This document shows positions 1 through 64,000 of a DNA stretch of 64,000 nt, one piece after another; the stretch's first letter is position 1; each line of letters begins with the position of its first letter. The notes below the pieces were generated by a model. It worked only from the letters and a program-made list of their open reading frames with translations. It searched no databases and had not been told where the DNA came from. The stretch is from Parapontixanthobacter aurantiacus (GTDB lineage: Bacteria > Pseudomonadota > Alphaproteobacteria > Sphingomonadales > Sphingomonadaceae): positions 1-64,000 of the forward strand of contig NZ_WTYW01000001.1 of assembly GCF_009827635.1 (NCBI RefSeq), written 5' to 3'. The translations under genes were made by a program, and so were the position numbers.

Positions 1-14
1 GGTTTGATGGTCAT
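1..14 (-). CDS. possible start of a leftward gene (partial)
   Basis: On the minus strand an ATG at position 14 reads M-T-I-K and runs off the window edge. An AGGA motif lies about 6 bases upstream of it, at a normal ribosome-binding distance. Only four codons are visible, so no product can be named. Confidence 0.25.
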
Positions 15-472
15 GGTCGTTCCTCGATTTGAGTGTGAGACCGCTTGTTTAAGCAGCTTTTCGTCCGACCAACCTACGTGCCGTTAACCAAATAGTTGCA
101 TGCATTATCTTGATAAAAGTCAGCGCAATATGAATTTTTTCGAAAGCTGCATCTGATGTAGAAGATGATGTGTAACTAGTCTTTCGTGCAATTATTTCGC
201 TATGGGCGGGGCATCGAGCATTTGAAAGCAGACACGGATATCGGCCTTCAACGTTTCGCTGAGAGATTCCTAGAATTCGCAAGCTACTTGCTAACGCAGC
301 CTGAGCCTCGCAAGTTGCAGATCCAATGAACTAGGCTACCAATTGGCAAAGGCTTCTATCCGGCAGGACTATGAAGAAGGTAGGATAAGTCTTCCTAGTG
401 TCGTAGATCGCGCTCTTCCCTTCGCAGCTATCGACGGAGCTGGCGGATGCAGACGACATCAGGCGCATCGTT
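15..472. other. intergenic, no gene recognised
   Basis: This stretch is more AT-rich than the neighbouring genes. The open frames in it show no recognisable protein family. It separates a possible leftward gene at the window edge from nnrD and could hold promoters for both. I see no repeat, tRNA or clear terminator. Confidence 0.4.
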
Positions 473-1249
473 ATGACTGACAACGCGGATCGCAATGACC
501 CGGATGTGTGGGGCAAACGCCTCCCGCGTCCTTCCAGCGACGGACATAAATACGACCGCGGTTTCGTCGCGATTTTCGGCGCGGTCGAGCTTACGGGTGC
601 GACCCGTCTGGCCGCAGGTGCCGCGTCGCGCATCGGTGCGGGCCTCGTCGGCGTGGTCGCTCGTGAGCGAGGCGATGTGTACCGCGCAAGTCTCCTCCCC
701 GACATCATGGTCAGCGACGTTCTGCCGCAGAAGGCGAACGTCCTGCTCGGCGGGCCGGGCGGAATAGCCGACAATGAAAAAGCGACCATGCTTAAGGCGT
801 CGGAGATGGACGCGCGTGTGTTCGACGCCGGAGCTATCCCACAAGAGCGACAATTCGGGGGGCTCGATCCGAGTTGCATCTTCACTCCGCATATCGGCGA
901 GTTCGAGCGGAATTTCGGCGCGCTCGAAGACGGACCGGTCGCTGGCGCAATCAGGGTCGCACAGCAGAGCAATGCCGTAATCGTCCTCAAATCCTCGCGC
1001 ACGGTCATCGCTCATCCCGATGGGCGCAGCATCGTGAACGAGCATGCAAGCCCCTATCTGGCCAAGGCAGGAACCGGCGACGTGCTGGCCGGCATGATTG
1101 CCGGCCTCGCGGCACAAGGCATGCCTTCCTTCGAAGCAAGCTGCGCTGCGGTATGGATGCACGGCGAAGCGGGGAGGCGTATCGGGCCTGGTCTTATAGC
1201 GGGCGACATCGTGGAAGGACTGCCGAAGATCCTGAAGGACCTGTTGTAG
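473..1249 (+). CDS. nnrD: ADP-dependent (S)-NAD(P)H-hydrate dehydratase
   Basis: The 258-aa product matches the YjeF C-terminal / ribokinase-like fold that dehydrates damaged NADHX and NADPHX using ADP. The N-terminus has a substrate-loop-like DGHKYDRG followed by an ELTGAARLAAG-like stretch (here ELTGATRLAAG). The C-terminal signature YLAKAGTGDVLAGMIAGL contains the GTGD catalytic/phosphate-binding motif near residue 203. The family also occurs fused to the NnrE epimerase; here only the dehydratase domain is present, so the epimerase should be encoded elsewhere. The next gene, a damaged glutathione S-transferase, lies 120 bp downstream on the same strand. The start is the first ATG of a frame that is good from the N-terminus on. 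Confidence 0.85.
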   Translation: MTDNADRNDPDVWGKRLPRPSSDGHKYDRGFVAIFGAVELTGATRLAAGAASRIGAGLVGVVARERGDVYRASLLPDIMVSDVLPQKANVLLGGPGGIADNEKATMLKASEMDARVFDAGAIPQERQFGGLDPSCIFTPHIGEFERNFGALEDGPVAGAIRVAQQSNAVIVLKSSRTVIAHPDGRSIVNEHASPYLAKAGTGDVLAGMIAGLAAQGMPSFEASCAAVWMHGEAGRRIGPGLIAGDIVEGLPKILKDLL

Positions 1250-1372
1250 CGCGAACCGGAGGGGCGGTTCATAGCGGGTTTGACCGCAAGGAGCAGGACG
1301 CACTTCATTTAGGATGTTGGCAAGACGCATGGCAGGCGCCGGGAGATTTCCGGCTTTTGAACGCGAGCCCAT

Positions 1373-2009
1373 ATGATTACTCTTTTCGACATCTTCCGTC
1401 GCAGAATGCGTGGAAAATACGCCAATTGCTGGGGCTCATGGGGGTAGCTTACAGACAGGAGTTCGTGAGCATCTTCGAAGGCGAGGGCCAAGCGGAAAGC
1501 TTTCTTAGGGTCAATCCCTGGGGAGCGGTTCCGGCAATCCGGCTGGAGGATGGTCGCGTAGTATCCGAGTCCAATGCGATCTTGTGGTATCTGGCGCAAG
1601 GGAGCGAGTTCTCACCGGAGGATGCCTTCGGATCAGCCAAGGTCCAGCAATGGCTTTCGTTCGAAATCGATTATATTCAGAATTCGGTCGGCAGCCTGCG
1701 ATACTGGACACTGACCGACAAGCTCAAGGGCCGTCCAGCGCAAGTCGTCGCCAGCAAGAGGGCGGTTGCCAGTCGGGCTCTTTCCGTCCTCGATCGCGAA
1801 TTCGCCCAGCACCCCTTCATCCTGGGCAATACTTTGACAATCGCCGACATCGTGCTGTTCGCCTATGCCCATCTTGCCCAGGACGCGAACCTCGACACGC
1901 GCGACCTTCCGCATTTCAGGCTTGGATAGATCGCTTTCGCTACGAATGCTCGTTCTGCAACGAAGTCCACCCCTACACGCTAGACCCGCATTCCTTGGGC
2001 GAACTTTAA
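1373..2009 (+). pseudogene. glutathione S-transferase, two frameshifts
   Basis: The GST sequence is split over three frames. ATG at 1373 encodes MITLFD, then the frame shifts near 1390 into LPSQNAWKIRQLL. The body continues with the thioredoxin-fold NPWGAVPAI (cis-Pro), the glutathione-binding VSESNAILWYLA and a C-terminal helical domain with GNTLTIADI. Near 1917 the frame shifts again, reaching AWIDRFR and the typical end PHSLGEL at 2009. Each break is repaired by adding back one C (gac|atc and ttc|agg), so both are apparent single-base deletions in CC pairs. The rest of the sequence looks fully conserved. It is either a very young pseudogene or an intact gene with two sequencing errors; the same pattern in ribD favours caution. 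Confidence 0.8.
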
Positions 2010-2202
2010 GGCGTGCTTTGCAGGTTCTTAAGCCGGTATCGACGGAGAACCCATTGAAAGCGATGCGCCGCCTGAATACACCGCAAAGAGGCGCTTGCTT
2101 TCTCGCAGGAAGCTTGGAATGTGGTAAGGAACGTGAGCGTCAAAATCTCCTTCTTTATCGGTCGGGCGGATGCTCGGCATTTGGCGGGCGGTTAGCTCGC
2201 CC

Positions 2203-3207
2203 ATGACAAGCGTCGTCGCCTGTTTCGGTGAGGTCCTTCTGCGCTTTGCCGCGAGCGACGGTGCAACCCTGCGCGACACGACGAAGCTGGATGTGCATGT
2301 CGGCGGAGCGGAGGCCAATGTGGCCGTTGCGCTGGCCAATCTCGGCATAGCGACACGAATGATCTCGGCGTTGCCGGACAATCCGCTTGGAACGCTGGCA
2401 TTGAAAACCTTGCGGCGAGAAGGCGTCGACACTGCGTACCTCGCCACGGGCAAAGGACGCATGGGCACTTACTTCCTGACCCCTGCGGCCGGATCGCGCG
2501 GAGGCGAGGTATTATACGACCGGGAGGGGAGCGTTTTCTCGTCCGGCGATGCTGTGAGCCCGACGGCTCTGCACGGCGCGACCCACCTTCATGTGTCCGG
2601 CATTTCTCTGGCGGTAAGTTCGACGGCTTCCGCGACGACCCGCGCCTTGACGAAGGAAGCGAAGCAACGCGGGCTTACCTTGTCGTTCGACGGCAATTAC
2701 CGGCCTTCATTATGGCAGGCGACCGGTCGCGACGGGCGAGACGAGATTGCCGAAATGGTTGACATGGCCGACTTGTTCTTCGGAAATTACAAGGATGCCT
2801 CATTGCTTCTCGGTCGCGAATTTTCCGGCGAGAACGGGTCACGGATGCGTGAGGCTGCGCTTGCTCTGCTGAATGAATTTTCTTCGCTGAAAGCTGTGTC
2901 CAGTACCGCCCGGCATATCGAGAATGGCACCACGCACCGCATCTCCGCGCGGATCGATAGCCGCAACGCTTCCGCCGAAAGCGAGGAGCGAAGTCTGACC
3001 GGCATTATCGATCGCATCGGCACGGGCGATGCCTTTGCTGCGGGCGTGTTGGCGAACTGGCTGGAAGACCCTGAAGACTTGCAATCCGCAGTTGATAGCG
3101 GTTTGGCGCTTTCGGCCATGAAACATTACGAACCGGGCGACTTCTGCCGCGCGACGCGTCCCGAATGGAAGGCCGCGTTGAAAGGGTCGGAGGACGTTTC
3201 GCGTTAG
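2203..3207 (+). CDS. kdgK: PfkB-family sugar kinase, probable 2-dehydro-3-deoxygluconate (KDG) kinase
   Basis: The 334-aa product has the PfkB/ribokinase fold. It has GGAEANVAVALANLG and PDNPLG in the N-terminal substrate region, FDGNYRPSLW in the middle (KDG kinase type) and the anion-hole/catalytic motif DRIGTGDAFAAGVL near residue 270, where the Asp is the base. It phosphorylates KDG to KDPG. A paralogue with the same motifs sits in the pectin locus at 32261. The frame is open from an ATG at 2170, but the ATG at 2203 starts directly before the conserved SVVACFGEVLLRF segment and was chosen. I see no strong ribosome-binding site. No LacI-type ACCGGT operator precedes this copy, so it may be controlled differently from the one in the locus. 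Confidence 0.8.
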   Translation: MTSVVACFGEVLLRFAASDGATLRDTTKLDVHVGGAEANVAVALANLGIATRMISALPDNPLGTLALKTLRREGVDTAYLATGKGRMGTYFLTPAAGSRGGEVLYDREGSVFSSGDAVSPTALHGATHLHVSGISLAVSSTASATTRALTKEAKQRGLTLSFDGNYRPSLWQATGRDGRDEIAEMVDMADLFFGNYKDASLLLGREFSGENGSRMREAALALLNEFSSLKAVSSTARHIENGTTHRISARIDSRNASAESEERSLTGIIDRIGTGDAFAAGVLANWLEDPEDLQSAVDSGLALSAMKHYEPGDFCRATRPEWKAALKGSEDVSR

Positions 3208-3285
3208 CGTTCCGCTTGCCGCTGGAGCTCTTGTCGCGTCCCTACCAGCTCAATCTTTGTCGATGTCGACAAACCCGTTCGATCT

Positions 3286-4566
3286 TCAATTCGGCGCGAT
3301 GCCTGAATAGTCGGCGCCGTACACCGCATCGCGGATATCGTGGTGAAGCGGATTGTCGAACGGCACCTTCTGCGTCGCGAAGACGACTGCCATGTCCTGC
3401 GCCGGATCGACCCAGAACAGCATCGAGGGATAGCCGTCCCAGAAGAACTCGCCGACCGTTCCGCGATTCTCTTCCGGCGCTTGCGGGGGCGCGGTACGCA
3501 CGAAGAAGTCGATGCCGAAGCCGCCTGTGCCTTTGCTCGGTAGCCAGGAGCGGTTCTCCGCCGTTATCCTCGGATCGAGCACGTCGGTCGCCATCAGGCG
3601 GACCGTCGCAGGTTCCAGGACCCGAACGCCGCCAAGTTCGCCTTCGTTCAGCAGCATTCGCGCGAAGCGCATGTAGTCGTCGACCGTCGTGACGATCCCC
3701 GACCCGCCCATCGTCATCGGTTTGCCGGCGAAGTTCGGCTCCAGCCATTCCTCGCGCGGCATCGGTTCGAGGTCTCCACTCGTGCCGACGACATAGATTC
3801 TGGCAAGCCGCCCAAGGTCCGCCTCGCTGCGCTTCCATCCGCTGTCATCCATGCCGAGCGGGGTGAAGATATTCGTATCCACGTAATCGGCAAACGCCAT
3901 GCCGGACAGGACCTCCACCAACCGCGCCTGGACATCGACGCCTGCCGAATAGTTCCAGCGCGTACCCGGATCGGATAACAACGGAACCTGCGCCATCTTC
4001 TGCGAGAATTCGGCCAGAGTATTGTCCGGCGAAAGGGGCTGCAGGCGCGCCCACACCGTATCCGCCGGAGCGTCCGAACCGCCATAGGTGAAGCCCGCCG
4101 TATGCCGCAGCATGTCCCGCACGGTTGGCGGGCGCGACGGATCGCGAAGCACTAGATTGCCGCTGTCGTCCAATCCGGTCGCGACCTTCAGCCCCTCATA
4201 TTCGGGCAGATACCAGGAAAGCGGATCGTCGAGACCGAAACGACCTTGCTCCCATAGTTGCATGAGCGCGACGCCCGTCACCGGCTTCGTCATCGAGAAT
4301 ATCTGCACCAGCGTATCGCGGGTGAATGGCCGACCGTCCTCGCGCGATGCGTATCCTGCATTCTCGAAACAGGCCTCTTGCCCGTCCTTCCAGACGAAAG
4401 CGGAGGCTCCGACCGTTCGCCCTTGCGAGACGGCGCTATCGAGAAAGCTCCCGATCCGCTCGCAATTGGGCGAAAACGAAGCGTTCGGAGCTTTGGAAGC
4501 GGAAGGAACCGTCGCACATCCGGCGAGGGCAAATGCAGCAATAAGGGTCGCACCAAGCAATCTCAT
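3286..4566 (-). CDS. serine hydrolase lipoprotein, class C beta-lactamase family
   Basis: The 426-aa product begins with a lipoprotein signal, MRLLGATLIAAFALAGC, with the lipobox ending at Cys17. The SxxK nucleophile motif is SMTK (near residue 91), and a YSA motif near residue 190 fits the family's YxN position. Such proteins are esterases or D-amino-acid peptidases (EstB-like) as often as true beta-lactamases, so the substrate is unknown. It is followed downstream by the sugar kinase on the other strand (convergent), and lies 22 bp downstream of the symporter genes on the same strand, so the three may be one transcript. A peptide- or ester-processing role linked to the symporter is possible but speculative. 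Confidence 0.8.
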   Translation of the reverse strand: MRLLGATLIAAFALAGCATVPSASKAPNASFSPNCERIGSFLDSAVSQGRTVGASAFVWKDGQEACFENAGYASREDGRPFTRDTLVQIFSMTKPVTGVALMQLWEQGRFGLDDPLSWYLPEYEGLKVATGLDDSGNLVLRDPSRPPTVRDMLRHTAGFTYGGSDAPADTVWARLQPLSPDNTLAEFSQKMAQVPLLSDPGTRWNYSAGVDVQARLVEVLSGMAFADYVDTNIFTPLGMDDSGWKRSEADLGRLARIYVVGTSGDLEPMPREEWLEPNFAGKPMTMGGSGIVTTVDDYMRFARMLLNEGELGGVRVLEPATVRLMATDVLDPRITAENRSWLPSKGTGGFGIDFFVRTAPPQAPEENRGTVGEFFWDGYPSMLFWVDPAQDMAVVFATQKVPFDNPLHHDIRDAVYGADYSGIAPN

Positions 4567-4588
4567 ACCGAAAATCCTCTCTTGCGAG

Positions 4589-6364
4589 TCAGTGACCGCG
4601 CGCCTCGCCCGCCCCGCGTGGTACGCGAATGGAATCGACCAGTTTTCTTACGTGCGCCGGCGGTGCGGTGGTCAGTTTGGCAACCGCGACCGCGACGGCG
4701 AAGTTGATGACCATGCCGACCACGCCGATCCCTTCGGGCGAGATGCCGAACAGCCAGTTTGCCTCGATATTCGCCGCCGGATTGGCGAGCTTGAAATAGG
4801 CGATATAGGCAAAGGTAAAGAGCAGGCCGCTTACCATCCCGGCAATTGCGCCCTCCTTGTTCATTCGCTTCGAGAAGATGCCGAGGAAGATGGCCGGGAA
4901 CAGGCTCGCCGCAGCGAGGCCGAAGGCGAAGGCGACCACCTGCGCGACCCAGCCGGGGGGATAGATACCTAGGTATCCCGCCACGACGATGGCCGCTGTC
5001 GCCGCGAGCCGGGCTGCCAGCAACTCGCCTTTCTCGGAGATGTTCGGGCGGAAGGTCGATTTGAGGAGGTCGTGACTGACGCTGCTCGATATGACGAGCA
5101 GCAGTCCTGCGGCGGTCGACAATGCAGCGGCAAGACCTCCGGCGGCGACGAGCGCAATGACCCATCCGGGAAGCTTCGCGATTTCCGGGTTGGCGAGCAC
5201 CATGATGTCCTGATCGACATAGACCTCGTTGGCGGATGCCGGGTCGGGCGCATTGGTCACCAGTCGCTCTCCCGAGGGGCCAGTGTCCTCGCTATATTCG
5301 GGCGCGCCGGTAAAGGCAGTTCCCGCTGACAACTGCATGACCCCGTCCGCATTCTTGTCCTGGAACGCGATTAGGTCGTTACGCTCCCAGTTCGTGAACC
5401 ATTCCGGCGCCTCGTCGTAGGGCGTACCGTCCACCGTCTCGACGAAATTGAGGCGGGCGAAGGCTCCGACCGCGGGCGCAGTCGTGTAGAGCAGCGCTAT
5501 GAATACGAGCGCCCAACCGGCGGATTTGCGCGCATCGCTCGCTTTGGGCACGGTGAAGAAGCGGACGATCACGTGCGGAAGGCCTGCCGTTCCGACCATC
5601 AACGCAAGCGTGATGCAGAATACGTCGATGATGGATTTGGAACCGTCGGTATAGGCGGCGAACCCCAGGTCCTGCAGGACCAGATCGAGCTTCTGCAAGA
5701 CGTAGAGCCCGCTCCCGTCGTTCACCTGCGACCCGAGGCCAAGTTGCGGAACGGGATTGCCGGTAATGAGAAAGCTGATGAAGAACGCAGGAACCATATA
5801 GGCGAAGATCAGGACGCAATATTGCGCAACCTGCGTATAGGTGATGCCCTTCATTCCGCCGAGCACGGCGTAGATGAAGACGATCCCCATACCGATTACG
5901 ATGCCGAGCGTAATCTGGACATCTAGGAAGCGGCTGAACACGATGCCGACGCCGCGCATCTGTCCGGCAATATAGGTGAAGCTGATGAAGATGAGGCAGA
6001 TGACTGCGACGACGCGCGCGGCCTTCGAATAATAGCGCGTACCGATGAAGTCGGGAACGGTGAACTGGCCGAACTTGCGCAAATAGGGCGCGAGCAGCAG
6101 CGCCAGCATGACATAGCCGCCCGTCCAGCCCATCAGGTACACGCTCCCGTCATAGCCGAGAAAGGCAATGAGACCGGCCATGGAGATAAAGCTCGCCGCA
6201 CTCATCCAGTCGGCAGCCGTCGCCATGCCGTTGACGACCGGATTGACGCCGCCGCCTGCGACGTAGAAGTCGGAGGTGGAACCGGCACGGCTCCACAGGG
6301 CGATGCCGATGTAGAGGGCAAAGGACAGGCCGACGAACAGGTAGATTAGCGTCTGGGTCGCCAT
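4589..6364 (-). CDS. sodium/solute symporter large subunit (SSS family, VC_2705/ActP-like)
   Basis: The 591-aa product is a polytopic inner-membrane protein of the solute:sodium symporter family, with about 13 hydrophobic segments. The early motif GMATAADWMSAASFISMAGL and the later LAAALSTAAGLLLVISSSV match the acetate/monocarboxylate branch (ActP, VC_2705). A long loop of about 80 residues near residues 310-395 (rich in Asp, Glu and Asn) interrupts the core, as is common in the VC_2705 group. It begins 5 bp after the end of the DUF4212 small subunit, and both are probably needed for transport. The substrate is likely a small organic acid. Confidence 0.85.
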   Translation of the reverse strand: MATQTLIYLFVGLSFALYIGIALWSRAGSTSDFYVAGGGVNPVVNGMATAADWMSAASFISMAGLIAFLGYDGSVYLMGWTGGYVMLALLLAPYLRKFGQFTVPDFIGTRYYSKAARVVAVICLIFISFTYIAGQMRGVGIVFSRFLDVQITLGIVIGMGIVFIYAVLGGMKGITYTQVAQYCVLIFAYMVPAFFISFLITGNPVPQLGLGSQVNDGSGLYVLQKLDLVLQDLGFAAYTDGSKSIIDVFCITLALMVGTAGLPHVIVRFFTVPKASDARKSAGWALVFIALLYTTAPAVGAFARLNFVETVDGTPYDEAPEWFTNWERNDLIAFQDKNADGVMQLSAGTAFTGAPEYSEDTGPSGERLVTNAPDPASANEVYVDQDIMVLANPEIAKLPGWVIALVAAGGLAAALSTAAGLLLVISSSVSHDLLKSTFRPNISEKGELLAARLAATAAIVVAGYLGIYPPGWVAQVVAFAFGLAAASLFPAIFLGIFSKRMNKEGAIAGMVSGLLFTFAYIAYFKLANPAANIEANWLFGISPEGIGVVGMVINFAVAVAVAKLTTAPPAHVRKLVDSIRVPRGAGEARGH

Positions 6365-6369
6365 GATGC

Positions 6370-6654
6370 TCAGTCGTCCAGATCGTATTTGCGTTCGATC
6401 CGGCGCATCTTCCAGACGTAGAAGAAGATGAGGCCGATGAAGATGTAGATCGAACCCTGCTGCGCAAACCAGAAGCCGAGCGGGTAGCCGCCGATCATGA
6501 ACTGGTCGAGAAAGCGACGGAACAGGATGCCGGCACCGAAAGAGCAGATGAACCAGATCGACATCAAGGTGATGAGCAGGCGCACGTTCTCGCGCCAGTA
6601 TGCCTCATGACGCTCGCGCACCTCCGCTTCCCGCGCGGCTTCGTCCTCTTCCAA
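6370..6654 (-). CDS. DUF4212 sodium/substrate symporter small subunit
   Basis: The 94-aa product has two transmembrane helices (about residues 25-47 and 60-82) framed by charged ends. The segment YWRENVRLLITLMSIWF followed by GYPLGFWFAQQGSI is characteristic of DUF4212, the small partner of VC_2705-type symporters. The first codon is TTG at 6654, preceded by a strong GGGGGAG ribosome-binding site 5 bases away, which supports this unusual start. It forms an operon with the large subunit directly downstream. Confidence 0.85.
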   Translation of the reverse strand: MEEDEAAREAEVRERHEAYWRENVRLLITLMSIWFICSFGAGILFRRFLDQFMIGGYPLGFWFAQQGSIYIFIGLIFFYVWKMRRIERKYDLDD

Positions 6655-6830
6655 AATGCTCCCCCCTCTTTAGTCCGACCATTATCTTCGCAGACGTTAT
6701 TGCTTATGCGAATGGCGGGCAAGCTGTGGCGACAGCTATCGCCCACATTATGCGAAATGCGCTTCGTCGGTGGCTCGCCATATTGCGTAGGCGCCACTTC
6801 TACCAATTGCGAACTCGATTTCTATTAATC

Positions 6831-7400
6831 GGACACGAAGGGCATTTCTGGGGCTTGCGCGCCGCCGCTCAAGCGCATGGCGCGGAAGGCATCAAGGCCG
6901 CAATCCGCGCTGGCTTCGACACGATCGAACACGCCAGCTTCGTGGACGAGGAAGGTATCCGGCTCGCGAAGGAGCACGGTACCGCCCTCTCGATGGATAT
7001 CTACAATACGGAATACACGCTGTCGCAGGGACAGGCGGACGGTGTTCTTGAAGAGAATCTGGCGAAGGAGCGCATGGTCAGCGCGGCCCAGCGCGAAGGC
7101 TTCCGCAACGCCAACGCTGCCGGGGTCAAGATGGTCTTCGGCTCCGACGCAGGCGTCATGCCGCACGAGGATGTCGGTGGGCAATTCGCCGTCATGGTCC
7201 GCTTCGGAATGACGCCGTTGCAGGCAATCCAGGCTGCGACCCGTAACGCCGCCGATGCGCTTGGTCAGTCGGGAGAGGTCGGCGTCATCGCGCCCGGAGC
7301 ATGGGGTGATCTTATCGCGGTCGAAGGCGATCCTTTGAGCGATGTCGGCGAACTTGTGCATGTCGATGCTGTCATCAAGGCAGGCCTTCGGATCAAATAG
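6831..7400 (+). pseudogene. amidohydrolase, 5'-truncated (imidazolonepropionase/prolidase-like)
   Basis: Only the C-terminal half of a metal-dependent amidohydrolase remains. Recognisable parts are AHGAEGIKAAIRAG, the metal-ligand region DTIEHASF, the active-site Asp in FGSDAG, MTPLQAIQAATRNAADALG and the closing IAPGAWGDLIAVEGDPL. The N-terminal half with the HxH metal site is missing. Family similarity begins abruptly at about 6850; upstream bases are unrelated promoter-like DNA of the symporter. The frame is open further upstream but without family resemblance. A second, even shorter copy lies at 50399. This is a breakpoint scar, not a working enzyme. Confidence 0.8.
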
Positions 7401-7412
7401 GACGTCGCTGTT

Positions 7413-7829
7413 GTGCCAGTAGGCGATGCCCGGCGGATGATCGCGGAGATGGCTCCGGTGCTCTCTCGCACCCACTACGTGTTCGCGGAGACGAAAGATG
7501 ATCGGCTGCTCACTCACGCTTTTGAGCAAGCTTTCGCGGTAATCAGGGAAAACGAGGCGACTACACTCGTTCTATCGATCGTCGAGGCTGGCAAACTTGG
7601 AATTGACGCCAAAGAATTGGTGGAGTTTGCGCGAATTACACTCAGCGTCCATTCCGACCTCGAAGGGGTCGGTCTGACCGCCGCTGTCTGCACCGAACTC
7701 GCTCGCTGCGGCATTGCTTGCAACGTTATCGCGGCCTCACGGCACGACCATATCTTTGTGCCTGCCGGCGCAGGTGAAGAGGCGGTCGAGCGGCTTGAAC
7801 AGCTCGCGAAAGACTGGGGTAGGGACTGA
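7413..7829 (+). CDS. ACT-domain protein (left copy)
   Basis: The 138-aa product has a C-terminal ACT-like domain of the type often seen as a small stand-alone protein (ACT_7/DUF2241). The diagnostic part is ITLSVHSDLEGVGLTAAV followed by GIACNVIAASRHDHIFVP. Such domains bind amino acids or other small ligands, but no partner is known here. The likely start is GTG at 7413, 12 bp after the amidohydrolase stop, so the two were probably co-transcribed. It differs from the copy at 50605 at 11 of 138 residues. Confidence 0.65.
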   Translation: MPVGDARRMIAEMAPVLSRTHYVFAETKDDRLLTHAFEQAFAVIRENEATTLVLSIVEAGKLGIDAKELVEFARITLSVHSDLEGVGLTAAVCTELARCGIACNVIAASRHDHIFVPAGAGEEAVERLEQLAKDWGRD

Positions 7830-8027
7830 GCCTCGAAGGCCTACGGTGTCTCGGTGTCGTCTGAGTTGCTCAGCTCTGGCTTGCCGCCGCAATCCATTCG
7901 TTCAGTGATGACGTCAGGAAACACCGAGACGTAGCGGGAGCGATAAGGTTCGACCGGTTTGGGAACGACACCGACCCGAATTACGCGACGCCGACATGAT
8001 CGTATCGGATGCCTTCGAAGCGATAAG

Positions 8028-8050
8028 TGGCGGAGACGGAGGGATTCGAA
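8028..8050 (-). other. att-like core: 3' end of tRNA-Ser without the rest
   Basis: These 23 bases equal the 3' end (CCA end, acceptor stem strand and T-arm part) of the complete tRNA-Ser at 51219-51312. After 8050 the match ends abruptly and no other tRNA arm follows. A duplicated tRNA 3' end is the usual footprint of site-specific integration into a tRNA gene. Confidence 0.8.
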
Positions 8051-8382
8051 AGCATCTCATAGCTAATTGTTTTCTAAATAATAGAAAGGGACGGTCTAAA
8101 ACTCCTATCCCGTTCCATACCCCTGTACCAACTAGCGGATTGCGCGGTCTAAATGATCGGGTCTTTTAATCCTCGCCGTTCCATTCATCCCGCATAGTGC
8201 TACTGATAGCGCTTAAGATCCTGGCAGCTAAGCGCTTCAATTGCAGCCATTCAGGCTTAACGGATTGATTGCCCAAAGCAGACGAACTTCGTTTCGATTG
8301 CCGCACGATCCAAAAAATCAGTTCAGGCCTTCCGGACGCGCAAAGTTCTGCCGTTATCACCCACATCTGTTATAATCCCGCC

Positions 8383-8516
8383 CTGGCGATACCGTGGCAG
8401 TCCGACGATAAGATGCGTGTGTGAGCCGGCTTGCGGCGTTTTATGCTCTCTCCGCTCTCGCAGATCGAGATCGACGAGGAGGGCGTCTACGACAGGAGTG
8501 TTGGACGCCCTTTTTT
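8383..8516 (+). ncRNA. candidate small RNA ending in an intrinsic terminator
   Basis: A TATAAT hexamer (8371-8376) is followed by about 135 bp ending in a strong hairpin plus T6. No recognisable open frame explains the terminator. The -35 region is poor, and no known RNA family was recognised. The call rests on the promoter-terminator pairing only. Confidence 0.25.
8480..8516 (+). terminator. strong rho-independent terminator
   Basis: AGGGCGTC (8480-8487) pairs with GACGCCCT (8504-8511). Inside, CGACA (8490-8494) pairs with TGTTG (8499-8503, one G-T wobble) around a GGAG loop, with a TA bulge on the left arm. The stem is followed by six T at 8511-8516. The T-run lies only on the plus-strand side, so it terminates rightward transcription. 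Confidence 0.75.
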
Positions 8517-8780
8517 CTCACGCAGAAGACGAACGTGATAATCGCGAAGAGCGCAGGAGGCCTGCTTTCGATTCGCGGGAAAAGCTGGAGTGGCTTGGAC
8601 CATCAGTTCGTGAGGTTCGGGTTCGTCGCAATCAAGGTCCAGGGTGTTCTATGTTCATAACTTCGCGCAGCTCATTGGAATCCGGCGATCGCGGCAACAA
8701 TTCCCGTCGGATGCGTTTCGCCTTATGGCGAAAGGAACCGAAGATCGTTGAAAGAGAACCATCCCGCGCTGATGACATAA

Positions 8781-11199
8781 TCCATCACCGACCGGCTAGG
8801 GAAAAGACCCGGCCGCGCCCCGGATTATAAGGCGGAGAGCCGGGCGTTGGAAGCGCTGGCGAAGGAGCTGGCGAAGCGACCTAATAATCTGCTTCAAAAA
8901 TTGGCCGAAACGATTGTCCAGCTTGGTATCGGCGACTCTGCCGGCGTCAGCATCGAAGAGAAGGCAGATGTTCGCCAGTTCCGTTGGGTGGCTCTTGCCG
9001 GTGTCTGGAGTAAGCTGCGTGGCAGCACTATCCCGTTCGATGCTAGCCCGTGCGGGCTGGCAGTCGGGCGCGACGAGCTGCTGCTGATCGAAAGCCCGGA
9101 AAGGTTTTTCGCGGAGGCGCAAGTCGAGCCCCTTATCCATGAAAGCCTTCTGTTGCCGTTCCATGTGGATGGCAGGCCGGTCGGCACGCTCTGGGCCAAC
9201 GCGCATAACCCCACCCGAAAGTTCGACCGGGAAGATGCTCGGCTTCTGAGGAACCTGGCCCGCTTCGCCTCCGCTGGGTTTCGGACCGTCAAGGCACTGG
9301 AGGAAGCACGGGCCGGCAAGGACGAGCTTGAACAGCGGGTCGCAGCGCAGGTCGCCGAGATCCAGGCCGGCGAAGAAAAGTACCGCACGCTGTTCGAGAA
9401 CATGGGCCAGGGCTACGCCCTAGGTGAGGTAATCCGCGACGCCAACGGGCGCGCTGTCGACCTGCGCTACCTGGAGCTGAACCCTGCCTTCGAGCGGCTG
9501 TCGGGCATCCCGGTGGCAGAAGCGCAGGGACGCACAGTGCGCGAAGTTTACGAGACCGTGGAGCCCGAGTGGATCACGGGACTAGCACGCGCAGGATATC
9601 TCTCTCCTCCAAGAGGTCGCGAGCCGCGTTTTTCCGCCCATCGAGCGCGCGCGGGCGGAGGCGGCGCTGCGCGAAAGCGAGGAGCGGCAGGCGTTTCTCC
9701 TAATGTTAAGCGACGCGCTGCGACCGCTAACCGACGCCCTCGAAATTCAGGAGACTGCGACGCGCCTGCTGGGAGAGCATCTCGACGTCCGCGCCGTCAA
9801 TTACGGTCTCGTCGAAACGCTAGACGGGGTAGACCATTACGTCATCGATCGCGCCTACGTTGCGCCCGGCCGACGCTCCACCGTGGGCCGCTGGCCGATC
9901 ACCGACTTCCCCGGCTTCACCACTGTCATGCACGCGGGCGAGACGATGGCGGTCCACGATGTGGCCAACGACCCGAATTTGATGCCGCGAGACAAGGCGG
10001 GTTTAGCCTCGACCCAGACCCCCGCGTTCGTGATGGCGCCACTCGTCAAGAATGGGCAGCCAACGGCGATGCTCTGCGCCGTTGAGGACAGGCCGCGCAA
10101 ATGGACCAACGCGGAAATTGCATTGGTGCAAGAAGTAGCCGAACGCACTTGGGCCGCGGTCGAGCGCGCCAGTGCTGAAATGGCGTTACGTGAAGCCGAG
10201 CAACGCCTCCAAGTATTGATGGAAGGAATTCCTCAGCTCGTATGGGGTGCGGTGGAAGATGGTCGTTGGACCTGGGCAAGTCCGCAATGGACGGCATTCA
10301 CAGGGCAGGAGGAGCGGGACAGCCACGGTTGGGGTTGGCTCGATGCGGTACATCCCGATGATCGCGAGCGGGCGCAGGAGGCATGGGCGAACGCGGTCGA
10401 GCGAGGCGAGTTCCAGACCGATTATCGCGTTTGTCACGCGAGCGAGGACCGCTATCGCTGGTTCCAGACCCGTGCGACCCCAGTTCGCGATGCATTGGGG
10501 GCGATCATCGAATGGCTCGGCACATCGACCGATGTCGATGATCTTCGCGAGTTGCAGGAGCGCCAGCGCGTGCTGGTCGGGGAACTCCAGCATCGCACGC
10601 GGAACTTGCTGGGCGTCGTCCGTACAATGGCAAACCGCACCGGCGATACAAGCGATGACTTTCCCGATTTCCGTGTCCGGTTCCAAGACCGACTTGAGGC
10701 CTTGGCGCGGGTCCAGGGGCTATTGTCGCGCTTGAGTGACGACGATCGCGTGGCTTTCGACGAACTGATCGAGACCGAGTTGAAGGCCATGGACAATTCG
10801 GACGGTCAGGTGACGCTCGACGGCCCGCGTGGCATTCGCCTGCGGTCAAGCACGGTGCAGATGCTCGGAATGGCGCTCCATGAATTGGCTACGAACGCGG
10901 TCAAATACGGCGCGTTGAGCAAACCTGACGCCCGGCTTGTGGTCCGGTGGCATATGGACCCACCGGACCGCCGAGGACGCCCTTGGCTGCGCATCGACTG
11001 GCGCGAGAGTGGCGTTCGCATGCCGCCGGCTGGGGTCGCGAAGCTGGGCACCGGGCAAGGGCGCGAGCTTATCGAAGGCGCGTTGCCATATCAGCTCAGC
11101 GCCGAAACGAGCTTTGAACTTGGTCCCGATGGCGTGCATTGCGCCATTGCCATCCCGGTGTCGGCGAGCAACGTCCAAGCGGAGAGCAGCCATGCCTGA
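8781..11199 (+). pseudogene. HWE-family sensor histidine kinase (GAF-PAS-GAF-PAS-kinase), start lost and frameshifted
   Basis: Part 1 runs from about 8781 to 9590. It has a GAF domain (GDSAGVSI, LLLPFHVDGRPVGTLWA), a coiled segment and a PAS start (YRTLFENMGQGYALGEV). In its frame the conserved-looking segment DRLGKRPGRAPDYKAESRAL precedes any ATG and is cut off by TAA at 8778; only TTG at 8847 could start it. Part 2 is one frame over. It resumes at about 9598 with SLLQEVASRVF and continues with a second GAF, a PAS (PQLVWGAVEDGRWTW) and the HWE kinase core: QHRTRNLLGVVR with the phosphoryl His, then HELATNAVKYGALS. ATG at 9703 could give a 498-aa product with the second GAF, PAS and kinase. 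The first PAS is cut off and joined to the end of another GAF, so an internal deletion is more likely than a simple base error. The response regulator overlaps its end. Confidence 0.7.
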
Positions 11200-11566
11200 A
11201 GAGAAGTTCTCCGGATTAGCGATCTTGATCGCTGAGGACGAATACTATGTGGCGACCGAACTTGCGCGCGAACTCGCTCGTGCCGGGGCAACCGTGATCG
11301 GACCTGCCCCCTCGGTGGACAAGGCGCTCGATCTCAACGGGTCGCATGCGCGCATTGACGCTGCGCTTCTCGACGTGAACCTTGGGGGAGAGATCGTGTT
11401 CTCGGTCGCCGACTTGCTGCGCGAGCGACACGTGCCTTTCCTGTTCGCGACAGGCTACGACCGCTCGATGATCCCACCACGGTTCGACGACGTAGTAAGG
11501 TGCGAAAAGCCGGTCGGAGCGGATAAATTGGGTGCCGCGTTAGCCAACGTTCTATCTGGCAAATAA
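11192..11566 (+). CDS. stand-alone response regulator receiver
   Basis: The 124-aa product is a single receiver domain: acidic pair in AEDEYYVA, phospho-acceptor Asp in ALLDVNLGGE (near residue 56), FATGYD switch residues and the conserved Lys in CEKPVG. No output domain follows. It starts 8 bp before the stop of the HWE kinase gene, so the two are translationally coupled and form a sensor/regulator pair, as is typical for HWE kinases. Because the kinase is damaged, the regulator may now be orphan or served by the shortened kinase from 9703. Confidence 0.85.
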   Translation: MPEEKFSGLAILIAEDEYYVATELARELARAGATVIGPAPSVDKALDLNGSHARIDAALLDVNLGGEIVFSVADLLRERHVPFLFATGYDRSMIPPRFDDVVRCEKPVGADKLGAALANVLSGK

Positions 11567-11826
11567 AAGGGCATCATTTACTGGAAAATTATAGCTTAGC
11601 GGCTGGATAGTCCCCTGCCTGCCGTCTCGAAGTTGAATCGGAGGCAAGGTCGGAAGCGACTAGGCGCAACTCTGAACCACGGCACCGGCGACCTTGAGCA
11701 TGTCCATACTCATTCATCGCCGTTTCCTCGAAACTGTCTGCAAAGGGACATTTGCGGGACGGCAGCTTCTCACGCTCGATTGGCCAGAAGCTGCCAATCA
11801 GCTGTCGGCCCAAATCGAGCCAAAGC

Positions 11827-13212
11827 TCAAACCATGTTGCTGGGACGTACGAGCCGATCGAAAGTCTGGGCGTCGACTAGCCCGAGGTCCAGCCCGGCGT
11901 CTTTCAGTGTCGTGCCATTCTTTAAGGCGTGCTTGGCGATCTTGGCAGCGTTGTCGTAGCCGATCTCGGGCGCCAGCGCAGTGACCAGCATCAGCGAGCG
12001 TTTGACCAATTCGGCTATCCGCTCTTCGTTTGGCTCGATCCCGACAACGCAACGCCGTGCAAAGCTATCCATTCCGATCGCAAGCAGTTCGATCGAGCGC
12101 AGGACGTTCGCACCGATTACCGGCATGAAGGTATTCAATTCGAACTGGCCTTGCATCCCGCCGACCGTGACGGCCTGATGGTTGCCAATCACCTGGGCGG
12201 CGACCATCGTGAGCATCTCGACCTGCGTCGGATTGACTTTCCCCGGCATAATGGAGCTGCCCGGTTCGTTCGCCGGTAGCGAAAGTTCGCCAAGACCCGA
12301 TCTCGGCCCTGATGCGAGCAGCCTTACATCGTTGGCGATCTTGTTCAACGCCACGGCCAACGTGTTCAGCGCGCCCGAAAAGGAAACGAGGCCGTCCTTC
12401 GCTGCAAGCTGTTCGAACGCGTTTTCAGCCGGCCGGAACCTCTCGCCAGTAATTTCGGACAGCGCCGCTACCATATCGTCGCGCCAACCTTGAGGGGCAT
12501 TTAGCCCTGTGCCCACGGCTGTCCCGCCGATTGCGAGGACGCTCAGGTCCCGCTCGAGCGAATTTTCGATACGGTCTCGGCAACTCGCAAGCTGCGCGGC
12601 ATAGCCTGAGAATTCCTGTCCGAGTGTCAGCGGCGTTGCGTCCTGCGTATGGGTACGGCCAATCTTCACGATATCGGAAAAGGCGCGGGCTTTGGTATCG
12701 AGCGCTGAATGAAGCGCATTCAGCGCGGGCAAAAGCTGCTGCCGCGAAGTCAATATGGCTGCGATGTGCAAGGCCGTAGGGAAACTATCGTTGGAGCTTT
12801 GCGATTGGTTGACGTGATCGTTGGGATGGACAGGTTGTTTGCCGCCCCGCGTGCCAACCAGATTGTCGTTCGCGATACCGGCGATCACCTCATTGACGTT
12901 CATATTGGTCTGCGTGCCGCTGCCGGTCTGGAAGATCGTAAGCGGAAACTGGTCATCGTGATTGCCGGCTCTCACTGACTTTGCAGCCGCCTCGATCGCA
13001 TCGGCCAGCTTCGCATCAAGGCCATGCTTGCGATTTATCAGCGCAGCAGCCTGCTTCACCGCTGCTTGCGCATGGACGATCTGGATCGGCATGCGCTGGT
13101 GGTCGGGGAAGGGAAAGTTCTCCAGACTGCGCTGGGTTTGCGCGCCCCAATAGGCGGATGCCGGAACTTCGATCGGGCCGATGGAGTCGGTTTCCGTACG
13201 TGTGTCGCTCAA
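11827..13212 (-). CDS. fumC: class II fumarate hydratase
   Basis: The product of 461 aa has the usual FumC length. It catalyses fumarate to malate in the citric acid cycle. Visible motifs are TGSGTQTNMN, GRTHTQDATPLTLGQEFSGY with the catalytic His, and the fumarase/aspartase signature GSSIMPGKVNP. The frame extends upstream to an ATG at 13290, but FumC proteins begin with SDTRTETDSIGPI-like sequence, which here follows TTG at 13212; a GGAG lies about 8 bases upstream. The TTG start gives the right length. The gene is convergent with the response regulator. Whether it is the only fumarase of the strain cannot be seen. Confidence 0.9.
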   Translation of the reverse strand: MSDTRTETDSIGPIEVPASAYWGAQTQRSLENFPFPDHQRMPIQIVHAQAAVKQAAALINRKHGLDAKLADAIEAAAKSVRAGNHDDQFPLTIFQTGSGTQTNMNVNEVIAGIANDNLVGTRGGKQPVHPNDHVNQSQSSNDSFPTALHIAAILTSRQQLLPALNALHSALDTKARAFSDIVKIGRTHTQDATPLTLGQEFSGYAAQLASCRDRIENSLERDLSVLAIGGTAVGTGLNAPQGWRDDMVAALSEITGERFRPAENAFEQLAAKDGLVSFSGALNTLAVALNKIANDVRLLASGPRSGLGELSLPANEPGSSIMPGKVNPTQVEMLTMVAAQVIGNHQAVTVGGMQGQFELNTFMPVIGANVLRSIELLAIGMDSFARRCVVGIEPNEERIAELVKRSLMLVTALAPEIGYDNAAKIAKHALKNGTTLKDAGLDLGLVDAQTFDRLVRPSNMV

Positions 13213-13571
13213 GAAGACGCTCCAAGTTTCTTTGGCTGATAAAGCTCGAGTTTTGGCCGTAGCAGAGAAATATTGCCATTTCTTCCGCAAGCGATGGTAT
13301 CAAAAGATCGCGATCATTTTTTGGCATGCCTAATGATCGTAACGTCCAGCACGTGTGAAGGATGTGTACGGCCAACTATCGCGACCTTACAATCCGCATC
13401 TGTGATCACTTTAAAGCGCCCACAGTTTCGATCCCGCCCAAAGGACGGAGACGGCGTGATCATCGTCGTCACGGAGGTTGAATTGCGCCCCAAGCAAACA
13501 AGGATCAAGGGAACCGGGGCGTGGGAGGGGCCGTAGGATATTCATTTCCTTCAGAAAGCCGAAAGGTTGAT
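13213..13571. promoter_or_regulatory. divergent intergenic region between fumC and SDR, with possible EcfG-type promoter
   Basis: No gene is recognised. On the plus strand GGAAC (13510-13514) and CGTA (13532-13535) are separated by 17 bases, close to the alphaproteobacterial general-stress (EcfG) promoter GGAAC-N16/17-CGTT. It lies 37 bp before the SDR start. The match lacks the last T, so this is tentative. Confidence 0.3.
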
Positions 13572-14591
13572 ATGCGCAATCAGTTAAACTTGAAGCCCCT
13601 TAATAAGCAGGTTCTCGTAATTACCGGAGCGACCTCCGGACATGGCTTGTGCACCACTCAGATGGCCGCGAAACAGGGCGCCAAGGTCATGCTTGCGGCG
13701 CGGGACGAGAAGGCGCTCGCCGAGGTTTGCGAGGACATTCGCCGCCAGGGCGGGACGGCTGATTATGTAGCTACCGATGTTTCGGTCGAAGCGGAGGTAC
13801 AGCGCCTCGCCGACCAGACAATCGAGCGATTTGGCGGCTTCGACACTTGGGTCAACAACGCAGGTATCGGCGTCTACTCGCAGGTTCTCGATCTCGACAT
13901 AGACGATCACCGCAAGGTTTTCGAGACCAACTACTGGGGCGTCGTCTACGGTTCGACCATCGCTGCCCGCCACCTGAAGGACAAGCCCGGCGGCGGCGCG
14001 CTGATTAACATCGGCTCGATCAATTCGGATATTCCGAGTCCGATCCTTGCGTCCTACAATGCCTCGAAACACGCGGTGAAGGGCTTCACCGATTCTTTCC
14101 GGATCGAACTGCAAATGAACGAGCAGCCCGTTTCCGTGACCCTCATTCAGCCGAGCGCGATCGGCACTCCGTTCCCGCAGCACGCACGCAATACGACCGG
14201 ATACGAGGCGCGTTTGCCCAAGCCAATCTACGCTCCTGAAGTCGTAGCGCGCGCGATCCTCGATGCGGCGGAGCACCAGCGCCGCGACGTCGTGGTTGGC
14301 GGAGCCGGCAAGTTCCAGATACTTGGCGCCGGGGTGCTTCCGCGTGTGTTCGACAAAATCGCTACCACTATGGCGGATAAACTTGTCGACAGAAGCCAGC
14401 CTATACAGGATCGGGAGGGGAATCTGTACGATCCGCAAGGGAATGACGGCGATGTCGAAGGTCGCCAGCACGGCAGACATTTCAGCGTTACTACTGCCGT
14501 GGGCCGTCATCCATGGACCGTAGCGGGAGCCTTGCTGAGCCTTGTCGCCGCGGGATTATGGGCTACGAAGGAAGCGCGGTGGAGATCCTAA
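13572..14591 (+). CDS. SDR-family oxidoreductase with C-terminal membrane segment
   Basis: The 339-aa product is a classical-type short-chain dehydrogenase: nucleotide motif TGATSGHG near residue 20, NNAGIG, the Ser of the SINSD region and catalytic YNASK. The last about 100 residues extend beyond the SDR core and end in a hydrophobic helix, TVAGALLSLVAAGLWA, that may anchor it in the membrane. The upstream frame begins at 13521, but ATG at 13572 leads directly into the fold and was chosen. Substrate unknown. This long type is common in alphaproteobacterial stress regions, which agrees with the possible EcfG promoter before it. Confidence 0.75.
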   Translation: MRNQLNLKPLNKQVLVITGATSGHGLCTTQMAAKQGAKVMLAARDEKALAEVCEDIRRQGGTADYVATDVSVEAEVQRLADQTIERFGGFDTWVNNAGIGVYSQVLDLDIDDHRKVFETNYWGVVYGSTIAARHLKDKPGGGALINIGSINSDIPSPILASYNASKHAVKGFTDSFRIELQMNEQPVSVTLIQPSAIGTPFPQHARNTTGYEARLPKPIYAPEVVARAILDAAEHQRRDVVVGGAGKFQILGAGVLPRVFDKIATTMADKLVDRSQPIQDREGNLYDPQGNDGDVEGRQHGRHFSVTTAVGRHPWTVAGALLSLVAAGLWATKEARWRS

Positions 14592-14683
14592 TTCTTTGTC
14601 CTCGCGGACATCGGCGGAGGATGCGGACAACTTATGCGTTAGCATAATTCGCAGAAGCGTCACAAGAGAGATCGGATAGAGGC

Positions 14684-15286
14684 ATGGCCGATTGGATCCG
14701 GAGCCTGATGGAAAACGGTGGGTGTCTCACCATCGCCCTTCTCATGTTCCTCGAGAACGTCTTTCCGCCGATCCCATCTGAAGTCATCACGCCGCTCGCC
14801 GGAAGTCTGGCGACGGACGGACAACTGGGCATTGTCGCTGTGATCGCCGCCGGATCCGCCGGCTCGGTTGCTGGAGCGCTGCTCTGGTTCGCAATCGGCA
14901 AGATGACGGGCGACAAGCGGCTGAAGGCTTGGAGCGCAAAGCATGGCCGTTGGGTTACGCTTAGTCCGGAGGATATTAGGAAGGCGGAAAACTGGTTCGA
15001 GAAGCACGGAACGAAAGCGGTGTTTCTTGCCCGGCTGGTGCCGACCCTTCGAACGCTCTTAGCTATTCCTGCGGGGATCTTCGCCATGCCTCTGTTGAAG
15101 TTCATTCCTCTTACCTTCGCGGGCACGCTTCTATGGGAGGGCGCTCTGGCGTTTGCCGGCTACCAACTCGGCGACAACTATCAGCAGATTGAGCATTATC
15201 TCAACCCGATCACGACCGGCATATTCGTGATACTTGTTCTCTACTATCTCTACCGGGTTATCACGTTTCGATCAGACAAAGCGTGA
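14684..15286 (+). CDS. DedA-family membrane protein
   Basis: The 200-aa product has four to five hydrophobic segments and the family marks FLENVFPPIPSEV near residue 23 and FLARLVPTLRTLLAIPAG near residue 112, with the conserved Arg residues. DedA/SNARE-associated proteins are inner-membrane proteins; some are undecaprenyl-phosphate or phospholipid flippases and influence membrane potential and drug tolerance. It stands alone on its strand, about 90 bp after the SDR gene. Confidence 0.85.
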   Translation: MADWIRSLMENGGCLTIALLMFLENVFPPIPSEVITPLAGSLATDGQLGIVAVIAAGSAGSVAGALLWFAIGKMTGDKRLKAWSAKHGRWVTLSPEDIRKAENWFEKHGTKAVFLARLVPTLRTLLAIPAGIFAMPLLKFIPLTFAGTLLWEGALAFAGYQLGDNYQQIEHYLNPITTGIFVILVLYYLYRVITFRSDKA

Positions 15287-15447
15287 CCGTGTACTTTTGC
15301 CAGCGAGGTATGCGAGACATCCACAAATGCACCGAGTGCGACCTCAAGCGCGTCGAGGCTCCGGTGAGAAGCACATCGCGTCATGATGCAGCGTCTTTCG
15401 TCGGCCGGGTCGGGGGTTAGTTTCTGCTGACGATCCTCGCCCTCGCG

Positions 15448-16149
15448 TTGCTGCCTTCGCTCGGTAATCTCATTGGTATCGGGCTTGCCGAATGGCGGCG
15501 GCCGCCCGAGTGGCTCGTGGGCGGCGCGCTTCATGCCGCGGCCGGGATCGCCACAGCGGTCGCTGCGATCGAGCTCATCCCGCGTTCACAGGACCGGATC
15601 GAAACCTGGATGCTGGCTCTCGCAATCATCATCGGGGCTGTAGGTTCTGCCGGCATCGCGAAGGCGACGCGGGGGATCCGGGCGCAGATGAGCAATGCTG
15701 CCGGCCGCGCTACCACCTGGGGCGCTTATGCGGCGGTCGGCGTGGACCTCTTCACCGACGGCCTGATGACCGGGGCGGGCGGCGCGGTCGCGCAGGAGCT
15801 AGGCTTGTTGCTTGCCCTGTCGCAAGTCGTCGGCAATCTCCCGGGCGGATTCGCGATCGCAGCAAATTTCCGTTCCGCGAAGATAGCGCGCAGCGTTCGG
15901 TGGCGCGCGTTTGCCATCTATCCCGTTCTGCCGGTGCTCGGCGGATTCATCGGTTATCTCGTGTTGTCCGATGCGGGCGATATCCTGACCGGCTTCGTCC
16001 TTGCGCTGTTCGCGGGCCTGCTTCTCACCGCGACGATCGAGGACATCGTGCCCGAAGCAGACCAACCGAAAGCGAAACGCCGTATCTCAAGCCCGGCATT
16101 CGCGCTCGGCTTCGCAGCCCTGCTGCTGACCTCTGCTTATCTGGACTAA
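15448..16149 (+). CDS. ZIP-like metal transporter, 5' end uncertain
   Basis: The 233-aa product has about seven hydrophobic segments. HAAAGIATAVAAIELIP and GVDLFTDGLMTGAG resemble the metal-binding helices of ZIP (GufA-like) transporters, although some of the usual His residues are replaced by Asp. The only possible start near the beginning is TTG at 15448. Hydrophobic sequence in the same frame (FLLTILALA) continues upstream until TAG at 15418 without an ATG, as if the start had been cut off by an indel. The gene may therefore be damaged or use a non-standard start. Its substrate cannot be told. Confidence 0.55.
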   Translation: MLPSLGNLIGIGLAEWRRPPEWLVGGALHAAAGIATAVAAIELIPRSQDRIETWMLALAIIIGAVGSAGIAKATRGIRAQMSNAAGRATTWGAYAAVGVDLFTDGLMTGAGGAVAQELGLLLALSQVVGNLPGGFAIAANFRSAKIARSVRWRAFAIYPVLPVLGGFIGYLVLSDAGDILTGFVLALFAGLLLTATIEDIVPEADQPKAKRRISSPAFALGFAALLLTSAYLD

Positions 16150-16153
16150 AGCG

Positions 16154-16432
16154 TCAACCGACGATCGCTGGGAGCACGCTGTAGACAATGCCGACGGCAG
16201 AAATCGCAATGCCGAGGCCCGGTATGCTGGTGAGTGAGACGGTATCCGAGCGCCGCCATAACCAGACCATCGCGCCGAGTGCCGGAACCGTGAGAGCTGC
16301 AGCAATCCAGCGAGCAGCGGGCTGATCGGGGAAGGTGCTGCTCGCTGCCCAAAGAAGCGAGAAATGCACCGCCCAGACGCTCAGTGCGAGCGTCGGGGTC
16401 AGCCAGTCGATCGCATTGCGATAGTCGCGCAA
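16154..16432 (-). CDS. small membrane protein of the caa3 oxidase cluster
   Basis: The 92-aa product is hydrophobic with three helices (about residues 10-30, 36-55 and 63-85). It is read from TTG at 16432, five bases after the stop of ctaD, on the same strand. I do not recognise a family. Position at the end of the oxidase operon suggests an accessory or small subunit-like role, comparable to the small membrane subunits seen behind caa3 and cbb3 oxidases, but no motif proves it. Confidence 0.5.
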   Translation of the reverse strand: MRDYRNAIDWLTPTLALSVWAVHFSLLWAASSTFPDQPAARWIAAALTVPALGAMVWLWRRSDTVSLTSIPGLGIAISAVGIVYSVLPAIVG

Positions 16433-16436
16433 TTTC

Positions 16437-19025
16437 TCAAACCCCCGGAAACAGACGGACGACCAGCGCGATCGCGAGGCCCTGTAGCGCCGCATAACCG
16501 ATGAAGCGCACTACGACGTCGAGCGTGACACTGGCTGGTGCGACCAGCAGCCCCTTGCCGCTGCGGTAGCCGAGATACAGCGCCATGATGAAGGCGACCA
16601 CAACGACACAGGCCTGGAACGAAAGCAGCGCGAAGACGGCCGCGCCCTGCCCGCTGGCATCGGGCTCGAGCCCGGCGCCGGTCCATCCCGTCCAGTCCCA
16701 CCATATCGCCACCGAAAGCAGGGATGCTCCGATCGTGGCCATTAGCCAAGGCCCCTGACCGGGAAACGTCTTCTCGGGTTTGGATGCGAGTATGCGCCGC
16801 GACAGCCACGCCGAACCGAACGCGAGCAGCAGAAGCGTTGAAATCCCTCCGGTCTGCGCCACTGCGGGCGGAGCGATCCAGAACTGCGGGTTGATACCAT
16901 AAAGATAAAGATAGCTGAAAATACCCATGAAGGCGATCATGCCCATCACGACGATGAGGGTATTCAGCGCCCACCAGCCGTGGCTCGACGGACCCGTGAT
17001 TGCGATCGGGACGACGATACCGCCGCCGATATCGGCCGTGTCCTGCTTGATCGGTCGGTCGGTTTCCCACAGCCAGCGCAACACGCATCCCACCGCGACC
17101 ACGCCGCTGAAAACGGAGAAGGCGTAGGCCTGCACCGTCAGGGCGAGGAAGAAGGCAGCCGTGAAGACCGCTGCGCTGATCGGCCAGGGCGACGGGCCCG
17201 GCATCAGTTGCAGATACTGCGGTTCTGCGTTGATGGGGCTGGTGATGATCGTTTCGCGCAGGCCGGTCGCGCTGTTGGGCAGGAAGTAGCGCCCCTCTGC
17301 CACGTCGTCGCAGATGTTCGGATCGTCCCACAGCGGCTCGCGGCTTTTTACGAGCGGGATGGAGCGGGTCGAGTACATTCCCGTAGGCAGCCATTCGAGC
17401 GTGCCACCGCCGTAAATATTCCCTGCATCGTCGCTCGTCGTGAAACGAAAGTTCCGGGCGAGGTCGACGAGGAAGACGATTACCCCCGCCGCGATAATGA
17501 ACGCGCCGACCGTGGAGATCAGGTTGAGCAGGTCCAGCCCCCGGTCGGGCAGATAGGTATAGACCCTGCGCGGCATGCCCATGAAGCCGGTCAGATGCAT
17601 CGGCAGGAAGGTAACGTGAAGGCCGGTGAACATCAGCCAGAAGACCCATTTCCCGAGCCTTTCCGACAGCGCGTTCGTCGATGTCATCCCGACCCAGTAA
17701 TAGAAGGCCGCGAACATCGGGAATACCATGCCGCCCAGCAGCACGTAATGGAGATGCGCGACGATGAAATAGGTGTCGTGCGCTTGCCAGTCGAACGGGA
17801 CCATGCCGACCATGACGCCGGTCAGACCCCCCATCACGAAGATCGTTATGCTGCCGACCACGAACAGGGCGGGCGTCGACCATTTGATCTTTCCGGCCGC
17901 CAGCGTCGCGATCCAGCAGAAGACCTGAATGCCCGCTGGCAGGCTCACCGCCATGCTCGCGGCGCTGAAATAGCCGGTGGAGACGCGCGGCATGCCGGTT
18001 GCGAACATATGGTGTGCCCATACCCCGAAGCTGATGAAACCGGTCGCGACGAGAGCCAGTACGTTGAGGCGGTAGCCGACGAGTTCGGTGCGCGCGATCG
18101 TCGCCACCATCATGCTCATCAGGCCGGCAGCGGGCAGAAAGATGATGTAGACTTCGGGATGGCCGAAGAACCAGAACAAGTGCTGCCATAGGAGCGGGTC
18201 CCCTCCGCGCGTCGGATCGAAGAACGGCCAGTTGAACGCCCGTTCCAGCTCCAAGAGCAACGTGCCGAGAATTACGCTGGGAAAGGCGATGACGATCATC
18301 ACCGCGAATACCAGCATGGCCCAGGCGAACATCGGCATCCGGTCGAGCGTCATGCCCGGCGCGCGGGTGCGCAGGACGCCGACGATGATCTCGATCGCGC
18401 CGGCAATCGCGCTGATCTCGATAAAACCGATCCCGAGCAGCCAGAAGTCTGTGTTGATCTCGGGGCTGTAAGCGATGGAAGTCAGCGGCGGATACATGAA
18501 CCACCCACCATCGGGCGCAAGGCCGACAAAAATGCTGGCAAAGAAACACAAGCCTCCGACGAAATACGCCCAGAAGGCGTAGGCGGAGAGGCGCGGAAAC
18601 GGCAGATCGCGGGCCGCCAGCATCTGCGGCAGCAGCATGATGCCGATCGCCTCGACCATCGGTACGGCAAACAAGAACATCATCACCGTACCGTGCATGG
18701 TGAAGAACTGATTGTAGGTCTCCTGCGGCAGGAAATCCTGCAAAGGCGCGGCAAGCTGCACCCGCATACCCAGCGCAAGAATACCGGCGAGCAGGAAGAA
18801 AAGGAACGCGGTCGCGACGTAGAAGAAGCCGACGTAGTTGTTGTTGACGACCGTCAGTAGCCCCCAGCCCTTGGGATTGTCCCAAATGCGTTCGAGTTCC
18901 TCAACCTCGCCTTCCGGGCGGGGTCGATGCGTCGGGAAAAGGCGGTAGAGTTCGTGGTCGAAGCCGGTCTCGGACTCGTGCCCTTCCATCGCGGCGCGCG
19001 TCCGGTCCAGCGGACTGCTGCTCAT
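16437..19025 (-). CDS. ctaD: cytochrome c oxidase subunit I + III fusion
   Basis: The 862-aa product joins subunit I (about residues 50-580) to subunit III (from about 650). Subunit I has the low-spin haem His in TMHGTVMMFLF, the CuB His and cross-linked Tyr in WFFGHPEVYIIFLP, the CuB pair in WAHHMF and the two haem-ligand His in VAHLHYVLLGG. The ATG overlaps the stop of subunit II as ATGA, which fixes the start at 19025 rather than 19043. It is the catalytic core of a caa3-type terminal oxidase. The cluster order (cyt c, subunit II, subunit I+III, small protein) indicates one operon. Confidence 0.92.
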   Translation of the reverse strand: MSSSPLDRTRAAMEGHESETGFDHELYRLFPTHRPRPEGEVEELERIWDNPKGWGLLTVVNNNYVGFFYVATAFLFFLLAGILALGMRVQLAAPLQDFLPQETYNQFFTMHGTVMMFLFAVPMVEAIGIMLLPQMLAARDLPFPRLSAYAFWAYFVGGLCFFASIFVGLAPDGGWFMYPPLTSIAYSPEINTDFWLLGIGFIEISAIAGAIEIIVGVLRTRAPGMTLDRMPMFAWAMLVFAVMIVIAFPSVILGTLLLELERAFNWPFFDPTRGGDPLLWQHLFWFFGHPEVYIIFLPAAGLMSMMVATIARTELVGYRLNVLALVATGFISFGVWAHHMFATGMPRVSTGYFSAASMAVSLPAGIQVFCWIATLAAGKIKWSTPALFVVGSITIFVMGGLTGVMVGMVPFDWQAHDTYFIVAHLHYVLLGGMVFPMFAAFYYWVGMTSTNALSERLGKWVFWLMFTGLHVTFLPMHLTGFMGMPRRVYTYLPDRGLDLLNLISTVGAFIIAAGVIVFLVDLARNFRFTTSDDAGNIYGGGTLEWLPTGMYSTRSIPLVKSREPLWDDPNICDDVAEGRYFLPNSATGLRETIITSPINAEPQYLQLMPGPSPWPISAAVFTAAFFLALTVQAYAFSVFSGVVAVGCVLRWLWETDRPIKQDTADIGGGIVVPIAITGPSSHGWWALNTLIVVMGMIAFMGIFSYLYLYGINPQFWIAPPAVAQTGGISTLLLLAFGSAWLSRRILASKPEKTFPGQGPWLMATIGASLLSVAIWWDWTGWTGAGLEPDASGQGAAVFALLSFQACVVVVAFIMALYLGYRSGKGLLVAPASVTLDVVVRFIGYAALQGLAIALVVRLFPGV

Positions 19026-20047
19026 CTCTGCTGCTCGAGCCAAATAGCGATGGCCTCAAGCTCTTCTGCCGAAAGCATGTCGTAGCTCGGCATACGGTTG
19101 CCTGGTTTGATCGACTGGCTGTCGCCGATCCAGCCAATCATTGTGCCGCGATTGTTGGGCAGAATGCCTGCACCCAATGTCAAGCGGCTGCCGACGTGTG
19201 AGAGGTCAGGGCCGACGAGGCCGTTCGCCTGCGTTCCTGCAACGCGGTGGCAAGCTGCGCAGCCGCTGTCCATGAACAGCTGCCGTCCGGCGAGGCTCGC
19301 TCCTCTTTCTTGTGCTACCGCGGGCCGCACCTGCGGAACCGTTCCCGGCACCTCCTGGTCGGCCAGTTCCGGTCGCGCAGCCCTTCGCCCCGCAAGCCAC
19401 GCCCTCCAGTCCGCTGGCTCGTGGGCCACCGCGACAAAACCCATCAGGGCGTGCGGACCGCCACAATATTCGGCGCAGACACCGCCAAAGCGGCCGGGCC
19501 TGTCGGCCTGAATCACGAGTTCGTTCAACCGGCCGGGGATCATGTCTTCCTTGCCCGACAGGTTCGGCACCCAGAAGCTGTGGATGACATCCGCACTCGC
19601 TAGCTCGATCACCACCGGCCGGCCTACCGGAAGATGCAGCTCGTTCGCATCGCGCATGACTACGTCGCCGTTTTCGTCAAGATATTCGACCCCGAACCAC
19701 CACATGTAGCCGGTGACGCGAACCCGCATCGCATCTTCGGGCACAGGCTCGGTCAAGGACGCGGTAAGCGTCAGGCCCCAGACCAGCAGGCCGGTCAGCA
19801 CGACGCCCGGAAACGCGATGCCGCCGATCCAGACCGCCTTTTCGCCGCCCAGCCTGGCGCGCCAGCGCTCCGGTCCCTTGATGGCAACGTAAAGCGCGGC
19901 GACGACGATCCCCGTGACTACAACGCTCATGCCGATCAGCACCCAGGCGAGGATCACCACGCTATCGGCATAGGGCCCCGCGGGATCGAGAACCGGCGGC
20001 GGCCAGCCCCACCACGCGTCGAAAATATCGGAAGCAGCACTACTCAT
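19022..20047 (-). CDS. ctaC: cytochrome c oxidase subunit II with fused cytochrome c domain
   Basis: The 341-aa product has two N-terminal transmembrane helices, the cupredoxin domain with ADVIHSFWVP and the CuA motif CAEYCGGPHALMGF, and then a cytochrome c domain with CAACH near residue 260 and a distal Met in GNRMPSYDM. This is the caa3 architecture, where subunit II receives electrons by its own haem c. An ATG at 20047 overlaps the stop of the upstream cytochrome c gene by eight bases and was preferred over 20059. Confidence 0.92.
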   Translation of the reverse strand: MSSAASDIFDAWWGWPPPVLDPAGPYADSVVILAWVLIGMSVVVTGIVVAALYVAIKGPERWRARLGGEKAVWIGGIAFPGVVLTGLLVWGLTLTASLTEPVPEDAMRVRVTGYMWWFGVEYLDENGDVVMRDANELHLPVGRPVVIELASADVIHSFWVPNLSGKEDMIPGRLNELVIQADRPGRFGGVCAEYCGGPHALMGFVAVAHEPADWRAWLAGRRAARPELADQEVPGTVPQVRPAVAQERGASLAGRQLFMDSGCAACHRVAGTQANGLVGPDLSHVGSRLTLGAGILPNNRGTMIGWIGDSQSIKPGNRMPSYDMLSAEELEAIAIWLEQQR

Positions 20048-20423
20048 CGTCGAGACCATAGAGATAAGCCGCTACATCGCGAGACTCTTCTTCGGAGAGC
20101 GGCATGGCGGGCATGGTGGAACCAGGCTTTACCGCAGGCGCATTGCGCACGAAAGCGGCGAGATTTTCCGGCGTGTTGGGAACGGCTCCGGCAATCAGGC
20201 CGATATCGTCGAACCCGCGCAGCGAGGGTCCGAGGCGACCTTCCGGCCAGTCGATGCCGGGAATTTCGTGACAGGCGGCGCACCCAGTCCGTTCGATTGC
20301 GGCAAGCCCCCGCTCCATATTCTCAGCATCCGGAACGTAGCGTGGTCCGGGCGGCTCCTTGCAAGCCGCGAGACACAGCAAGATCGCCGCGACTGCGCGC
20401 CTTCGGTGCCTACGCAAATTCAC
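20040..20423 (-). CDS. cytochrome c lipoprotein
   Basis: The 127-aa product starts at GTG 20423, giving a basic N-terminus, a hydrophobic stretch and a lipobox ending in LAAC. One haem site, CAACH, is followed by a probable Met ligand in GSTMPAMPLSEEE. It is an exported, probably lipid-anchored monohaem cytochrome c likely to feed electrons to the oxidase. The upstream frame reaches 20588 but lacks a signal peptide, so the internal GTG was chosen. It is the first gene of the leftward oxidase operon and divergent from a dihaem cytochrome. Confidence 0.75.
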   Translation of the reverse strand: MNLRRHRRRAVAAILLCLAACKEPPGPRYVPDAENMERGLAAIERTGCAACHEIPGIDWPEGRLGPSLRGFDDIGLIAGAVPNTPENLAAFVRNAPAVKPGSTMPAMPLSEEESRDVAAYLYGLDDE

Positions 20424-20478
20424 GGTCGCTTCCGCATTGAGCGGGAACCGCCAAGGCAGCGCGACTGTTCCCGAGGCG

Positions 20479-21204
20479 ATGCGCAAGCCGTCCGCGATTT
20501 TTGCGAGCCTCATTCTCGCGACTGCTCTTTCTGCTTGCAGCGAAGCGGAACCGTCTACCGGCCGGTACGAGATTACGGGCGAGGTCATCGCGCTCAGCGG
20601 CGGGGACGCCGGAGCGCGCGGTGCCTGCGTGACCTGTCACGGGCTCAACGGTCAGGGGAACGGCAATCACGTCCCGCGAATAGCCGGGCTCGATCCGGGA
20701 TACCATCTGCGGCAACTTGAATATTTCGCCGAAGGGCAGCGCCGCCATCCGCAGATGACATGGATTGCCGATCATCTCGACTGGCCGGCACGGGAAAAGG
20801 TGGCGAATTACTACGCTTCGCTTCCTGTTCCCGATGACGCGGCGAGCGAGCCAAGTACTGAGAATTGCGGCGCTGCGGAGCTCTATCAAAGCGGTGATCC
20901 TTCGCGGGGCCTGCCCTCTTGCGCGAGCTGCCACGGTAGGGATGGCGCCGGCATCGGCCAAGGCAACCCGCCGCTGGCCGCCCAGCCGGCGCCATACCTC
21001 GAAGCGCAACTGAAAGCATGGGATGCGGGCGAGCGGTACGGCGATCCGAACAACACGATGACGCGCATCAGCCAGCTTCTGACGGAGCAGGAGATGGCTC
21101 GCCTGGCCGGCTATAGTTCGGCCCTCCCGGGTGCCAGTGGGTATCCGGCACCTCCGGCATCATGCCCTCGAACACGTCGTCTCGATCCCAGAAGTGGTGC
21201 TTGA
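20479..21204 (+). CDS. dihaem cytochrome c (c4-like) lipoprotein
   Basis: The 241-aa product has a signal with lipobox (ATALSAC) and two cytochrome c domains, haem sites CVTCH near residue 53 and CASCH near residue 148, the arrangement of cytochrome c4. It would carry electrons in the periplasm, probably between a quinol-oxidising complex and the caa3 oxidase. Its last 45 codons overlap the convergent cytochrome b gene and end in Pro/Arg-rich sequence not typical of c4; the natural stop may have been lost, so the true C-terminus may be near residue 200. Confidence 0.8.
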   Translation: MRKPSAIFASLILATALSACSEAEPSTGRYEITGEVIALSGGDAGARGACVTCHGLNGQGNGNHVPRIAGLDPGYHLRQLEYFAEGQRRHPQMTWIADHLDWPAREKVANYYASLPVPDDAASEPSTENCGAAELYQSGDPSRGLPSCASCHGRDGAGIGQGNPPLAAQPAPYLEAQLKAWDAGERYGDPNNTMTRISQLLTEQEMARLAGYSSALPGASGYPAPPASCPRTRRLDPRSGA

Positions 21205-21748
21205 TGGCCGCTAGGGCGTGCGCCGGAATGAGCAGGGTCAAAAGGATAACGCAGGTGACGTGAACGTCCATCGCTGCCTCCAGCACCCAGTACTGCAACT
21301 CGGGCGAAAAATCCTGGAACGGCATAGCAGGGACGGGAACGATCCCGGCTAAGTAAAGGTCTCTGGCGGGATAGATCGCCGACCACATCGCCCAGCCCGA
21401 CAATGGCAGAAGCGTGAAGAACAGATAGAAGATCGCGTGGATCGTATGCGCCACGACCGAGCGCCAGCCCTTGTTGTCGGCATCGTTGATCGGACCTGGC
21501 ACAATCAGGCGCCATAAAAGTCGTAGGGCGCCGAGCAGCAGCAGCGTCAACCCGATCTCGGAATGCAACTGGTAGGCGTCGAGCTTCTCCGCACCGACGA
21601 GATACCGCTGCATCGCCCATCCGGTGAACAACTGCCACGTGACGAGCGCCGCCATGATCCAATGAAAGGCAACGCCGACCGGCGTGTATTTTCCGCGGTT
21701 GCGATAACTGACCGACCATTCCTGCCATTGCTGAATCCACGGCTTCAT
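21068..21748 (-). CDS. b561-type di-haem cytochrome b
   Basis: The 226-aa product has four hydrophobic helices with His residues suited to bind two haems: AFHWIMAALVTWQLFTGWAM, YQLHSEIGLTLLLLG, VVAHTIHAIFYLFFTLLPL and VHVTCVILLTLLIPAHALAA. This is the cytochrome b561/Ni-hydrogenase-b-like fold found in small quinol or cytochrome c reductases. The start ATG at 21748 overlaps the stop of the CtaG-like gene (ATGA). Next to a dihaem cytochrome c it may form a quinol-to-cytochrome c route into the oxidase. Confidence 0.78.
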   Translation of the reverse strand: MKPWIQQWQEWSVSYRNRGKYTPVGVAFHWIMAALVTWQLFTGWAMQRYLVGAEKLDAYQLHSEIGLTLLLLGALRLLWRLIVPGPINDADNKGWRSVVAHTIHAIFYLFFTLLPLSGWAMWSAIYPARDLYLAGIVPVPAMPFQDFSPELQYWVLEAAMDVHVTCVILLTLLIPAHALAAIKHHFWDRDDVFEGMMPEVPDTHWHPGGPNYSRPGEPSPAPSEAG

Positions 21749-22482
21749 CGGACAAGCGTCGGTTGCATCGAACGGTATAGCATGGTCAGGGCAATCAGCA
21801 GGTAGGCGCCAGAGGCAGGGGCCCACATTATTAGTCCGGCGACTTGTTGGTCCTCCAGCGGCGTCCATCCCCAAGCCTGTGTAGATTGGAAATGGGGAGC
21901 GTAGAACGCGCGTCCTGCAAAGGTAAGTAAAGCGCCTAGCGCTCCCATCTGCACCATCGTCGCTAGCGTTGCTGCGACCGCCGCTGGAGCATTCGCCTGT
22001 CGCATGGATGCCCACCAACAGGCGGCGCTGGCCGTGATGCTTAACTGCATCATCCAGAATATCGCATCATTCGAAAGCGCCGCCGCATAAGCCGGTGGCG
22101 CGTGCCAGAACCAGAAGACAAGCGCCTGCGCTCCGGTGAGCAGTTTCAGGGAGGCAGGCCCAATACGCCTCTCGAGCGCCAGGCTATCGACCAGCAGCGG
22201 GGCGAGAAGCAACGCCAATGCGGCGTGGTGGATGGCGCGAACCGTGAAGAGAGCCGACCCAAGCGCACATAGCGGCGAGACGAAGAGAGCGAGAATGACG
22301 AGCACTGCACCAAACTGGCTGCTTTTCGCCTCTGGCGCTCGCCGCCATGCGAGAATTAAACCGCCACCCAATATAGCCAACAGCAACGGATCAAAATTCC
22401 AACTCCCGGCCCAGCTTTCCGGACTGGGCGCAACCCCACAATAAGGGACCCACGAATGCGCATGACCGTGCATATGGCGCAC
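21745..22482 (-). CDS. ctaG: caa3-type oxidase assembly factor, CtaG family
   Basis: The 245-aa product has about six to seven membrane helices. The stretches FTVRAIHHAALALLLAPLL and FWFWHAPPAYAAAL match the caa3_CtaG family involved in assembling the caa3 oxidase copper/haem centre. It is the first gene of a two-gene leftward unit with the cytochrome b (4-bp ATGA overlap). It is distinct from the Cox11-type CtaG of aa3 oxidases. Confidence 0.8.
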   Translation of the reverse strand: MRHMHGHAHSWVPYCGVAPSPESWAGSWNFDPLLLAILGGGLILAWRRAPEAKSSQFGAVLVILALFVSPLCALGSALFTVRAIHHAALALLLAPLLVDSLALERRIGPASLKLLTGAQALVFWFWHAPPAYAAALSNDAIFWMMQLSITASAACWWASMRQANAPAAVAATLATMVQMGALGALLTFAGRAFYAPHFQSTQAWGWTPLEDQQVAGLIMWAPASGAYLLIALTMLYRSMQPTLVR

Positions 22483-22763
22483 CGTAAGTCCATTGTCAGA
22501 TTATGCAAAGCCCATCGGGATTTCACAGGATATTCGGTCGCCAGCGATTTGTTGAAAACGAAAGCTCCCGTTGTTTTCCTGCATTGAACTCCTCCGTTTG
22601 AGCGTTGTCATAAACAGCGACGAGTTCGCGGCCTTGCTGGCTCGGTCTAACACAGGGCGGCTCTCTGTTTCTCGGCACAAACCGGCACTTTGTCCATTGT
22701 CTCAGCGAGGAAAAAGGAAGGGCGCAGCAGGCGCTTTCCCGCTGCGTCCGGGAAGGATGGCAG

Positions 22764-24734
22764 ATGGACAATGCACAAAATCGCCGCAACCGGATGGTGG
22801 AAAGCCAGATAGAAGCTCGCGGAATAACCGATCCCGACATTCTGGACGCGTTCCGCACGGTGCCGAGGGAAAACTTCGTGCCCGACAACCTCTCCGAATT
22901 CGCCTACGACGATGGTCCTCTGCCTATCGGCGACGACCAGACGATCTCGCAGCCCTATATCGTTGCCTCGATGATCGAAGCGGCGGAAATCGAACCCTCT
23001 GACCGGGTTCTCGAAGTGGGGGCGGGCTCCGGCTACGCCGCGGCCGTCATGTCGCGCATCGCGGAAGAGATCTTCGCCGTCGAACGTTTCGAAAAACTCG
23101 CCCGCACCGCGCGGGAAAGGATAAGTGCACTCGGCTATGACAATTGCACCATCATCACAGGCGACGGTATGCAGGGTCTTGAGGAAGAAGCGCCTTTCGA
23201 TGCCATCCTGGTTGCCGCGCGTATCGAGGATGTGCCCGCCGCACTGAAGCAGCAACTTGCCATAGGGGGACGTCTGATAATCCCCGTGGGCGACGAAGAT
23301 CTCCAGCAGCTCACGTGTATCACCCGCAAGCAGACAGACGAATGGGAAACGCGCGAGATTGCGCCCGTGCGCTTCGTGCCGCTCCTCCCCGGTTCCGTGG
23401 CCGAGGACGGTTCGCGCGCAGCCAGCAATCATGAGGCTTCGTCCAGTCTTACAACGCCGGAACTTCTGGCTGAAACAGGCGAGCAGCTGAAAGGTATCGA
23501 CGATGCTGGTTTCGCCGCTGCTTTCGATCGCTTTGCGGACAGGCGCGTGGTGATGCTGGGGGAGGCAAGCCACGGGACGGAAGAGTTCTACCGCGCCCGC
23601 GCCGCGATCACGCGCCGTTTCGTCGAGAAGCACGGCTTCACCATCGTCGCGGTGGAGGGCGACTGGCCCGATGCCGCTGCCTACGACCGGCTGATCCGGA
23701 ACAAACCCGCAAGCAGAAGAAGTCGGCAGCCGTTCCAGCGCTTCCCCACGTGGATGTGGCGTAACACCGTCATGCCGGGTCTCCTGCGGGACCTGAAGGC
23801 GGTCAACGCGGAGAAATCTCCTGAAATGCAGGCCGGCTTCTACGGCCTCGACATCTACAACATGCACGCCTCGATCAATGCCATCCTGGCCTATCTCGAC
23901 GAGAATGACCCGGAGGCGGCCGAAGTTGCGCGCGAGCGCTACGGATGCCTTACTCCCTGGCAGGCAGACCCTGCCACCTATGGCCGGGCGGCCATGCGTT
24001 CGGGGTTTGCCGAATGCGAGCAACCCGTCATCGAGCAATGCCGGGAACTGCTCGAAAAGGCGCTCGAGATGGATGGCGCAAGCTTCGATGCGGCCATGAA
24101 CGCGCGGCTGGTCGCCTCGGCAGAACGCTATTACCGCATAATGTACTATGGCGGTGCCGAGAGCTGGAACCTGCGGGACAGCCATATGGCGGAAACGCTG
24201 GAATACCTGCTGCAGCAACGCGGACCCGGTGCAAAGGCCCTGGTCTGGGCGCACAACAGCCATATCGGGGATGCCCGCGCGACCGAAATGGGGCGGGTGC
24301 GCTCGGAGCACAACATCGGCCAGCTCGCGCGCGAGAAATGGGGCGACGAAGTCGCTCTCATCGGCTTCGGGACACACGACGGGACAGTAACTGCCGCCAG
24401 CGACTGGGACGGCGAACACGAGACGATGACCGTCAATCCCTCGCGCCGCGACAGCTACGAGAGGCTTTGCCACGATAGCGGGAAGTCACCGATGCTGCTC
24501 GATTTCAAGGCCGCTTCGGTAGTTGCCCAGCGCCTTGCGAAGCCTCGGCTGGAACGCTTCATCGGGGTTATCTATCGCCCCGAGACTGAGCGGTGGAGTC
24601 ACTACGCCGAGGCGGTCCTTCCTCAGCAGTTCGACGCTTATTGCTGGTTCGACAGAACACGTGCCTTGCAGCCGCTTGCGGAGTACGAGCCCCGCGGGGA
24701 AAGTGCAGACGACCTGTATCCCTTTGGCCTCTAG
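22764..24734 (+). CDS. pcm: protein-L-isoaspartate methyltransferase fused to erythromycin-esterase domain
   Basis: The 656-aa product has two domains. Residues 1-220 are PCMT, which methylates isoaspartyl residues for repair: VESQIEARGITD, VPRENFVPD and the SAM motif VLEVGAGSGYAAAV. Residues about 245-650 are an erythromycin-esterase-like (EreA/B, Cas-succinyl-like) hydrolase: MLGEASHGTEEFYRAR with catalytic-type Glu and His, EGDWPDAAAYDRL and AHNSHIGDARATEMG. Stand-alone esterase-like proteins of this type often occur in stress gene sets; the true substrate is usually unknown and need not be an antibiotic. The ATG follows GGAAGGATGGCAG, giving a plausible start. Confidence 0.88.
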   Translation: MDNAQNRRNRMVESQIEARGITDPDILDAFRTVPRENFVPDNLSEFAYDDGPLPIGDDQTISQPYIVASMIEAAEIEPSDRVLEVGAGSGYAAAVMSRIAEEIFAVERFEKLARTARERISALGYDNCTIITGDGMQGLEEEAPFDAILVAARIEDVPAALKQQLAIGGRLIIPVGDEDLQQLTCITRKQTDEWETREIAPVRFVPLLPGSVAEDGSRAASNHEASSSLTTPELLAETGEQLKGIDDAGFAAAFDRFADRRVVMLGEASHGTEEFYRARAAITRRFVEKHGFTIVAVEGDWPDAAAYDRLIRNKPASRRSRQPFQRFPTWMWRNTVMPGLLRDLKAVNAEKSPEMQAGFYGLDIYNMHASINAILAYLDENDPEAAEVARERYGCLTPWQADPATYGRAAMRSGFAECEQPVIEQCRELLEKALEMDGASFDAAMNARLVASAERYYRIMYYGGAESWNLRDSHMAETLEYLLQQRGPGAKALVWAHNSHIGDARATEMGRVRSEHNIGQLAREKWGDEVALIGFGTHDGTVTAASDWDGEHETMTVNPSRRDSYERLCHDSGKSPMLLDFKAASVVAQRLAKPRLERFIGVIYRPETERWSHYAEAVLPQQFDAYCWFDRTRALQPLAEYEPRGESADDLYPFGL

Positions 24735-25002
24735 CACTAAGTTCGAACATGGGCGGTTAGCGCAACTCCTTCCGGCGATGCACTTGGCACGAATAGTAGC
24801 TTATCATTCCGCCGCAGTGCGCGAGATTGTCGTGGGGTTGCGCTGCACCCGCGTCCGGCATGAAGGTCGCGCATCCGCATCATCCAAAAAGGGTCCGCTT
24901 GTGCCAACTGATCGTCTGCTGGGGACAGTTTTCGGGCTCGTAAGACTTGTCAATAGCCGACGTGGAGCGGTTTGCCCGCGATCGAGCGATCGCTCTTTTC
25001 GA

Positions 25003-25980
25003 TCATAATAAGTCTGCGGTGACTGCCGTATACCCTACGTAAGCGGCCACAAGGACGAAGCCTTCGGGCCGAGAGAGCTTTCCGCCGGTAAACGCGAAGA
25101 GCATGACGATCACGGAAACAGCCAGGAGCACCAACAGGTCGAACTGAAGTATGCTGCCCGGAATTTGAGTCGGGGCGACGATTCCGGTCACTCCTCCGAT
25201 GAAGAGCACGTTGTAGATGTTCGAGCCGAGAACGTTGCCCAGCGCTATCTCACCTTGACGTTTGATGGCGGCAATGGCGGATGTGACAAGTTCCGGCAGG
25301 GACGTGCCCACGGCCACGACCGTCAGGCCGATAACCTCGTCAGACACGCCAAGGCTCGCCGAGATCGCAATAGCTGCATCAACGAGCAAGCTGCCACCCG
25401 AGACAATAAGCGCTATTCCAGCGACGAAAAATACGGTGGCGAGCGCAATGGGTCCCCGAAGCTTGGTTTCCGGGATTAGCGCCGGGTCGATCTCTTCGAG
25501 GGCCATGGCCTTGTCGTAAATCGCACTATGAGCCGCGCCAGCCTTTTCCTGGCGGAAGGCGAGATAGACGTATGCGAACATGCCGACGACGAGGAGGATA
25601 CCCGCGCCGCGGGTAAGCCCGATCGTGTATCCTGCGAGGATGAGCAGCAGAGCGCAGACAAGCCCTACTCCGCCGTCGCGCCAGAGGACCCCGCGGGGGA
25701 CCGCAAAGGGAGAAAGCACAACCGCCAGACCAAGGATGAGAAGTATGTTGGCAATGTTCGAGCCCACTATGTTGCCGAGGGCAATACCCGGCGAGCCAGC
25801 CAAGGCAGCTTGGACGCTCGCCGCCAGTTCGGGCATGGAAGTGCCCATCCCGACGATCGTGAGACCGATGAGCATTGGCGAAAGACCAAAGTGTTCGGCA
25901 ATCCGAACCGCGCCCCTCACCAGCAGCTCTCCCCCGGCGATCAGGAGAACCAGACCGACAGCAAGCACCACGTATGTCAT
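25003..25980 (-). CDS. calcium/sodium antiporter (CaCA family)
   Basis: The 325-aa product shows the two inverted alpha repeats of CaCA exchangers: GMGTSMPELAASV with GNIVGSNIANI, and VAVGTSLPELVTS with GNVLGSNIYNV. About ten helices place it in the inner membrane. It exports Ca2+ (or another cation) against Na+ or H+. The ATG overlaps the stop of the upstream small gene (ATGA), forming a two-gene unit. Confidence 0.9.
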   Translation of the reverse strand: MTYVVLAVGLVLLIAGGELLVRGAVRIAEHFGLSPMLIGLTIVGMGTSMPELAASVQAALAGSPGIALGNIVGSNIANILLILGLAVVLSPFAVPRGVLWRDGGVGLVCALLLILAGYTIGLTRGAGILLVVGMFAYVYLAFRQEKAGAAHSAIYDKAMALEEIDPALIPETKLRGPIALATVFFVAGIALIVSGGSLLVDAAIAISASLGVSDEVIGLTVVAVGTSLPELVTSAIAAIKRQGEIALGNVLGSNIYNVLFIGGVTGIVAPTQIPGSILQFDLLVLLAVSVIVMLFAFTGGKLSRPEGFVLVAAYVGYTAVTADLL

Positions 25981-26228
25981 GGCAGGAGGTCCAATGCTAT
26001 GCGAAGACCGCCGAGCAGGGCTGCAATCGCAGTTGCTAAAGCGGCGCGAGCATTCAGAATACGAGCGCGATTGAGCGCGGTCACGAGGCGGTTCAGATCC
26101 GCATGGTTGAAATCTTCGAACTTGCTGACCCTGCGCTGCGGTTTCCCCGCAGCTTGCAGCCAGAACCAGGCTGACAGTACTGCCGCCACGACGATCGTCA
26201 CGTCCAATGCGTAGATCGCTAGCTCCAT
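25977..26228 (-). CDS. small membrane protein, unknown function
   Basis: The 83-aa product has an N-terminal helix (about residues 5-25), a polar middle with HADLNRLVTALNRARILNARAA, and a C-terminal hydrophobic stretch. No family is recognised. Four-base overlap with the antiporter gene argues it is translated and functionally linked to it. Confidence 0.55.
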   Translation of the reverse strand: MELAIYALDVTIVVAAVLSAWFWLQAAGKPQRRVSKFEDFNHADLNRLVTALNRARILNARAALATAIAALLGGLRIALDLLP

Positions 26229-26488
26229 CGGAACTCTCCCGAGAAACGGAGTTGCGCGTCGCTTAGAATATTTTTGAATTTCATCTCGAACCTCGTCCGA
26301 TCAAATGATCTTGAAAAACCACTTGTTCCGACATCGCGATGCAAGGGAAGCTATCGCCAGAGGGGCCCGGTAACCCGTGTCAAATACGACATCCGCCAAG
26401 GTTTACAAGTGCTGCTTCGTCGCGCAGTTCCCATTACACGGAAAGTCCGGACGACGGCCTGTGACAACGCCTTCCAGATGGAAAACAA

Positions 26489-27310
26489 ATGAACTTCGAA
26501 ATTCCTTCAGCCCTTTACACATCCGATGTGTTCGCCTCGGTTTCCCTTATCCTCGTTCTGTTGGCCGCGAGGCTGATCGCGGGCCGCGCCCTGCGGCGGA
26601 GAGACAATCTCACGCAGCAGGTTGCGCGCCGCTGGACCGCGATTGTCCGGAACGTGCTCATCCTTGTATTGATGATCGGTCTCGTCATGATCTGGGCACC
26701 GCAGCTGCGAACTTTCGCCTTGTCGCTGACAGCGGTCGCAGTTGCGATCGTCGTGGCAACCAAGGAATTGATCCTATGCCTTTCCGGCGCTGCCCTTCGC
26801 ACGTTTACGCGCGCGTTCTCGGTGGGAGACGTGATCGAGGTAGGCACGACGAAGGGTGAAGTTCTCGATCTCAACCTGCTGGCAACGCGGTTGAAGGAAT
26901 TCGAAAGTACTGATGGATCGATCGTGCCGACTGGCCGGACGATTACTCTTCCTTACAGCTTGTTGTTCACTCTACCTGCGAAGGTCTTGCCTCGCGCAAC
27001 AGGGACTATCGAGCATGCCTTCGACATGACCTTCGAGCCTGACGCCGATATCTTCGCCATGAGCAGGGAACTGCTAGATACCGCGGAAATGGCGCTGGCC
27101 AAGAACATTGCCGACACCACCATCGCGACTTCCTCAGAAGAACAGCGCGCTCGTTGCCGGATCAACTTCGGGACAAGTGAGATCGGCAAGTATCGTCTCG
27201 AGATCACTTTGATCGGTCCGCTGCCCGATCCACAAGGCGCCGAGAATATGGTTGCCTGTGCAATTGGCTCGCTGTTGCATTCGCGGCGAACAATTGCGGC
27301 GGAGGTATAG
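26489..27310 (+). CDS. MscS-family small-conductance mechanosensitive channel
   Basis: The 273-aa product has two to three N-terminal helices, a pore-type helix (SLTAVAVAIVVATKELILCLSG) and the beta domain start FSVGDVIEVGTTKGEVLDLNLLATRL, which matches MscS beta-barrel sequence (D-x-I-x-V...G-x-V). It resembles the short YbdG/YnaI branch more than E. coli MscS. Such channels release solutes on osmotic downshift. It stands divergent from the antiporter pair. Confidence 0.75.
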   Translation: MNFEIPSALYTSDVFASVSLILVLLAARLIAGRALRRRDNLTQQVARRWTAIVRNVLILVLMIGLVMIWAPQLRTFALSLTAVAVAIVVATKELILCLSGAALRTFTRAFSVGDVIEVGTTKGEVLDLNLLATRLKEFESTDGSIVPTGRTITLPYSLLFTLPAKVLPRATGTIEHAFDMTFEPDADIFAMSRELLDTAEMALAKNIADTTIATSSEEQRARCRINFGTSEIGKYRLEITLIGPLPDPQGAENMVACAIGSLLHSRRTIAAEV

Positions 27311-27484
27311 GTTTAATGAGTGCAACATCGCGGCGTGCCAGAAGGTAGCTTTCTAAGCTTCAACCATCGGAACCGGACTGTCTACAAACGGCTTAAATGC
27401 GGTCATGTAGTCAAAGTCCGTTCTGAGAATCGTGCGCGCACCTTCGTCAACGCTCCGCAGCCCTACCCTCATACGCCGCTTTCT

Positions 27485-28414
27485 TCAGTCCGCTTCACGA
27501 ATAAGCCAGGCATTGCTTTGAGTTCGCGCAAGGTCAAGCAGGTTCCCCATGACCAGGTTCACGTCGATCAGATGCAGCCCCATGTCAGGGTTGATTTCGC
27601 CGTCGGTATAGATGTCGCCGGTAATATCGTCGGTCCGCGCGTCGTCCGGGTCGGCCTTTATACGGATCGTCAGATATTGGCCCCGTTCGTTCGATACGCA
27701 CTCGCCAGTCAACAGGCCAGGGACGGAGGCGAAGGGTGTGTCGATCGTGCGCCCGTCGGTGGTCCATTCGGGGACCGGCCCGCCCATCAGCGCGGCGGTG
27801 GTCAGGTACGAATGCAAGAGCGCTTCGCCGCCTGCCGGGGCAGCCGGATTTACGCAGGCGATGGCCATGCCCGGGCGTGATGTAGCGGCATAGTCGTTGA
27901 CGGGGCCGAGAGTGTTGCGGAAACTGCGATAGGCGACGATGCATCCGGTTTCGCCCATGTCGGTGCAGAGCGGCATGGTCTGGAAATCTCCGCCGACCAC
28001 CTCGCCTTCGGGAACGAGCACGCTGGTACCGTTGAGGTAAGCGGCCACGATGAGGTTTTGAACTGGTTCGCCGTCGATTTCGGTCTTGATGAGTTGGGTT
28101 AGCATGCGCGAGCCCTGCGAGTGGCCGATCAGGATGACACCGCGGCCGTTGTTGTGATTGGCGAGATAGTAGTTCCATGCGTCGACGACGTCGCCATAAG
28201 CGGTGCGGAATGCCGGAACGATCTCAGCGCGCGGAATTTGGCCCGACGTACCGCGCAATGTGATCTGCCGGTATTTCGGCGCGTACATCTGGCAGACGTC
28301 GGCGAAGCGGGCAAGCTGCTGCTGTACGACGCGGGTCTCTTCAACCCCCGCGTTCCAGTCCGCAGCGGCCAATGCTCGTTGAATATGACTGGTTGATACC
28401 GGCACGGATAGCAT
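27485..28414 (-). pseudogene. DUF3089 alpha/beta-hydrolase, 5'-truncated
   Basis: The remaining frame covers most of a DUF3089 (lipase-like) protein: QQQLARFADVCQMYAPKYRQ, the nucleophile elbow VILIGHSQGSRMLTQLI and NGTSVLVPEGEVVGGDF with TGCIVAYRSF. The N-terminal part (signal peptide and FYVYPTVS-like strand) is missing. The first residues (LSVPVSTSHIQ) look like a broken remnant of it, and upstream bases show no continuation. It ends the left half of the island, directly before the pectin locus. Remote chance that ATG 28414 gives a short working enzyme. Confidence 0.65.
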
Positions 28415-28735
28415 CCGGCGGCAAGCCGAAGGATGTTTTTGGTGTAAATCCTAACGTCTTCAACATCGCTGCATAAAGAAGGGGCACGGTATTGCGCCGT
28501 GCCCCTAAACGCATCGTAGTATTCTTCATTAATAGGGTAGAGCTGCCCCATCGGAATAGGTTTAGTAGGGACGTTTTGGGGAGTTAGCGCATCGAAAAAT
28601 GGTAGGAAACCGCGACCTCTGACCTTGTTCAACGCAATTATTCGTTTTGAACGAAAAAGAGCGAGAACCCTGCTAATTAGGATTAATCCGGTTGCGGCGG
28701 TTGCGCAAACTGTGGATGGTGATTGGCTAACACCA
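28415..28735. other. no gene recognised
   Basis: About 320 bp between the truncated DUF3089 gene and the pectin-locus hydratase. It is AT-richer than the neighbours. The open frames here have no family resemblance. It may mark a junction between the respiratory/stress half of the island and the pectin locus. Confidence 0.4.
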
Positions 28736-29524
28736 CTAAAACCGCACCTGCGCCGATACTGCGGCTGTAACCGAATCGATGTCAGCGAAATGTGCAGTTG
28801 CATGTTGGCCCGGCCTTATCTCGTGCACGCCGGTGATTGCACCGCTCGATACCCACCAGCCCGACTGCAGTTCGATGCCGCGCCCGACAAGATTGCGAAG
28901 CAGGAAACAAACCGCGCCGAACGGGCCGTCCAGCATCGTCGCCGTAGTCGCTTCTCCGATGGTCCGGCCATCGATATCGAGCGAAACATCTATATCATCG
29001 AGGCCGTCCCACTTCTCGGGCGGGACGCATCGCCCAAGCAGAATTCCCGCATTGTTTCCATGGTCCGATACAGTGACGCATGGTCCGTCGGAATTGATGT
29101 TGGCATAAGGCGACGACGCAATCTCAACGCCGATACGAACTTCGTCGACCCACGCCATCGCTTCGACCGGAGATGTTGGCAGCGGCTCGTCGAGCACTTT
29201 CAGACGAAGCATGAATTCCGCTTCGACGGCGGCGAACCCGCTCTCGAAAATCTGAAAGTCGATCTGCCCATCGCTTTCATATCGAATGGAGTCGGAAAAA
29301 ATGGGGCCGACCAATCTATCGGCGCCGAGGCTTTTGCTTTGCGGCGGATTTATCTTCCCGACTTTCCAACCGCCGACCTCTTTCTCCCACAGATCGAGAG
29401 CGCAATCTTGAATTTCGTAAGCTGCAGAAAGCGTGGTCGGTCGCTCCCCCGGATACGACGCGATGCAACCGCCATTCTTGCGAGCTTCTACGAAAGCGCC
29501 TGCAATCGTTTTCGCGCCATTCAT
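28736..29524 (-). CDS. 2-keto-4-pentenoate hydratase-like protein (FAH superfamily)
   Basis: The 262-aa product matches the MhpD/2-oxopent-4-enoate hydratase branch: PTTLSAAYEIQDCAL, GGWKVGKINP, FAAVEAEFMLRL with the metal-ligand Glu residues and PSELM-type VEIASSPYANI. Family members hydrate or decarboxylate 2-keto acids with Mg2+. An ATG exists at 29548, but the ATG at 29524 has AGGGGA eight bases upstream and was preferred. It is divergent from the LacI gene, with a perfect GACACCGGTGTC palindrome between them, so it is probably part of the uronate regulon. No step of the known galacturonate path needs it; a side path for a keto-deoxy acid is a guess. Confidence 0.75.
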   Translation of the reverse strand: MNGAKTIAGAFVEARKNGGCIASYPGERPTTLSAAYEIQDCALDLWEKEVGGWKVGKINPPQSKSLGADRLVGPIFSDSIRYESDGQIDFQIFESGFAAVEAEFMLRLKVLDEPLPTSPVEAMAWVDEVRIGVEIASSPYANINSDGPCVTVSDHGNNAGILLGRCVPPEKWDGLDDIDVSLDIDGRTIGEATTATMLDGPFGAVCFLLRNLVGRGIELQSGWWVSSGAITGVHEIRPGQHATAHFADIDSVTAAVSAQVRF

Positions 29525-29574
29525 CGGATTATTCCCCTGCCCTTCCATTATTCGAACAGTGTTTGACGCATTTG

Positions 29575-29586
29575 GACACCGGTGTC
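29575..29586. promoter_or_regulatory. LacI-type operator, perfect palindrome
   Basis: GACACCGGTGTC is a perfect 12-bp palindrome centred on ACCGGT, in the gap between the divergent hydratase and LacI genes. It is the most symmetrical of five related sites in the locus, and its position allows autoregulation of the repressor. Confidence 0.75.
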
Positions 29587-29680
29587 AAAAGGTAATGCCC
29601 GAAGGGAAAGTGGGTGATTGGGAGGTCTTCGCAATCGGTACACAGTGTTCTATCGACCCCTGAGCCAACAGCGTAATTGG

Positions 29681-30709
29681 ATGAACATGCCCGAAGCCAA
29701 CCACAAACCGACGATCAACGATGTCGCACGCGTCGCGGGTGTTTCGAAGAAGACCGTCAGCAGGGTCATCAATCGATCCCCGCTACTCAAACCGGAAACT
29801 CGCACGAAGGTCGAGGATGTCATCGCCTCGCTGGGCTACCGACCCAATATGCAGGCGCGCGCCCTCGCCATGGGCAGAAACTTTCTGCTCGGACTTCTTC
29901 ACGACAATCCGAATGCGCAGACGGTGCTGAACTTCCAGTTCGGAGTTCTCGATGCGATCCGCGACACGGAATTTGCCCTCGTCGTCCGCCCGGTCGATCG
30001 ACGTTCTCCGCGCATGCTCGATGACATACGATCGTTTCTCGAAGTGCAGCGTCTTTACGGCGTGCTGATCCTTCCGCCGATTTCCGAAAACGACGACCTG
30101 GCGAATCTGTGCCGCGAGATGGGCTGCGGCTACGTCCGCATGGGTTCGGCGCAACTCGATGATGACGAACATCTGGTTCAGTCGAACGATCGCGAATGTG
30201 TCGAGAATGTCATCGATCATCTCGTCGAGCAGGGGCATCGCCGCATTGCGATAATCCAGGGTCCTGAAGGATTCCGTTCCGCACAAGAAAGGTGGGAAGG
30301 TTTCTCGGCCGCGATGCACAGGCATGGCCTCGACGTTCCCGCGGACGCAATCGCCCGAGGCAACTATCGCTTCGATTCAGGTATCGCCGCTGCCGAAAAG
30401 CTGCTGGAGGGAAGTTTCCGTCCTACGGCTATCTTCGCCAGCAATGACGAAATGGCCGCCGGCGCATTCCACATGGCGCGATCGCGCGGTATCGATGTGC
30501 CAAGCGAACTGTCGATTGTCGGGTTCGACGACTCTCCCATCGCCGCTCACATCTGGCCTCCCATGACGACGGTCGGGTGGCCCATTCGGGAAATGGCAAA
30601 GGCTGCCGCGCTCAAACTGATTGACCCGTCCGAGGCCGAAGCGAAGCAGTCCATCTTTCCCGCGCGGTTGGTACGTCGCAGTTCGGTGGCTCCGCCCCAG
30701 CGCGATTGA
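29681..30709 (+). CDS. LacI-family transcriptional regulator of uronate genes
   Basis: The 342-aa product has the LacI N-terminal helix-turn-helix, TINDVARVAGVSKKTVSRVI, the hinge helix region (MQARALAMG) and a periplasmic-binding-protein-like sensor domain ending in IVGFDDSPIAAHIWPPMTTV. ATG at 29681 starts just before the DNA-binding helix; an alternative ATG is 29687. It sits divergent from the hydratase with a perfect palindromic operator between. Four further sites lie before the catabolic operons, so it most likely represses all of them and is released by a uronate intermediate (KDG or a relative, by analogy with other uronate regulators). It is the only transcription factor in the pectin locus. 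Confidence 0.88.
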   Translation: MNMPEANHKPTINDVARVAGVSKKTVSRVINRSPLLKPETRTKVEDVIASLGYRPNMQARALAMGRNFLLGLLHDNPNAQTVLNFQFGVLDAIRDTEFALVVRPVDRRSPRMLDDIRSFLEVQRLYGVLILPPISENDDLANLCREMGCGYVRMGSAQLDDDEHLVQSNDRECVENVIDHLVEQGHRRIAIIQGPEGFRSAQERWEGFSAAMHRHGLDVPADAIARGNYRFDSGIAAAEKLLEGSFRPTAIFASNDEMAAGAFHMARSRGIDVPSELSIVGFDDSPIAAHIWPPMTTVGWPIREMAKAAALKLIDPSEAEAKQSIFPARLVRRSSVAPPQRD

Positions 30710-30750
30710 GCTACGGTTGCAATTCGAGGCGATTGCGTGAATAACGCCGA

Positions 30751-30764
30751 TGACACCGGTTTCC
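30751..30764. promoter_or_regulatory. LacI-type operator before the kdu-like operon
   Basis: TGACACCGGTTTCC shares the TGACACCGGT core with the other sites in this locus. It lies 73 bp upstream of the isomerase start codon, in the gap after the LacI gene. Confidence 0.65.
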
Positions 30765-30836
30765 GCGAAACACGAATCGCGTGGTTGCAAGCCAGACCGT
30801 TCGCTGACCGGACAAAGACATAGCAAGGAGCTTTCC

Positions 30837-31469
30837 ATGAAAATCGCCCTCATCAACGAGAATAGCCAAGCAGCAAAGAACGGCATCATTCACGATGCGC
30901 TGACCACGGTCGTCGAGCCTCTGGGTCACGAAGTTCACAATTATGGCATGTATACTGCCGAGGACGAGGCACAGGTGACCTATCCGATGGTAGGGCTGCT
31001 GACGGGCATTCTGTTGAATTCGGGTGCTGCCGACTTCGTGGTGACCGGCTGCGGTACCGGTACCGGTTCGATGCTGGCCGCAAATGCGATGCCGGGCGTA
31101 TTCTGCGGGCTCGTGATCGATCCCACCGATGCCTTTCTTTTCGCGCAGATCAACGACGGGAACGCGATCGCGATGCCATATGCGAAAGGATTCGGCTGGG
31201 CTGCGGAACTGAACTTGCAGGACTGCTATCGCAAATTGTTCGAAGGCACGCCGGGCGAAGGCTATCCCAAGGAGCGTGCGCAGATCATGGCGAAGAACCG
31301 CGGCGTTCTCTCGGATCTGAAGTCAAAAACATGCCATGACATGCTGACGGTGCTCAAGAACGTCGATCAGGATCTGCTGAAGAGTGCGATCGCCGGCGAG
31401 AAATTTAAGGACCTGTTCTACGAGAACTCGAAGGACGAGGAAATCAGCGACTATCTTCGCACCCTTTGA
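30837..31469 (+). CDS. RpiB/LacA/LacB-family sugar isomerase, likely 5-keto-4-deoxyuronate isomerase (DhuI-like)
   Basis: The 210-aa product has the RpiB/LacAB fold: MKIALINENSQAAKNG at the N-terminus and the phosphate/anion-loop region DFVVTGCGTGTGSMLAAN with the active-site Cys. It is longer than RpiB (about 150 aa). In streptococci a member of this family, DhuI, isomerises the unsaturated-uronate product DK-I, and its partner DhuD is an SDR. Here the next gene is the SDR KduD and the third is KDG kinase, so this protein most likely replaces KduI. AAGGAG lies six bases before the ATG, which fixes the start; an upstream extension to 30750 is not supported. An operator precedes the gene. Confidence 0.78.
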   Translation: MKIALINENSQAAKNGIIHDALTTVVEPLGHEVHNYGMYTAEDEAQVTYPMVGLLTGILLNSGAADFVVTGCGTGTGSMLAANAMPGVFCGLVIDPTDAFLFAQINDGNAIAMPYAKGFGWAAELNLQDCYRKLFEGTPGEGYPKERAQIMAKNRGVLSDLKSKTCHDMLTVLKNVDQDLLKSAIAGEKFKDLFYENSKDEEISDYLRTL

Positions 31470-31490
31470 TCGTTATCGGGAAGGCAGCAT

Positions 31491-32264
31491 ATGTCCGAAG
31501 GAACTTTCGATCTGACCGGCCGGGTTGCCATGGTGACCGGGGCTAATACCGGAATTGGGCAGGGTATCACGGTTGCACTAGCGAATGCTGGTGCCGACGT
31601 AGCTCTGGTTGCGCGGCGTGATCCATCCGAAACGCGCGAAATGGTCGAGAAGGCGGGGCGTCGTGCGCATGTGGTCATGGCCGACCTGTCCTCCATCGAA
31701 CCTTGCGCGCGGGTCGTGGAGGAAACGGTCGAGGCTCTCGGCAGCCTCGACATTCTCGTGAACAACGCCGGCATCATTCGTCGCGAGGATGCGCTCGACT
31801 TCTCCGAAAAGGACTGGGATGCGGTGATGGACGTGAACCTCAAGGTTCTGTTCTTCCTCAGCCAGGCCGCTGCCCGGCATATGACCGGCTGGGCGAGCCA
31901 GGGGGGGCGTCGTGGAAAGATCATCAACATCGCTTCCATGCTGACTTTCCAGGGAGGAATTCGGGTTCCAAGCTATACCGCTTCGAAGAGCGGAGTCGGC
32001 GGGTTGACGAAGCTGATGGCGAATGAATGGGCACCCAAGGGCATCAATGTGAACGCTATTGCGCCCGGTTATATCGCCACCAACAATACGGCAGCGTTGC
32101 AGGCTGACGAAACGCGCAACCGGCAGATAATGGAGCGTATTCCCGAAGGGCGCTGGGGCGACCCGGCCGATATCGGTGGGGCAGCAGTCTTTCTTGCCAG
32201 CCGCGCCGCCGATTACGTGCAGGGCCATATCCTCGCCGTCGATGGCGGGTGGCTGGCACGATGA
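31491..32264 (+). CDS. kduD: 2-deoxy-D-gluconate 3-dehydrogenase / DK-II reductase (SDR)
   Basis: The 257-aa product is a classical SDR with TGANTGIGQG, NNAGII, catalytic YTASK and a C-terminus, IPEGRWGDPADIGGAAVFLA and YVQGHILAVDGGWLAR, that is typical of KduD. It reduces 3-deoxy-D-glycero-2,5-hexodiulosonate to KDG with NAD(P)H in pectin and alginate-like uronate pathways. It follows the isomerase by 21 bp, and its stop overlaps the kdgK start (ATGA), so the three make one operon. Confidence 0.88.
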   Translation: MSEGTFDLTGRVAMVTGANTGIGQGITVALANAGADVALVARRDPSETREMVEKAGRRAHVVMADLSSIEPCARVVEETVEALGSLDILVNNAGIIRREDALDFSEKDWDAVMDVNLKVLFFLSQAAARHMTGWASQGGRRGKIINIASMLTFQGGIRVPSYTASKSGVGGLTKLMANEWAPKGINVNAIAPGYIATNNTAALQADETRNRQIMERIPEGRWGDPADIGGAAVFLASRAADYVQGHILAVDGGWLAR

Positions 32265-33286
32265 GCGTTCCGGCGGGGACGGGGCCCGTCGTCTGTTTTG
32301 GTGAAATGCTCTTACGGATGTCGCCTTGTGCCGGCACACCATTGTCGCGTGCCGACGCACTCGATCTCGTCGTCGGCGGAGCGGAGGCGAATGTCGCGAT
32401 TGCCTTGGCCGGTTTGGGCGTTCCGACCCGTATGCTGAGCGTCGTTCCGGACAATCCTCTTGGACATCGCGCTTTGGCGGCTCTGGGAGAGGCCGGTGTG
32501 GATCGCGTCGCCGTCACGACGAAAACTGGCCGCATGGGGGTGTATTTTTTTGAACCGCCGACCGGTCCAATCGCTGGCAGGGTGACGTATGACCGCGCCG
32601 ACAGCGCGTTCGTTCGAAGCTTGCCGCAGGAACTGAAATTCTCGCAGGCCTTGGAAAATGCCTCCTTGCTTCACTTATCGGGCATCACGCCCGCTCTCGG
32701 CAAAGCCGGCGTGGCTCTTGCCGATGCGGCTGTCGCTGCTGCGAAAGAAGCAGGAATACCGATCTGCTTCGACGGGAATTACCGGGCCAATCTGTGGGAC
32801 GCGTGGGATTGCGAACCGCGTGCGATCCTGACCGAACTGGTGCAAGAGGCAACCATTCTGATCGGCAATCACCGCGACATATCTCTTCTGCTCGGCAAAA
32901 CATTTTCAGGCGAAGGCTCTGAGCGCCGCCGCGAAGCTGCAGAGGCGGCATTCGACCGGTTTCGATCCTTGCAACTGATTGCCTCCACTGCGCGCCGTGT
33001 CGAAAGCGGTACCGTCAACGGCTTGGCCGCACGGGTCGATCTCAGGGAATCCGCCTGGCAAACTGACGAAGTCCGGATCGATCCGATCGTCGATCGCATC
33101 GGAACTGGAGACGCTTTCGCCGCTGGCGTCTTGCTCCGCTGGTTGGAAGGCGGCTCGGCTCAGGACATGGCGGAGACCGGATTGGCCTTGGCAGTCATGA
33201 AGCATGGAATACCGGGAGATTCGATTGCCGTGACGCGAAATGACCTCGATCAGTTCGACTTCGGGGGGAGCGATGTCCGCCGGTAA
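32261..33286 (+). CDS. kdgK: 2-dehydro-3-deoxygluconate (KDG) kinase
   Basis: The 341-aa product is a PfkB-family kinase: VVCFGEMLLRMSP, GGAEANVAIALAGLG, CFDGNYRANLWD and the catalytic DRIGTGDAFAAGVLL. It phosphorylates KDG, the meeting point of the saturated and unsaturated uronate branches, to KDPG. The paralogue at 2203 is similar in all motifs. The start ATG overlaps the kduD stop. Its own 3' end overlaps the esterase start by 14 bases. KDPG aldolase, the next enzyme, is not in the window. Confidence 0.9.
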   Translation: MSVPAGTGPVVCFGEMLLRMSPCAGTPLSRADALDLVVGGAEANVAIALAGLGVPTRMLSVVPDNPLGHRALAALGEAGVDRVAVTTKTGRMGVYFFEPPTGPIAGRVTYDRADSAFVRSLPQELKFSQALENASLLHLSGITPALGKAGVALADAAVAAAKEAGIPICFDGNYRANLWDAWDCEPRAILTELVQEATILIGNHRDISLLLGKTFSGEGSERRREAAEAAFDRFRSLQLIASTARRVESGTVNGLAARVDLRESAWQTDEVRIDPIVDRIGTGDAFAAGVLLRWLEGGSAQDMAETGLALAVMKHGIPGDSIAVTRNDLDQFDFGGSDVRR

Positions 33287-34823
33287 CGGAGTAACGCGCC
33301 GAGGCATGATCGCCGGCGGACTGACCGGGTCCATGCTGCTGGCGGCACCCGCTTTTGGCGCGCCTCGCGATCCTCGGGTACTGACCTACCAAGGTTTCAT
33401 CGATCGCGGGACGCCGGCTTTTCTGGGCATTCGATATGCCCGAGCGAAGCGATTTGCCCTTCCGGAGCGCGAACCGGTCCCCATGACTACGACCGATGCA
33501 ACGTCGTTCGGTCCGCTGGCTCCGCAGCGTGGCCAGCCGGTAAGCGCCGTCAGTGAGGACTGTCACTTTCTCAACATCTGGCTGCCCGACCCCCGTCCGG
33601 GCGCAAAAAAGCCGGTTATGGTCTATTTTCACGGCGGGGCATACAATGGTGGTTCGGTGACCGACCCCGTGACGCAAGGGCCATACCTTGCAGCCCAAGG
33701 CGATGTCGTGGTTGTGACCGTCAACCACCGCCTCAACGTCCTCGGATACGGCTGGCTGCAACCGTTCGGCGAACAATTCAGACACACCGGCAACCTGGGG
33801 CAACTCGATCTAATCGTAGCCCTGGAATGGGTGCGCGATCATATTGCCGCGTTCGGAGGCGATCCGAACCGCGTGATGGTCTTCGGTCAGTCGGGGGGCG
33901 GTGCGAAAATCGCCACGCTCATGGGGATGCCCGAGGCTGACGGACTTTTCCATTCTGCCGCGACGATGAGCGGTCAGCAGGTAACCGCACAGGGTCCGGG
34001 CAATGCATGGAAACGGATGCAGGCTTTCATGGCTCAAACGGGCGCGAAAGATGCCGAAGCGTTGGAGTCCATGCCGCTCGAGGAAATGGTCGAGGGGCTT
34101 TCGGCAATCGATCCGGTTCTTGGTGGAAGCCTTTATTTCGGGCCTGTGCTGGACATGGTCCATCTCCATCGTCATCCGTTTTGGCCGAACGCTGCCCCGC
34201 AATCGCTTCATATCCCGATGATCCTCGGGAATACGACCGACGAGACGCGTGCGTTCATCTCGCCTGACGGACCGGTCGTGACAGGTTTGGACTGGTCGAA
34301 CATCGCCGAGCGTCTCGGCCCTCAAATCAAGATCGATCTAAGACCCGATTGGGTCGTTAAGCAGTATCGCGAACATTTTCCTGACTGGAGCGCTGAAGAA
34401 ATTTTCTATGCGGCGAGCACGGATGGACGCAGCTGGCCTGGCCAGTTCATCGAAGCCGACGAACGCGCACGGGCAGGTGCAGGCGATACCTGGGTTTATC
34501 AACTGGACCGAGAATCTCCGATCGATCCGCAACGCGGTGCAGCACATACCGATGACCTTCCCTATGTTTTCGGAACGCTCGGCGCAGAAGGAAGCTTTTC
34601 GGGGACCGGAAAGCGCGCACGCGAAATTTCGGCAGCCATGATCCGGGCATTTTCCGGATTGGCGCGCGGCGGTAGGCCGGGTCTGTCAAATTGGCTGCCG
34701 TACCGACTACCGGAGCGTCAAACTCTGATGATCGAAGAGGACCGCTTCGCGATGGCAAGCGATCCGCGCGGTTGGCAGCGCGAGATGTGGTCAACCGCGC
34801 CTTATATCCAACCGGGAATTTGA
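33273..34823 (+). CDS. type-B carboxylesterase with Tat-like signal
   Basis: The 516-aa product starts with a twin-arginine-type signal (VTRRGMIAGG, then a hydrophobic stretch to about residue 30). The carboxylesterase fold shows the oxyanion motif YFHGGAYNGGS, nucleophile GQSGGG near residue 210, acidic residue in GNTTDETRAF and catalytic His in GAAHTDDLPYVF. It would act in the periplasm or outside. In this operon it may remove acetyl, methyl or feruloyl groups from pectic oligomers; the family alone does not tell which. GGGGGAG precedes the ATG at 33273, which lies within the end of kdgK. Confidence 0.8.
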   Translation: MSAGNGVTRRGMIAGGLTGSMLLAAPAFGAPRDPRVLTYQGFIDRGTPAFLGIRYARAKRFALPEREPVPMTTTDATSFGPLAPQRGQPVSAVSEDCHFLNIWLPDPRPGAKKPVMVYFHGGAYNGGSVTDPVTQGPYLAAQGDVVVVTVNHRLNVLGYGWLQPFGEQFRHTGNLGQLDLIVALEWVRDHIAAFGGDPNRVMVFGQSGGGAKIATLMGMPEADGLFHSAATMSGQQVTAQGPGNAWKRMQAFMAQTGAKDAEALESMPLEEMVEGLSAIDPVLGGSLYFGPVLDMVHLHRHPFWPNAAPQSLHIPMILGNTTDETRAFISPDGPVVTGLDWSNIAERLGPQIKIDLRPDWVVKQYREHFPDWSAEEIFYAASTDGRSWPGQFIEADERARAGAGDTWVYQLDRESPIDPQRGAAHTDDLPYVFGTLGAEGSFSGTGKRAREISAAMIRAFSGLARGGRPGLSNWLPYRLPERQTLMIEEDRFAMASDPRGWQREMWSTAPYIQPGI

Positions 34824-35695
34824 TGATGAAAAGACTGTATCTCGCCTCCTTTGCCGCATTGGCCGCGATGTCGGCAACACCGCTACAGGCGCAGTCCGGA
34901 CCGCCATCTTCCGTAATTGCGACCGAGACCAGCACGGTCGAAGGCATCAACAAAATCATCATGGTCGGCGATTCCACGACAGCGACCGGGAATGGTTGGG
35001 GGTCGATGTTTTGCGCCCATCACACCACGCATCCGACCGCTTGCCTCAATCTTGCCCGGAATGGACGCAGTAGCGGATCGTACCGTGCGGAGGGGTTGTG
35101 GGACGTGGCACTCGCCGAGATGCGGGTGGAAGGTTACAATCGGACTTTCGTCTTCATCGGCTTCGGTCACAACGATCAACCCGGCAAGCCGGGTCGCTCG
35201 ACCGATCTTGAGACCGAGTTCCCGGCGAACATGCAACGCTATGTTGCGGAAGCGAGAGAGGCAGGGGCTGTTCCGATACTTTTCACCCCGCTTACGCGCC
35301 GGTTGTTCGATGAGGGGGAGGTCGCGCGCGATCTCGATCCTTGGGCTGAGGCTATACGAAAGATCGGCCGCGAAACCGGGACGCCGGTGATAGACCTGAA
35401 CGAAAACAGCCGCGAAATCGTTCAGGCGCTCGGTCCGTCGGTGCAGAATTTGATGGCGGAACGACCCCCGAGCGCAGAGGTAGCGGCAGCTGCGGCGATC
35501 GACGGTGAGACGTTGCCTTCCGAAACTGGCCAGGCTCCCCTCGTGCGTTCTCCCGAAGGACTGCGCGTCGCACGGATGAATTCCCGTTTCGACTACACCC
35601 ATTTGGGCGAATATGGCGGTAAGCTGTTCGCTGCGGTCGTTGCGGGTGAAGTAGTACGGCAAGTGCCGGAAATACGTAAACTTATTCGGCCCTAG
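34823..35695 (+). CDS. rhamnogalacturonan acetylesterase-like SGNH hydrolase (CE12)
   Basis: The 290-aa product has a Sec signal (cut near ATPLQAQ, residue 23) and SGNH blocks: VGDSTTATGNGWG with the nucleophile Ser, ARNGRSSGSY, FIGFGHNDQ and the closing DYTHLGEYG with the Asp-His pair. This matches CE12, which removes acetyl groups from rhamnogalacturonan/pectin. The ATG at 34823 overlaps the stop of the esterase (TGATG). It is the last gene of the isomerase operon. Confidence 0.85.
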   Translation: MMKRLYLASFAALAAMSATPLQAQSGPPSSVIATETSTVEGINKIIMVGDSTTATGNGWGSMFCAHHTTHPTACLNLARNGRSSGSYRAEGLWDVALAEMRVEGYNRTFVFIGFGHNDQPGKPGRSTDLETEFPANMQRYVAEAREAGAVPILFTPLTRRLFDEGEVARDLDPWAEAIRKIGRETGTPVIDLNENSREIVQALGPSVQNLMAERPPSAEVAAAAAIDGETLPSETGQAPLVRSPEGLRVARMNSRFDYTHLGEYGGKLFAAVVAGEVVRQVPEIRKLIRP

Positions 35696-35700
35696 AACAC

Positions 35701-36126
35701 TTAATCGACCGGATAAGCGATGATGATGGAGAGCGGCTCGTTGCCGGTCTGCCGAATGCCGACCACGGCGCCGTCGTAGAGGTAGGCTGCCATGCCGGGT
35801 GTAAGTTCAGCTTCGACGCCATCGGAAATGACTACTCCGCGCCCCGAGGTCACGTAGTAGACTTCGTCGTGAGAGATGGGATGTTCTCCTACCGCCGCGC
35901 CCGGATCGAGAACGCGGCGGCGGAATTCCATGCGGCGAGGTTGGGGTGCCGCGTCACTTATGCGGTACGCAGTCGACATTCCGATCGCCCCATGGGGCGG
36001 GGCTTCGCGCACCATTACATCGGTTTCTCTGACCACGACCATCGGCGGCACGGCGGTCGGCTCTGCTTCAGGTACGGAAGCACAGCCTAACAAGCCGAAA
36101 ACCGTCAGACAGACGGCAGATCTCAT
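35701..36126 (-). CDS. cupin-domain lipoprotein
   Basis: The 141-aa product has a short signal with lipobox LLGC (Cys near residue 14), then a linker and one cupin. The first cupin motif GEHPISHDEVYYVTSGRG has two His and a Glu; the third His expected in the second motif is replaced in DGAVVGIRQTGN, so metal binding may be weak. KdgF, a cupin, linearises unsaturated uronates, but it is cytoplasmic; a membrane-anchored cupin with a pectate lyase is unusual. Start ATG overlaps the lyase stop (ATGA), proving close coupling. Function unknown. Confidence 0.7.
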   Translation of the reverse strand: MRSAVCLTVFGLLGCASVPEAEPTAVPPMVVVRETDVMVREAPPHGAIGMSTAYRISDAAPQPRRMEFRRRVLDPGAAVGEHPISHDEVYYVTSGRGVVISDGVEAELTPGMAAYLYDGAVVGIRQTGNEPLSIIIAYPVD

Positions 36127-37457
36127 TGCTGCATCCCGCGGCTTTCCCGGTCGCGCGGGGAGAGATGTTCCTGCGCACCCTCTTTTTGCCCCGGATACAT
36201 GCCAGAACGCGGTGTCATCGTCGTCAAATCCCAATCCTGTTCGCGAAAGGGCGCCTGCGTCATCTCGAACAAGGGGTAACCACCGACTTCGCTCTCGGCA
36301 TCGATAATCTCGCCTCGGCCTTCCGCGATGAAGAACAGAACGCGTATCTCCATGGCGCTGCGATCCCACGGTCTGGCGCCCGATGTTGCCAGGAGTGTGG
36401 TCTCGACGTCTTGGGCGGGCATGATGTCGAAGCCGGAGAGGTCATGCAGCGGTTCCTGTCGCTCGATGATGTCCGCTTCGGTCACGCCGTATCTGCCGAA
36501 CATCGGCAGATCGTTGCCATGCCGGTCGACCGCGATGTTGTCCCTGCCGTAATACAGCAGATCGCCCACGCCGCCGATCATGAGGAACGGAAGATTGTCG
36601 TCGGTACTGTTGCCGCCCCGCATGACGTTGCCGACAGCAGTCAGTTCCCCGTCGACCGGTTCGTGCCCCGCCCATTCGAGATCCATGAGATTGTAGTGAA
36701 CTGCACGTAACTGCGGGTCGTAGATCAGGTTGTTGACCATGACAGCTGAAACACCGCCCTTCAGGAGCGGCGATCTTTCGACATGATGTGCCCAGATGTT
36801 GCGTTCGAAAACGATACCCGTGGCGTTATCGTGAATGAGAGAGCCTTTGGAATGCTCGCCCTTCGGATGAGTCGAATCGGCAAGGCCCTCTGCTGCGAGG
36901 TTTGAACGGAAGACGACATTGCGGCTCGTACCCTCGCGCCAGTCCTCCACCGTCTCGCCGGTGAACCGCGGCCCCGAGGCGGACATGTTTTCGTCGATGG
37001 CCCAGAAAAAGCTATTGTTTTCGATAAGCAGATTGTGCGCCGACCGGGTTGCAAAGGCGTCCGCTTCCCAACCGTGAAATTTCGGGAGACCGTCGCTTCC
37101 GACGACTACGCGAAGGTGCTGAATGATGACGTCGTTGGCATTCACGTCGATCCCGCCGCGCATCAAAGTAATACCGGGGGACGGAGCCGTCTGGCCTGCA
37201 ATCGTGAGATCCGGTTCGGTTACCGTAAGCGAGGACAATTCAAGATCGATCGTGCCGCCCACCTCGAAAACGACGATCCTCGGTCCCTTTGCCGCGATCG
37301 CCTCGGCGAGGCTGCCCGGGCCATCCTTGTCCAAGGTCGTAACGCGAATAATTCTGCCGCCCGCGCCGCCATCCGTCGGATCGTTCGACTGCGCGACCAC
37401 AGGGGTTGCGAACAATCCGAGGCATAACGCCAAGAGACAATTTGCCAGTAACTTCAT
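36123..37457 (-). CDS. secreted pectate lyase (PL1-like)
   Basis: The 444-aa product has a Sec signal ending near ATPVVAQ (residue 23). The mature part reads as a right-handed beta-helix: RIIRVTTLDKDGPGSLAEAI, RIVVFEVGGTIDL, TIAGQTAPSPGITLMRGGI, IQHLRVVVG and NLLIENNSFFWAIDENMS, the last corresponding to the Ca-binding/DHxS-like turn of bacterial PL1 proteins. It cleaves polygalacturonan by beta-elimination to unsaturated oligomers. The long upstream frame to 37904 is unrelated. It has an operator upstream (37518), and is divergent from the TonB receptor. Confidence 0.85.
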   Translation of the reverse strand: MKLLANCLLALCLGLFATPVVAQSNDPTDGGAGGRIIRVTTLDKDGPGSLAEAIAAKGPRIVVFEVGGTIDLELSSLTVTEPDLTIAGQTAPSPGITLMRGGIDVNANDVIIQHLRVVVGSDGLPKFHGWEADAFATRSAHNLLIENNSFFWAIDENMSASGPRFTGETVEDWREGTSRNVVFRSNLAAEGLADSTHPKGEHSKGSLIHDNATGIVFERNIWAHHVERSPLLKGGVSAVMVNNLIYDPQLRAVHYNLMDLEWAGHEPVDGELTAVGNVMRGGNSTDDNLPFLMIGGVGDLLYYGRDNIAVDRHGNDLPMFGRYGVTEADIIERQEPLHDLSGFDIMPAQDVETTLLATSGARPWDRSAMEIRVLFFIAEGRGEIIDAESEVGGYPLFEMTQAPFREQDWDLTTMTPRSGMYPGQKEGAQEHLSPRDRESRGMQQ

Positions 37458-37517
37458 TGTATTTTCCTCTCCACAGATTGGCATCTTGACAGCAAGCCGG
37501 GTATGGAGCAAGAAGAA

Positions 37518-37532
37518 TTGACACCGGTTACC
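37518..37532. promoter_or_regulatory. LacI-type operator before pectate lyase
   Basis: TTGACACCGGTTACC lies 61 bp upstream of the pectate lyase start. With its three leading bases (GAA) it is identical over 18 bases to the site between uxaA and uxaC. Confidence 0.7.
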
Positions 37533-37605
37533 TAAAGCCGGGTTCGGGGAATTGAGGTGCTTGGGAGGGGGCGCGGCATAAGCCGCCCAATTTTTCTCTT
37601 CCAAA

Positions 37606-37622
37606 AAGACACCGGTGCCATT
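37606..37622. promoter_or_regulatory. LacI-type operator before the TonB-receptor operon
   Basis: AAGACACCGGTGCCATT lies 14 bp upstream of the receptor ATG, almost touching its GGAGGA ribosome-binding site. Its centre is 88 bp from the centre of the site before the pectate lyase. Confidence 0.65.
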
Positions 37623-37635
37623 GGAGGAGGATACT

Positions 37636-40443
37636 ATGAAGTTTTTGGTTTCCAAGCGAAGCGCCAAGGCGATATTGCTAGCTGGCAGCGCGCTCGCGTT
37701 TTCGAGCCCTGTCTTTGCGCAAGATGCCGGTACGCTCGACGACGACGAGGTCAGCGATGCTGCGTCGCAGTCATCGGCCGAAATTACGGAAGACGACAAT
37801 GTCATCGTGGTTTCGGGCTTTCGGGAATCGCTGAACGCTGCAATTTCGGCGAAGCGCGAGGCGGTCGGCCAGGTAGACGTCATCGTGGCCGAAGACATCG
37901 CCAAGTTCCCCGATACAAACCTTGCCGAATCGCTTCAACGGATCCCCGGCGTCGCAATCGAACGCGATGCCGGCGAAGGCCGTCAGATCACCGTTCGCGG
38001 GCTGGGCGCGCAATTTACCCGGGTTCGTGTCAACGGAATGGAGACGATCGCAACTTCGGTCGACGGCGCATCGTTCAATCGTGACCGCGCTTTCGATTTC
38101 AACATTTTCGCTTCCGAGCTTTTCAACTCGATTGTCGTCAACAAGACGGCTTCCGCCTCTCTTGACGAAGGTTCGTTGGGTGCCGTCATCGATCTGAATA
38201 CCGGCAATCCGTTGGCTTATGGTGCCGGACTCAAGTTCGTAGGTTCGGCTCAGGCGCGATACAACGACCTGAACGACGATTTGTCGCCGCGTCTCGCGGG
38301 CCTGTTGGCATGGAATAACGCCGACGAGACCTTCGGAGTTTCCGCTTCGGCCGCCTGGACGAAGTATGAAACGCCTGAACTGGGCAACAATACGGTTCGT
38401 TGGACCGATGGTTCAATTACGCAAAGGCCGGATGGTTCGTATTCATTCACCAACATTTTTAGAACCGTCGATGGTGTGAATTGCCGCGCAAATCCAACCG
38501 ACGCTGGTTGCAATGAAGTGGCGGATGCATTCCATCCGCGCATTCCGCGCTACGGTCTCGTCAATCACGATCGCGAGCGTCTGGGCGCCACCGGTGCCAT
38601 CGAGTTCCGCCCGAGTGACAGCACGGACATCGAAATCAACGCACTCTACTCAAATTTCAAGGAAGATCGTGACGAGTACTGGGGTGAAGTGCTGATCCGT
38701 TCCAACGAAAGCAGCATCGACCTAACCAACTATACGATCGATGGGGACAACAACGTCATTTCGGGCGATTTGACTAACGCCTGGATCCGCAACGAGCGTT
38801 ATCATCGCGAATCCGAAACCGACTTCTATCAGGTATCGGGACAGCTCGAGCAGCGCTTCGGCGACCAGTTCGCTGCCACTTTGTTCGGCGGGTTCTCGAA
38901 GTCGGATGCGCAGATACCCGTCGAAACCACTATAATCTTCGATGATCGCGACGGGGTTTACAGCTACGACTATTCCGACATGCGCTTCCCGCTGCTGGTA
39001 TTCGGCACTGATGTGACCAACCCGGCCAACTTTCAACTGGCCGAGTTCCGCGACCGCCCGAGTTCCGTTGAGAACAAGTTCAAGACCGTATCTCTTGATC
39101 TTGAATGGGAGCCGGTCTCCGGTCTGACGTTGTCGGCAGGGCCGTTTTATCGGCAATTCGACTACTTCACGACCGGTGCTCGTCGCGACAGCGTCTATTG
39201 CTCGGCCTTCTCCTGCGCAGCAGGGACTTATGGCGCTCCTGTGACGCAGGATCTGGCCGAGTTGTTCCAACTTGGCGAGGCAGGCCAGCCGGCTGGCAAC
39301 ACCAATTCGTGGATCGTACCCGATCTCGATGCGGCCGTCGCATTTCTCGACCTCTACAACCGGCCTGCCGTCCTTCAACAGGGCGATGAACGATCGGTCC
39401 AGGAGAAAACCAAGGGCGCGTATTTCCAGACGGATTTCGAAATTGACGAAGGGCTCCGGATCACGGGTAACTTCGGTGTGCGTTACGCTCACACGGATCA
39501 GTCTTCCCAAGGTTTCAACAACGGTCAGTTCGTAACCGTCGAACGGACCTATGACGACTTCCTTCCAGCAGTGAACATCAATGTCTTTCCGACTGACAAC
39601 TTCATTCTGCGAGGCGCGGTTGCACAGGTCATAACCCGTCCTTCGCTCGGTTCGCTCACGCCGGGCGGTTCGGTCGACCAGTTCAACTTCCGGATTTCAA
39701 CCGGCAACCCGTTCATCGACCCCTATCGGGCGTGGAACTATGATGTTTCCGCGGAATGGTATTTCGCGCCCGGCGCGATCCTGTCCCTCGCCGGTTTCGT
39801 GAAGGACATCGAAAGCTTCCCGGTCGGCAACTCCCTGCAGGTTACCTACGCCCAAAGCGGCCTTCCAACCTCGCTACTTACTTCCGGGACACCAGCATAT
39901 GATGCTGTCGTAAATGGCACCAATCCAACCCGCGAATTCGAGTTCCGTACGACCACGAATGGCGAAGGTGCAATCATCAAGGGGCTGGAACTCGGCATGC
40001 ACCTTCCCTTTTCGGTATTCTCAGATGGGGCCTTTTCCGATTTCGGCGTTCTGGGTAACGTCACCTACGTCGACAGTAATCAGGACGTCGAATTCCAGGG
40101 TGAAATATTCGAGACCACGTTCCCCGGCGTGTCCAAATACTCCGCCAACGGAACGGCTTATTACGACAATGGTCGCCTGTCGGTTCGTGTCTCCGGCGCT
40201 TATCGTAGCGACTACAACACCGGAAACAGCGGAAACGGCAATTTCCTCGAAGGTTTCGATTCCTCTTTCAATCTTGATGCGGCGGTCCGCTACAAGATTA
40301 CCGATACCCTCGAACTCACGCTCGACGGCAATAATCTGACCGACGATTATCGCTATCGCTGGACCGACGATGTGGCTCGCCGCAACTACGAGAACAACCA
40401 CTTCGGGCGCATCATCATGGCTGGCGTTCGCTTTGAATACTAA
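37636..40443 (+). CDS. TonB-dependent receptor, probable oligogalacturonide importer
   Basis: The 935-aa product has a signal peptide ending in FSSPVFAQ (about residue 29), a TonB-box-like NVIVVSGFRESL, the plug domain (DIAKFPDTNLAESLQRIPGV, ITVRGLGAQFTRVRVNG) and a 22-strand-type barrel ending in Phe-rich AGVRFEY. The plug is of the TonB receptor type that sphingomonads and Caulobacter use for sugars. GGAGGA eight bases before ATG 37636 fixes the start. It is the first gene of an apparent six-gene operon to dctM and lies divergent to the pectate lyase, so a role in oligogalacturonide uptake over the outer membrane is likely. Confidence 0.88.
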   Translation: MKFLVSKRSAKAILLAGSALAFSSPVFAQDAGTLDDDEVSDAASQSSAEITEDDNVIVVSGFRESLNAAISAKREAVGQVDVIVAEDIAKFPDTNLAESLQRIPGVAIERDAGEGRQITVRGLGAQFTRVRVNGMETIATSVDGASFNRDRAFDFNIFASELFNSIVVNKTASASLDEGSLGAVIDLNTGNPLAYGAGLKFVGSAQARYNDLNDDLSPRLAGLLAWNNADETFGVSASAAWTKYETPELGNNTVRWTDGSITQRPDGSYSFTNIFRTVDGVNCRANPTDAGCNEVADAFHPRIPRYGLVNHDRERLGATGAIEFRPSDSTDIEINALYSNFKEDRDEYWGEVLIRSNESSIDLTNYTIDGDNNVISGDLTNAWIRNERYHRESETDFYQVSGQLEQRFGDQFAATLFGGFSKSDAQIPVETTIIFDDRDGVYSYDYSDMRFPLLVFGTDVTNPANFQLAEFRDRPSSVENKFKTVSLDLEWEPVSGLTLSAGPFYRQFDYFTTGARRDSVYCSAFSCAAGTYGAPVTQDLAELFQLGEAGQPAGNTNSWIVPDLDAAVAFLDLYNRPAVLQQGDERSVQEKTKGAYFQTDFEIDEGLRITGNFGVRYAHTDQSSQGFNNGQFVTVERTYDDFLPAVNINVFPTDNFILRGAVAQVITRPSLGSLTPGGSVDQFNFRISTGNPFIDPYRAWNYDVSAEWYFAPGAILSLAGFVKDIESFPVGNSLQVTYAQSGLPTSLLTSGTPAYDAVVNGTNPTREFEFRTTTNGEGAIIKGLELGMHLPFSVFSDGAFSDFGVLGNVTYVDSNQDVEFQGEIFETTFPGVSKYSANGTAYYDNGRLSVRVSGAYRSDYNTGNSGNGNFLEGFDSSFNLDAAVRYKITDTLELTLDGNNLTDDYRYRWTDDVARRNYENNHFGRIIMAGVRFEY

Positions 40444-40457
40444 GGTAAGGTTGTAAA

Positions 40458-41474
40458 ATGAAGGGCCCGCGCATGAGAAGTGATCGCCGATCGCTCCTGT
40501 GCGCGGGCCTTGCTTTTCCCGCGCTTCTGTCGGGGAAACTGGCGGCCCAGACAGCGCCGCCTTCAGCCAGCGAACCATTCGCAGGCGCGTTTGCTGATCC
40601 ATCGGCAACGATCGACCTGTGGCCGTCCGGCGCACCGGGCATGCCAAGTGCGCTGCCGGTCGAAGAGACGACAGAACGATCGCAAGCTTCCGGCATTTCG
40701 GACCGCGCCGTCCTTGGCATTACCGTGCCGCGGCTCATGGTTTTCCGACCCGACCGGGCGAACGGGGCAGCGGTACTGCTGATGCCGGGCGGCGGATACA
40801 ATCATGTCGTGGTCGACAAGGAAGGCTACGAGATGGGCCGCTGGCTTGCGGCGCGCGGCATTACCGCTTTCGTCCTCTTCTACCGCCTTCCTTACGACGG
40901 TTGGGCTGCCGGACCGGATGTCGCTCTTTCCGATGCACAGCGGGCGATGCGCGTGATTCGGCACCGCGCAGGTAGCTTCAGCATCGATCCGGAGAAGATC
41001 GCGGCGATGGGGTTTTCCGCCGGCGGCCATTTATGCGCCGATCTCGCCACGCGTTTCGCCGTGTCGACCTATCGACCGATAGACGAGGCGGATGGTCTTT
41101 CGGCTCGTCCCCTATGCGCTGCACCGATCTACCCGGTCATCAGCATGGATCCGGCGGTCGCTCATGCCGGTTCGCGCACGCGCTTGCTCGGTGACGTGCC
41201 ATCGCGGGAACAGGAACTCGCCCATTCACCAGATAGAAACGTCCCGAGAGACGCTCCGCCGGTGTTTCTGCTCCACGCGGAGGACGACGATGTCGTTCCG
41301 GTCGAAAATGCGCTGCTCTTTCGGGCAGCCCTCAAGGCGCAGGGTATTCCGGTCGAGACCCATCTGTTCGAAACCGGCGGCCACGGGTTCGGCCTGCGTA
41401 GGGCCGTAGGCAAACCGGTCGAAGTTTGGCCTGAGTTATGGCTCGGCTGGGCGCGCAGCAGGGGATTTGTATGA
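40458..41474 (+). CDS. secreted alpha/beta-hydrolase, acetylesterase-like
   Basis: The 338-aa product has a signal (RRSLLCAGLAFPALLSGKLAAQ, Tat- or Sec-type) and the esterase/lipase fold of the acetylxylan-esterase-like group: oxyanion LMPGGGYNHVV, nucleophile GFSAGGHL near residue 195, Asp in HAEDDDVVPVENA and His in GGHGFGLR. It probably removes acetyl groups from plant polysaccharide pieces. It starts 14 bp after the TonB receptor and its stop overlaps the GH43 start. Confidence 0.8.
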   Translation: MKGPRMRSDRRSLLCAGLAFPALLSGKLAAQTAPPSASEPFAGAFADPSATIDLWPSGAPGMPSALPVEETTERSQASGISDRAVLGITVPRLMVFRPDRANGAAVLLMPGGGYNHVVVDKEGYEMGRWLAARGITAFVLFYRLPYDGWAAGPDVALSDAQRAMRVIRHRAGSFSIDPEKIAAMGFSAGGHLCADLATRFAVSTYRPIDEADGLSARPLCAAPIYPVISMDPAVAHAGSRTRLLGDVPSREQELAHSPDRNVPRDAPPVFLLHAEDDDVVPVENALLFRAALKAQGIPVETHLFETGGHGFGLRRAVGKPVEVWPELWLGWARSRGFV

Positions 41475-43084
41475 CCATGCGTCGCCGGGAAATACTGACG
41501 GGAGCGGGGGCGTTGGGTCTGACATCCTGCGCTGCTCCGATGACGGTAAGTTCCGTCGGAGAACGTGTCGAACCGTCGCAGGCGAGGACCTATCGCAGGG
41601 GGTTCGACAATCAGCGTATTCCCGATCAGGGCGACGGAACATTTCTCAATCCGATAGTCTCGGGCGATCGGCCCGACCCTGCCATCCTGAAGGATGGCGA
41701 AGACTATTTCATGACCTTCTCTACGTTCGATGCTTACCCGGGTCTCACGATCTGGCATTCGCGCGATCTGGTGAACTGGCAACCGCTCGACGCTGCCTTG
41801 ACGAAGAACATCGGAGCGGTCTGGGCGCCGAGCCTGCACAAGGACAAGGGTCGTTATCTCCTCTACATACCGGTGAAGGCACAGCCCAATGACATCTTCG
41901 TCGCGTGGGCGGACGACATTCGTGGGCCGTGGAGCGAGCCGATCTCGCTCGGTTTGCCAAACCACATCGACCCGTGCCATGCGGTGGCGGAGGACGGCAG
42001 CAGGTGGCTGTTCCTGTCAGGCGGTGATCGCGTGCGGCTTTCCGACGACAATCTGTCGCTCGCCGGCGATGTCGAGCACGTTTACGACCCGTGGCGCTAT
42101 CCTTCGGACTGGATCGTCGAAGGCTTTTCGCCCGAAGGTCCGAAGATACACCGGGTGAACGACTGGTACTACATGATCACGGCTGTCGGCGGGACAGCTG
42201 GACCGCCTACCGGACACATGGTGATCGCGGCTCGGTCGAAGTCGCTTCATGGTCCATGGGAACATCACCCCGACAATCCTCTGGTGCGTACGACGAGCAT
42301 CGACGAAGCCTGGTGGTCGCGGGGACATGCCTCGCTGGTTCAGGCACCAGACGACAGCTGGTGGTCGTTCTATCACGGCTATGAAAACGGATATTGGACG
42401 CTGGGGCGCCAGTGCCTTCTGGATCCGGTCGAATTCACTGCCGATGGCTGGTTCCACATGACGGGCGGCGACCTGTCGCGGCCCATCCGCAAGCCCGCGG
42501 GGGGTGCCCCAGTCCCGCACGGAATGGCGTTGACCGACGATTTCACTGCCCCGCTGGAGCTCGGTAGCAAGTGGGCTTTCTTCAAGCCGGCAGACGACGA
42601 AGCCGATCGTGTTCGTAGCGGCGGGGGCGTCCTTGAATTTGCAGGAAAGGGAGATGCCCCGTCGAGCGGCTCGCCGCTCTTGCTGACGGCGGGTGATCGC
42701 TCCTACCGGTTCGAATGCGACATCGAGATCGCGCCGGGCGGGCGGGCGGGGCTGATCCTGTTCTACGACGACAAGCTATATTGCGGGCTAGGCTTTGACG
42801 AGGATCGCTTCGTTACGCATCAGTACGGCAGGGAACGCGCACGTCCGGCTAATCCGCATGGCGGCAGGATGCGCATGCGGGTAACGAACAGGCGCCATAT
42901 CGTCGTCTACGATACGAGCGGGGACGGAGGGCGTAGCTGGACACGGTTCGACCGCGGAATGGAGGTCTCGGGCTATCATCACAATGTGCGCGGGGATTTC
43001 CTCATGTTACGACCCGGGCTGTATGCTGCCGGTCCGGGATCGGCGAAGTTTCGCAACTTCACCTATATGGCTCTCGATGACTAG
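41471..43084 (+). CDS. glycoside hydrolase family 43
   Basis: The 537-aa product begins with a Tat-like/lipoprotein leader (MTMRRREILTGAGALGLTSC). The five-blade propeller shows the catalytic residues of GH43: base Asp in GDRPDPAIL, pKa-setting Asp in PNHIDPCHA and acid Glu in IVEGFSPEGPKI. A C-terminal beta-sandwich (about residues 365-537, DDFTAPLELGSKW onward) is typical of many GH43 enzymes. Activity is likely on arabinose, xylose or galactose side chains of pectin. Start ATG overlaps the previous stop. Confidence 0.88.
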   Translation: MTMRRREILTGAGALGLTSCAAPMTVSSVGERVEPSQARTYRRGFDNQRIPDQGDGTFLNPIVSGDRPDPAILKDGEDYFMTFSTFDAYPGLTIWHSRDLVNWQPLDAALTKNIGAVWAPSLHKDKGRYLLYIPVKAQPNDIFVAWADDIRGPWSEPISLGLPNHIDPCHAVAEDGSRWLFLSGGDRVRLSDDNLSLAGDVEHVYDPWRYPSDWIVEGFSPEGPKIHRVNDWYYMITAVGGTAGPPTGHMVIAARSKSLHGPWEHHPDNPLVRTTSIDEAWWSRGHASLVQAPDDSWWSFYHGYENGYWTLGRQCLLDPVEFTADGWFHMTGGDLSRPIRKPAGGAPVPHGMALTDDFTAPLELGSKWAFFKPADDEADRVRSGGGVLEFAGKGDAPSSGSPLLLTAGDRSYRFECDIEIAPGGRAGLILFYDDKLYCGLGFDEDRFVTHQYGRERARPANPHGGRMRMRVTNRRHIVVYDTSGDGGRSWTRFDRGMEVSGYHHNVRGDFLMLRPGLYAAGPGSAKFRNFTYMALDD

Positions 43085-43102
43085 AATGAGGGCTGAAGCC
43101 GA

Positions 43103-44122
43103 ATGCACTCCATGAAGACGAAGTCTTTGCTGTCCCGGCGGGCGTTTCTTTCCGCGAGTGCGGCGCTCGGAGCTGCGAGCCTGTTGCCGGGTTGCGAGCC
43201 CGTCATGTCGGGCTTGCTGACGGGGGCGGACGCGCATCCGGGCGACTATCCCACCGTTCGCGCCGTGGAATTCATGGGCGAATATCTGGCGCAGCAGACC
43301 GGAGGCAGGCTCGGCATAAAGGTCTTCGCCGGGGGACAACTGGGAAGCGAAACCGACACGCTCGAGATAACGAGTTTCGGCGGCATCGACTTCAACCGGG
43401 TCAATTTCGCTCCGCTCAACTCGGTCGAGCCGATGACGATCCCGTTTTCGTTGCCATTCGTATTCGATTCGGTCGGTCACATGCGGCGCGTCGTCGACAG
43501 CGAAGTGGGCGACGAAGTGCTCGCGGCCATGGAGCCGCACGACCTCATAGGTCTCGCGATTTACGATTCCGGCGCGCGCAACTTCTACAACGCCCAGCGA
43601 GCAATCAGGACGCCGGCCGACATGGAAGGGCTGAAGATCAGGGTTCCCGCGTCGGACCTCTATATCGCGATGGTCAATGCTCTCGGCGCCAACGCGGTAC
43701 CGATCCCCTTCGGCGAGATTTACCAGTCGCTCGCTCAGGGCGTCATCGACGGTGCAGAAAACAATTGGCCGACCTTCGTCGGAGAGCGGCATTACGAGGT
43801 GGCAGACTATCTGAGCCTGACCGAACATCTGCTAACGCCGGAAATGCTCGTAATGAGCAAATCGAGTTATGAAGGACTGTCGCCGGAAGATCGCCTGCTG
43901 GTCCGGGAGGCGGCGAAGGCATCGGTCGTCGAGATGCGACGCCTGTGGGACCAGCGCGTTGCGGAAGCGCGGCAAGCTGTCGCTTCCTCCAGCGTGTTGG
44001 TGAACGAAGTCGACAAGACCCCATTTGCTGCACTCATGCGACCGGTCTGGGATCAGTTCATCGAGACGCCCGCTCAACAATCGATAGTGCGAAGGATACT
44101 CGCAATGGGAGAAAGCGCCTGA
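43103..44122 (+). CDS. dctP: TRAP transporter substrate-binding protein
   Basis: The 339-aa product has a Tat-like signal (LSRRAFLSASAALG) that ends in LLPGC, so it may be lipid-anchored. The DctP-type domain shows GGRLGIKVFAGGQLGSE, MEGLKIRVPASDLY with the conserved carboxylate-binding Arg, and PIPFGEIYQSLAQGVIDGAENNW. It binds the organic acid, here probably galacturonate or an unsaturated uronate, for the TRAP permease. An alternative ATG lies at 43112. It is followed directly by dctQ and dctM. Confidence 0.9.
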   Translation: MHSMKTKSLLSRRAFLSASAALGAASLLPGCEPVMSGLLTGADAHPGDYPTVRAVEFMGEYLAQQTGGRLGIKVFAGGQLGSETDTLEITSFGGIDFNRVNFAPLNSVEPMTIPFSLPFVFDSVGHMRRVVDSEVGDEVLAAMEPHDLIGLAIYDSGARNFYNAQRAIRTPADMEGLKIRVPASDLYIAMVNALGANAVPIPFGEIYQSLAQGVIDGAENNWPTFVGERHYEVADYLSLTEHLLTPEMLVMSKSSYEGLSPEDRLLVREAAKASVVEMRRLWDQRVAEARQAVASSSVLVNEVDKTPFAALMRPVWDQFIETPAQQSIVRRILAMGESA

Positions 44123-44601
44123 TGGCCGCGAAAATTTCCCGCTGGCTGATCGCATTTGGCTCGCTCGGCCTGCTTGCCATGACGGTCATCATCGGATGGC
44201 AGGTCTTTGGCCGGTTCGTGCTTAATTCGAGCCCGTCATGGACCGAGCAGGCATCACTCATACTGATGATCTGGTACGTGATGTTCGCAGCCGCGGCCGG
44301 CGTTTACGAAGGCTTTCACATCAGGATTGCGCTGATCGAAGAAAAGTTCGGCGAACGCGCCCGACCACTGCTCCGTCTTGTGGCCGTCATAGTAGCGTTG
44401 GTGGGACTGGTATTGCTCGTTTACGGGGCGCAGCTGTGCTGGGCAGTGCGGGGCAATGTCGTTCCTTCGCTCGGCGTCAGTCGCTCCATCGCTTACATAC
44501 CCCTGCCGATTTCCGGTCTTCTCATGGCAATCTTTGCCCTTCCGCAGATATCGACCGGGCGTCCGCCCCAAGCCTCTCACGAAGATACGAGGACAACCTG
44601 A
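44122..44601 (+). CDS. dctQ: TRAP transporter small permease subunit
   Basis: The 159-aa product has four membrane helices, with GWQVFGRFVLNSSPSWTEQAS and GVYEGFHIRI as the typical DctQ marks. It helps the large permease. The start overlaps the dctP stop (TGATG) and its stop overlaps the dctM start in the same way. Confidence 0.9.
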   Translation: MAAKISRWLIAFGSLGLLAMTVIIGWQVFGRFVLNSSPSWTEQASLILMIWYVMFAAAAGVYEGFHIRIALIEEKFGERARPLLRLVAVIVALVGLVLLVYGAQLCWAVRGNVVPSLGVSRSIAYIPLPISGLLMAIFALPQISTGRPPQASHEDTRTT

Positions 44602-45881
44602 TGGAACTGTTGGTCCTCTTTGGAGTGCTCTTCCTGCTGCTGGTCATCGGTGTACCGGTCGCTTTTTCCCTGCTCGCCGCATCGCTTGCCTGTTTCGCGA
44701 CCATGGGCATTCCACCGATCGTGGCGGTACAGCGCGTGGCCGCCGGCATCAGCGTTTTCACGCTCATGGCAATCCCGTTCTTCATCTTCGCGGGCGACCT
44801 CATGTACCGGGCGGGGATCGCCGACCGGCTCGTTCGAGTCGCGGACGCCGCAATCGGCAGGGTGACCGGCGGACTGGGAATCGTGAATGTGGGGGCTTCG
44901 ATGATGTTCGGAGCGGTTTCCGGTTCTGCCATCGCCAGCGCCTCTGCGATCGGGTCGAGCATGGTTCCGCTCATGAAGGACAAGGGCTATCCGGGCGATT
45001 ATGCGGTGAATGTGACGGTCACTGCGGCCATCGTCGGGTTGCTCATCCCTCCCTCGCACAACATGATCATCTATTCGGCGGCATCTGGGATCGGAGTATC
45101 CATCGGCGACCTTTTCCTTGCAGGCGTCATTCCGGGTTTGCTGACTGGCCTGATGCTGATGCTCGTCGCCTGGCTGGTCGCAAAGAAGCGCGGTTTGCCG
45201 ACGGGCTATTTCCCGGGCTGGCGCGAATTCATCCGCGCAGCCGCGTTCGCGATCCCCGGATTGATGACCGCCGTCATCATCATGGGCGGCATTCTCAGCG
45301 GCTTTTTCACACCGACGGAAAGTTCGGCCGTCGCCGTCATCTATACGATGCTCGTAGGAACTCTCGTTTATCGCAGCCTCGGATGGAAAGGCACCTGGGA
45401 GGCGGCGGCAAAGTCGGTGCGCACGGCCTCGATGGTGCTGTTCATCATCGCGGCAGCCACCGCGTTCGGGTTTGCGCTGGCTCTGCTGGAAGTCCCGGCG
45501 GCGCTGGCAGCCCTGATCGGCATCATCACCGACAATCCCATTCTCACCCTGCTGATCATAAACCTGATGTTGCTGGCGCTCGGCACCTTTATGGACATGG
45601 CGCCGCTAATCGTAATTACCACGCCCATCTTTCTTCCGGTTGCGATGGGAGTGGGGGTAGATCCGGTGCATTTCGGCATCATCATGATGCTCAATCTCGG
45701 CATCGGTTTGGTCACGCCGCCAGTCGGTTCGGTCCTGTTCGTGGGGTCCGCCGTCGGGAAGATACCCGTCACCACGCTCGTTCGGACGATCTGGCCGTTT
45801 TACCTGACATTGCTGGCCGCACTGCTGTTGACGACCTACGTCCCGGCGCTGTCCTTGTGGCTGCCGACAATGTGGTCGTAA
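44601..45881 (+). CDS. dctM: TRAP transporter large permease subunit
   Basis: The 426-aa product has about 12 helices and the DctM signatures LMAIPFFIFAGDLMYRAGI, MMFGAVSGSAIASASAIGS, LLIPPSHNMIIYS and GLVTPPVGSVLFVGSA. It carries the substrate across the inner membrane with sodium. It is the last gene of the receptor operon and convergent with uxaA. Confidence 0.92.
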   Translation: MELLVLFGVLFLLLVIGVPVAFSLLAASLACFATMGIPPIVAVQRVAAGISVFTLMAIPFFIFAGDLMYRAGIADRLVRVADAAIGRVTGGLGIVNVGASMMFGAVSGSAIASASAIGSSMVPLMKDKGYPGDYAVNVTVTAAIVGLLIPPSHNMIIYSAASGIGVSIGDLFLAGVIPGLLTGLMLMLVAWLVAKKRGLPTGYFPGWREFIRAAAFAIPGLMTAVIIMGGILSGFFTPTESSAVAVIYTMLVGTLVYRSLGWKGTWEAAAKSVRTASMVLFIIAAATAFGFALALLEVPAALAALIGIITDNPILTLLIINLMLLALGTFMDMAPLIVITTPIFLPVAMGVGVDPVHFGIIMMLNLGIGLVTPPVGSVLFVGSAVGKIPVTTLVRTIWPFYLTLLAALLLTTYVPALSLWLPTMWS

Positions 45882-45884
45882 CAG

Positions 45885-47402
45885 CTAAAGCGTGACGCCG
45901 CGTTTCCAGATGGAGATGACCCGCTGCCCCGATCGTTCAGCGGTCGTCTGCTGCCCGCTCGCCACGTCGAGTAGATAGCGCGAGAAATCGTCCACTGTGC
46001 TGTTGTCGCTTTCGTTCAGGACGCGACTGGCATCGAAATCGATCCAGCTCGTTTTTTCTCGTGCGAGGCGTGAATTGGACGCGACCTTGACGGTGGGCAC
46101 GGGAAATCCCAGCGGGGTTCCGCGACCGGTGGTGAACAGGATCAGCGTCGCACCTGCGGCAGCGAGCGCGGTAGAGGAAACAGCGTCGTTGCCGGGTGCT
46201 TCAAGCAGCGTCAGGCCGGGTTCCGATGCCTGACCGCCATAATCGATGACATCGACTAGCGGAACGCTGCCGCCCTTCTGTACGGCGCCGAGCGACTTCT
46301 CCTCCAAAGTCGTTATCCCGCCCGCAATATTTCCGGGCGAAGGGTTTTCCGACACCGGCTGACCCTGTTCGATGAAATACCGTTTGAAACGATTGAGAAG
46401 TTCACTTGCCTCGGAATGAACGCCTGCGTCTGCGGCACGGGCGAACAGCGCATTCTCCGCCCCGAATATTTCCGGGATCTCTGTAAGAACGAGTTTGCCT
46501 CCGCTTGCGCCCAACCGGTCGCTGAACCGCCCCAAAAGCGGATTTGCCGTCAGCCCGGAAAGAGCGTCCGATCCCCCGCATTTGAGACCTACTGTCAGCG
46601 CGCTGGCGGGTGCTTCCTCACGGCGCGATTTGGCCAGTTCTCCGGCAAGTTCGCGAATAATTCCAAGCAATCTTTCGCGTTCGTCGCCGGGGTCCTGCGC
46701 CAGCATGGTCCGCAATTTCGCGCGGCTTCGCTGGGGGACGCGGTCGATTAGTGCATCGAGCTGGTTGCTCTCGCAGCCGAGGCCCACCAGCACGACGCCG
46801 CCGGCATTGGGGTTGTCGCACAAGGCAGCCAGTATGTTGCGAGTTCCTTCGAGATCGTCTCCAAGTTGCGAACAGCCGTGCGGATGGCCGAACCCGATGA
46901 CCGCATCGACTTCCTCAGCGTGAAGTGCGTTGGCTTCCCGGCCAACCATCTCGACGAGTGGCGCGACGCACCCGACCGTGGGCAACAACCAGATTTCGTT
47001 CCGCGTAGCGAACCTGCCGTCCGAACGAGCGTAACCCTGCCACGTGTCGAGCGGGGCGACGTGCGATCCCGTTCCGCTGTGCTCGTAATTACCGTAATCG
47101 ACTTCTCCCACGAGAGCAGTCGCAAGGTTGTGTGAATGAACGTGCTGGCCGGTGAGAATGTCCTGCTTGGCGAGCCCGATCCGTTCTCCATAGCGCAGGA
47201 CAGCTTGTCCGGCCGGGTGATCGCTCAAGGCGATCTTGTGACCTGCGGGAATTGGTTCGAGCGTTCTCAGCGACTTTCCGCGAACCGAGATTTCTTCGTT
47301 CTCTTCGAGGTCGTGCATCGCGACGGCTACGGTGTCGCGGGGATGCGAGCTCCATATGGCCGGCAGGCTCTCAGTATTGCGGTGTTGGGCGAGTGCGTTC
47401 AT
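45885..47402 (-). CDS. uxaA: altronate dehydratase
   Basis: The 505-aa product joins the small SAF domain (residues 1-100, with HDLEENEEISVRGKSL, AGHKIAL and GQHVHSHN) and the large iron-dependent dehydratase part, with GFGHPHGCSQLGDD, VGLKCGGSDALSGLTANP and TTGRGTPLGFPVPTVKV. It turns D-altronate into KDG. It is divergent from uxaC with an operator between them. Confidence 0.92.
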   Translation of the reverse strand: MNALAQHRNTESLPAIWSSHPRDTVAVAMHDLEENEEISVRGKSLRTLEPIPAGHKIALSDHPAGQAVLRYGERIGLAKQDILTGQHVHSHNLATALVGEVDYGNYEHSGTGSHVAPLDTWQGYARSDGRFATRNEIWLLPTVGCVAPLVEMVGREANALHAEEVDAVIGFGHPHGCSQLGDDLEGTRNILAALCDNPNAGGVVLVGLGCESNQLDALIDRVPQRSRAKLRTMLAQDPGDERERLLGIIRELAGELAKSRREEAPASALTVGLKCGGSDALSGLTANPLLGRFSDRLGASGGKLVLTEIPEIFGAENALFARAADAGVHSEASELLNRFKRYFIEQGQPVSENPSPGNIAGGITTLEEKSLGAVQKGGSVPLVDVIDYGGQASEPGLTLLEAPGNDAVSSTALAAAGATLILFTTGRGTPLGFPVPTVKVASNSRLAREKTSWIDFDASRVLNESDNSTVDDFSRYLLDVASGQQTTAERSGQRVISIWKRGVTL

Positions 47403-47453
47403 CTTGCTCGTTCGGGACAGGGGTTGATTTGGTCGGCAAAGGGTCTCAATGAA

Positions 47454-47468
47454 TTGACACCGGTTACC
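47454..47468. promoter_or_regulatory. LacI-type operator between uxaA and uxaC
   Basis: TTGACACCGGTTACC is identical to the site before the pectate lyase. It lies in the 110-bp gap of the divergent uxaA and uxaC genes, 52 bp from the uxaA start and 45 bp before uxaC, so it can control both. Confidence 0.7.
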
Positions 47469-47512
47469 ATAGGCCGAAAGCTGACGAAAAGCCAGTGCGA
47501 CGGAGAAGCACG

Positions 47513-48913
47513 ATGACGAAGCCGCTAAAATTGCATGAAGACCGCCTGTTTCCTTCGCAGCCGAAGGTTCGCGACATCGCCCGCGCGCTTTATGCCGAAA
47601 TCGCCGACCTGCCGATCATCAGCCCGCACGGCCATACCGATCCTTCGTGGTTCGCTAGGAACGAGCCGTTCGGCAATGCGACCGAGTTGCTGCTGCAACC
47701 CGATCACTACCTGTTCCGGATGCTCTATTCGCAAGGGATCGCCTTGGAGGACCTTGGGATCGGGGGGCATGATGCCGATCCGCGAGCGGCATGGCGGATA
47801 CTGGCCGAGAACTACCATCTCTTTCGCGCGACACCTTCGCGCATCTGGCTGGACTGGGTTTTCAGCGAAGTGTTCGGCATCGACGTTCGGTTGGACGGAG
47901 AAACGGCGGACTTTTACTACGACACGATTACCGATGCCCTGCAGACCGATGCCTATCGCCCACGGACCTTGTTCGAACGCTACGGTATCGAGGTGCTCGC
48001 CACCACGGAAAGCCCGCTCGACACTCTTGAGCACCATCTAGACATCAATGAGAGCGACTGGGACGGCCGCGTCATTACCGCCTATCGACCCGATCCGGTG
48101 GTCGATCCGGACTTTGAGGGCTTTGCGAATAACCTCAAGAAATTCAGTGAGTTGACTGGCGAAGATACTGCGACTTGGGCGGGATATCTAGCTGCGCACC
48201 GCAAACGTCGGGCCTTTTTCAAGGAAGTAGGAGCGACGTCGACGGATCATGGTCATCCGACAGCCGCGACCGCGAACTTGACGTTTTCAGAAGCAGAGAA
48301 ACTGTTCGACAAGGTCCGCAACGGCGCAGGATCCGCCGAAGATGCCGAGCTTTTCCGCGCCCAGATGCTGACGGAAATGGCTGCCATGAGCCTCGACGAC
48401 GGGCTCGTGATGCAGATCCATCCAGGCAGTTTTCGCAATCACAACCGGCAGTTGTTCGAGCGTTTCGGACGGGACAAGGGTGCGGATATTCCGATGCGGA
48501 CGGACTATGTCCACGCCCTCCAGCCGCTGCTGGACAGGTTCGGAAACGAGGCCGACCTGTCGATCATCCTGTTTACGCTGGACGAAAGCAGCTACGCCCG
48601 CGAATTGGCACCGCTTGCCGGGCATTATCCTTGTCTGAAGCTCGGTCCGGCATGGTGGTTTCACGACAGTCCGGAGGGGATGCGCCGGTTCCGCAGCATG
48701 ACGACGGAGACCGCAGGCTTCTACAATACGGTCGGCTTCAATGACGACACGCGTGCGTTTCTTTCCATTCCGGCGCGGCACGACGTCGCCCGGCGGATCG
48801 ATTGCGGATTTCTTGCGCAACTCGTCGCCGAACATCGACTGGAGGAAGACGAAGCTTTCGAAGTCGCGAGAGAGCTTGCCTATGGCCTGGCGAAGAAGGC
48901 GTACCGCTTGTGA
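47513..48913 (+). CDS. uxaC: uronate isomerase
   Basis: The 466-aa product has the UxaC amidohydrolase-like fold: metal motif ISPHGHTDPSWF, NYHLFRATPSRIWLDWVF, ATTESPLDTLEHH and LAPLAGHYPCLKLGPAWWF. It isomerises D-galacturonate to tagaturonate (or D-glucuronate to fructuronate). ATG at 47513 was chosen because it precedes the usual KPLKLHEDRLFP start with a GGAG upstream. Its stop overlaps the next gene. Confidence 0.92.
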   Translation: MTKPLKLHEDRLFPSQPKVRDIARALYAEIADLPIISPHGHTDPSWFARNEPFGNATELLLQPDHYLFRMLYSQGIALEDLGIGGHDADPRAAWRILAENYHLFRATPSRIWLDWVFSEVFGIDVRLDGETADFYYDTITDALQTDAYRPRTLFERYGIEVLATTESPLDTLEHHLDINESDWDGRVITAYRPDPVVDPDFEGFANNLKKFSELTGEDTATWAGYLAAHRKRRAFFKEVGATSTDHGHPTAATANLTFSEAEKLFDKVRNGAGSAEDAELFRAQMLTEMAAMSLDDGLVMQIHPGSFRNHNRQLFERFGRDKGADIPMRTDYVHALQPLLDRFGNEADLSIILFTLDESSYARELAPLAGHYPCLKLGPAWWFHDSPEGMRRFRSMTTETAGFYNTVGFNDDTRAFLSIPARHDVARRIDCGFLAQLVAEHRLEEDEAFEVARELAYGLAKKAYRL

Positions 48914-50256
48914 GGCTTTCGAGCGAAACGCTCGCCGCGCTGCCCGCCGAGATTGACCGGTTCGCCTACGACCGGGCCGAGCAGGAGGTCGGCATCGTGC
49001 ATTACGGCATCGGCGCCTTTCATCGCGCACATCAAGCCTGGTATACCGATCTGGCGATGGACCGGGGCGATTGCGACTGGATGATTTGCGGCGTGTCTAT
49101 GAGGTCTAAGGAGGTCGCAAACAGCCTCAATCCGCAGGACGGCTTGTACACGCTGACCGCTCGTACGGGTTCGACTAGCATCACGAGGGTGATTGGTTCC
49201 GTTCGCGAAGTCCTTTTCGCGCCGGATGAGGCTGACGCGGTAGTGGACCGGATTGCTGCCCCTGCGTGCCGCATCGTCAGCTTCACCGTGACCGAGAAAG
49301 GATATGCCCGCGCCTTCGATGGAAGTTTGGACATCGAACTCGCCCGTCAAAGTTTCTATTCAAGCCTTGCAAGGGGCTTGAAGCGCCGGATGGACAGCGA
49401 TCTGCCGGGGGTGACGCTTCTCTCCTGTGATAATCTGGCCGATAACGGCGCCCTTCTTTCGTCGTTGGTGCGCGAATGGATAAGGACCGAATGCCCCGAA
49501 CTCGAGGACTGGTTCGAAAGGAAGTGCACGGTTCCTTCGACCATGGTCGATCGGATCGTTCCCCGCACCTCGCCCGCTGATGTTTCGACGCTGGCCGACA
49601 CGATGGGAATGGAGGATTTGAGCGCAGTATTTACCGAGCCCTTTAGCCAGTGGGTCATCGAGGATGAGTTTGCGAACGGTCGGCCAGCTTGGGACTCAGT
49701 CGGAGCGCAACTCGTCGAAGACGTGCAGCCCTACGAGATGGCAAAGCTGCGCATCTTGAACGGCGCTCACTCTTTCCTCGCCTATGCAGGACTTCGCGAA
49801 GGCCACGAATTCGTTCACGAGGCTATTCGGGACCCTGCATTAAGAGAGCAGACAGAACGCCTCATGGAAGAGGCGGCATCCACCGTCGATGCGCCATCAG
49901 GGCTCGATCTGGCGCAATATCGGCAGGACTTGATCGCACGCTTTGCCGAACCCTCCATTCGTCACCGTCTGAGCCAGATCGCCATGGACGGCTCGCAAAA
50001 ACTACCGCAAAGATGGCTCGATACGGCTCTTCAATACGTCCGAACTGGCAAGGAACCGAAATTCTTCCCGGCAGCACTCGATTGCTGGCTCTGGCATCTG
50101 GAGGACGGACGATATGTCGACGATCCTCACGGTGAAGAACTAACGCGATTGATGCAGGCGGAAGGCCGCAGCAGCGTCATCGCGCGCTGCTTTTTCGGCA
50201 GTGACGAACGACCTGCCCTCTGGCACGGATATAGCGAGCTCGTATCAAAAGCTTGA
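48910..50256 (+). CDS. uxaB: mannitol-dehydrogenase-family uronate reductase (tagaturonate/fructuronate reductase)
   Basis: The 448-aa product is a long-chain polyol dehydrogenase: N-terminal VGIVHYGIGAFHRAHQAWYTD nucleotide-binding region, VTEKGYAR, LSCDNLADNG, TVPSTMVDRIVPR and the catalytic Lys in EMAKLRILNGAHSFLAY. Sequence style is closer to fructuronate reductase UxuB than to E. coli UxaB, but next to uxaC and uxaA, with no mannonate dehydratase in the locus, tagaturonate reduction to altronate is expected. Start is GTG at 48910, overlapping the uxaC stop. Confidence 0.82.
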   Translation: MRLSSETLAALPAEIDRFAYDRAEQEVGIVHYGIGAFHRAHQAWYTDLAMDRGDCDWMICGVSMRSKEVANSLNPQDGLYTLTARTGSTSITRVIGSVREVLFAPDEADAVVDRIAAPACRIVSFTVTEKGYARAFDGSLDIELARQSFYSSLARGLKRRMDSDLPGVTLLSCDNLADNGALLSSLVREWIRTECPELEDWFERKCTVPSTMVDRIVPRTSPADVSTLADTMGMEDLSAVFTEPFSQWVIEDEFANGRPAWDSVGAQLVEDVQPYEMAKLRILNGAHSFLAYAGLREGHEFVHEAIRDPALREQTERLMEEAASTVDAPSGLDLAQYRQDLIARFAEPSIRHRLSQIAMDGSQKLPQRWLDTALQYVRTGKEPKFFPAALDCWLWHLEDGRYVDDPHGEELTRLMQAEGRSSVIARCFFGSDERPALWHGYSELVSKA

Positions 50257-50398
50257 GTTTCAGTTCACGTCGGATGAGATGCGCCGCTTTGGTGGGATCA
50301 AGATCCGATAGATTACCATATCAGGCCGGTATCAAATGTCTGAATCATCTCAGCAGACGCGGAATAGCGATTCCTGTTGACTAAATTGTCAGACAAAA

Positions 50399-50592
50399 GA
50401 ATGACGCCGTTGCAGGCAATCCAGGCTGCGACCCGTAACGCTGCCGACGCGCTTGGTCAGTCGGGAGAGGTCGGCGTCATCGCGCCCGGAGCATGGGGTG
50501 ATCTTATCGCGGTCGAAGGCGATCCTTTGAGCGATGTCGGCGAACTTGCGGATGTCGATGCGGTCATCAAGGCAGGCCGCCGGATCAAATAG
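50399..50592 (+). pseudogene. amidohydrolase 3' remnant, right copy
   Basis: Only about the last 64 codons remain, MTPLQAIQAATRNAADALG through the closing VIKAGRRIK. It is the same gene end as at 7207-7400. To the left, the match breaks off at 50399 into unrelated DNA behind uxaB, so this is the right-hand breakpoint of the island. Confidence 0.85.
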
Positions 50593-50604
50593 GACGACGC
50601 GGTT

Positions 50605-51021
50605 GTGCCAGTAGGCGATACCCGGCGGATGATCGCGGAGATGGCTCCGGTGCTCTCGCGCACCCACTACGTGTTCGCGGAGACGAAAGATGATCGGCTG
50701 CTCACTCGCGCCTTTGACCAAGCTTTCGCGGTAATCAGGGAAGACGAGGCGACCACACTGGTTCTACCGATCGTCGGGGCTGGCAAACTCGGAATTGACA
50801 CCAAAGAACTGGTCGAGTTTGCGCGAATTATACTCAGCGTCCATTCCGACCTCGAAGGGGTCGGTCTGACCGCCGCTGTCAGCACCGAACTCGCTCGCTG
50901 CGGCATTGCTTGCAACGTTATCGCAGCCTCACGGCACGACCATATCTTTGTTCCTGCCTGCGCAGCTGAAGAGGCGGTCGAGCGACTTGAACAGCTCGCG
51001 AAAGACTGGGGCAGGGACTGA
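50605..51021 (+). CDS. ACT-domain protein (right copy)
   Basis: The 138-aa product is the paralogue of the ACT protein at 7413, with the same start (GTG), length and core LSVHSDLEGVGLTAAV and CNVIAASRHDHIFVP. Changes between copies are scattered and the frame is kept in both, so both may still be made. Role unknown; ACT domains bind small ligands such as amino acids. Confidence 0.65.
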   Translation: MPVGDTRRMIAEMAPVLSRTHYVFAETKDDRLLTRAFDQAFAVIREDEATTLVLPIVGAGKLGIDTKELVEFARIILSVHSDLEGVGLTAAVSTELARCGIACNVIAASRHDHIFVPACAAEEAVERLEQLAKDWGRD

Positions 51022-51218
51022 GTCTCGAAGGCCTACGGTGTCGCGGTGGCGTCTGGGTTGTTCAGCTCTGGCTTGCCGCCGCAATCCATTCGTTCAGTGA
51101 TGGCGTCACGAAACATCAATATGTAGCGGGAGCGATAATGTTCGACCGGTTTGGGAACGACACCGATCCGAATAGGCGAGCCGATATAATCGTATCGGAG
51201 GCCGTCGGAGCAGTAAGG

Positions 51219-51312
51219 TGGCGGAGACGGAGGGATTCGAACCCTCGATACCCGTTAAAGAGTATGGTTCCTTAGCAGGGAACTGGTTTCAGCCACTCAC
51301 CCACGTCTCCGC
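51219..51312 (-). tRNA. tRNA-Ser (anticodon GCU)
   Basis: On the minus strand the gene runs from GCGGAGACGTGG at 51312 to the encoded CCA at 51219. Acceptor stem GCGGAGA pairs with TCTCCGC. The anticodon loop reads CTGCTAA with GCT. A long variable arm (ATACTCTTTAACGGGTAT) and GGTTCGAATCC T-arm are as expected for serine. The 94-nt length fits a class II tRNA. Its last 23 bases are repeated at 8028-8050. Confidence 0.97.
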
Positions 51313-51552
51313 ACGAAATGCCGCTTCGTCTGTCGCGAACGCTGCCGAACTCGGAAGGGCGCGCTATAACCATCGCGTTGGCGGCCCGCAAGGACTCTCT
51401 TCGACCATCCTTTCCCAAGGGTGTCAAAGTCCTGCACTCATCCGTTCGCCGCGAAATAGATTCGGTTCATCGCCGCTTCATTGCCCGAGGGACTAATTAG
51501 GAATCTGCATGGACCGTGGGTCATCGAAAAGTTTTGAAAGGGAGCGACCGCC

Positions 51553-52350
51553 ATGAGCGGATCATTGGGTAAAGTTCGCTATTGGGCACGAGGAACGCTC
51601 GCGGCTGTAGGGCTCGCGCTGACGCCGCTGTCAGCAATGGCGGCGCATGCCCAGTCGATCGAGACGATCGATCCCGATAACGGCATCGATGCCGACCTCG
51701 ACCAGCCTGCGCAGGAAATACCGCCCGCTTACGAGAGCGATCCGATCGAAAACACCTGGTCCTATCCCGAACAGGCCGAGCCGCAGCAAACCGTTCCCCC
51801 GGCGCAAGATTATACCGGTGACCCCGCAGCGCCCGCGGCCACCGTTCCCGCGCCCGAAAATGCTTCGGTCACCTACAAGGAGGACGACCTGATCGGTGCA
51901 GCCGAAGGCGTTTTCGGCAAGGGTGCCGAAGGTCTGGCCCGGCTGATCGAGGATCTGCTTGAAAAGCAGGGCGAACCGAACGGCTACATCGTCGGCCGCG
52001 AGGCGGGCGGGGCGTTCATCGTGGGCGCTCGCTATGGATCGGGCACGCTCTTCCACAAGGTTGAGGGCAAGATGCCCGTCTACTGGACCGGCCCTTCGAT
52101 CGGGTTCGATGCGGGCGCGAATGCGGGCAACACCTTCGTGCTCGTCTATAATCTCTACGATACGGAAGAACTCTACGAACGCTATCCGGCGGGTGAGGGA
52201 CAGGCCTATGTCGTGGGCGGAATGACGGCGAGCTACCTGCGCAAGGGTGACGTCGTTCTGATCCCGATCCGCGTCGGCGCGGGTCTGCGGCTCGGCGTCA
52301 ATGCCGGCTACATGAAGTTCTCGAAGAAGCAGCGCTGGCTGCCTTTCTGA
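51553..52350 (+). CDS. eipA: DUF1134 cell-envelope protein (EipA-like)
   Basis: The 265-aa product has a signal peptide ending near MAAHAQ (residue 35), a Pro/Glu/Ala-rich linker to about residue 110 and then the DUF1134 domain: GGAFIVGARYGSGTL, VYWTGPSIGFDAGANAGNTF, VYNLYDTEELYERYPAGEG and GLRLGVNAGYMKFS. EipA of Brucella belongs to this family and is needed for envelope integrity. GGGAGCGACC precedes the ATG. Confidence 0.85.
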   Translation: MSGSLGKVRYWARGTLAAVGLALTPLSAMAAHAQSIETIDPDNGIDADLDQPAQEIPPAYESDPIENTWSYPEQAEPQQTVPPAQDYTGDPAAPAATVPAPENASVTYKEDDLIGAAEGVFGKGAEGLARLIEDLLEKQGEPNGYIVGREAGGAFIVGARYGSGTLFHKVEGKMPVYWTGPSIGFDAGANAGNTFVLVYNLYDTEELYERYPAGEGQAYVVGGMTASYLRKGDVVLIPIRVGAGLRLGVNAGYMKFSKKQRWLPF

Positions 52351-52446
52351 GCCAATCGGACCCTGCCGACCTTAAAGAATTGATTGCCGGATAATCGGCG
52401 GTTTGCCTCTTGCAGGGGCCGAGGAGCCGCGCCATTGCATCGCGCC

Positions 52447-53622
52447 ATGCTCGACCGCCTTGAACCTCAATCGCCCGACGCCCTTCTGGCGCTCATCAAA
52501 CTGCACGCCGCCGACGAGCGAAGCGACAAGATCGACCTCGGCGTAGGGGTCTACCGCACGAAGGATGGCGACACGCCGGTCTTTCGCGCGATCAAGGCTG
52601 CCGAGCGAAGGCTGGTCGAGAAACAGAGCAGCAAGTCCTATCTCGGTCCCGAGGGTGACATGGGCTTCGTGCACGCGCTCATGCCCTATGTTTTCGGTGA
52701 CGATGCCGTCTATGGTGAGCGCATCGAAGGGATGCAGACACCCGGCGGGACGGGTGCCGTCCGGCTCGCTGTCGCTCTCGCCCAGCGTGGCGGCGTCGAG
52801 GCAGTGCATCTTGGCATCCCGAGTTGGCCGAACCACGCGCAGATCCTTGCCGATATCGGAATGGAGACGAGGACGTTCTCCCATGCGCGCGACGACGGCA
52901 CGGCGGATATCGAGGCAGTGCTGGAAGTGATCGCAAAGGCGACGGCGAAGGAAGCGATCCTGCTGCATGCCTGCTGCCACAATCCGACCGGCATCGATTA
53001 CACGAACGATGAATGGGACCGCATTGCGGACGCATTATCGCGCAGCGAAGTCTTTCCGATAATCGATTCGGCCTATCAGGGGCTGGGGCGTGGCATGGAA
53101 GAAGATGCCTACGGCCTGCGCCGGGTCCTCGACAAGGTTGAGGAAGCGATGATCGCCTATAGTTGCGACAAGAATTTCGGAATGTATCGCGATCGCGTCG
53201 GTGCGCTCTACGTCATGGCGAAAGAGAGCGCACAGCTTGATACCGTGATGTCCAACCTCAATGCGCTGGCCCGCGCAAGCTGGTCGATGCCGCCCGATCA
53301 CGGTGCTGCGGCGGTGCGCGAGATCCTGTCCGACCCGGAACTATCGAAGGACTGGCTGGCCGAAGTCGAGGAGATGCGGGAGAGAATGCGCGAAGTGCGC
53401 GGGATACTCGCGGACGCAGGTGAGGTCGGATCGCTCGATCTTGCGCCGCTCGGCGAACAGAATGGCCTGTTCTCGGTCCTGCCACTCGACAAGGACCAAA
53501 TCGCGCGGTTGCGCAGCGAGCACGGCATCTACATGGCCGGGTCGGGCCGCATCAACGTGGCGGGACTGACCCGAGGCAATATCGACAAGTTCATCGGCGC
53601 TCTGGCCGACGTCGCGTCCTGA
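52447..53622 (+). CDS. tyrB: aromatic/aspartate aminotransferase (class I, TyrB/AspC type)
   Basis: The 391-aa product is a fold-type I PLP enzyme: LIKLHAADERSDKIDLGVGVY, TPGGTGAVRLA, HACCHNPTGIDY with the conserved Asn, SAYQGLGRG, the PLP Lys in YSCDKNFGMYRDRVG and RINVAGL with the carboxylate-binding Arg. It transfers amino groups between aspartate or aromatic amino acids and 2-oxoglutarate. ATG at 52447 gives the standard start MLDRLEPQSPD. It is convergent with ribE. Confidence 0.88.
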   Translation: MLDRLEPQSPDALLALIKLHAADERSDKIDLGVGVYRTKDGDTPVFRAIKAAERRLVEKQSSKSYLGPEGDMGFVHALMPYVFGDDAVYGERIEGMQTPGGTGAVRLAVALAQRGGVEAVHLGIPSWPNHAQILADIGMETRTFSHARDDGTADIEAVLEVIAKATAKEAILLHACCHNPTGIDYTNDEWDRIADALSRSEVFPIIDSAYQGLGRGMEEDAYGLRRVLDKVEEAMIAYSCDKNFGMYRDRVGALYVMAKESAQLDTVMSNLNALARASWSMPPDHGAAAVREILSDPELSKDWLAEVEEMRERMREVRGILADAGEVGSLDLAPLGEQNGLFSVLPLDKDQIARLRSEHGIYMAGSGRINVAGLTRGNIDKFIGALADVAS

Positions 53623-54240
53623 TCAGTTAGCGAGCGCCTGCATTCGCTTAAGGTAGCGGGCCATCATGTCGATCTCGAGATTGACGCTATCGCCCTGATC
53701 GAGCCTGCCGAGCGTCGTCACTGCGCCCGTATGCGGGATGATGTTGAGCATGAAATGCACGCTGCCGTCCGCCCTGTCCTCGACGTCGTTCACGGTCAGT
53801 GACACCCCATCTACGGTAATCGAACCCTTCGGCGCGATGAAGGCGGCGAGCTGCTGCGGCGCTTCGATGACGAACCGCGTCGAATCTCCGACACCAGTTT
53901 TCGAGATGATAGACCCCGTAGCATCGACGTGACCCGTCACGATGTGCCCGCCGAGTTCATCGCCCATCTTGAGAGCGGGTTCGAGGTTGATCGGGGCGCC
54001 TTCTTCCCAGTTGCTTGCAACCGTATGCGCACGCGTTTCGTCGGAGACATCGACGGCAAACCAAGCATTGCCGGGTTCTCCGCCACGCTCGACCACGGTC
54101 AGGCAGACACCGGAGCACGCAATCGATGCGCCGATGTCGATCCTTGCCGGATCCCAAGGCGCAGCGATGCGCAAGCGCGTGTCGCCACGTGCTTCGTTCG
54201 ACAGGACTTTTCCGATGGCAGTGACGATACCGGTGAACAT
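53623..54240 (-). CDS. ribE: riboflavin synthase alpha chain
   Basis: The 205-aa product has two repeated lumazine-binding halves: MFTGIVTAIGKV, GASIACSGVCLTVVE with the second half HIVTGHVDATGSI, GSITVDGVSLTVND. It forms riboflavin from two dimethylribityllumazines. It lies 37 bp behind ribD in the same leftward operon. Confidence 0.93.
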   Translation of the reverse strand: MFTGIVTAIGKVLSNEARGDTRLRIAAPWDPARIDIGASIACSGVCLTVVERGGEPGNAWFAVDVSDETRAHTVASNWEEGAPINLEPALKMGDELGGHIVTGHVDATGSIISKTGVGDSTRFVIEAPQQLAAFIAPKGSITVDGVSLTVNDVEDRADGSVHFMLNIIPHTGAVTTLGRLDQGDSVNLEIDMMARYLKRMQALAN

Positions 54241-54277
54241 GGGCGGGGCGTGATCTCCTTCGGGCGGCGTCGACCGC

Positions 54278-55240
54278 TCAGCGGGTTCGCTCGTAAGCGG
54301 TAAACAGGTCGCTGCCAAGCGGCCGGGTGTCGACGAGGCGCCAGCGACCATGGGCGCCCGACAGGTCCGATAGGCCGATATCGCCGATCGCGGACAGTCC
54401 CTCGCCGATGACAATGGGCGCACGGTAGATCTCCAGACGGTCGACCAGATCGTGCGAGAGAAAGGCGGCTGCGGTCTCGGCACCACCCTCGACATAGAGG
54501 TAGAGTATGCCGTCGAGGGTCGCTATTTCAAGCGGATCGGCGAGCGTATCGACACCTTCCGGAGCTGGTCCGCGGGACAACAAAATCCGCCGGGGACTGC
54601 GGTTTTCGACGCCGGGAAGGCGCACGTCGAGGCGCGGCGCGTCGCTCCGCCAAGTGCCGCCGCCGACGAGGATGGCATCGCTTTGTGCGCGGCGGGCATG
54701 GACATGGTTGCGTGAGACCTCTCCGGTGATCCAGCGGCTCGATCCGTCGGCGAGCGCAATCTTCCCGTCGAGCGACATGGCAAGTTTCAGCGTGACATGC
54801 GGACGACCGGATCGCCGTTGCATCAGATAGCCGGCAAGGCTTTGATAACACGCCTCATTTTTGACAAGGCGCACCCTGATCCCAGCCGCTTCGAGCCGCT
54901 TTATGCCGGCGCCATCGGTCCGGGAATCGGGGTCGCGGCAGCCGATAAAGACCTCCGAAACGCCCGTTTCGACGAGCAGATCGGCGCAGGACGGACCGCG
55001 CGGGGAAGCATGGGCACAGGGCTCCAATGTGACGTAAACGCTCGCGCCCTTCGCCAGATTTCCGGCTTCTTTCAATGCGTTAGCTTCTGCGTGAGGCCGC
55101 CCGCCGGCGCTTGTCCAGCCGCGACCCACAATGGCACCAAAACGGACCACAACTGCACCTACGCCGGGGTTAGGCGCGCTTAAAGGCCGTGAGCGAGCAG
55201 CGAGCCGCGCCGCAGCGGACAGCCAGCGCGCATCCTCTCG
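54278..55240 (-). pseudogene. ribD: bifunctional deaminase/reductase RibD, frameshifted near the N-terminus
   Basis: From about 55184 leftwards the frame encodes nearly all of RibD: NPGVGAVV, HAEANAL and EPCAHASPRGPSCADL with the zinc His/Cys of the deaminase, then MSLDGKIALADGSSRWITG and VGGGTWRSDAPRLDVRL of the reductase. The first piece, EDARWLSAAARLAAHG, is in another frame and runs into a stop. One added C at about 55185 (ggcc to ggccc) joins the pieces as AHGPLSAPNPGVG. No ATG is seen for the first piece. Riboflavin synthesis is normally essential, and ribE next to it is intact, so a sequencing error is the more likely reason; restart at 55150 would lack part of the deaminase domain. 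Confidence 0.75.
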
Positions 55241-55254
55241 TGAAGAGGTCGTTT

Positions 55255-55719
55255 CTATTGCGCTCCTCCGTCCGGCGCGACCGAACCTGCGGCAGCATCA
55301 CCGGCATTGGCTGCGGCATCGTTTTCGCTCGCGGCTTCTGCCGCGCGTTCGGCCTCGATCTCGGCTTCCATCGCGTCGACGTCGATCCCGGTTGCCCGGC
55401 CGAGCGTGCGATAGAGTTCGCGCTGGCGTTCGGCACGTCGTTCGGCTTCGGCGCGCAGGGCGTCCTGCCGTGCCTGGTTCGCCTCGATATTGGCGATGAT
55501 CTCTTCCTCGCTGCGTCCTTCGGCAAAGGTCGAGATGTAAGTGACCTCGGGCCGGGCGGGCGGGCCGCGCAATTCCTCGTGCCCGACGAGCCAGATGAGC
55601 GTGCCGGTCATGCACATCGAGGCGATGAGGATCGGCCAGCGATAGGGGTTAGGGCGACGAAATTCGTGCCAGAAATCGGCAATCCCGGCCTTGGGATTGT
55701 ACTTGCTGATCATGCGCAT
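55255..55719 (-). CDS. single-pass membrane protein, conserved in appearance, unknown function
   Basis: The 154-aa product has a short cytoplasmic start (YNPKAGIADFWHEFRRPNPY), one helix (WPILIASMCMTGTLIWLV, about residues 28-45) and a long charged region rich in Glu, Arg and Ala (about 75-135) likely to form a coiled coil. No domain is recognised. An ATG at 55713 is an alternative. It lies between the M48-like peptidase gene and ribD on the same strand. Confidence 0.65.
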   Translation of the reverse strand: MRMISKYNPKAGIADFWHEFRRPNPYRWPILIASMCMTGTLIWLVGHEELRGPPARPEVTYISTFAEGRSEEEIIANIEANQARQDALRAEAERRAERQRELYRTLGRATGIDVDAMEAEIEAERAAEAASENDAAANAGDAAAGSVAPDGGAQ

Positions 55720-55775
55720 TGGCTGAAGATAAGGGCGATCGCACAGAAGGCCAAGGGGATAGGGCGATCGGCCGC

Positions 55776-56513
55776 CTAGCCGAAATCGATATAGAGGTCC
55801 GGTCCGTTCGCCTTTAGCCAGCGATTGGCCGCCGGCAGGTCACCTTCGTAGATGTCCGCGAGCAGAGCGTGAAAGCGTGGCGAGTGATCGAAGTGCACCA
55901 GATGCGCGACTTCGTGCGCGACGACTGAGCGACGAACCGCGTCGGGCGCCTGCACCAGCCGCCAGTTGACCCGAAGAGTGCCTTTCGACGAGCAACTGCC
56001 CCAGCGGCGCTTTGCCCGCGAAAGGGCAAGGCGCGGCACGGCGACGCCCGCCGCATGGCAGTAATGCTGCAAATCAGCGCTCATCAAGGACGTCGCCTCG
56101 CCTTCGAGCCACTTCCCGAGCCGCGTAGCGACGCCTTCCTGCGGTCCGCCCAGTTCTAGACGCATCGGCCCTTCATCGTCGAACAGCAGGCGCGGATTAC
56201 GCGGCCAACCCTCGCGGCGTTCGAAGGGCAGGGGAGATCCGCGATAAAGGACGGTTCCGCCGGCCATCGGTTCGCGCATCGCCCGGCGCTTGGCCAGCTG
56301 CTGCGCCAGCCAGTCGCGGCGGCTTTCGACGAACCGGATCGCCTCGGCGCTCGGCACGCGCGTCGGCAGGGTGACTTCCACCGCACGACCGTTTTCGGCA
56401 AGCCGCATGATGAGACGCCGGGCGCGCGGTTTGCGGGTCATGAGGATCGGCAGTGTTTCTGAGCCGACGACGACGCTCGGATCGGTCGCGGCATGGCGCA
56501 GCCACTCGATCAT
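55776..56513 (-). CDS. YgjP-like M48-type metallopeptidase
   Basis: The 245-aa product has the zinc motif HEVAHLVHFDHS (HExxH plus third ligand) near residue 200, with SRAKRRWGSCSSKGTLRVNW before it, the mark of the YgjP/WLM (DUF45) family. Substrate unknown. Start overlaps the ycgN-like stop (ATGA), so it belongs to the leftward operon. Confidence 0.88.
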   Translation of the reverse strand: MIEWLRHAATDPSVVVGSETLPILMTRKPRARRLIMRLAENGRAVEVTLPTRVPSAEAIRFVESRRDWLAQQLAKRRAMREPMAGGTVLYRGSPLPFERREGWPRNPRLLFDDEGPMRLELGGPQEGVATRLGKWLEGEATSLMSADLQHYCHAAGVAVPRLALSRAKRRWGSCSSKGTLRVNWRLVQAPDAVRRSVVAHEVAHLVHFDHSPRFHALLADIYEGDLPAANRWLKANGPDLYIDFG

Positions 56514-57013
56514 GCGCGCCGGGTCCTGCGCCCACCGTGCGGCTCGTCCTCGTCATCCTCGGCATCCCCTAAGAAATCGCGCCATTCGACCACATGGTGC
56601 TCGATCGGTCCGGCATCGTTCTCGCTGATGACGCGGCCCGCTGCCGAAACGCCGGCCTTGATCGCCGCTTCGGGATCGCCGGTGAGCAGGGGGTGCCAGT
56701 CGGGAATGGAGCGTCCTTCGGCCCGGCGGCGATAGGCGCAGTGGTCGGGCAGCCAGTTGATCGTATAGACGTTGCTGAGCGTCAGTCGCAGGCAATCGGG
56801 AACGAACGCCCGCCGGTGCCGGTAATTCGTGCAACGCGCGGTATCGCAATCCAGCAGCTTGCAGGCGACGTTGGTATCCTCGATCTCTCCGGTATCGGCA
56901 TCCTCGACCTTGTTGAGGCAGCAGCGGCCGCATCCGTCGCACAATGCCTCCCACTCGGCCCGCGTCAACTCGTCGAGTTCGAGCGTCCAGAACTGGTCTC
57001 TCAGCGCACCCAT
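56510..57013 (-). CDS. ycgN: YcgN-family cysteine cluster protein
   Basis: The 167-aa product has the UPF0260/YcgN Cys pattern: LCDGCGRCCLNKVED, ACKLLDCDTARCTNY and LPDHCAYRRRAEGR. The Cys residues may bind zinc or an iron-sulfur cluster. Function not established. It starts within the last codons of the SCO gene. Confidence 0.88.
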   Translation of the reverse strand: MGALRDQFWTLELDELTRAEWEALCDGCGRCCLNKVEDADTGEIEDTNVACKLLDCDTARCTNYRHRRAFVPDCLRLTLSNVYTINWLPDHCAYRRRAEGRSIPDWHPLLTGDPEAAIKAGVSAAGRVISENDAGPIEHHVVEWRDFLGDAEDDEDEPHGGRRTRRA

Positions 57014-57606
57014 TGTGCCAGTTCCGCCGCCACCGCTTCGGCACCCTCGTCGGTGGGCAGGGTGGTGATCGGCTCCCCATCCGGCCCGAACAGCATGGTG
57101 ATGTTGCTGTGGTTCATCAGATAGCCGCCGCCCGCGCTGGTTTCCCCGCGCGAATAGAAGACGCCGAACTTCTTTGCTGTCGCGGCAATCTCTTCCTCGC
57201 TGCCCGTCAGCCCGATGAGGCGCGGATGGAAATTCGCAGTGAACTCTTTCACCACTTCCGGCGTATCACGCTCAGGATCGATGGTGACGAATAGCGGCTG
57301 CACCTGTGCCGCGCGCTCGGGGTCCTGCTCCTCGAAGGCCTTGAGGCCCGCCATCGCGCGTTGCACGTCGGTCGGGCAGACATCGGGGCAATAGGCGTAT
57401 CCGAAATAGATCGTGCGATATTGCCCGTCGAAATCCTGCCAGCTGACGGGCGTGCCGTCCTCTCCGGTGAGAGTGAAGTCGCCGCCGAGGCTAGCTCCGG
57501 CAAGGGGCGGTTCGCCGGCAGGCGCGTCATCTGCCGGTCCGGCGGCATCGTTGCAGGCGGAAAGCAGGAGGGCGGCGGCGAGGATGGATATTGTGCTGAA
57601 ACGCAT
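57001..57606 (-). CDS. SCO/SenC copper chaperone lipoprotein
   Basis: The 201-aa product has a lipobox (LLLSAC) and a thioredoxin-like SCO domain with the copper motif YAYCPDVCP and the distal His in LMNHSNITMLF. It delivers copper to the CuA site of cytochrome oxidase. It could serve the caa3 oxidase of the island as well as a backbone oxidase. ATG at 57606 gives a cleaner lipoprotein signal than 57621. Confidence 0.88.
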   Translation of the reverse strand: MRFSTISILAAALLLSACNDAAGPADDAPAGEPPLAGASLGGDFTLTGEDGTPVSWQDFDGQYRTIYFGYAYCPDVCPTDVQRAMAGLKAFEEQDPERAAQVQPLFVTIDPERDTPEVVKEFTANFHPRLIGLTGSEEEIAATAKKFGVFYSRGETSAGGGYLMNHSNITMLFGPDGEPITTLPTDEGAEAVAAELAQWVR

Positions 57607-57718
57607 GACAGGGCGGTTCATGGTCTGCTAACGGCGCGGTTGCAAGAGACTATGACAGCGCCATCGCTTCGCGCGGGGGGTGCAGACAAACCGGGGCCGA
57701 CAGCAGGATCGACATATC

Positions 57719-58339
57719 GTGAAACCGACCAGAACCTTCGCCATCCTCCTCCTTGCCGCGACGGCAGCGCTGTCGAATGCGGTTCCCGCGGCTGCCCAGC
57801 GAGTATCGGAAGGCCATGCCTTCCTCGAGGCGGTGCGCGACCGCGACGGTACGAAAGTCACCGACGCGCTCAACGAACCGGGCTCCACGGTCGTCAATGC
57901 CCGCGACATTTCCAGCGGAGAGACGGGTCTGCATATCGCGACGAAACGGCGCGACGTGACGTGGATTCGCTTCCTGACGAGCCGCGGCGGGGACCCGAAC
58001 ATCGCCGACAAGAAGGGTGTGACGCCTTTGCAGATCGCCGCAAGCCTTGGCTTCGCCGATGGCGTCGAGGCACTCGTCAAGGCTGGCGCCGATGTCGAGA
58101 ATGCCAATGCTGCTGGGGAAACGGCGCTTATTTCTGCGGTTCACCGGCGCGATTCCGGGCTCGTAAGGATGTTGCTGGACAACGGCGCGAGCGCCGACCG
58201 CGCCGACAATTCCGGGCGCACGGCGCGCGATTATGCGCGGCTCCAGGGGGAGCGGGGCATCATGATGCAGATTATCGAGCAGTCGGACGAAGCGCGCAGC
58301 GGCAAGGGCGAGGCGGTCCAGTACGGACCCAGCCTGTAA
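57719..58339 (+). CDS. exported ankyrin-repeat protein
   Basis: The 206-aa product starts at GTG 57719 with a signal ending in AVPAAAQ (about residue 25). At least four ankyrin repeats follow: TGLHIATKRRDV, VTPLQIAASLGFADGVEALVKAG, ETALISAVHRRDSGLVRMLLDNG and RTARDYARL. Such periplasmic ankyrin proteins bind partner proteins; the partner is unknown. Confidence 0.8.
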   Translation: MKPTRTFAILLLAATAALSNAVPAAAQRVSEGHAFLEAVRDRDGTKVTDALNEPGSTVVNARDISSGETGLHIATKRRDVTWIRFLTSRGGDPNIADKKGVTPLQIAASLGFADGVEALVKAGADVENANAAGETALISAVHRRDSGLVRMLLDNGASADRADNSGRTARDYARLQGERGIMMQIIEQSDEARSGKGEAVQYGPSL

Positions 58340-58359
58340 CGTTGCGCATTGCATAAAGC

Positions 58360-59076
58360 ATGACCGATACCCTTACCGAAGCTGCAACCCTTCCCGCCGA
58401 AACCGGCGAAGCGATCCCGATCGCCGACCAGACGCTCGACGAACTGCGCCTGACGCTGGCTCCCGCCATTGCGGATTCCGCCGTCTTCGATGGCTGGGGA
58501 GGCGAAGCGCTCATAATGGCGGCGGAAATGGAAGGGGCCGATCCCGATGTCGCGCGGCTCGCCTTTCCCGGCGGGGCGATGGACATGATCGGCGCGTGGA
58601 TCGAGCGGATCGACCGCGACATGGCGCGCGAGCTGCCGCAAGCGAAGCTCGCAGAGCTGAAGATTCGAGAGCGTATTCGCACGCTTGTCCAATACCGGCT
58701 CGACGCGGTCGACGGACAGGAAGAGGCGTTGCGCAGCGCGCTCGCCATCATGGCGATGCCGCAGAATGCCCCGCGTGCGCTGAGGACCGGATGGCACAGC
58801 GCCGATGTCATGTGGCGGCTCGCCGGCGATACGGCGACCGATTACAACCACTATACGAAGCGCGCGATCCTTGCCTCGATCTATGGTGCGACACTGGCCG
58901 TGTTCGTGAATGACGAGACGATGGACAAGTCGGAGACCCGCGCCTTTCTCGATCGGCGGATCGACGGGGTCATGCGCTTCGAGAAGGCGAAGGCGAAGTT
59001 TCTGGGCGGCCGCGCTGACCGCGACCGGTTCAGCGTGACTCGCTGCCTCGGACGCTTGCGCTATCCCGAGACCTGA
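58360..59076 (+). CDS. coq9: COQ9-family protein
   Basis: The 238-aa product resembles COQ9, a lipid-binding, TetR-fold protein helping ubiquinone synthesis: LRLTLAPAIADSAVFDGWG, FPGGAMDMIGAW, ALAIMAMPQNAPRALRTGWH and the end FLDRRIDGVMRFEKAKAK. It stands between the ankyrin gene and feoA. Confidence 0.88.
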   Translation: MTDTLTEAATLPAETGEAIPIADQTLDELRLTLAPAIADSAVFDGWGGEALIMAAEMEGADPDVARLAFPGGAMDMIGAWIERIDRDMARELPQAKLAELKIRERIRTLVQYRLDAVDGQEEALRSALAIMAMPQNAPRALRTGWHSADVMWRLAGDTATDYNHYTKRAILASIYGATLAVFVNDETMDKSETRAFLDRRIDGVMRFEKAKAKFLGGRADRDRFSVTRCLGRLRYPET

Positions 59077-59171
59077 GCAGCGGACGCGGGGGACAGCTTC
59101 CGCCCGGCTCGGGGAAAGGACTATTGATAATCAGTTGCAAAAGCGCGCGGTTTCTGGCAGCGGCGCGAGAC

Positions 59172-59444
59172 ATGGACGATCGCCCGACTCTCGACCGGCT
59201 GGCTCCGCACCGGGCCGCCCGCATAGCGCATGTCGCATGGGATGACATTCCCAGCGACGATGCGAAGCGCCTGCGCGCACTCGGCATCGACGAGGGGGCG
59301 GAAGTCGCGGTCGTTCATCGCGGCATGTTCGGCGGGCGCGACCCGCTGGCGGTGCGCCTTGGCCGGATGACCATTGCGCTGCGCCGGTCCCATGCCGCGG
59401 CGATCGCGATTGCCGAGTTCGAGGCGGAAAGCGCCGCCTCGTGA
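59172..59444 (+). CDS. feoA: ferrous iron transport protein A
   Basis: The 90-aa product is a small SH3-like domain: AKRLRALGIDEGAEVAVVHRG and DPLAVRLGRMTIALRRSHA. It supports FeoB. ATG 59172 was preferred over 59124 as it leads into the domain. Its stop overlaps the feoB start. Confidence 0.88.
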   Translation: MDDRPTLDRLAPHRAARIAHVAWDDIPSDDAKRLRALGIDEGAEVAVVHRGMFGGRDPLAVRLGRMTIALRRSHAAAIAIAEFEAESAAS

Positions 59445-61300
59445 ACCCGATGTTTCGCGCCGCGCTCGTCGGCAATCCCAATGCCGGCAAGAGCGCGCTG
59501 TTCAACAAGCTGACCGGTGCGCGGCAGAAGATCGCGAACTATCCGGGCGTCACCGTGGAACGCAAGGCGGGGCGCATGACCCTACCCAATGGCGAGCCGG
59601 TGGAGCTGATCGACCTGCCCGGCGCCTACAGCTTCGATGCGGCAAGCCCTGACGAGGAAGTGACGCGCGCGGTCGTTCACGGCGAGTTCGCCGGCGAGGC
59701 GACGCCCGACGTCATCATCCTGGTGCTCGACGCAGCCAATCTGGAGCAGCACCTCACCTTCGCGCAGGAAGTCATTGCGCTGGGCCGCCCGACGGTCGTC
59801 GCGCTCAACATGATCGACCTCGCCGCGCGCGACGGGCTGACGCTCGACCCCGATGCCCTGTCGGAGGCGCTCGGCGTGCCGGTCGTGCCCACCGTCGCAG
59901 TACGCAGCCGCGGGCTCGACGAACTGGGCGAGGCGGTCACCGCCGTCCGCAGTGGCCGCGCCCCGGAAGAAGGGCGCACCACACCGCATCTCTTCCACCT
60001 CAGCCTGCCCGAGCGGCGTCTGGCCGCCAAGCACATGGCGCGCGGGGCGATCCTTTCGCGCAGCAAGCGCGCGGTGGTCGAGAGCAGCCTCGACAAGGTG
60101 CTGCTGAACCCGTGGGCGGGTCCGATCATTCTCTTCGCGTTTCTGTTCATCGTCTTCCAGGCGGTCTTCGCCTGGGCGACGCCGTTTGCCGATGCGCTGG
60201 AAGCCGGCGTCGGAGCCGTGTCCGCTGCAGTTACCGGCAATGTGCCGGAGGGATTCTTCCGCGACTTCCTGACCGAGGGGCTGTTCGCCGGCGTCGGCGC
60301 GGTCGTCGTCTTCCTGCCGCAGATCGTTATCCTGTTCGCCTTCATCCTCGCGATGGAGATGAGCGGCTACATGGCGCGCGCGGCCTTCATCATGGACCGC
60401 ATGATGGCGAGCGTCGGCCTGTCGGGCCGCAGCTTCATCCCGCTTCTGTCGAGCTTCGCCTGCGCCATTCCGGGCATCATGGCGACCCGCTCCATCGCGG
60501 ATACGAAGGACCGTCTGACGACCATCCTGATCGCGCCGCTAATGACCTGTTCCGCGCGCCTGCCCGTCTATGCCGTGGTCATCGCCGCGGTCATCCCGAA
60601 CACGACCGTCGGCGGCGGAGTGGGGCTTCAGGGCCTCGTCCTGTTCGCGCTCTATATCGCGGGCATTCTGGGCGCGATGGCAGCGGCGCTCGTCCTCCGG
60701 CGGACGGTGACGAAAGGCGCGGCGAGCGGCTTCATCATGGAAATGCCGCGCTATCAGATGCCGCTGCTGAAGGACATGGCGATCGGCCTCTGGCAGCGGG
60801 CATGGGTGTTCCTGCGCCGCGCGGGCACGATAATCTTCGCAGCGACCATAGCCCTGTGGCTTCTGCTTACCTTCCCGAAGGCCGATCCCGGAGAAAGCCA
60901 GGTCGATGCATCGATCGCCGGGCAGATCGGCAACGGCATGGCGGTGCTGGTCGAGCCCATCGGCTTCAACCGCGACATCGCACTGTCTTTGATCCCCGCG
61001 ATGGCGGCGCGCGAGGTGGCGGTCAGTTCGCTCGGCACGATCTACGCGGTCGAGGCGGAGGACGAGGATGTCGTCGCCGATGCCGTGACCGACCGGATCG
61101 CCGCGACCTGGACGCTGCCGACCGCGCTCGCTTTTCTCGCCTGGTTCGTGTTCGCCCCGCAATGCCTCAGCACGATCGCAGTCGCCAAGCGCGAGACGAA
61201 CGGCTGGAAATGGCCGGTTTTCATGCTCGTCTATCTGTTCGGCGCAGCCTATGTCTTTGCAGGGCTGACCTACTGGCTTGCAGTGTGGCTCGGCCTCTAG
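59441..61300 (+). CDS. feoB: ferrous iron transporter B
   Basis: The 619-aa product has an N-terminal G-protein domain with G1 GNPNAGKSALFN, G3 DLPGAYSF and G4 NMID, then a membrane part with two gates, including FIPLLSSFACAIPGIMATR and the second repeat AAREVAVSSLGTIYA. It imports Fe2+. Start is GTG 59441 in a GTGA overlap with feoA. Confidence 0.93.
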   Translation: MNPMFRAALVGNPNAGKSALFNKLTGARQKIANYPGVTVERKAGRMTLPNGEPVELIDLPGAYSFDAASPDEEVTRAVVHGEFAGEATPDVIILVLDAANLEQHLTFAQEVIALGRPTVVALNMIDLAARDGLTLDPDALSEALGVPVVPTVAVRSRGLDELGEAVTAVRSGRAPEEGRTTPHLFHLSLPERRLAAKHMARGAILSRSKRAVVESSLDKVLLNPWAGPIILFAFLFIVFQAVFAWATPFADALEAGVGAVSAAVTGNVPEGFFRDFLTEGLFAGVGAVVVFLPQIVILFAFILAMEMSGYMARAAFIMDRMMASVGLSGRSFIPLLSSFACAIPGIMATRSIADTKDRLTTILIAPLMTCSARLPVYAVVIAAVIPNTTVGGGVGLQGLVLFALYIAGILGAMAAALVLRRTVTKGAASGFIMEMPRYQMPLLKDMAIGLWQRAWVFLRRAGTIIFAATIALWLLLTFPKADPGESQVDASIAGQIGNGMAVLVEPIGFNRDIALSLIPAMAAREVAVSSLGTIYAVEAEDEDVVADAVTDRIAATWTLPTALAFLAWFVFAPQCLSTIAVAKRETNGWKWPVFMLVYLFGAAYVFAGLTYWLAVWLGL

Positions 61301-61423
61301 CGAGGCATCGCGGCGCTACGCATTTTCCCGCGCTGGTCATGCACATCTTTCCCCGCTAGGCCGGTGGCCAACGGTGCCGCGAATCCCTAAGTCGCGGCGA
61401 ACAGCAGGAACGAGGAAAATTCG

Positions 61424-61957
61424 ATGGCGGGTAGCCTTAACAAAGTCATGCTGATCGGCAATCTCGGCGCCGATCCCGAAATTCGCAGCTTCCAGAATGG
61501 CGGGCGCGTCGCAAATCTGCGCATCGCCACGTCCGAGCAGTGGAAGGACCGCAACACCGGCGAGCGGCAGGAGCGGACCGAATGGCACACCGTTGCGATC
61601 TTCTCCGAAGGGCTTGTCAATGTGTGCGAGAATTATCTGCGCAAGGGCAGCAAGGTGTTCGTCGAGGGCCAGTTGCAGACCCGCAAGTGGCAGGATCAGT
61701 CGGGCAATGACCGCTATTCGACCGAAGTCGTCCTGCGCGGCTTCAACGGCACGCTCACCATGCTCGACGGTCGCGGCGAAGGCGGCGGCGGTGGCGGCGG
61801 GGGCGGCAACTGGAACCAGGGCGGTTCCGGTGGCGGCAATCGCGGCGGATCGTCAGGCTTCGGCGGCGGCTCGGGCGGCGGCTCCGGCAATGACTACGGC
61901 GGCGGTTCGTCGGGCGGCTCGAATTACGACGATCTCGACGACGATATTCCGTTCTGA
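61424..61957 (+). CDS. ssb: single-stranded DNA-binding protein
   Basis: The 177-aa product has the OB-fold ([46 protein letters not shown]), a very glycine-rich linker (about residues 115-165) and the acidic tip DDLDDDIPF that binds partner proteins. GAGGAAAATTCG precedes the ATG. The last codons begin a 14-bp tandem repeat. Confidence 0.95.
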
Positions 61958-62004
61958 TCTCGCCGTTCTGATCGCGCCGTTCTGATCTGGCCGTTCTGAT
62001 CTGG
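61949..62004. repeat. four tandem copies of a 14-bp unit at the ssb stop
   Basis: The unit ccgttctgatctsg occurs four times without gaps: 61949, 61963, 61977 and 61991, with only changes in the last four bases. The first copy encodes the Pro-Phe-stop end of Ssb. Further copies lie behind the stop, so the array probably grew by slippage of the gene's end. Confidence 0.9.
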
Positions 62005-62059
62005 CAAAGCCGATCCCGGCTTATTTCTGGCGCATGTCAGCCGACGCCCGGCTGCGCGG

Positions 62060-62644
62060 TCAGTCCTTTTTGAGACCGGCCAGCGCGGCGAAGGGGCCGG
62101 TCGCTACCGGCTTGTCGAGCCCGCTTTCCTGCCGCGCGGCATCCGCATCGGGACCGCAGGCGAAGGGATCGATGGCAAGCGCAAGGCTTTGGGCAATTGC
62201 TTCGCCCACATCGAACGTGTCGCCCATATAGGCGATTTCGTCATATTCATCCTCGGCCAGTTCGATTTCCTCGTCCTCGTCGAACTCCTGCAGCTTTTCC
62301 GCAACGAAGCGGATGCGCACATCCTCGTCGATGCTGACAGGGAACGGCTCGGCCGTGATTGCGCAATTCTGCGTCACCTTGGCCCTGAGCGTGCCCCAGG
62401 CAACGATGGCGTCCACATGATCCTCGTCCGGTTCGAATTCGAGTTCGGCCTCGAGCCGCTCGATCGAGGGTATGGCGAAGCGGCGGGCGAGGGCGATGCG
62501 TTCCGCCTCTCCGGCGGAGAAGACGACCGGCCCGCCCGGCAGATGCCGAGCCTTCATGGGATATTCCCACTCGTTTCGCTCCGGCAGCTTGGGAAGTTCG
62601 GGTTCGGACCCCTCGCTCGTATTTGCGTTCCTCGACCGACTCAC
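62060..62644 (-). CDS. yceD: YceD-family (DUF177) protein
   Basis: The 194-aa product shows the DUF177 pattern: WGTLRAKVTQNCAITAEPFPVSI with the conserved Cys, an acidic stretch (EFDEDEEIELAEDEYDEI) and DVGEAIAQSLALAIDPFACGP. In many bacteria it precedes rpmF and affects 23S rRNA; that neighbour is absent here. ATGA overlap with the upstream chaperone gene. Confidence 0.85.
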   Translation of the reverse strand: MSRSRNANTSEGSEPELPKLPERNEWEYPMKARHLPGGPVVFSAGEAERIALARRFAIPSIERLEAELEFEPDEDHVDAIVAWGTLRAKVTQNCAITAEPFPVSIDEDVRIRFVAEKLQEFDEDEEIELAEDEYDEIAYMGDTFDVGEAIAQSLALAIDPFACGPDADAARQESGLDKPVATGPFAALAGLKKD

Positions 62645-63171
62645 AGATCGAACCTTCCCGCCAAGATGTCCTCGTCGCTCGTGGCGGCGAGATTGCCCCG
62701 CAATTGCGCAAGATGCTCGGCAAGAACGGGCGCGCGATCTTCCTCGGCAAGCGTCGTATTACGCGTCGCTGCCGCCAGCAACGTCTCGCTGCCCCCGCTG
62801 AAGGCTGCGCGATAGGCGCCGAGCCTGCCGCCGAGAACGCTCATCAGCCGCCCGACATGCTTGCCGACAACGACGTCGCCCACGCCGAATTCGCGCAACT
62901 GTCCGTCCATGTCTTCGACGAAGAGCTCTGTGAGAAGCGCGGTCTTGCGCGACAGTTCGGGAGAATTCTCCATGCGCAGCACGGTCAGCGAGAGGATGCT
63001 CGTAATGATGTCGAAGCGTCCCGCCACGCTGTCCGCGACGCCGGCCTCGCGAAACCAGACTTCCTTGCGCGCCAGGCCGACCACGTGATGCCAGAGCGGG
63101 CGCAGTTCCTCGCGCGGATCCTGGCCCGTGCCGAGCCAGCCGGAAATCTTCTTGCCTATCGATAGGGCCAT
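62641..63171 (-). CDS. ubiquinol-cytochrome c chaperone (CBP3 family)
   Basis: The 176-aa product matches the bacterial CBP3/UQCC1-type domain: PLWHHVVGLARKEVWFREAGV, DSVAGRFDIITSILSLTVLR and LTELFVEDMDGQLREFGVGDVVVGKH. It helps assemble the cytochrome bc1 complex. It is first in a two-gene leftward unit with yceD. Confidence 0.87.
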   Translation of the reverse strand: MALSIGKKISGWLGTGQDPREELRPLWHHVVGLARKEVWFREAGVADSVAGRFDIITSILSLTVLRMENSPELSRKTALLTELFVEDMDGQLREFGVGDVVVGKHVGRLMSVLGGRLGAYRAAFSGGSETLLAAATRNTTLAEEDRAPVLAEHLAQLRGNLAATSDEDILAGRFDL

Positions 63172-63397
63172 GTCGCGCGTGCTCCATTCACGGGGTTCGT
63201 GTGTTCATCGGCAATTCAAGCCTTGCGCGACAGATGGTCACGCAAAGGCTTTCATGCAAGCCGAGGGCGGCGGCGTTGCAAGGCGGCGGTTTGGTCCTTA
63301 AAGGACGGCCCGGCATTATCGAGCCCAGCGCCTTTCGAAAGAAAGCCGGGGCGACTTTGGTATCAGCCGCTTTGCCGGCATGGAGAAACGACGGTCG

Positions 63398-63892
63398 ATG
63401 ACTGAAATTTTGCGTAAATCGGTTTCCGGAAAGGCGCGTCTGGCGCTCGTCGCGCTGGGCGGGGCGGTGCTCGTGTCCGGGTGCGCTTCGATCAGGGAGC
63501 AGCGCGGCTTCGTGAATGATCCGCTGCTCGTCAATTCGGTCGCGCCGGGCATCGACAATCGTCGTTCGGTGGAAGCGGCTTTGGGTCGCCCGAGCTTCGA
63601 AAGCCAGTTCGGCGAGCCGACCTGGTATTATGTTTCCAGCGCGACAGTGCGCGGACCCTTCGTTCGCCCGCGCATCAAGAACCACTTCGTGCTCGCAGTC
63701 CAGTTCGACGATGCGGGCAACGTCGTCTCGGCAGAGCGTTCGGGGATCGAGGACGTCGTCTATCTGTCACCCGATGGCGCGGAAACGCCCACGCTGGGCC
63801 GCGAACGCAGCTTCCTCGAAGATCTGTTCGGCAATATCGGAACCGTGGGTGCGCCTGGCGGACCGGGCGGTGCGGGACCCGGCGGTCCGTAG
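63398..63892 (+). CDS. bamE: outer membrane assembly lipoprotein BamE
   Basis: The 164-aa product has a lipoprotein signal (LVSGC), the SmpA/OmlA domain with GIDNRRSVEAALGRPSF and GEPTWYYVSS, and a Gly/Pro-rich tail. It belongs to the BAM machinery for outer membrane proteins. ATG 63398 is preferred to 63380. Confidence 0.88.
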   Translation: MTEILRKSVSGKARLALVALGGAVLVSGCASIREQRGFVNDPLLVNSVAPGIDNRRSVEAALGRPSFESQFGEPTWYYVSSATVRGPFVRPRIKNHFVLAVQFDDAGNVVSAERSGIEDVVYLSPDGAETPTLGRERSFLEDLFGNIGTVGAPGGPGGAGPGGP

Positions 63893-63955
63893 TTCTTCGT
63901 AACCAGCCTGCGGGCGGCGCTTGATAAGGGGGACGTGCTTCCCATATCCGCCGCC

Positions 63956-64000
63956 ATGGACAATTCTCGAGCAAGCCACGGCCTCGTCCAGTGGCACGGC
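63956..64000 (+). CDS. hslV: HslV protease subunit, N-terminus only (partial)
   Basis: The ATG at 63956 encodes MDNSRASHGLVQWHG, the beginning of HslV (ClpQ), which continues past the window edge. The family has the catalytic Thr of TT(I/V) right after this segment. The start lies 63 bp after bamE. Confidence 0.8.
   Translation, partial: MDNSRASHGLVQWHG

Follow-up and report, generated by a model that had tools for sequence, protein, structure and literature searches.

A small cupin gene that begins inside the stop codon of a pectate lyase gene in Parapontixanthobacter aurantiacus raises the question of what a cupin contributes to pectin use alongside a lyase. The cupin gene (35701..36126, minus strand; 141 aa) was recognised by profile search, structural model and alignment. 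It lies downstream of a gene for a PL1-type (PelZ-like) pectate lyase with a signal peptide (36123..37457, minus strand; 444 aa), which was assigned from profile and fold matches. Coordinates refer to the window, i.e., the whole 64,000-nucleotide stretch of DNA that was analysed. The two genes share the four nucleotides ATGA (36123..36126, minus strand), in which the ATG of the cupin lies within the stop of the lyase, TGA, as an earlier sequence-only reading had noted, and this overlap is kept in relatives. That reading also described the cupin as a membrane-anchored, periplasmic or surface relative of KdgF, the cupin that opens unsaturated uronates inside cells, and suggested that it could linearise or bind the lyase product before uptake.

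The coupling of cupin and lyase is not due to chance, because 48 of the 65 related loci in which the lyase gene immediately precedes the cupin have the same 4-nt overlap (a start-stop offset of -4) and in the rest the cupin starts within 10 nt (offsets of -1 in six loci, +1 in six and +10 in five). The cupin scores 36.1 bits against PF07883 (Cupin_2), above the cut-off of 27.2, which places it in the cupin superfamily. The lyase matches the PelZ profile (NF041900) with an E-value of 1e-93 and a score of 314 bits, which is under the curated cut-off of 840, and its closest match by both sequence and fold is PfPL1 9BUJ (phmmer E 5e-17, Foldseek E 1e-10). Its predicted structure (pLDDT 69.6) is a beta-helix similar to characterised PL1 lyases, consistent with membership of PL1. 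The PF00544 profile found no match in the P. aurantiacus genome, the partner lyase included, so further diverged PL1 lyases could be missed by it in this genome.

The pair sits within a complete pectin/uronate cluster. On one side, all on the plus strand, are genes for a LacI-family regulator (29684..30709), syntenic in relatives, a DhuI-like DHU isomerase of the RpiB/LacAB family (30834..31469), KduD (31491..32264; TIGR01832 above cut-off), a PfkB-family KDG kinase in the KdgK role (32261..33286), a carboxylesterase (33240..34823) and a GDSL esterase resembling pectin acetylesterases (34823..35695). On the other side, also on the plus strand, are a TonB-dependent receptor (37636..40443), an alpha/beta hydrolase (BD-FAE; 40458..41474), a GH43 enzyme (41471..43084) and the DctP binding protein of a TRAP transporter (43103..44122). 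These are followed by the TRAP component DctM (44238..45881, plus strand), whose reading frame starts ahead of the DctM domain and probably includes DctQ, the altronate dehydratase UxaA (45885..47402, minus strand), the uronate isomerase UxaC (47513..48913, plus strand) and a member of the mannitol-dehydrogenase family in the UxaB role (48802..50256, plus strand). A family-by-family search of the genome gave no match to GH88/105, GH28 or PL22. The DhuI-like gene stands directly before kduD, a combination of kduD and dhuI that matches type H of PMC12838403, and is absent at this position in the other sphingomonad clusters of our set. The cluster is flanked by two copies of an 845 bp direct repeat (7207-8050 and 50399-51241; 93.5% identical), 43 kb apart, in which an amidohydrolase-like ORF ends and a 138-aa ORF is found.

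The gene pair recurs in the pectin clusters of other sphingomonads. A scan of genome contigs found 243 relatives of the cupin, and the best 80 of these, from Sphingomonadales, Hyphomonadaceae/Parvularculaceae and a few Burkholderiales, were taken further. Among these 80 loci, 76 have at least one pectinase or uronate-catabolism gene within 10 kb. The others are L066, which is cut by a contig end and still has the TonB receptor, hydrolase and GH43 genes of the cluster, and three Massilia loci (L087, L092, L108), in which the cupin is 72-74% identical and no pectin genes are nearby. Homologues unrelated to pectin genes, which would speak against the role suggested earlier, are thus confined to the three Massilia loci. 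The cupin of L087 has two integrase genes close by, suggesting gene transfer.

Cupin matches were found in 16 of 148 related genomes (13 intact, one truncated in L032, and two marginal in G003 and G010). Across 396 genomes of the order, cupin and lyase occur together in 46, with 8.2 expected (hypergeometric P ~1e-39, taking genomes as independent and ignoring kinship), while the cupin occurs alone in eight and the lyase alone in 14. The cupin is dispensable, an aid rather than a necessity, since 14 of the 60 lyase-bearing genomes do without it; nearly all of these 14 are without KdgF too, and nothing replaces the cupin at its site in the cupin-less lyase loci that were read. This is what would be expected if ring opening of the unsaturated uronate also runs spontaneously, as has been described (PMC11381880, PMC12838403). 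In one cupin-less genome (L168:6605-8779), the gene for TRAP DctP comes immediately after that of the PL1 lyase and in the same orientation, which links the lyase to TRAP uptake. In another locus (L032:9916-10116), the cupin is truncated within an otherwise intact cluster that has also lost the PL1 lyase and has a PL10 lyase.

The partners of the cupin vary between loci. In L025 (9841-11619) a single ORF encodes both lyase and cupin; the lyase signal is kept and a Pro/Ala linker replaces the signal of the cupin. In three loci within pectin clusters (L152, L155, L156) the cupin forms the C-terminal domain of a ThuA protein (PF06283, E 6e-56) that carries a signal peptide. These three had been considered as plain long frames and proved to be ThuA-cupin fusions; a further candidate fusion, L151, was rejected as just a long open frame. 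A gene for a PL10 lyase, whose fold is structurally unrelated to that of PL1, adjoins the cupin gene in L031, L155, L157 and L158 and is found at another place within the L029 and L083 loci. The cupin follows a TRAP permease gene in five Hyphomonadaceae/Parvularculaceae loci (L063, L072, L076, L085, L101), with a 4-nt overlap in L063, and its neighbourhood in Undibacterium (L103) includes a GH88/105 enzyme, two TonB receptors, an MFS transporter and a LacI regulator. The element common to these partners is the unsaturated uronate, not one lyase. As the cupin is also paired with PL10, with TRAP transporters and once with GH88, its occurrence tracks the product and not any single lyase, and a module specific to the lyase is disfavoured.

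The AlphaFold2 model of the cupin (pLDDT 89.8) is a cupin barrel, and cupins fill the fold-search matches; a fold without a ligand pocket, which would count against a KdgF-like role, is not what is predicted. The model aligns well with KdgF (5fpx: Z 15.1, rmsd 2.5 over 102 residues; 5fq0: Z 14.8). The sequence-only reading correctly recorded an H-x3-H-x-E first motif (H82-P-I-S-H86-D-E88) and the loss of the last metal His, where V122 stands instead, and it overlooked that the canonical HxH pair has lost its second His too (I84). Among the elements of a canonical metal cupin (HxH, E/Q and a final His), H82 and E88 are therefore kept, and I84 and V122 replace His in 81 of 81 sequences. Conservation of I84 and V122 shows that the loss of canonical ligands is a fixed trait of the family and not decay. 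The same 81 sequences share invariant H45, R55, D58, R69, R71, H82, I84, H86, D87, E88, V122 and Q126, and some 50 positions are invariant or nearly so.

A gapless alignment with BeKdgF (H50-E-H52-F-H54-S-Q56) pairs H82 with His50, I84 with His52, H86 with the non-ligand His54, and E88 with Gln56, and V122 takes the position of His90, so that two of the four ligands (His50, His52, Gln/Glu56, His90) are kept. The catalytic residues of KdgF are Asp100 and Arg106 in YeKdgF numbering (PMC11381880); the catalytic Asp aligns with Ile135/136 of the cupin and the C-terminal Arg is missing. Like the KdgF proteins of known structure (YeKdgF 5FPX/5FPZ, HaKdgF 5FQ0, BeKdgF 7ZYB/7ZYC; fold Z 14.4-15.1), the cupin is small and single-domain, has an aligned HxxxH-[DS]-[EQ] motif, is clustered with kduI/dhuI-kduD genes and would act before KduI/DhuI. 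It differs from them in being exported rather than cytosolic, in sharing only ~16% identity, with no sequence match in family-level searches and a weak local match of 46 columns to a KdgF profile, and in lacking both the second and last metal His and the YeKdgF Asp100/Arg106 pair. We rejected the cupin as a KdgF, as none of the 81 members has the catalytic Asp or Arg of KdgF and all of them lack two of its four metal ligands. The earlier assignment as a KdgF relative thus holds for the predicted fold and the pathway slot and fails for the chemistry: the cupin combines the fold and slot of KdgF with a different active site.

KdgF itself, with YeKdgF as the query, has no match in the P. aurantiacus genome at E<=0.001 and was found in one of the 13 related genomes with an intact cupin. 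Within the order (396 genomes), the cupin is present in 54 genomes and KdgF in 41, with three genomes in common. The cytosolic KdgF is thus missing from 51 of the 54 cupin genomes, which supports the candidacy of the cupin for the step normally done by KdgF. Mutual avoidance of the two in the order is not significant (three genomes with both, against 5.6 expected; P 0.16), and the case is therefore built on the absence of KdgF and on its alginate context and not on exclusion. The nine KdgF loci that were read all belong to PL6+PL17 alginate clusters, also in the three genomes that have both genes. So, judging from sequence, the cupin would occupy the place of KdgF, but outside the cytoplasm.

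The nearest known relative of the cupin by both sequence (E 3e-6) and fold (Z 17.5, rmsd 1.9, 111 residues) is TM1287 (1O4T), which is listed just as a putative or predicted oxalate decarboxylase and has, in the HMMER alignment, a His at or beside the position where the cupin has V122. We know of no link between TM1287 and pectin. Searches of the open-licence literature found no description of the cupin family, and nothing relevant on a cupin with a pectate lyase in Sphingomonas, CelOCE, ThuA with cupin and pectin, or TRAP uptake of unsaturated galacturonate; the family is apparently undescribed.

The N-terminus of the cupin (MRSAVCLTVFGLLGC) has the lipobox LLGC with Ala at +2, within a signal sequence of residues 1-15 (36082..36126, minus strand) that was identified from the sequence and its relatives, and has the features of an SPase II lipoprotein. 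Since there is no Asp at +2, the window copy is predicted to be an outer-membrane lipoprotein. A lipobox is found in about a dozen relatives; AxA-type signals occur in others, and many begin with just a hydrophobic stretch of 10-14 residues. Among the latter, L056, L079 and L109 have a hydrophobic N-terminus of 12-14 residues that has no basic n-region, which is unusual for a signal of export or an anchor. Export of relatives with a short hydrophobic start is likely, because of their homology and the fusions to exported domains. The periplasmic or surface location proposed earlier is therefore consistent with the export signals. Membrane anchoring holds for the window copy and the dozen or so relatives with a lipobox and not for most of the family, and lipid anchoring is rejected as an essential family trait.

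We tentatively propose that the cupin is an exported binder or ring-opener (or anomerase) of unsaturated galacturonate. It would act in pectin uptake, as an outer-membrane lipoprotein here and in the periplasm elsewhere, and its substrate would be what the neighbouring lyase releases, 4,5-unsaturated galacturonate as the monomer or as small oligomers. The uronate may be held in the barrel through the invariant arginines R69 and R71, with H82, H86 and E88 as putative acid-base residues that speed the opening of the ring or the exchange of anomers. The product, linear or in the correct configuration, would then pass through the TRAP or MFS transporter to DhuI/KduI, KduD and KdgK, and the cupin would take, outside the cytoplasm and by means of another active site, the position held by cytosolic KdgF in alginate pathways. 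In favour of the proposal are the pectin and uronate genes around nearly all relatives, the kept coupling, the fusions, the range of partners, the absence of KdgF and of GH88/105, GH28 and PL22 from this genome, the cupin barrel and the invariant residues. Points against it are the loss of the KdgF catalytic residues and of two metal His, the closer fold of TM1287, the spontaneous reaction, the lyase genomes that do without the cupin, and the Massilia loci.

An account in which the cupin purely binds fits almost as well, although we consider it rather unlikely. Here, a non-catalytic exported protein would serve as a small lipoprotein-type solute carrier near the outer membrane, where it would bind the lyase products, (unsaturated) galacturonate or its short oligomers, and pass them to the TRAP binding protein or an MFS transporter. 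The lost metal site and KdgF catalytic residues, set beside a strongly conserved presumed pocket, favour binding, as do the coupling to TRAP DctQM in Hyphomonadaceae/Parvularculaceae loci and the lipobox of several members. However, the strict invariance of H82, H86 and E88 seems to go beyond the needs of simple binding, and no single-domain cupin acting as a periplasmic uronate carrier was found in the literature searched. Less probable again is another exported enzyme on pectin fragments (an isomerase, an epimerase or an oxidative cupin like the copper enzyme CelOCE). Cupins are diverse in function, CelOCE (9bwf/9bwi) is itself a KdgF-like cupin, and the model aligns with 9bwi_B at Z 13.2; but the two have no sequence match at E<=1, and the absence of two canonical metal ligands throughout the family disfavours a standard copper or iron site. 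It is more doubtful still that the cupin is an accessory domain of the lyase, presenting substrate or stabilising the enzyme, kept as a separate chain through translational coupling. The 4-nt overlap, the single ORF of L025 and the presence of the cupin in 46 of 60 lyase genomes would all suit such a domain, but the family also occurs with the unrelated PL10, with TRAP or GH88 or without any lyase, and 14 lyase genomes lack it. A decaying relic without present function is very improbable: the cupin is missing from some otherwise intact clusters and broken in one (G013/L032), but the conservation pattern indicates purifying selection, and the coupling is kept and new fusions have arisen.

The discovery of KdgF gave cytosolic uronate metabolism its missing ring-opening step, and most strains with kdu/dhu genes are without KdgF (PMC12838403). 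The ring-opener proposal makes a conserved, exported cupin other than KdgF a concrete candidate for this step in some such bacteria. Its family is defined by a non-standard motif, H-x-I-x-H-D-E with V replacing the last His, and is directly assayable. It is possible, with less confidence than in the proposal itself, that these cupins form a separate exported enzyme family, probably without the usual cupin metal, which acts on unsaturated galacturonate in the periplasm by opening or anomerising it. Pectin-using sphingomonads would thus process lyase products before inner-membrane uptake, without a cytosolic KdgF, and a ring-opening step otherwise known just inside cells would move across the inner membrane.
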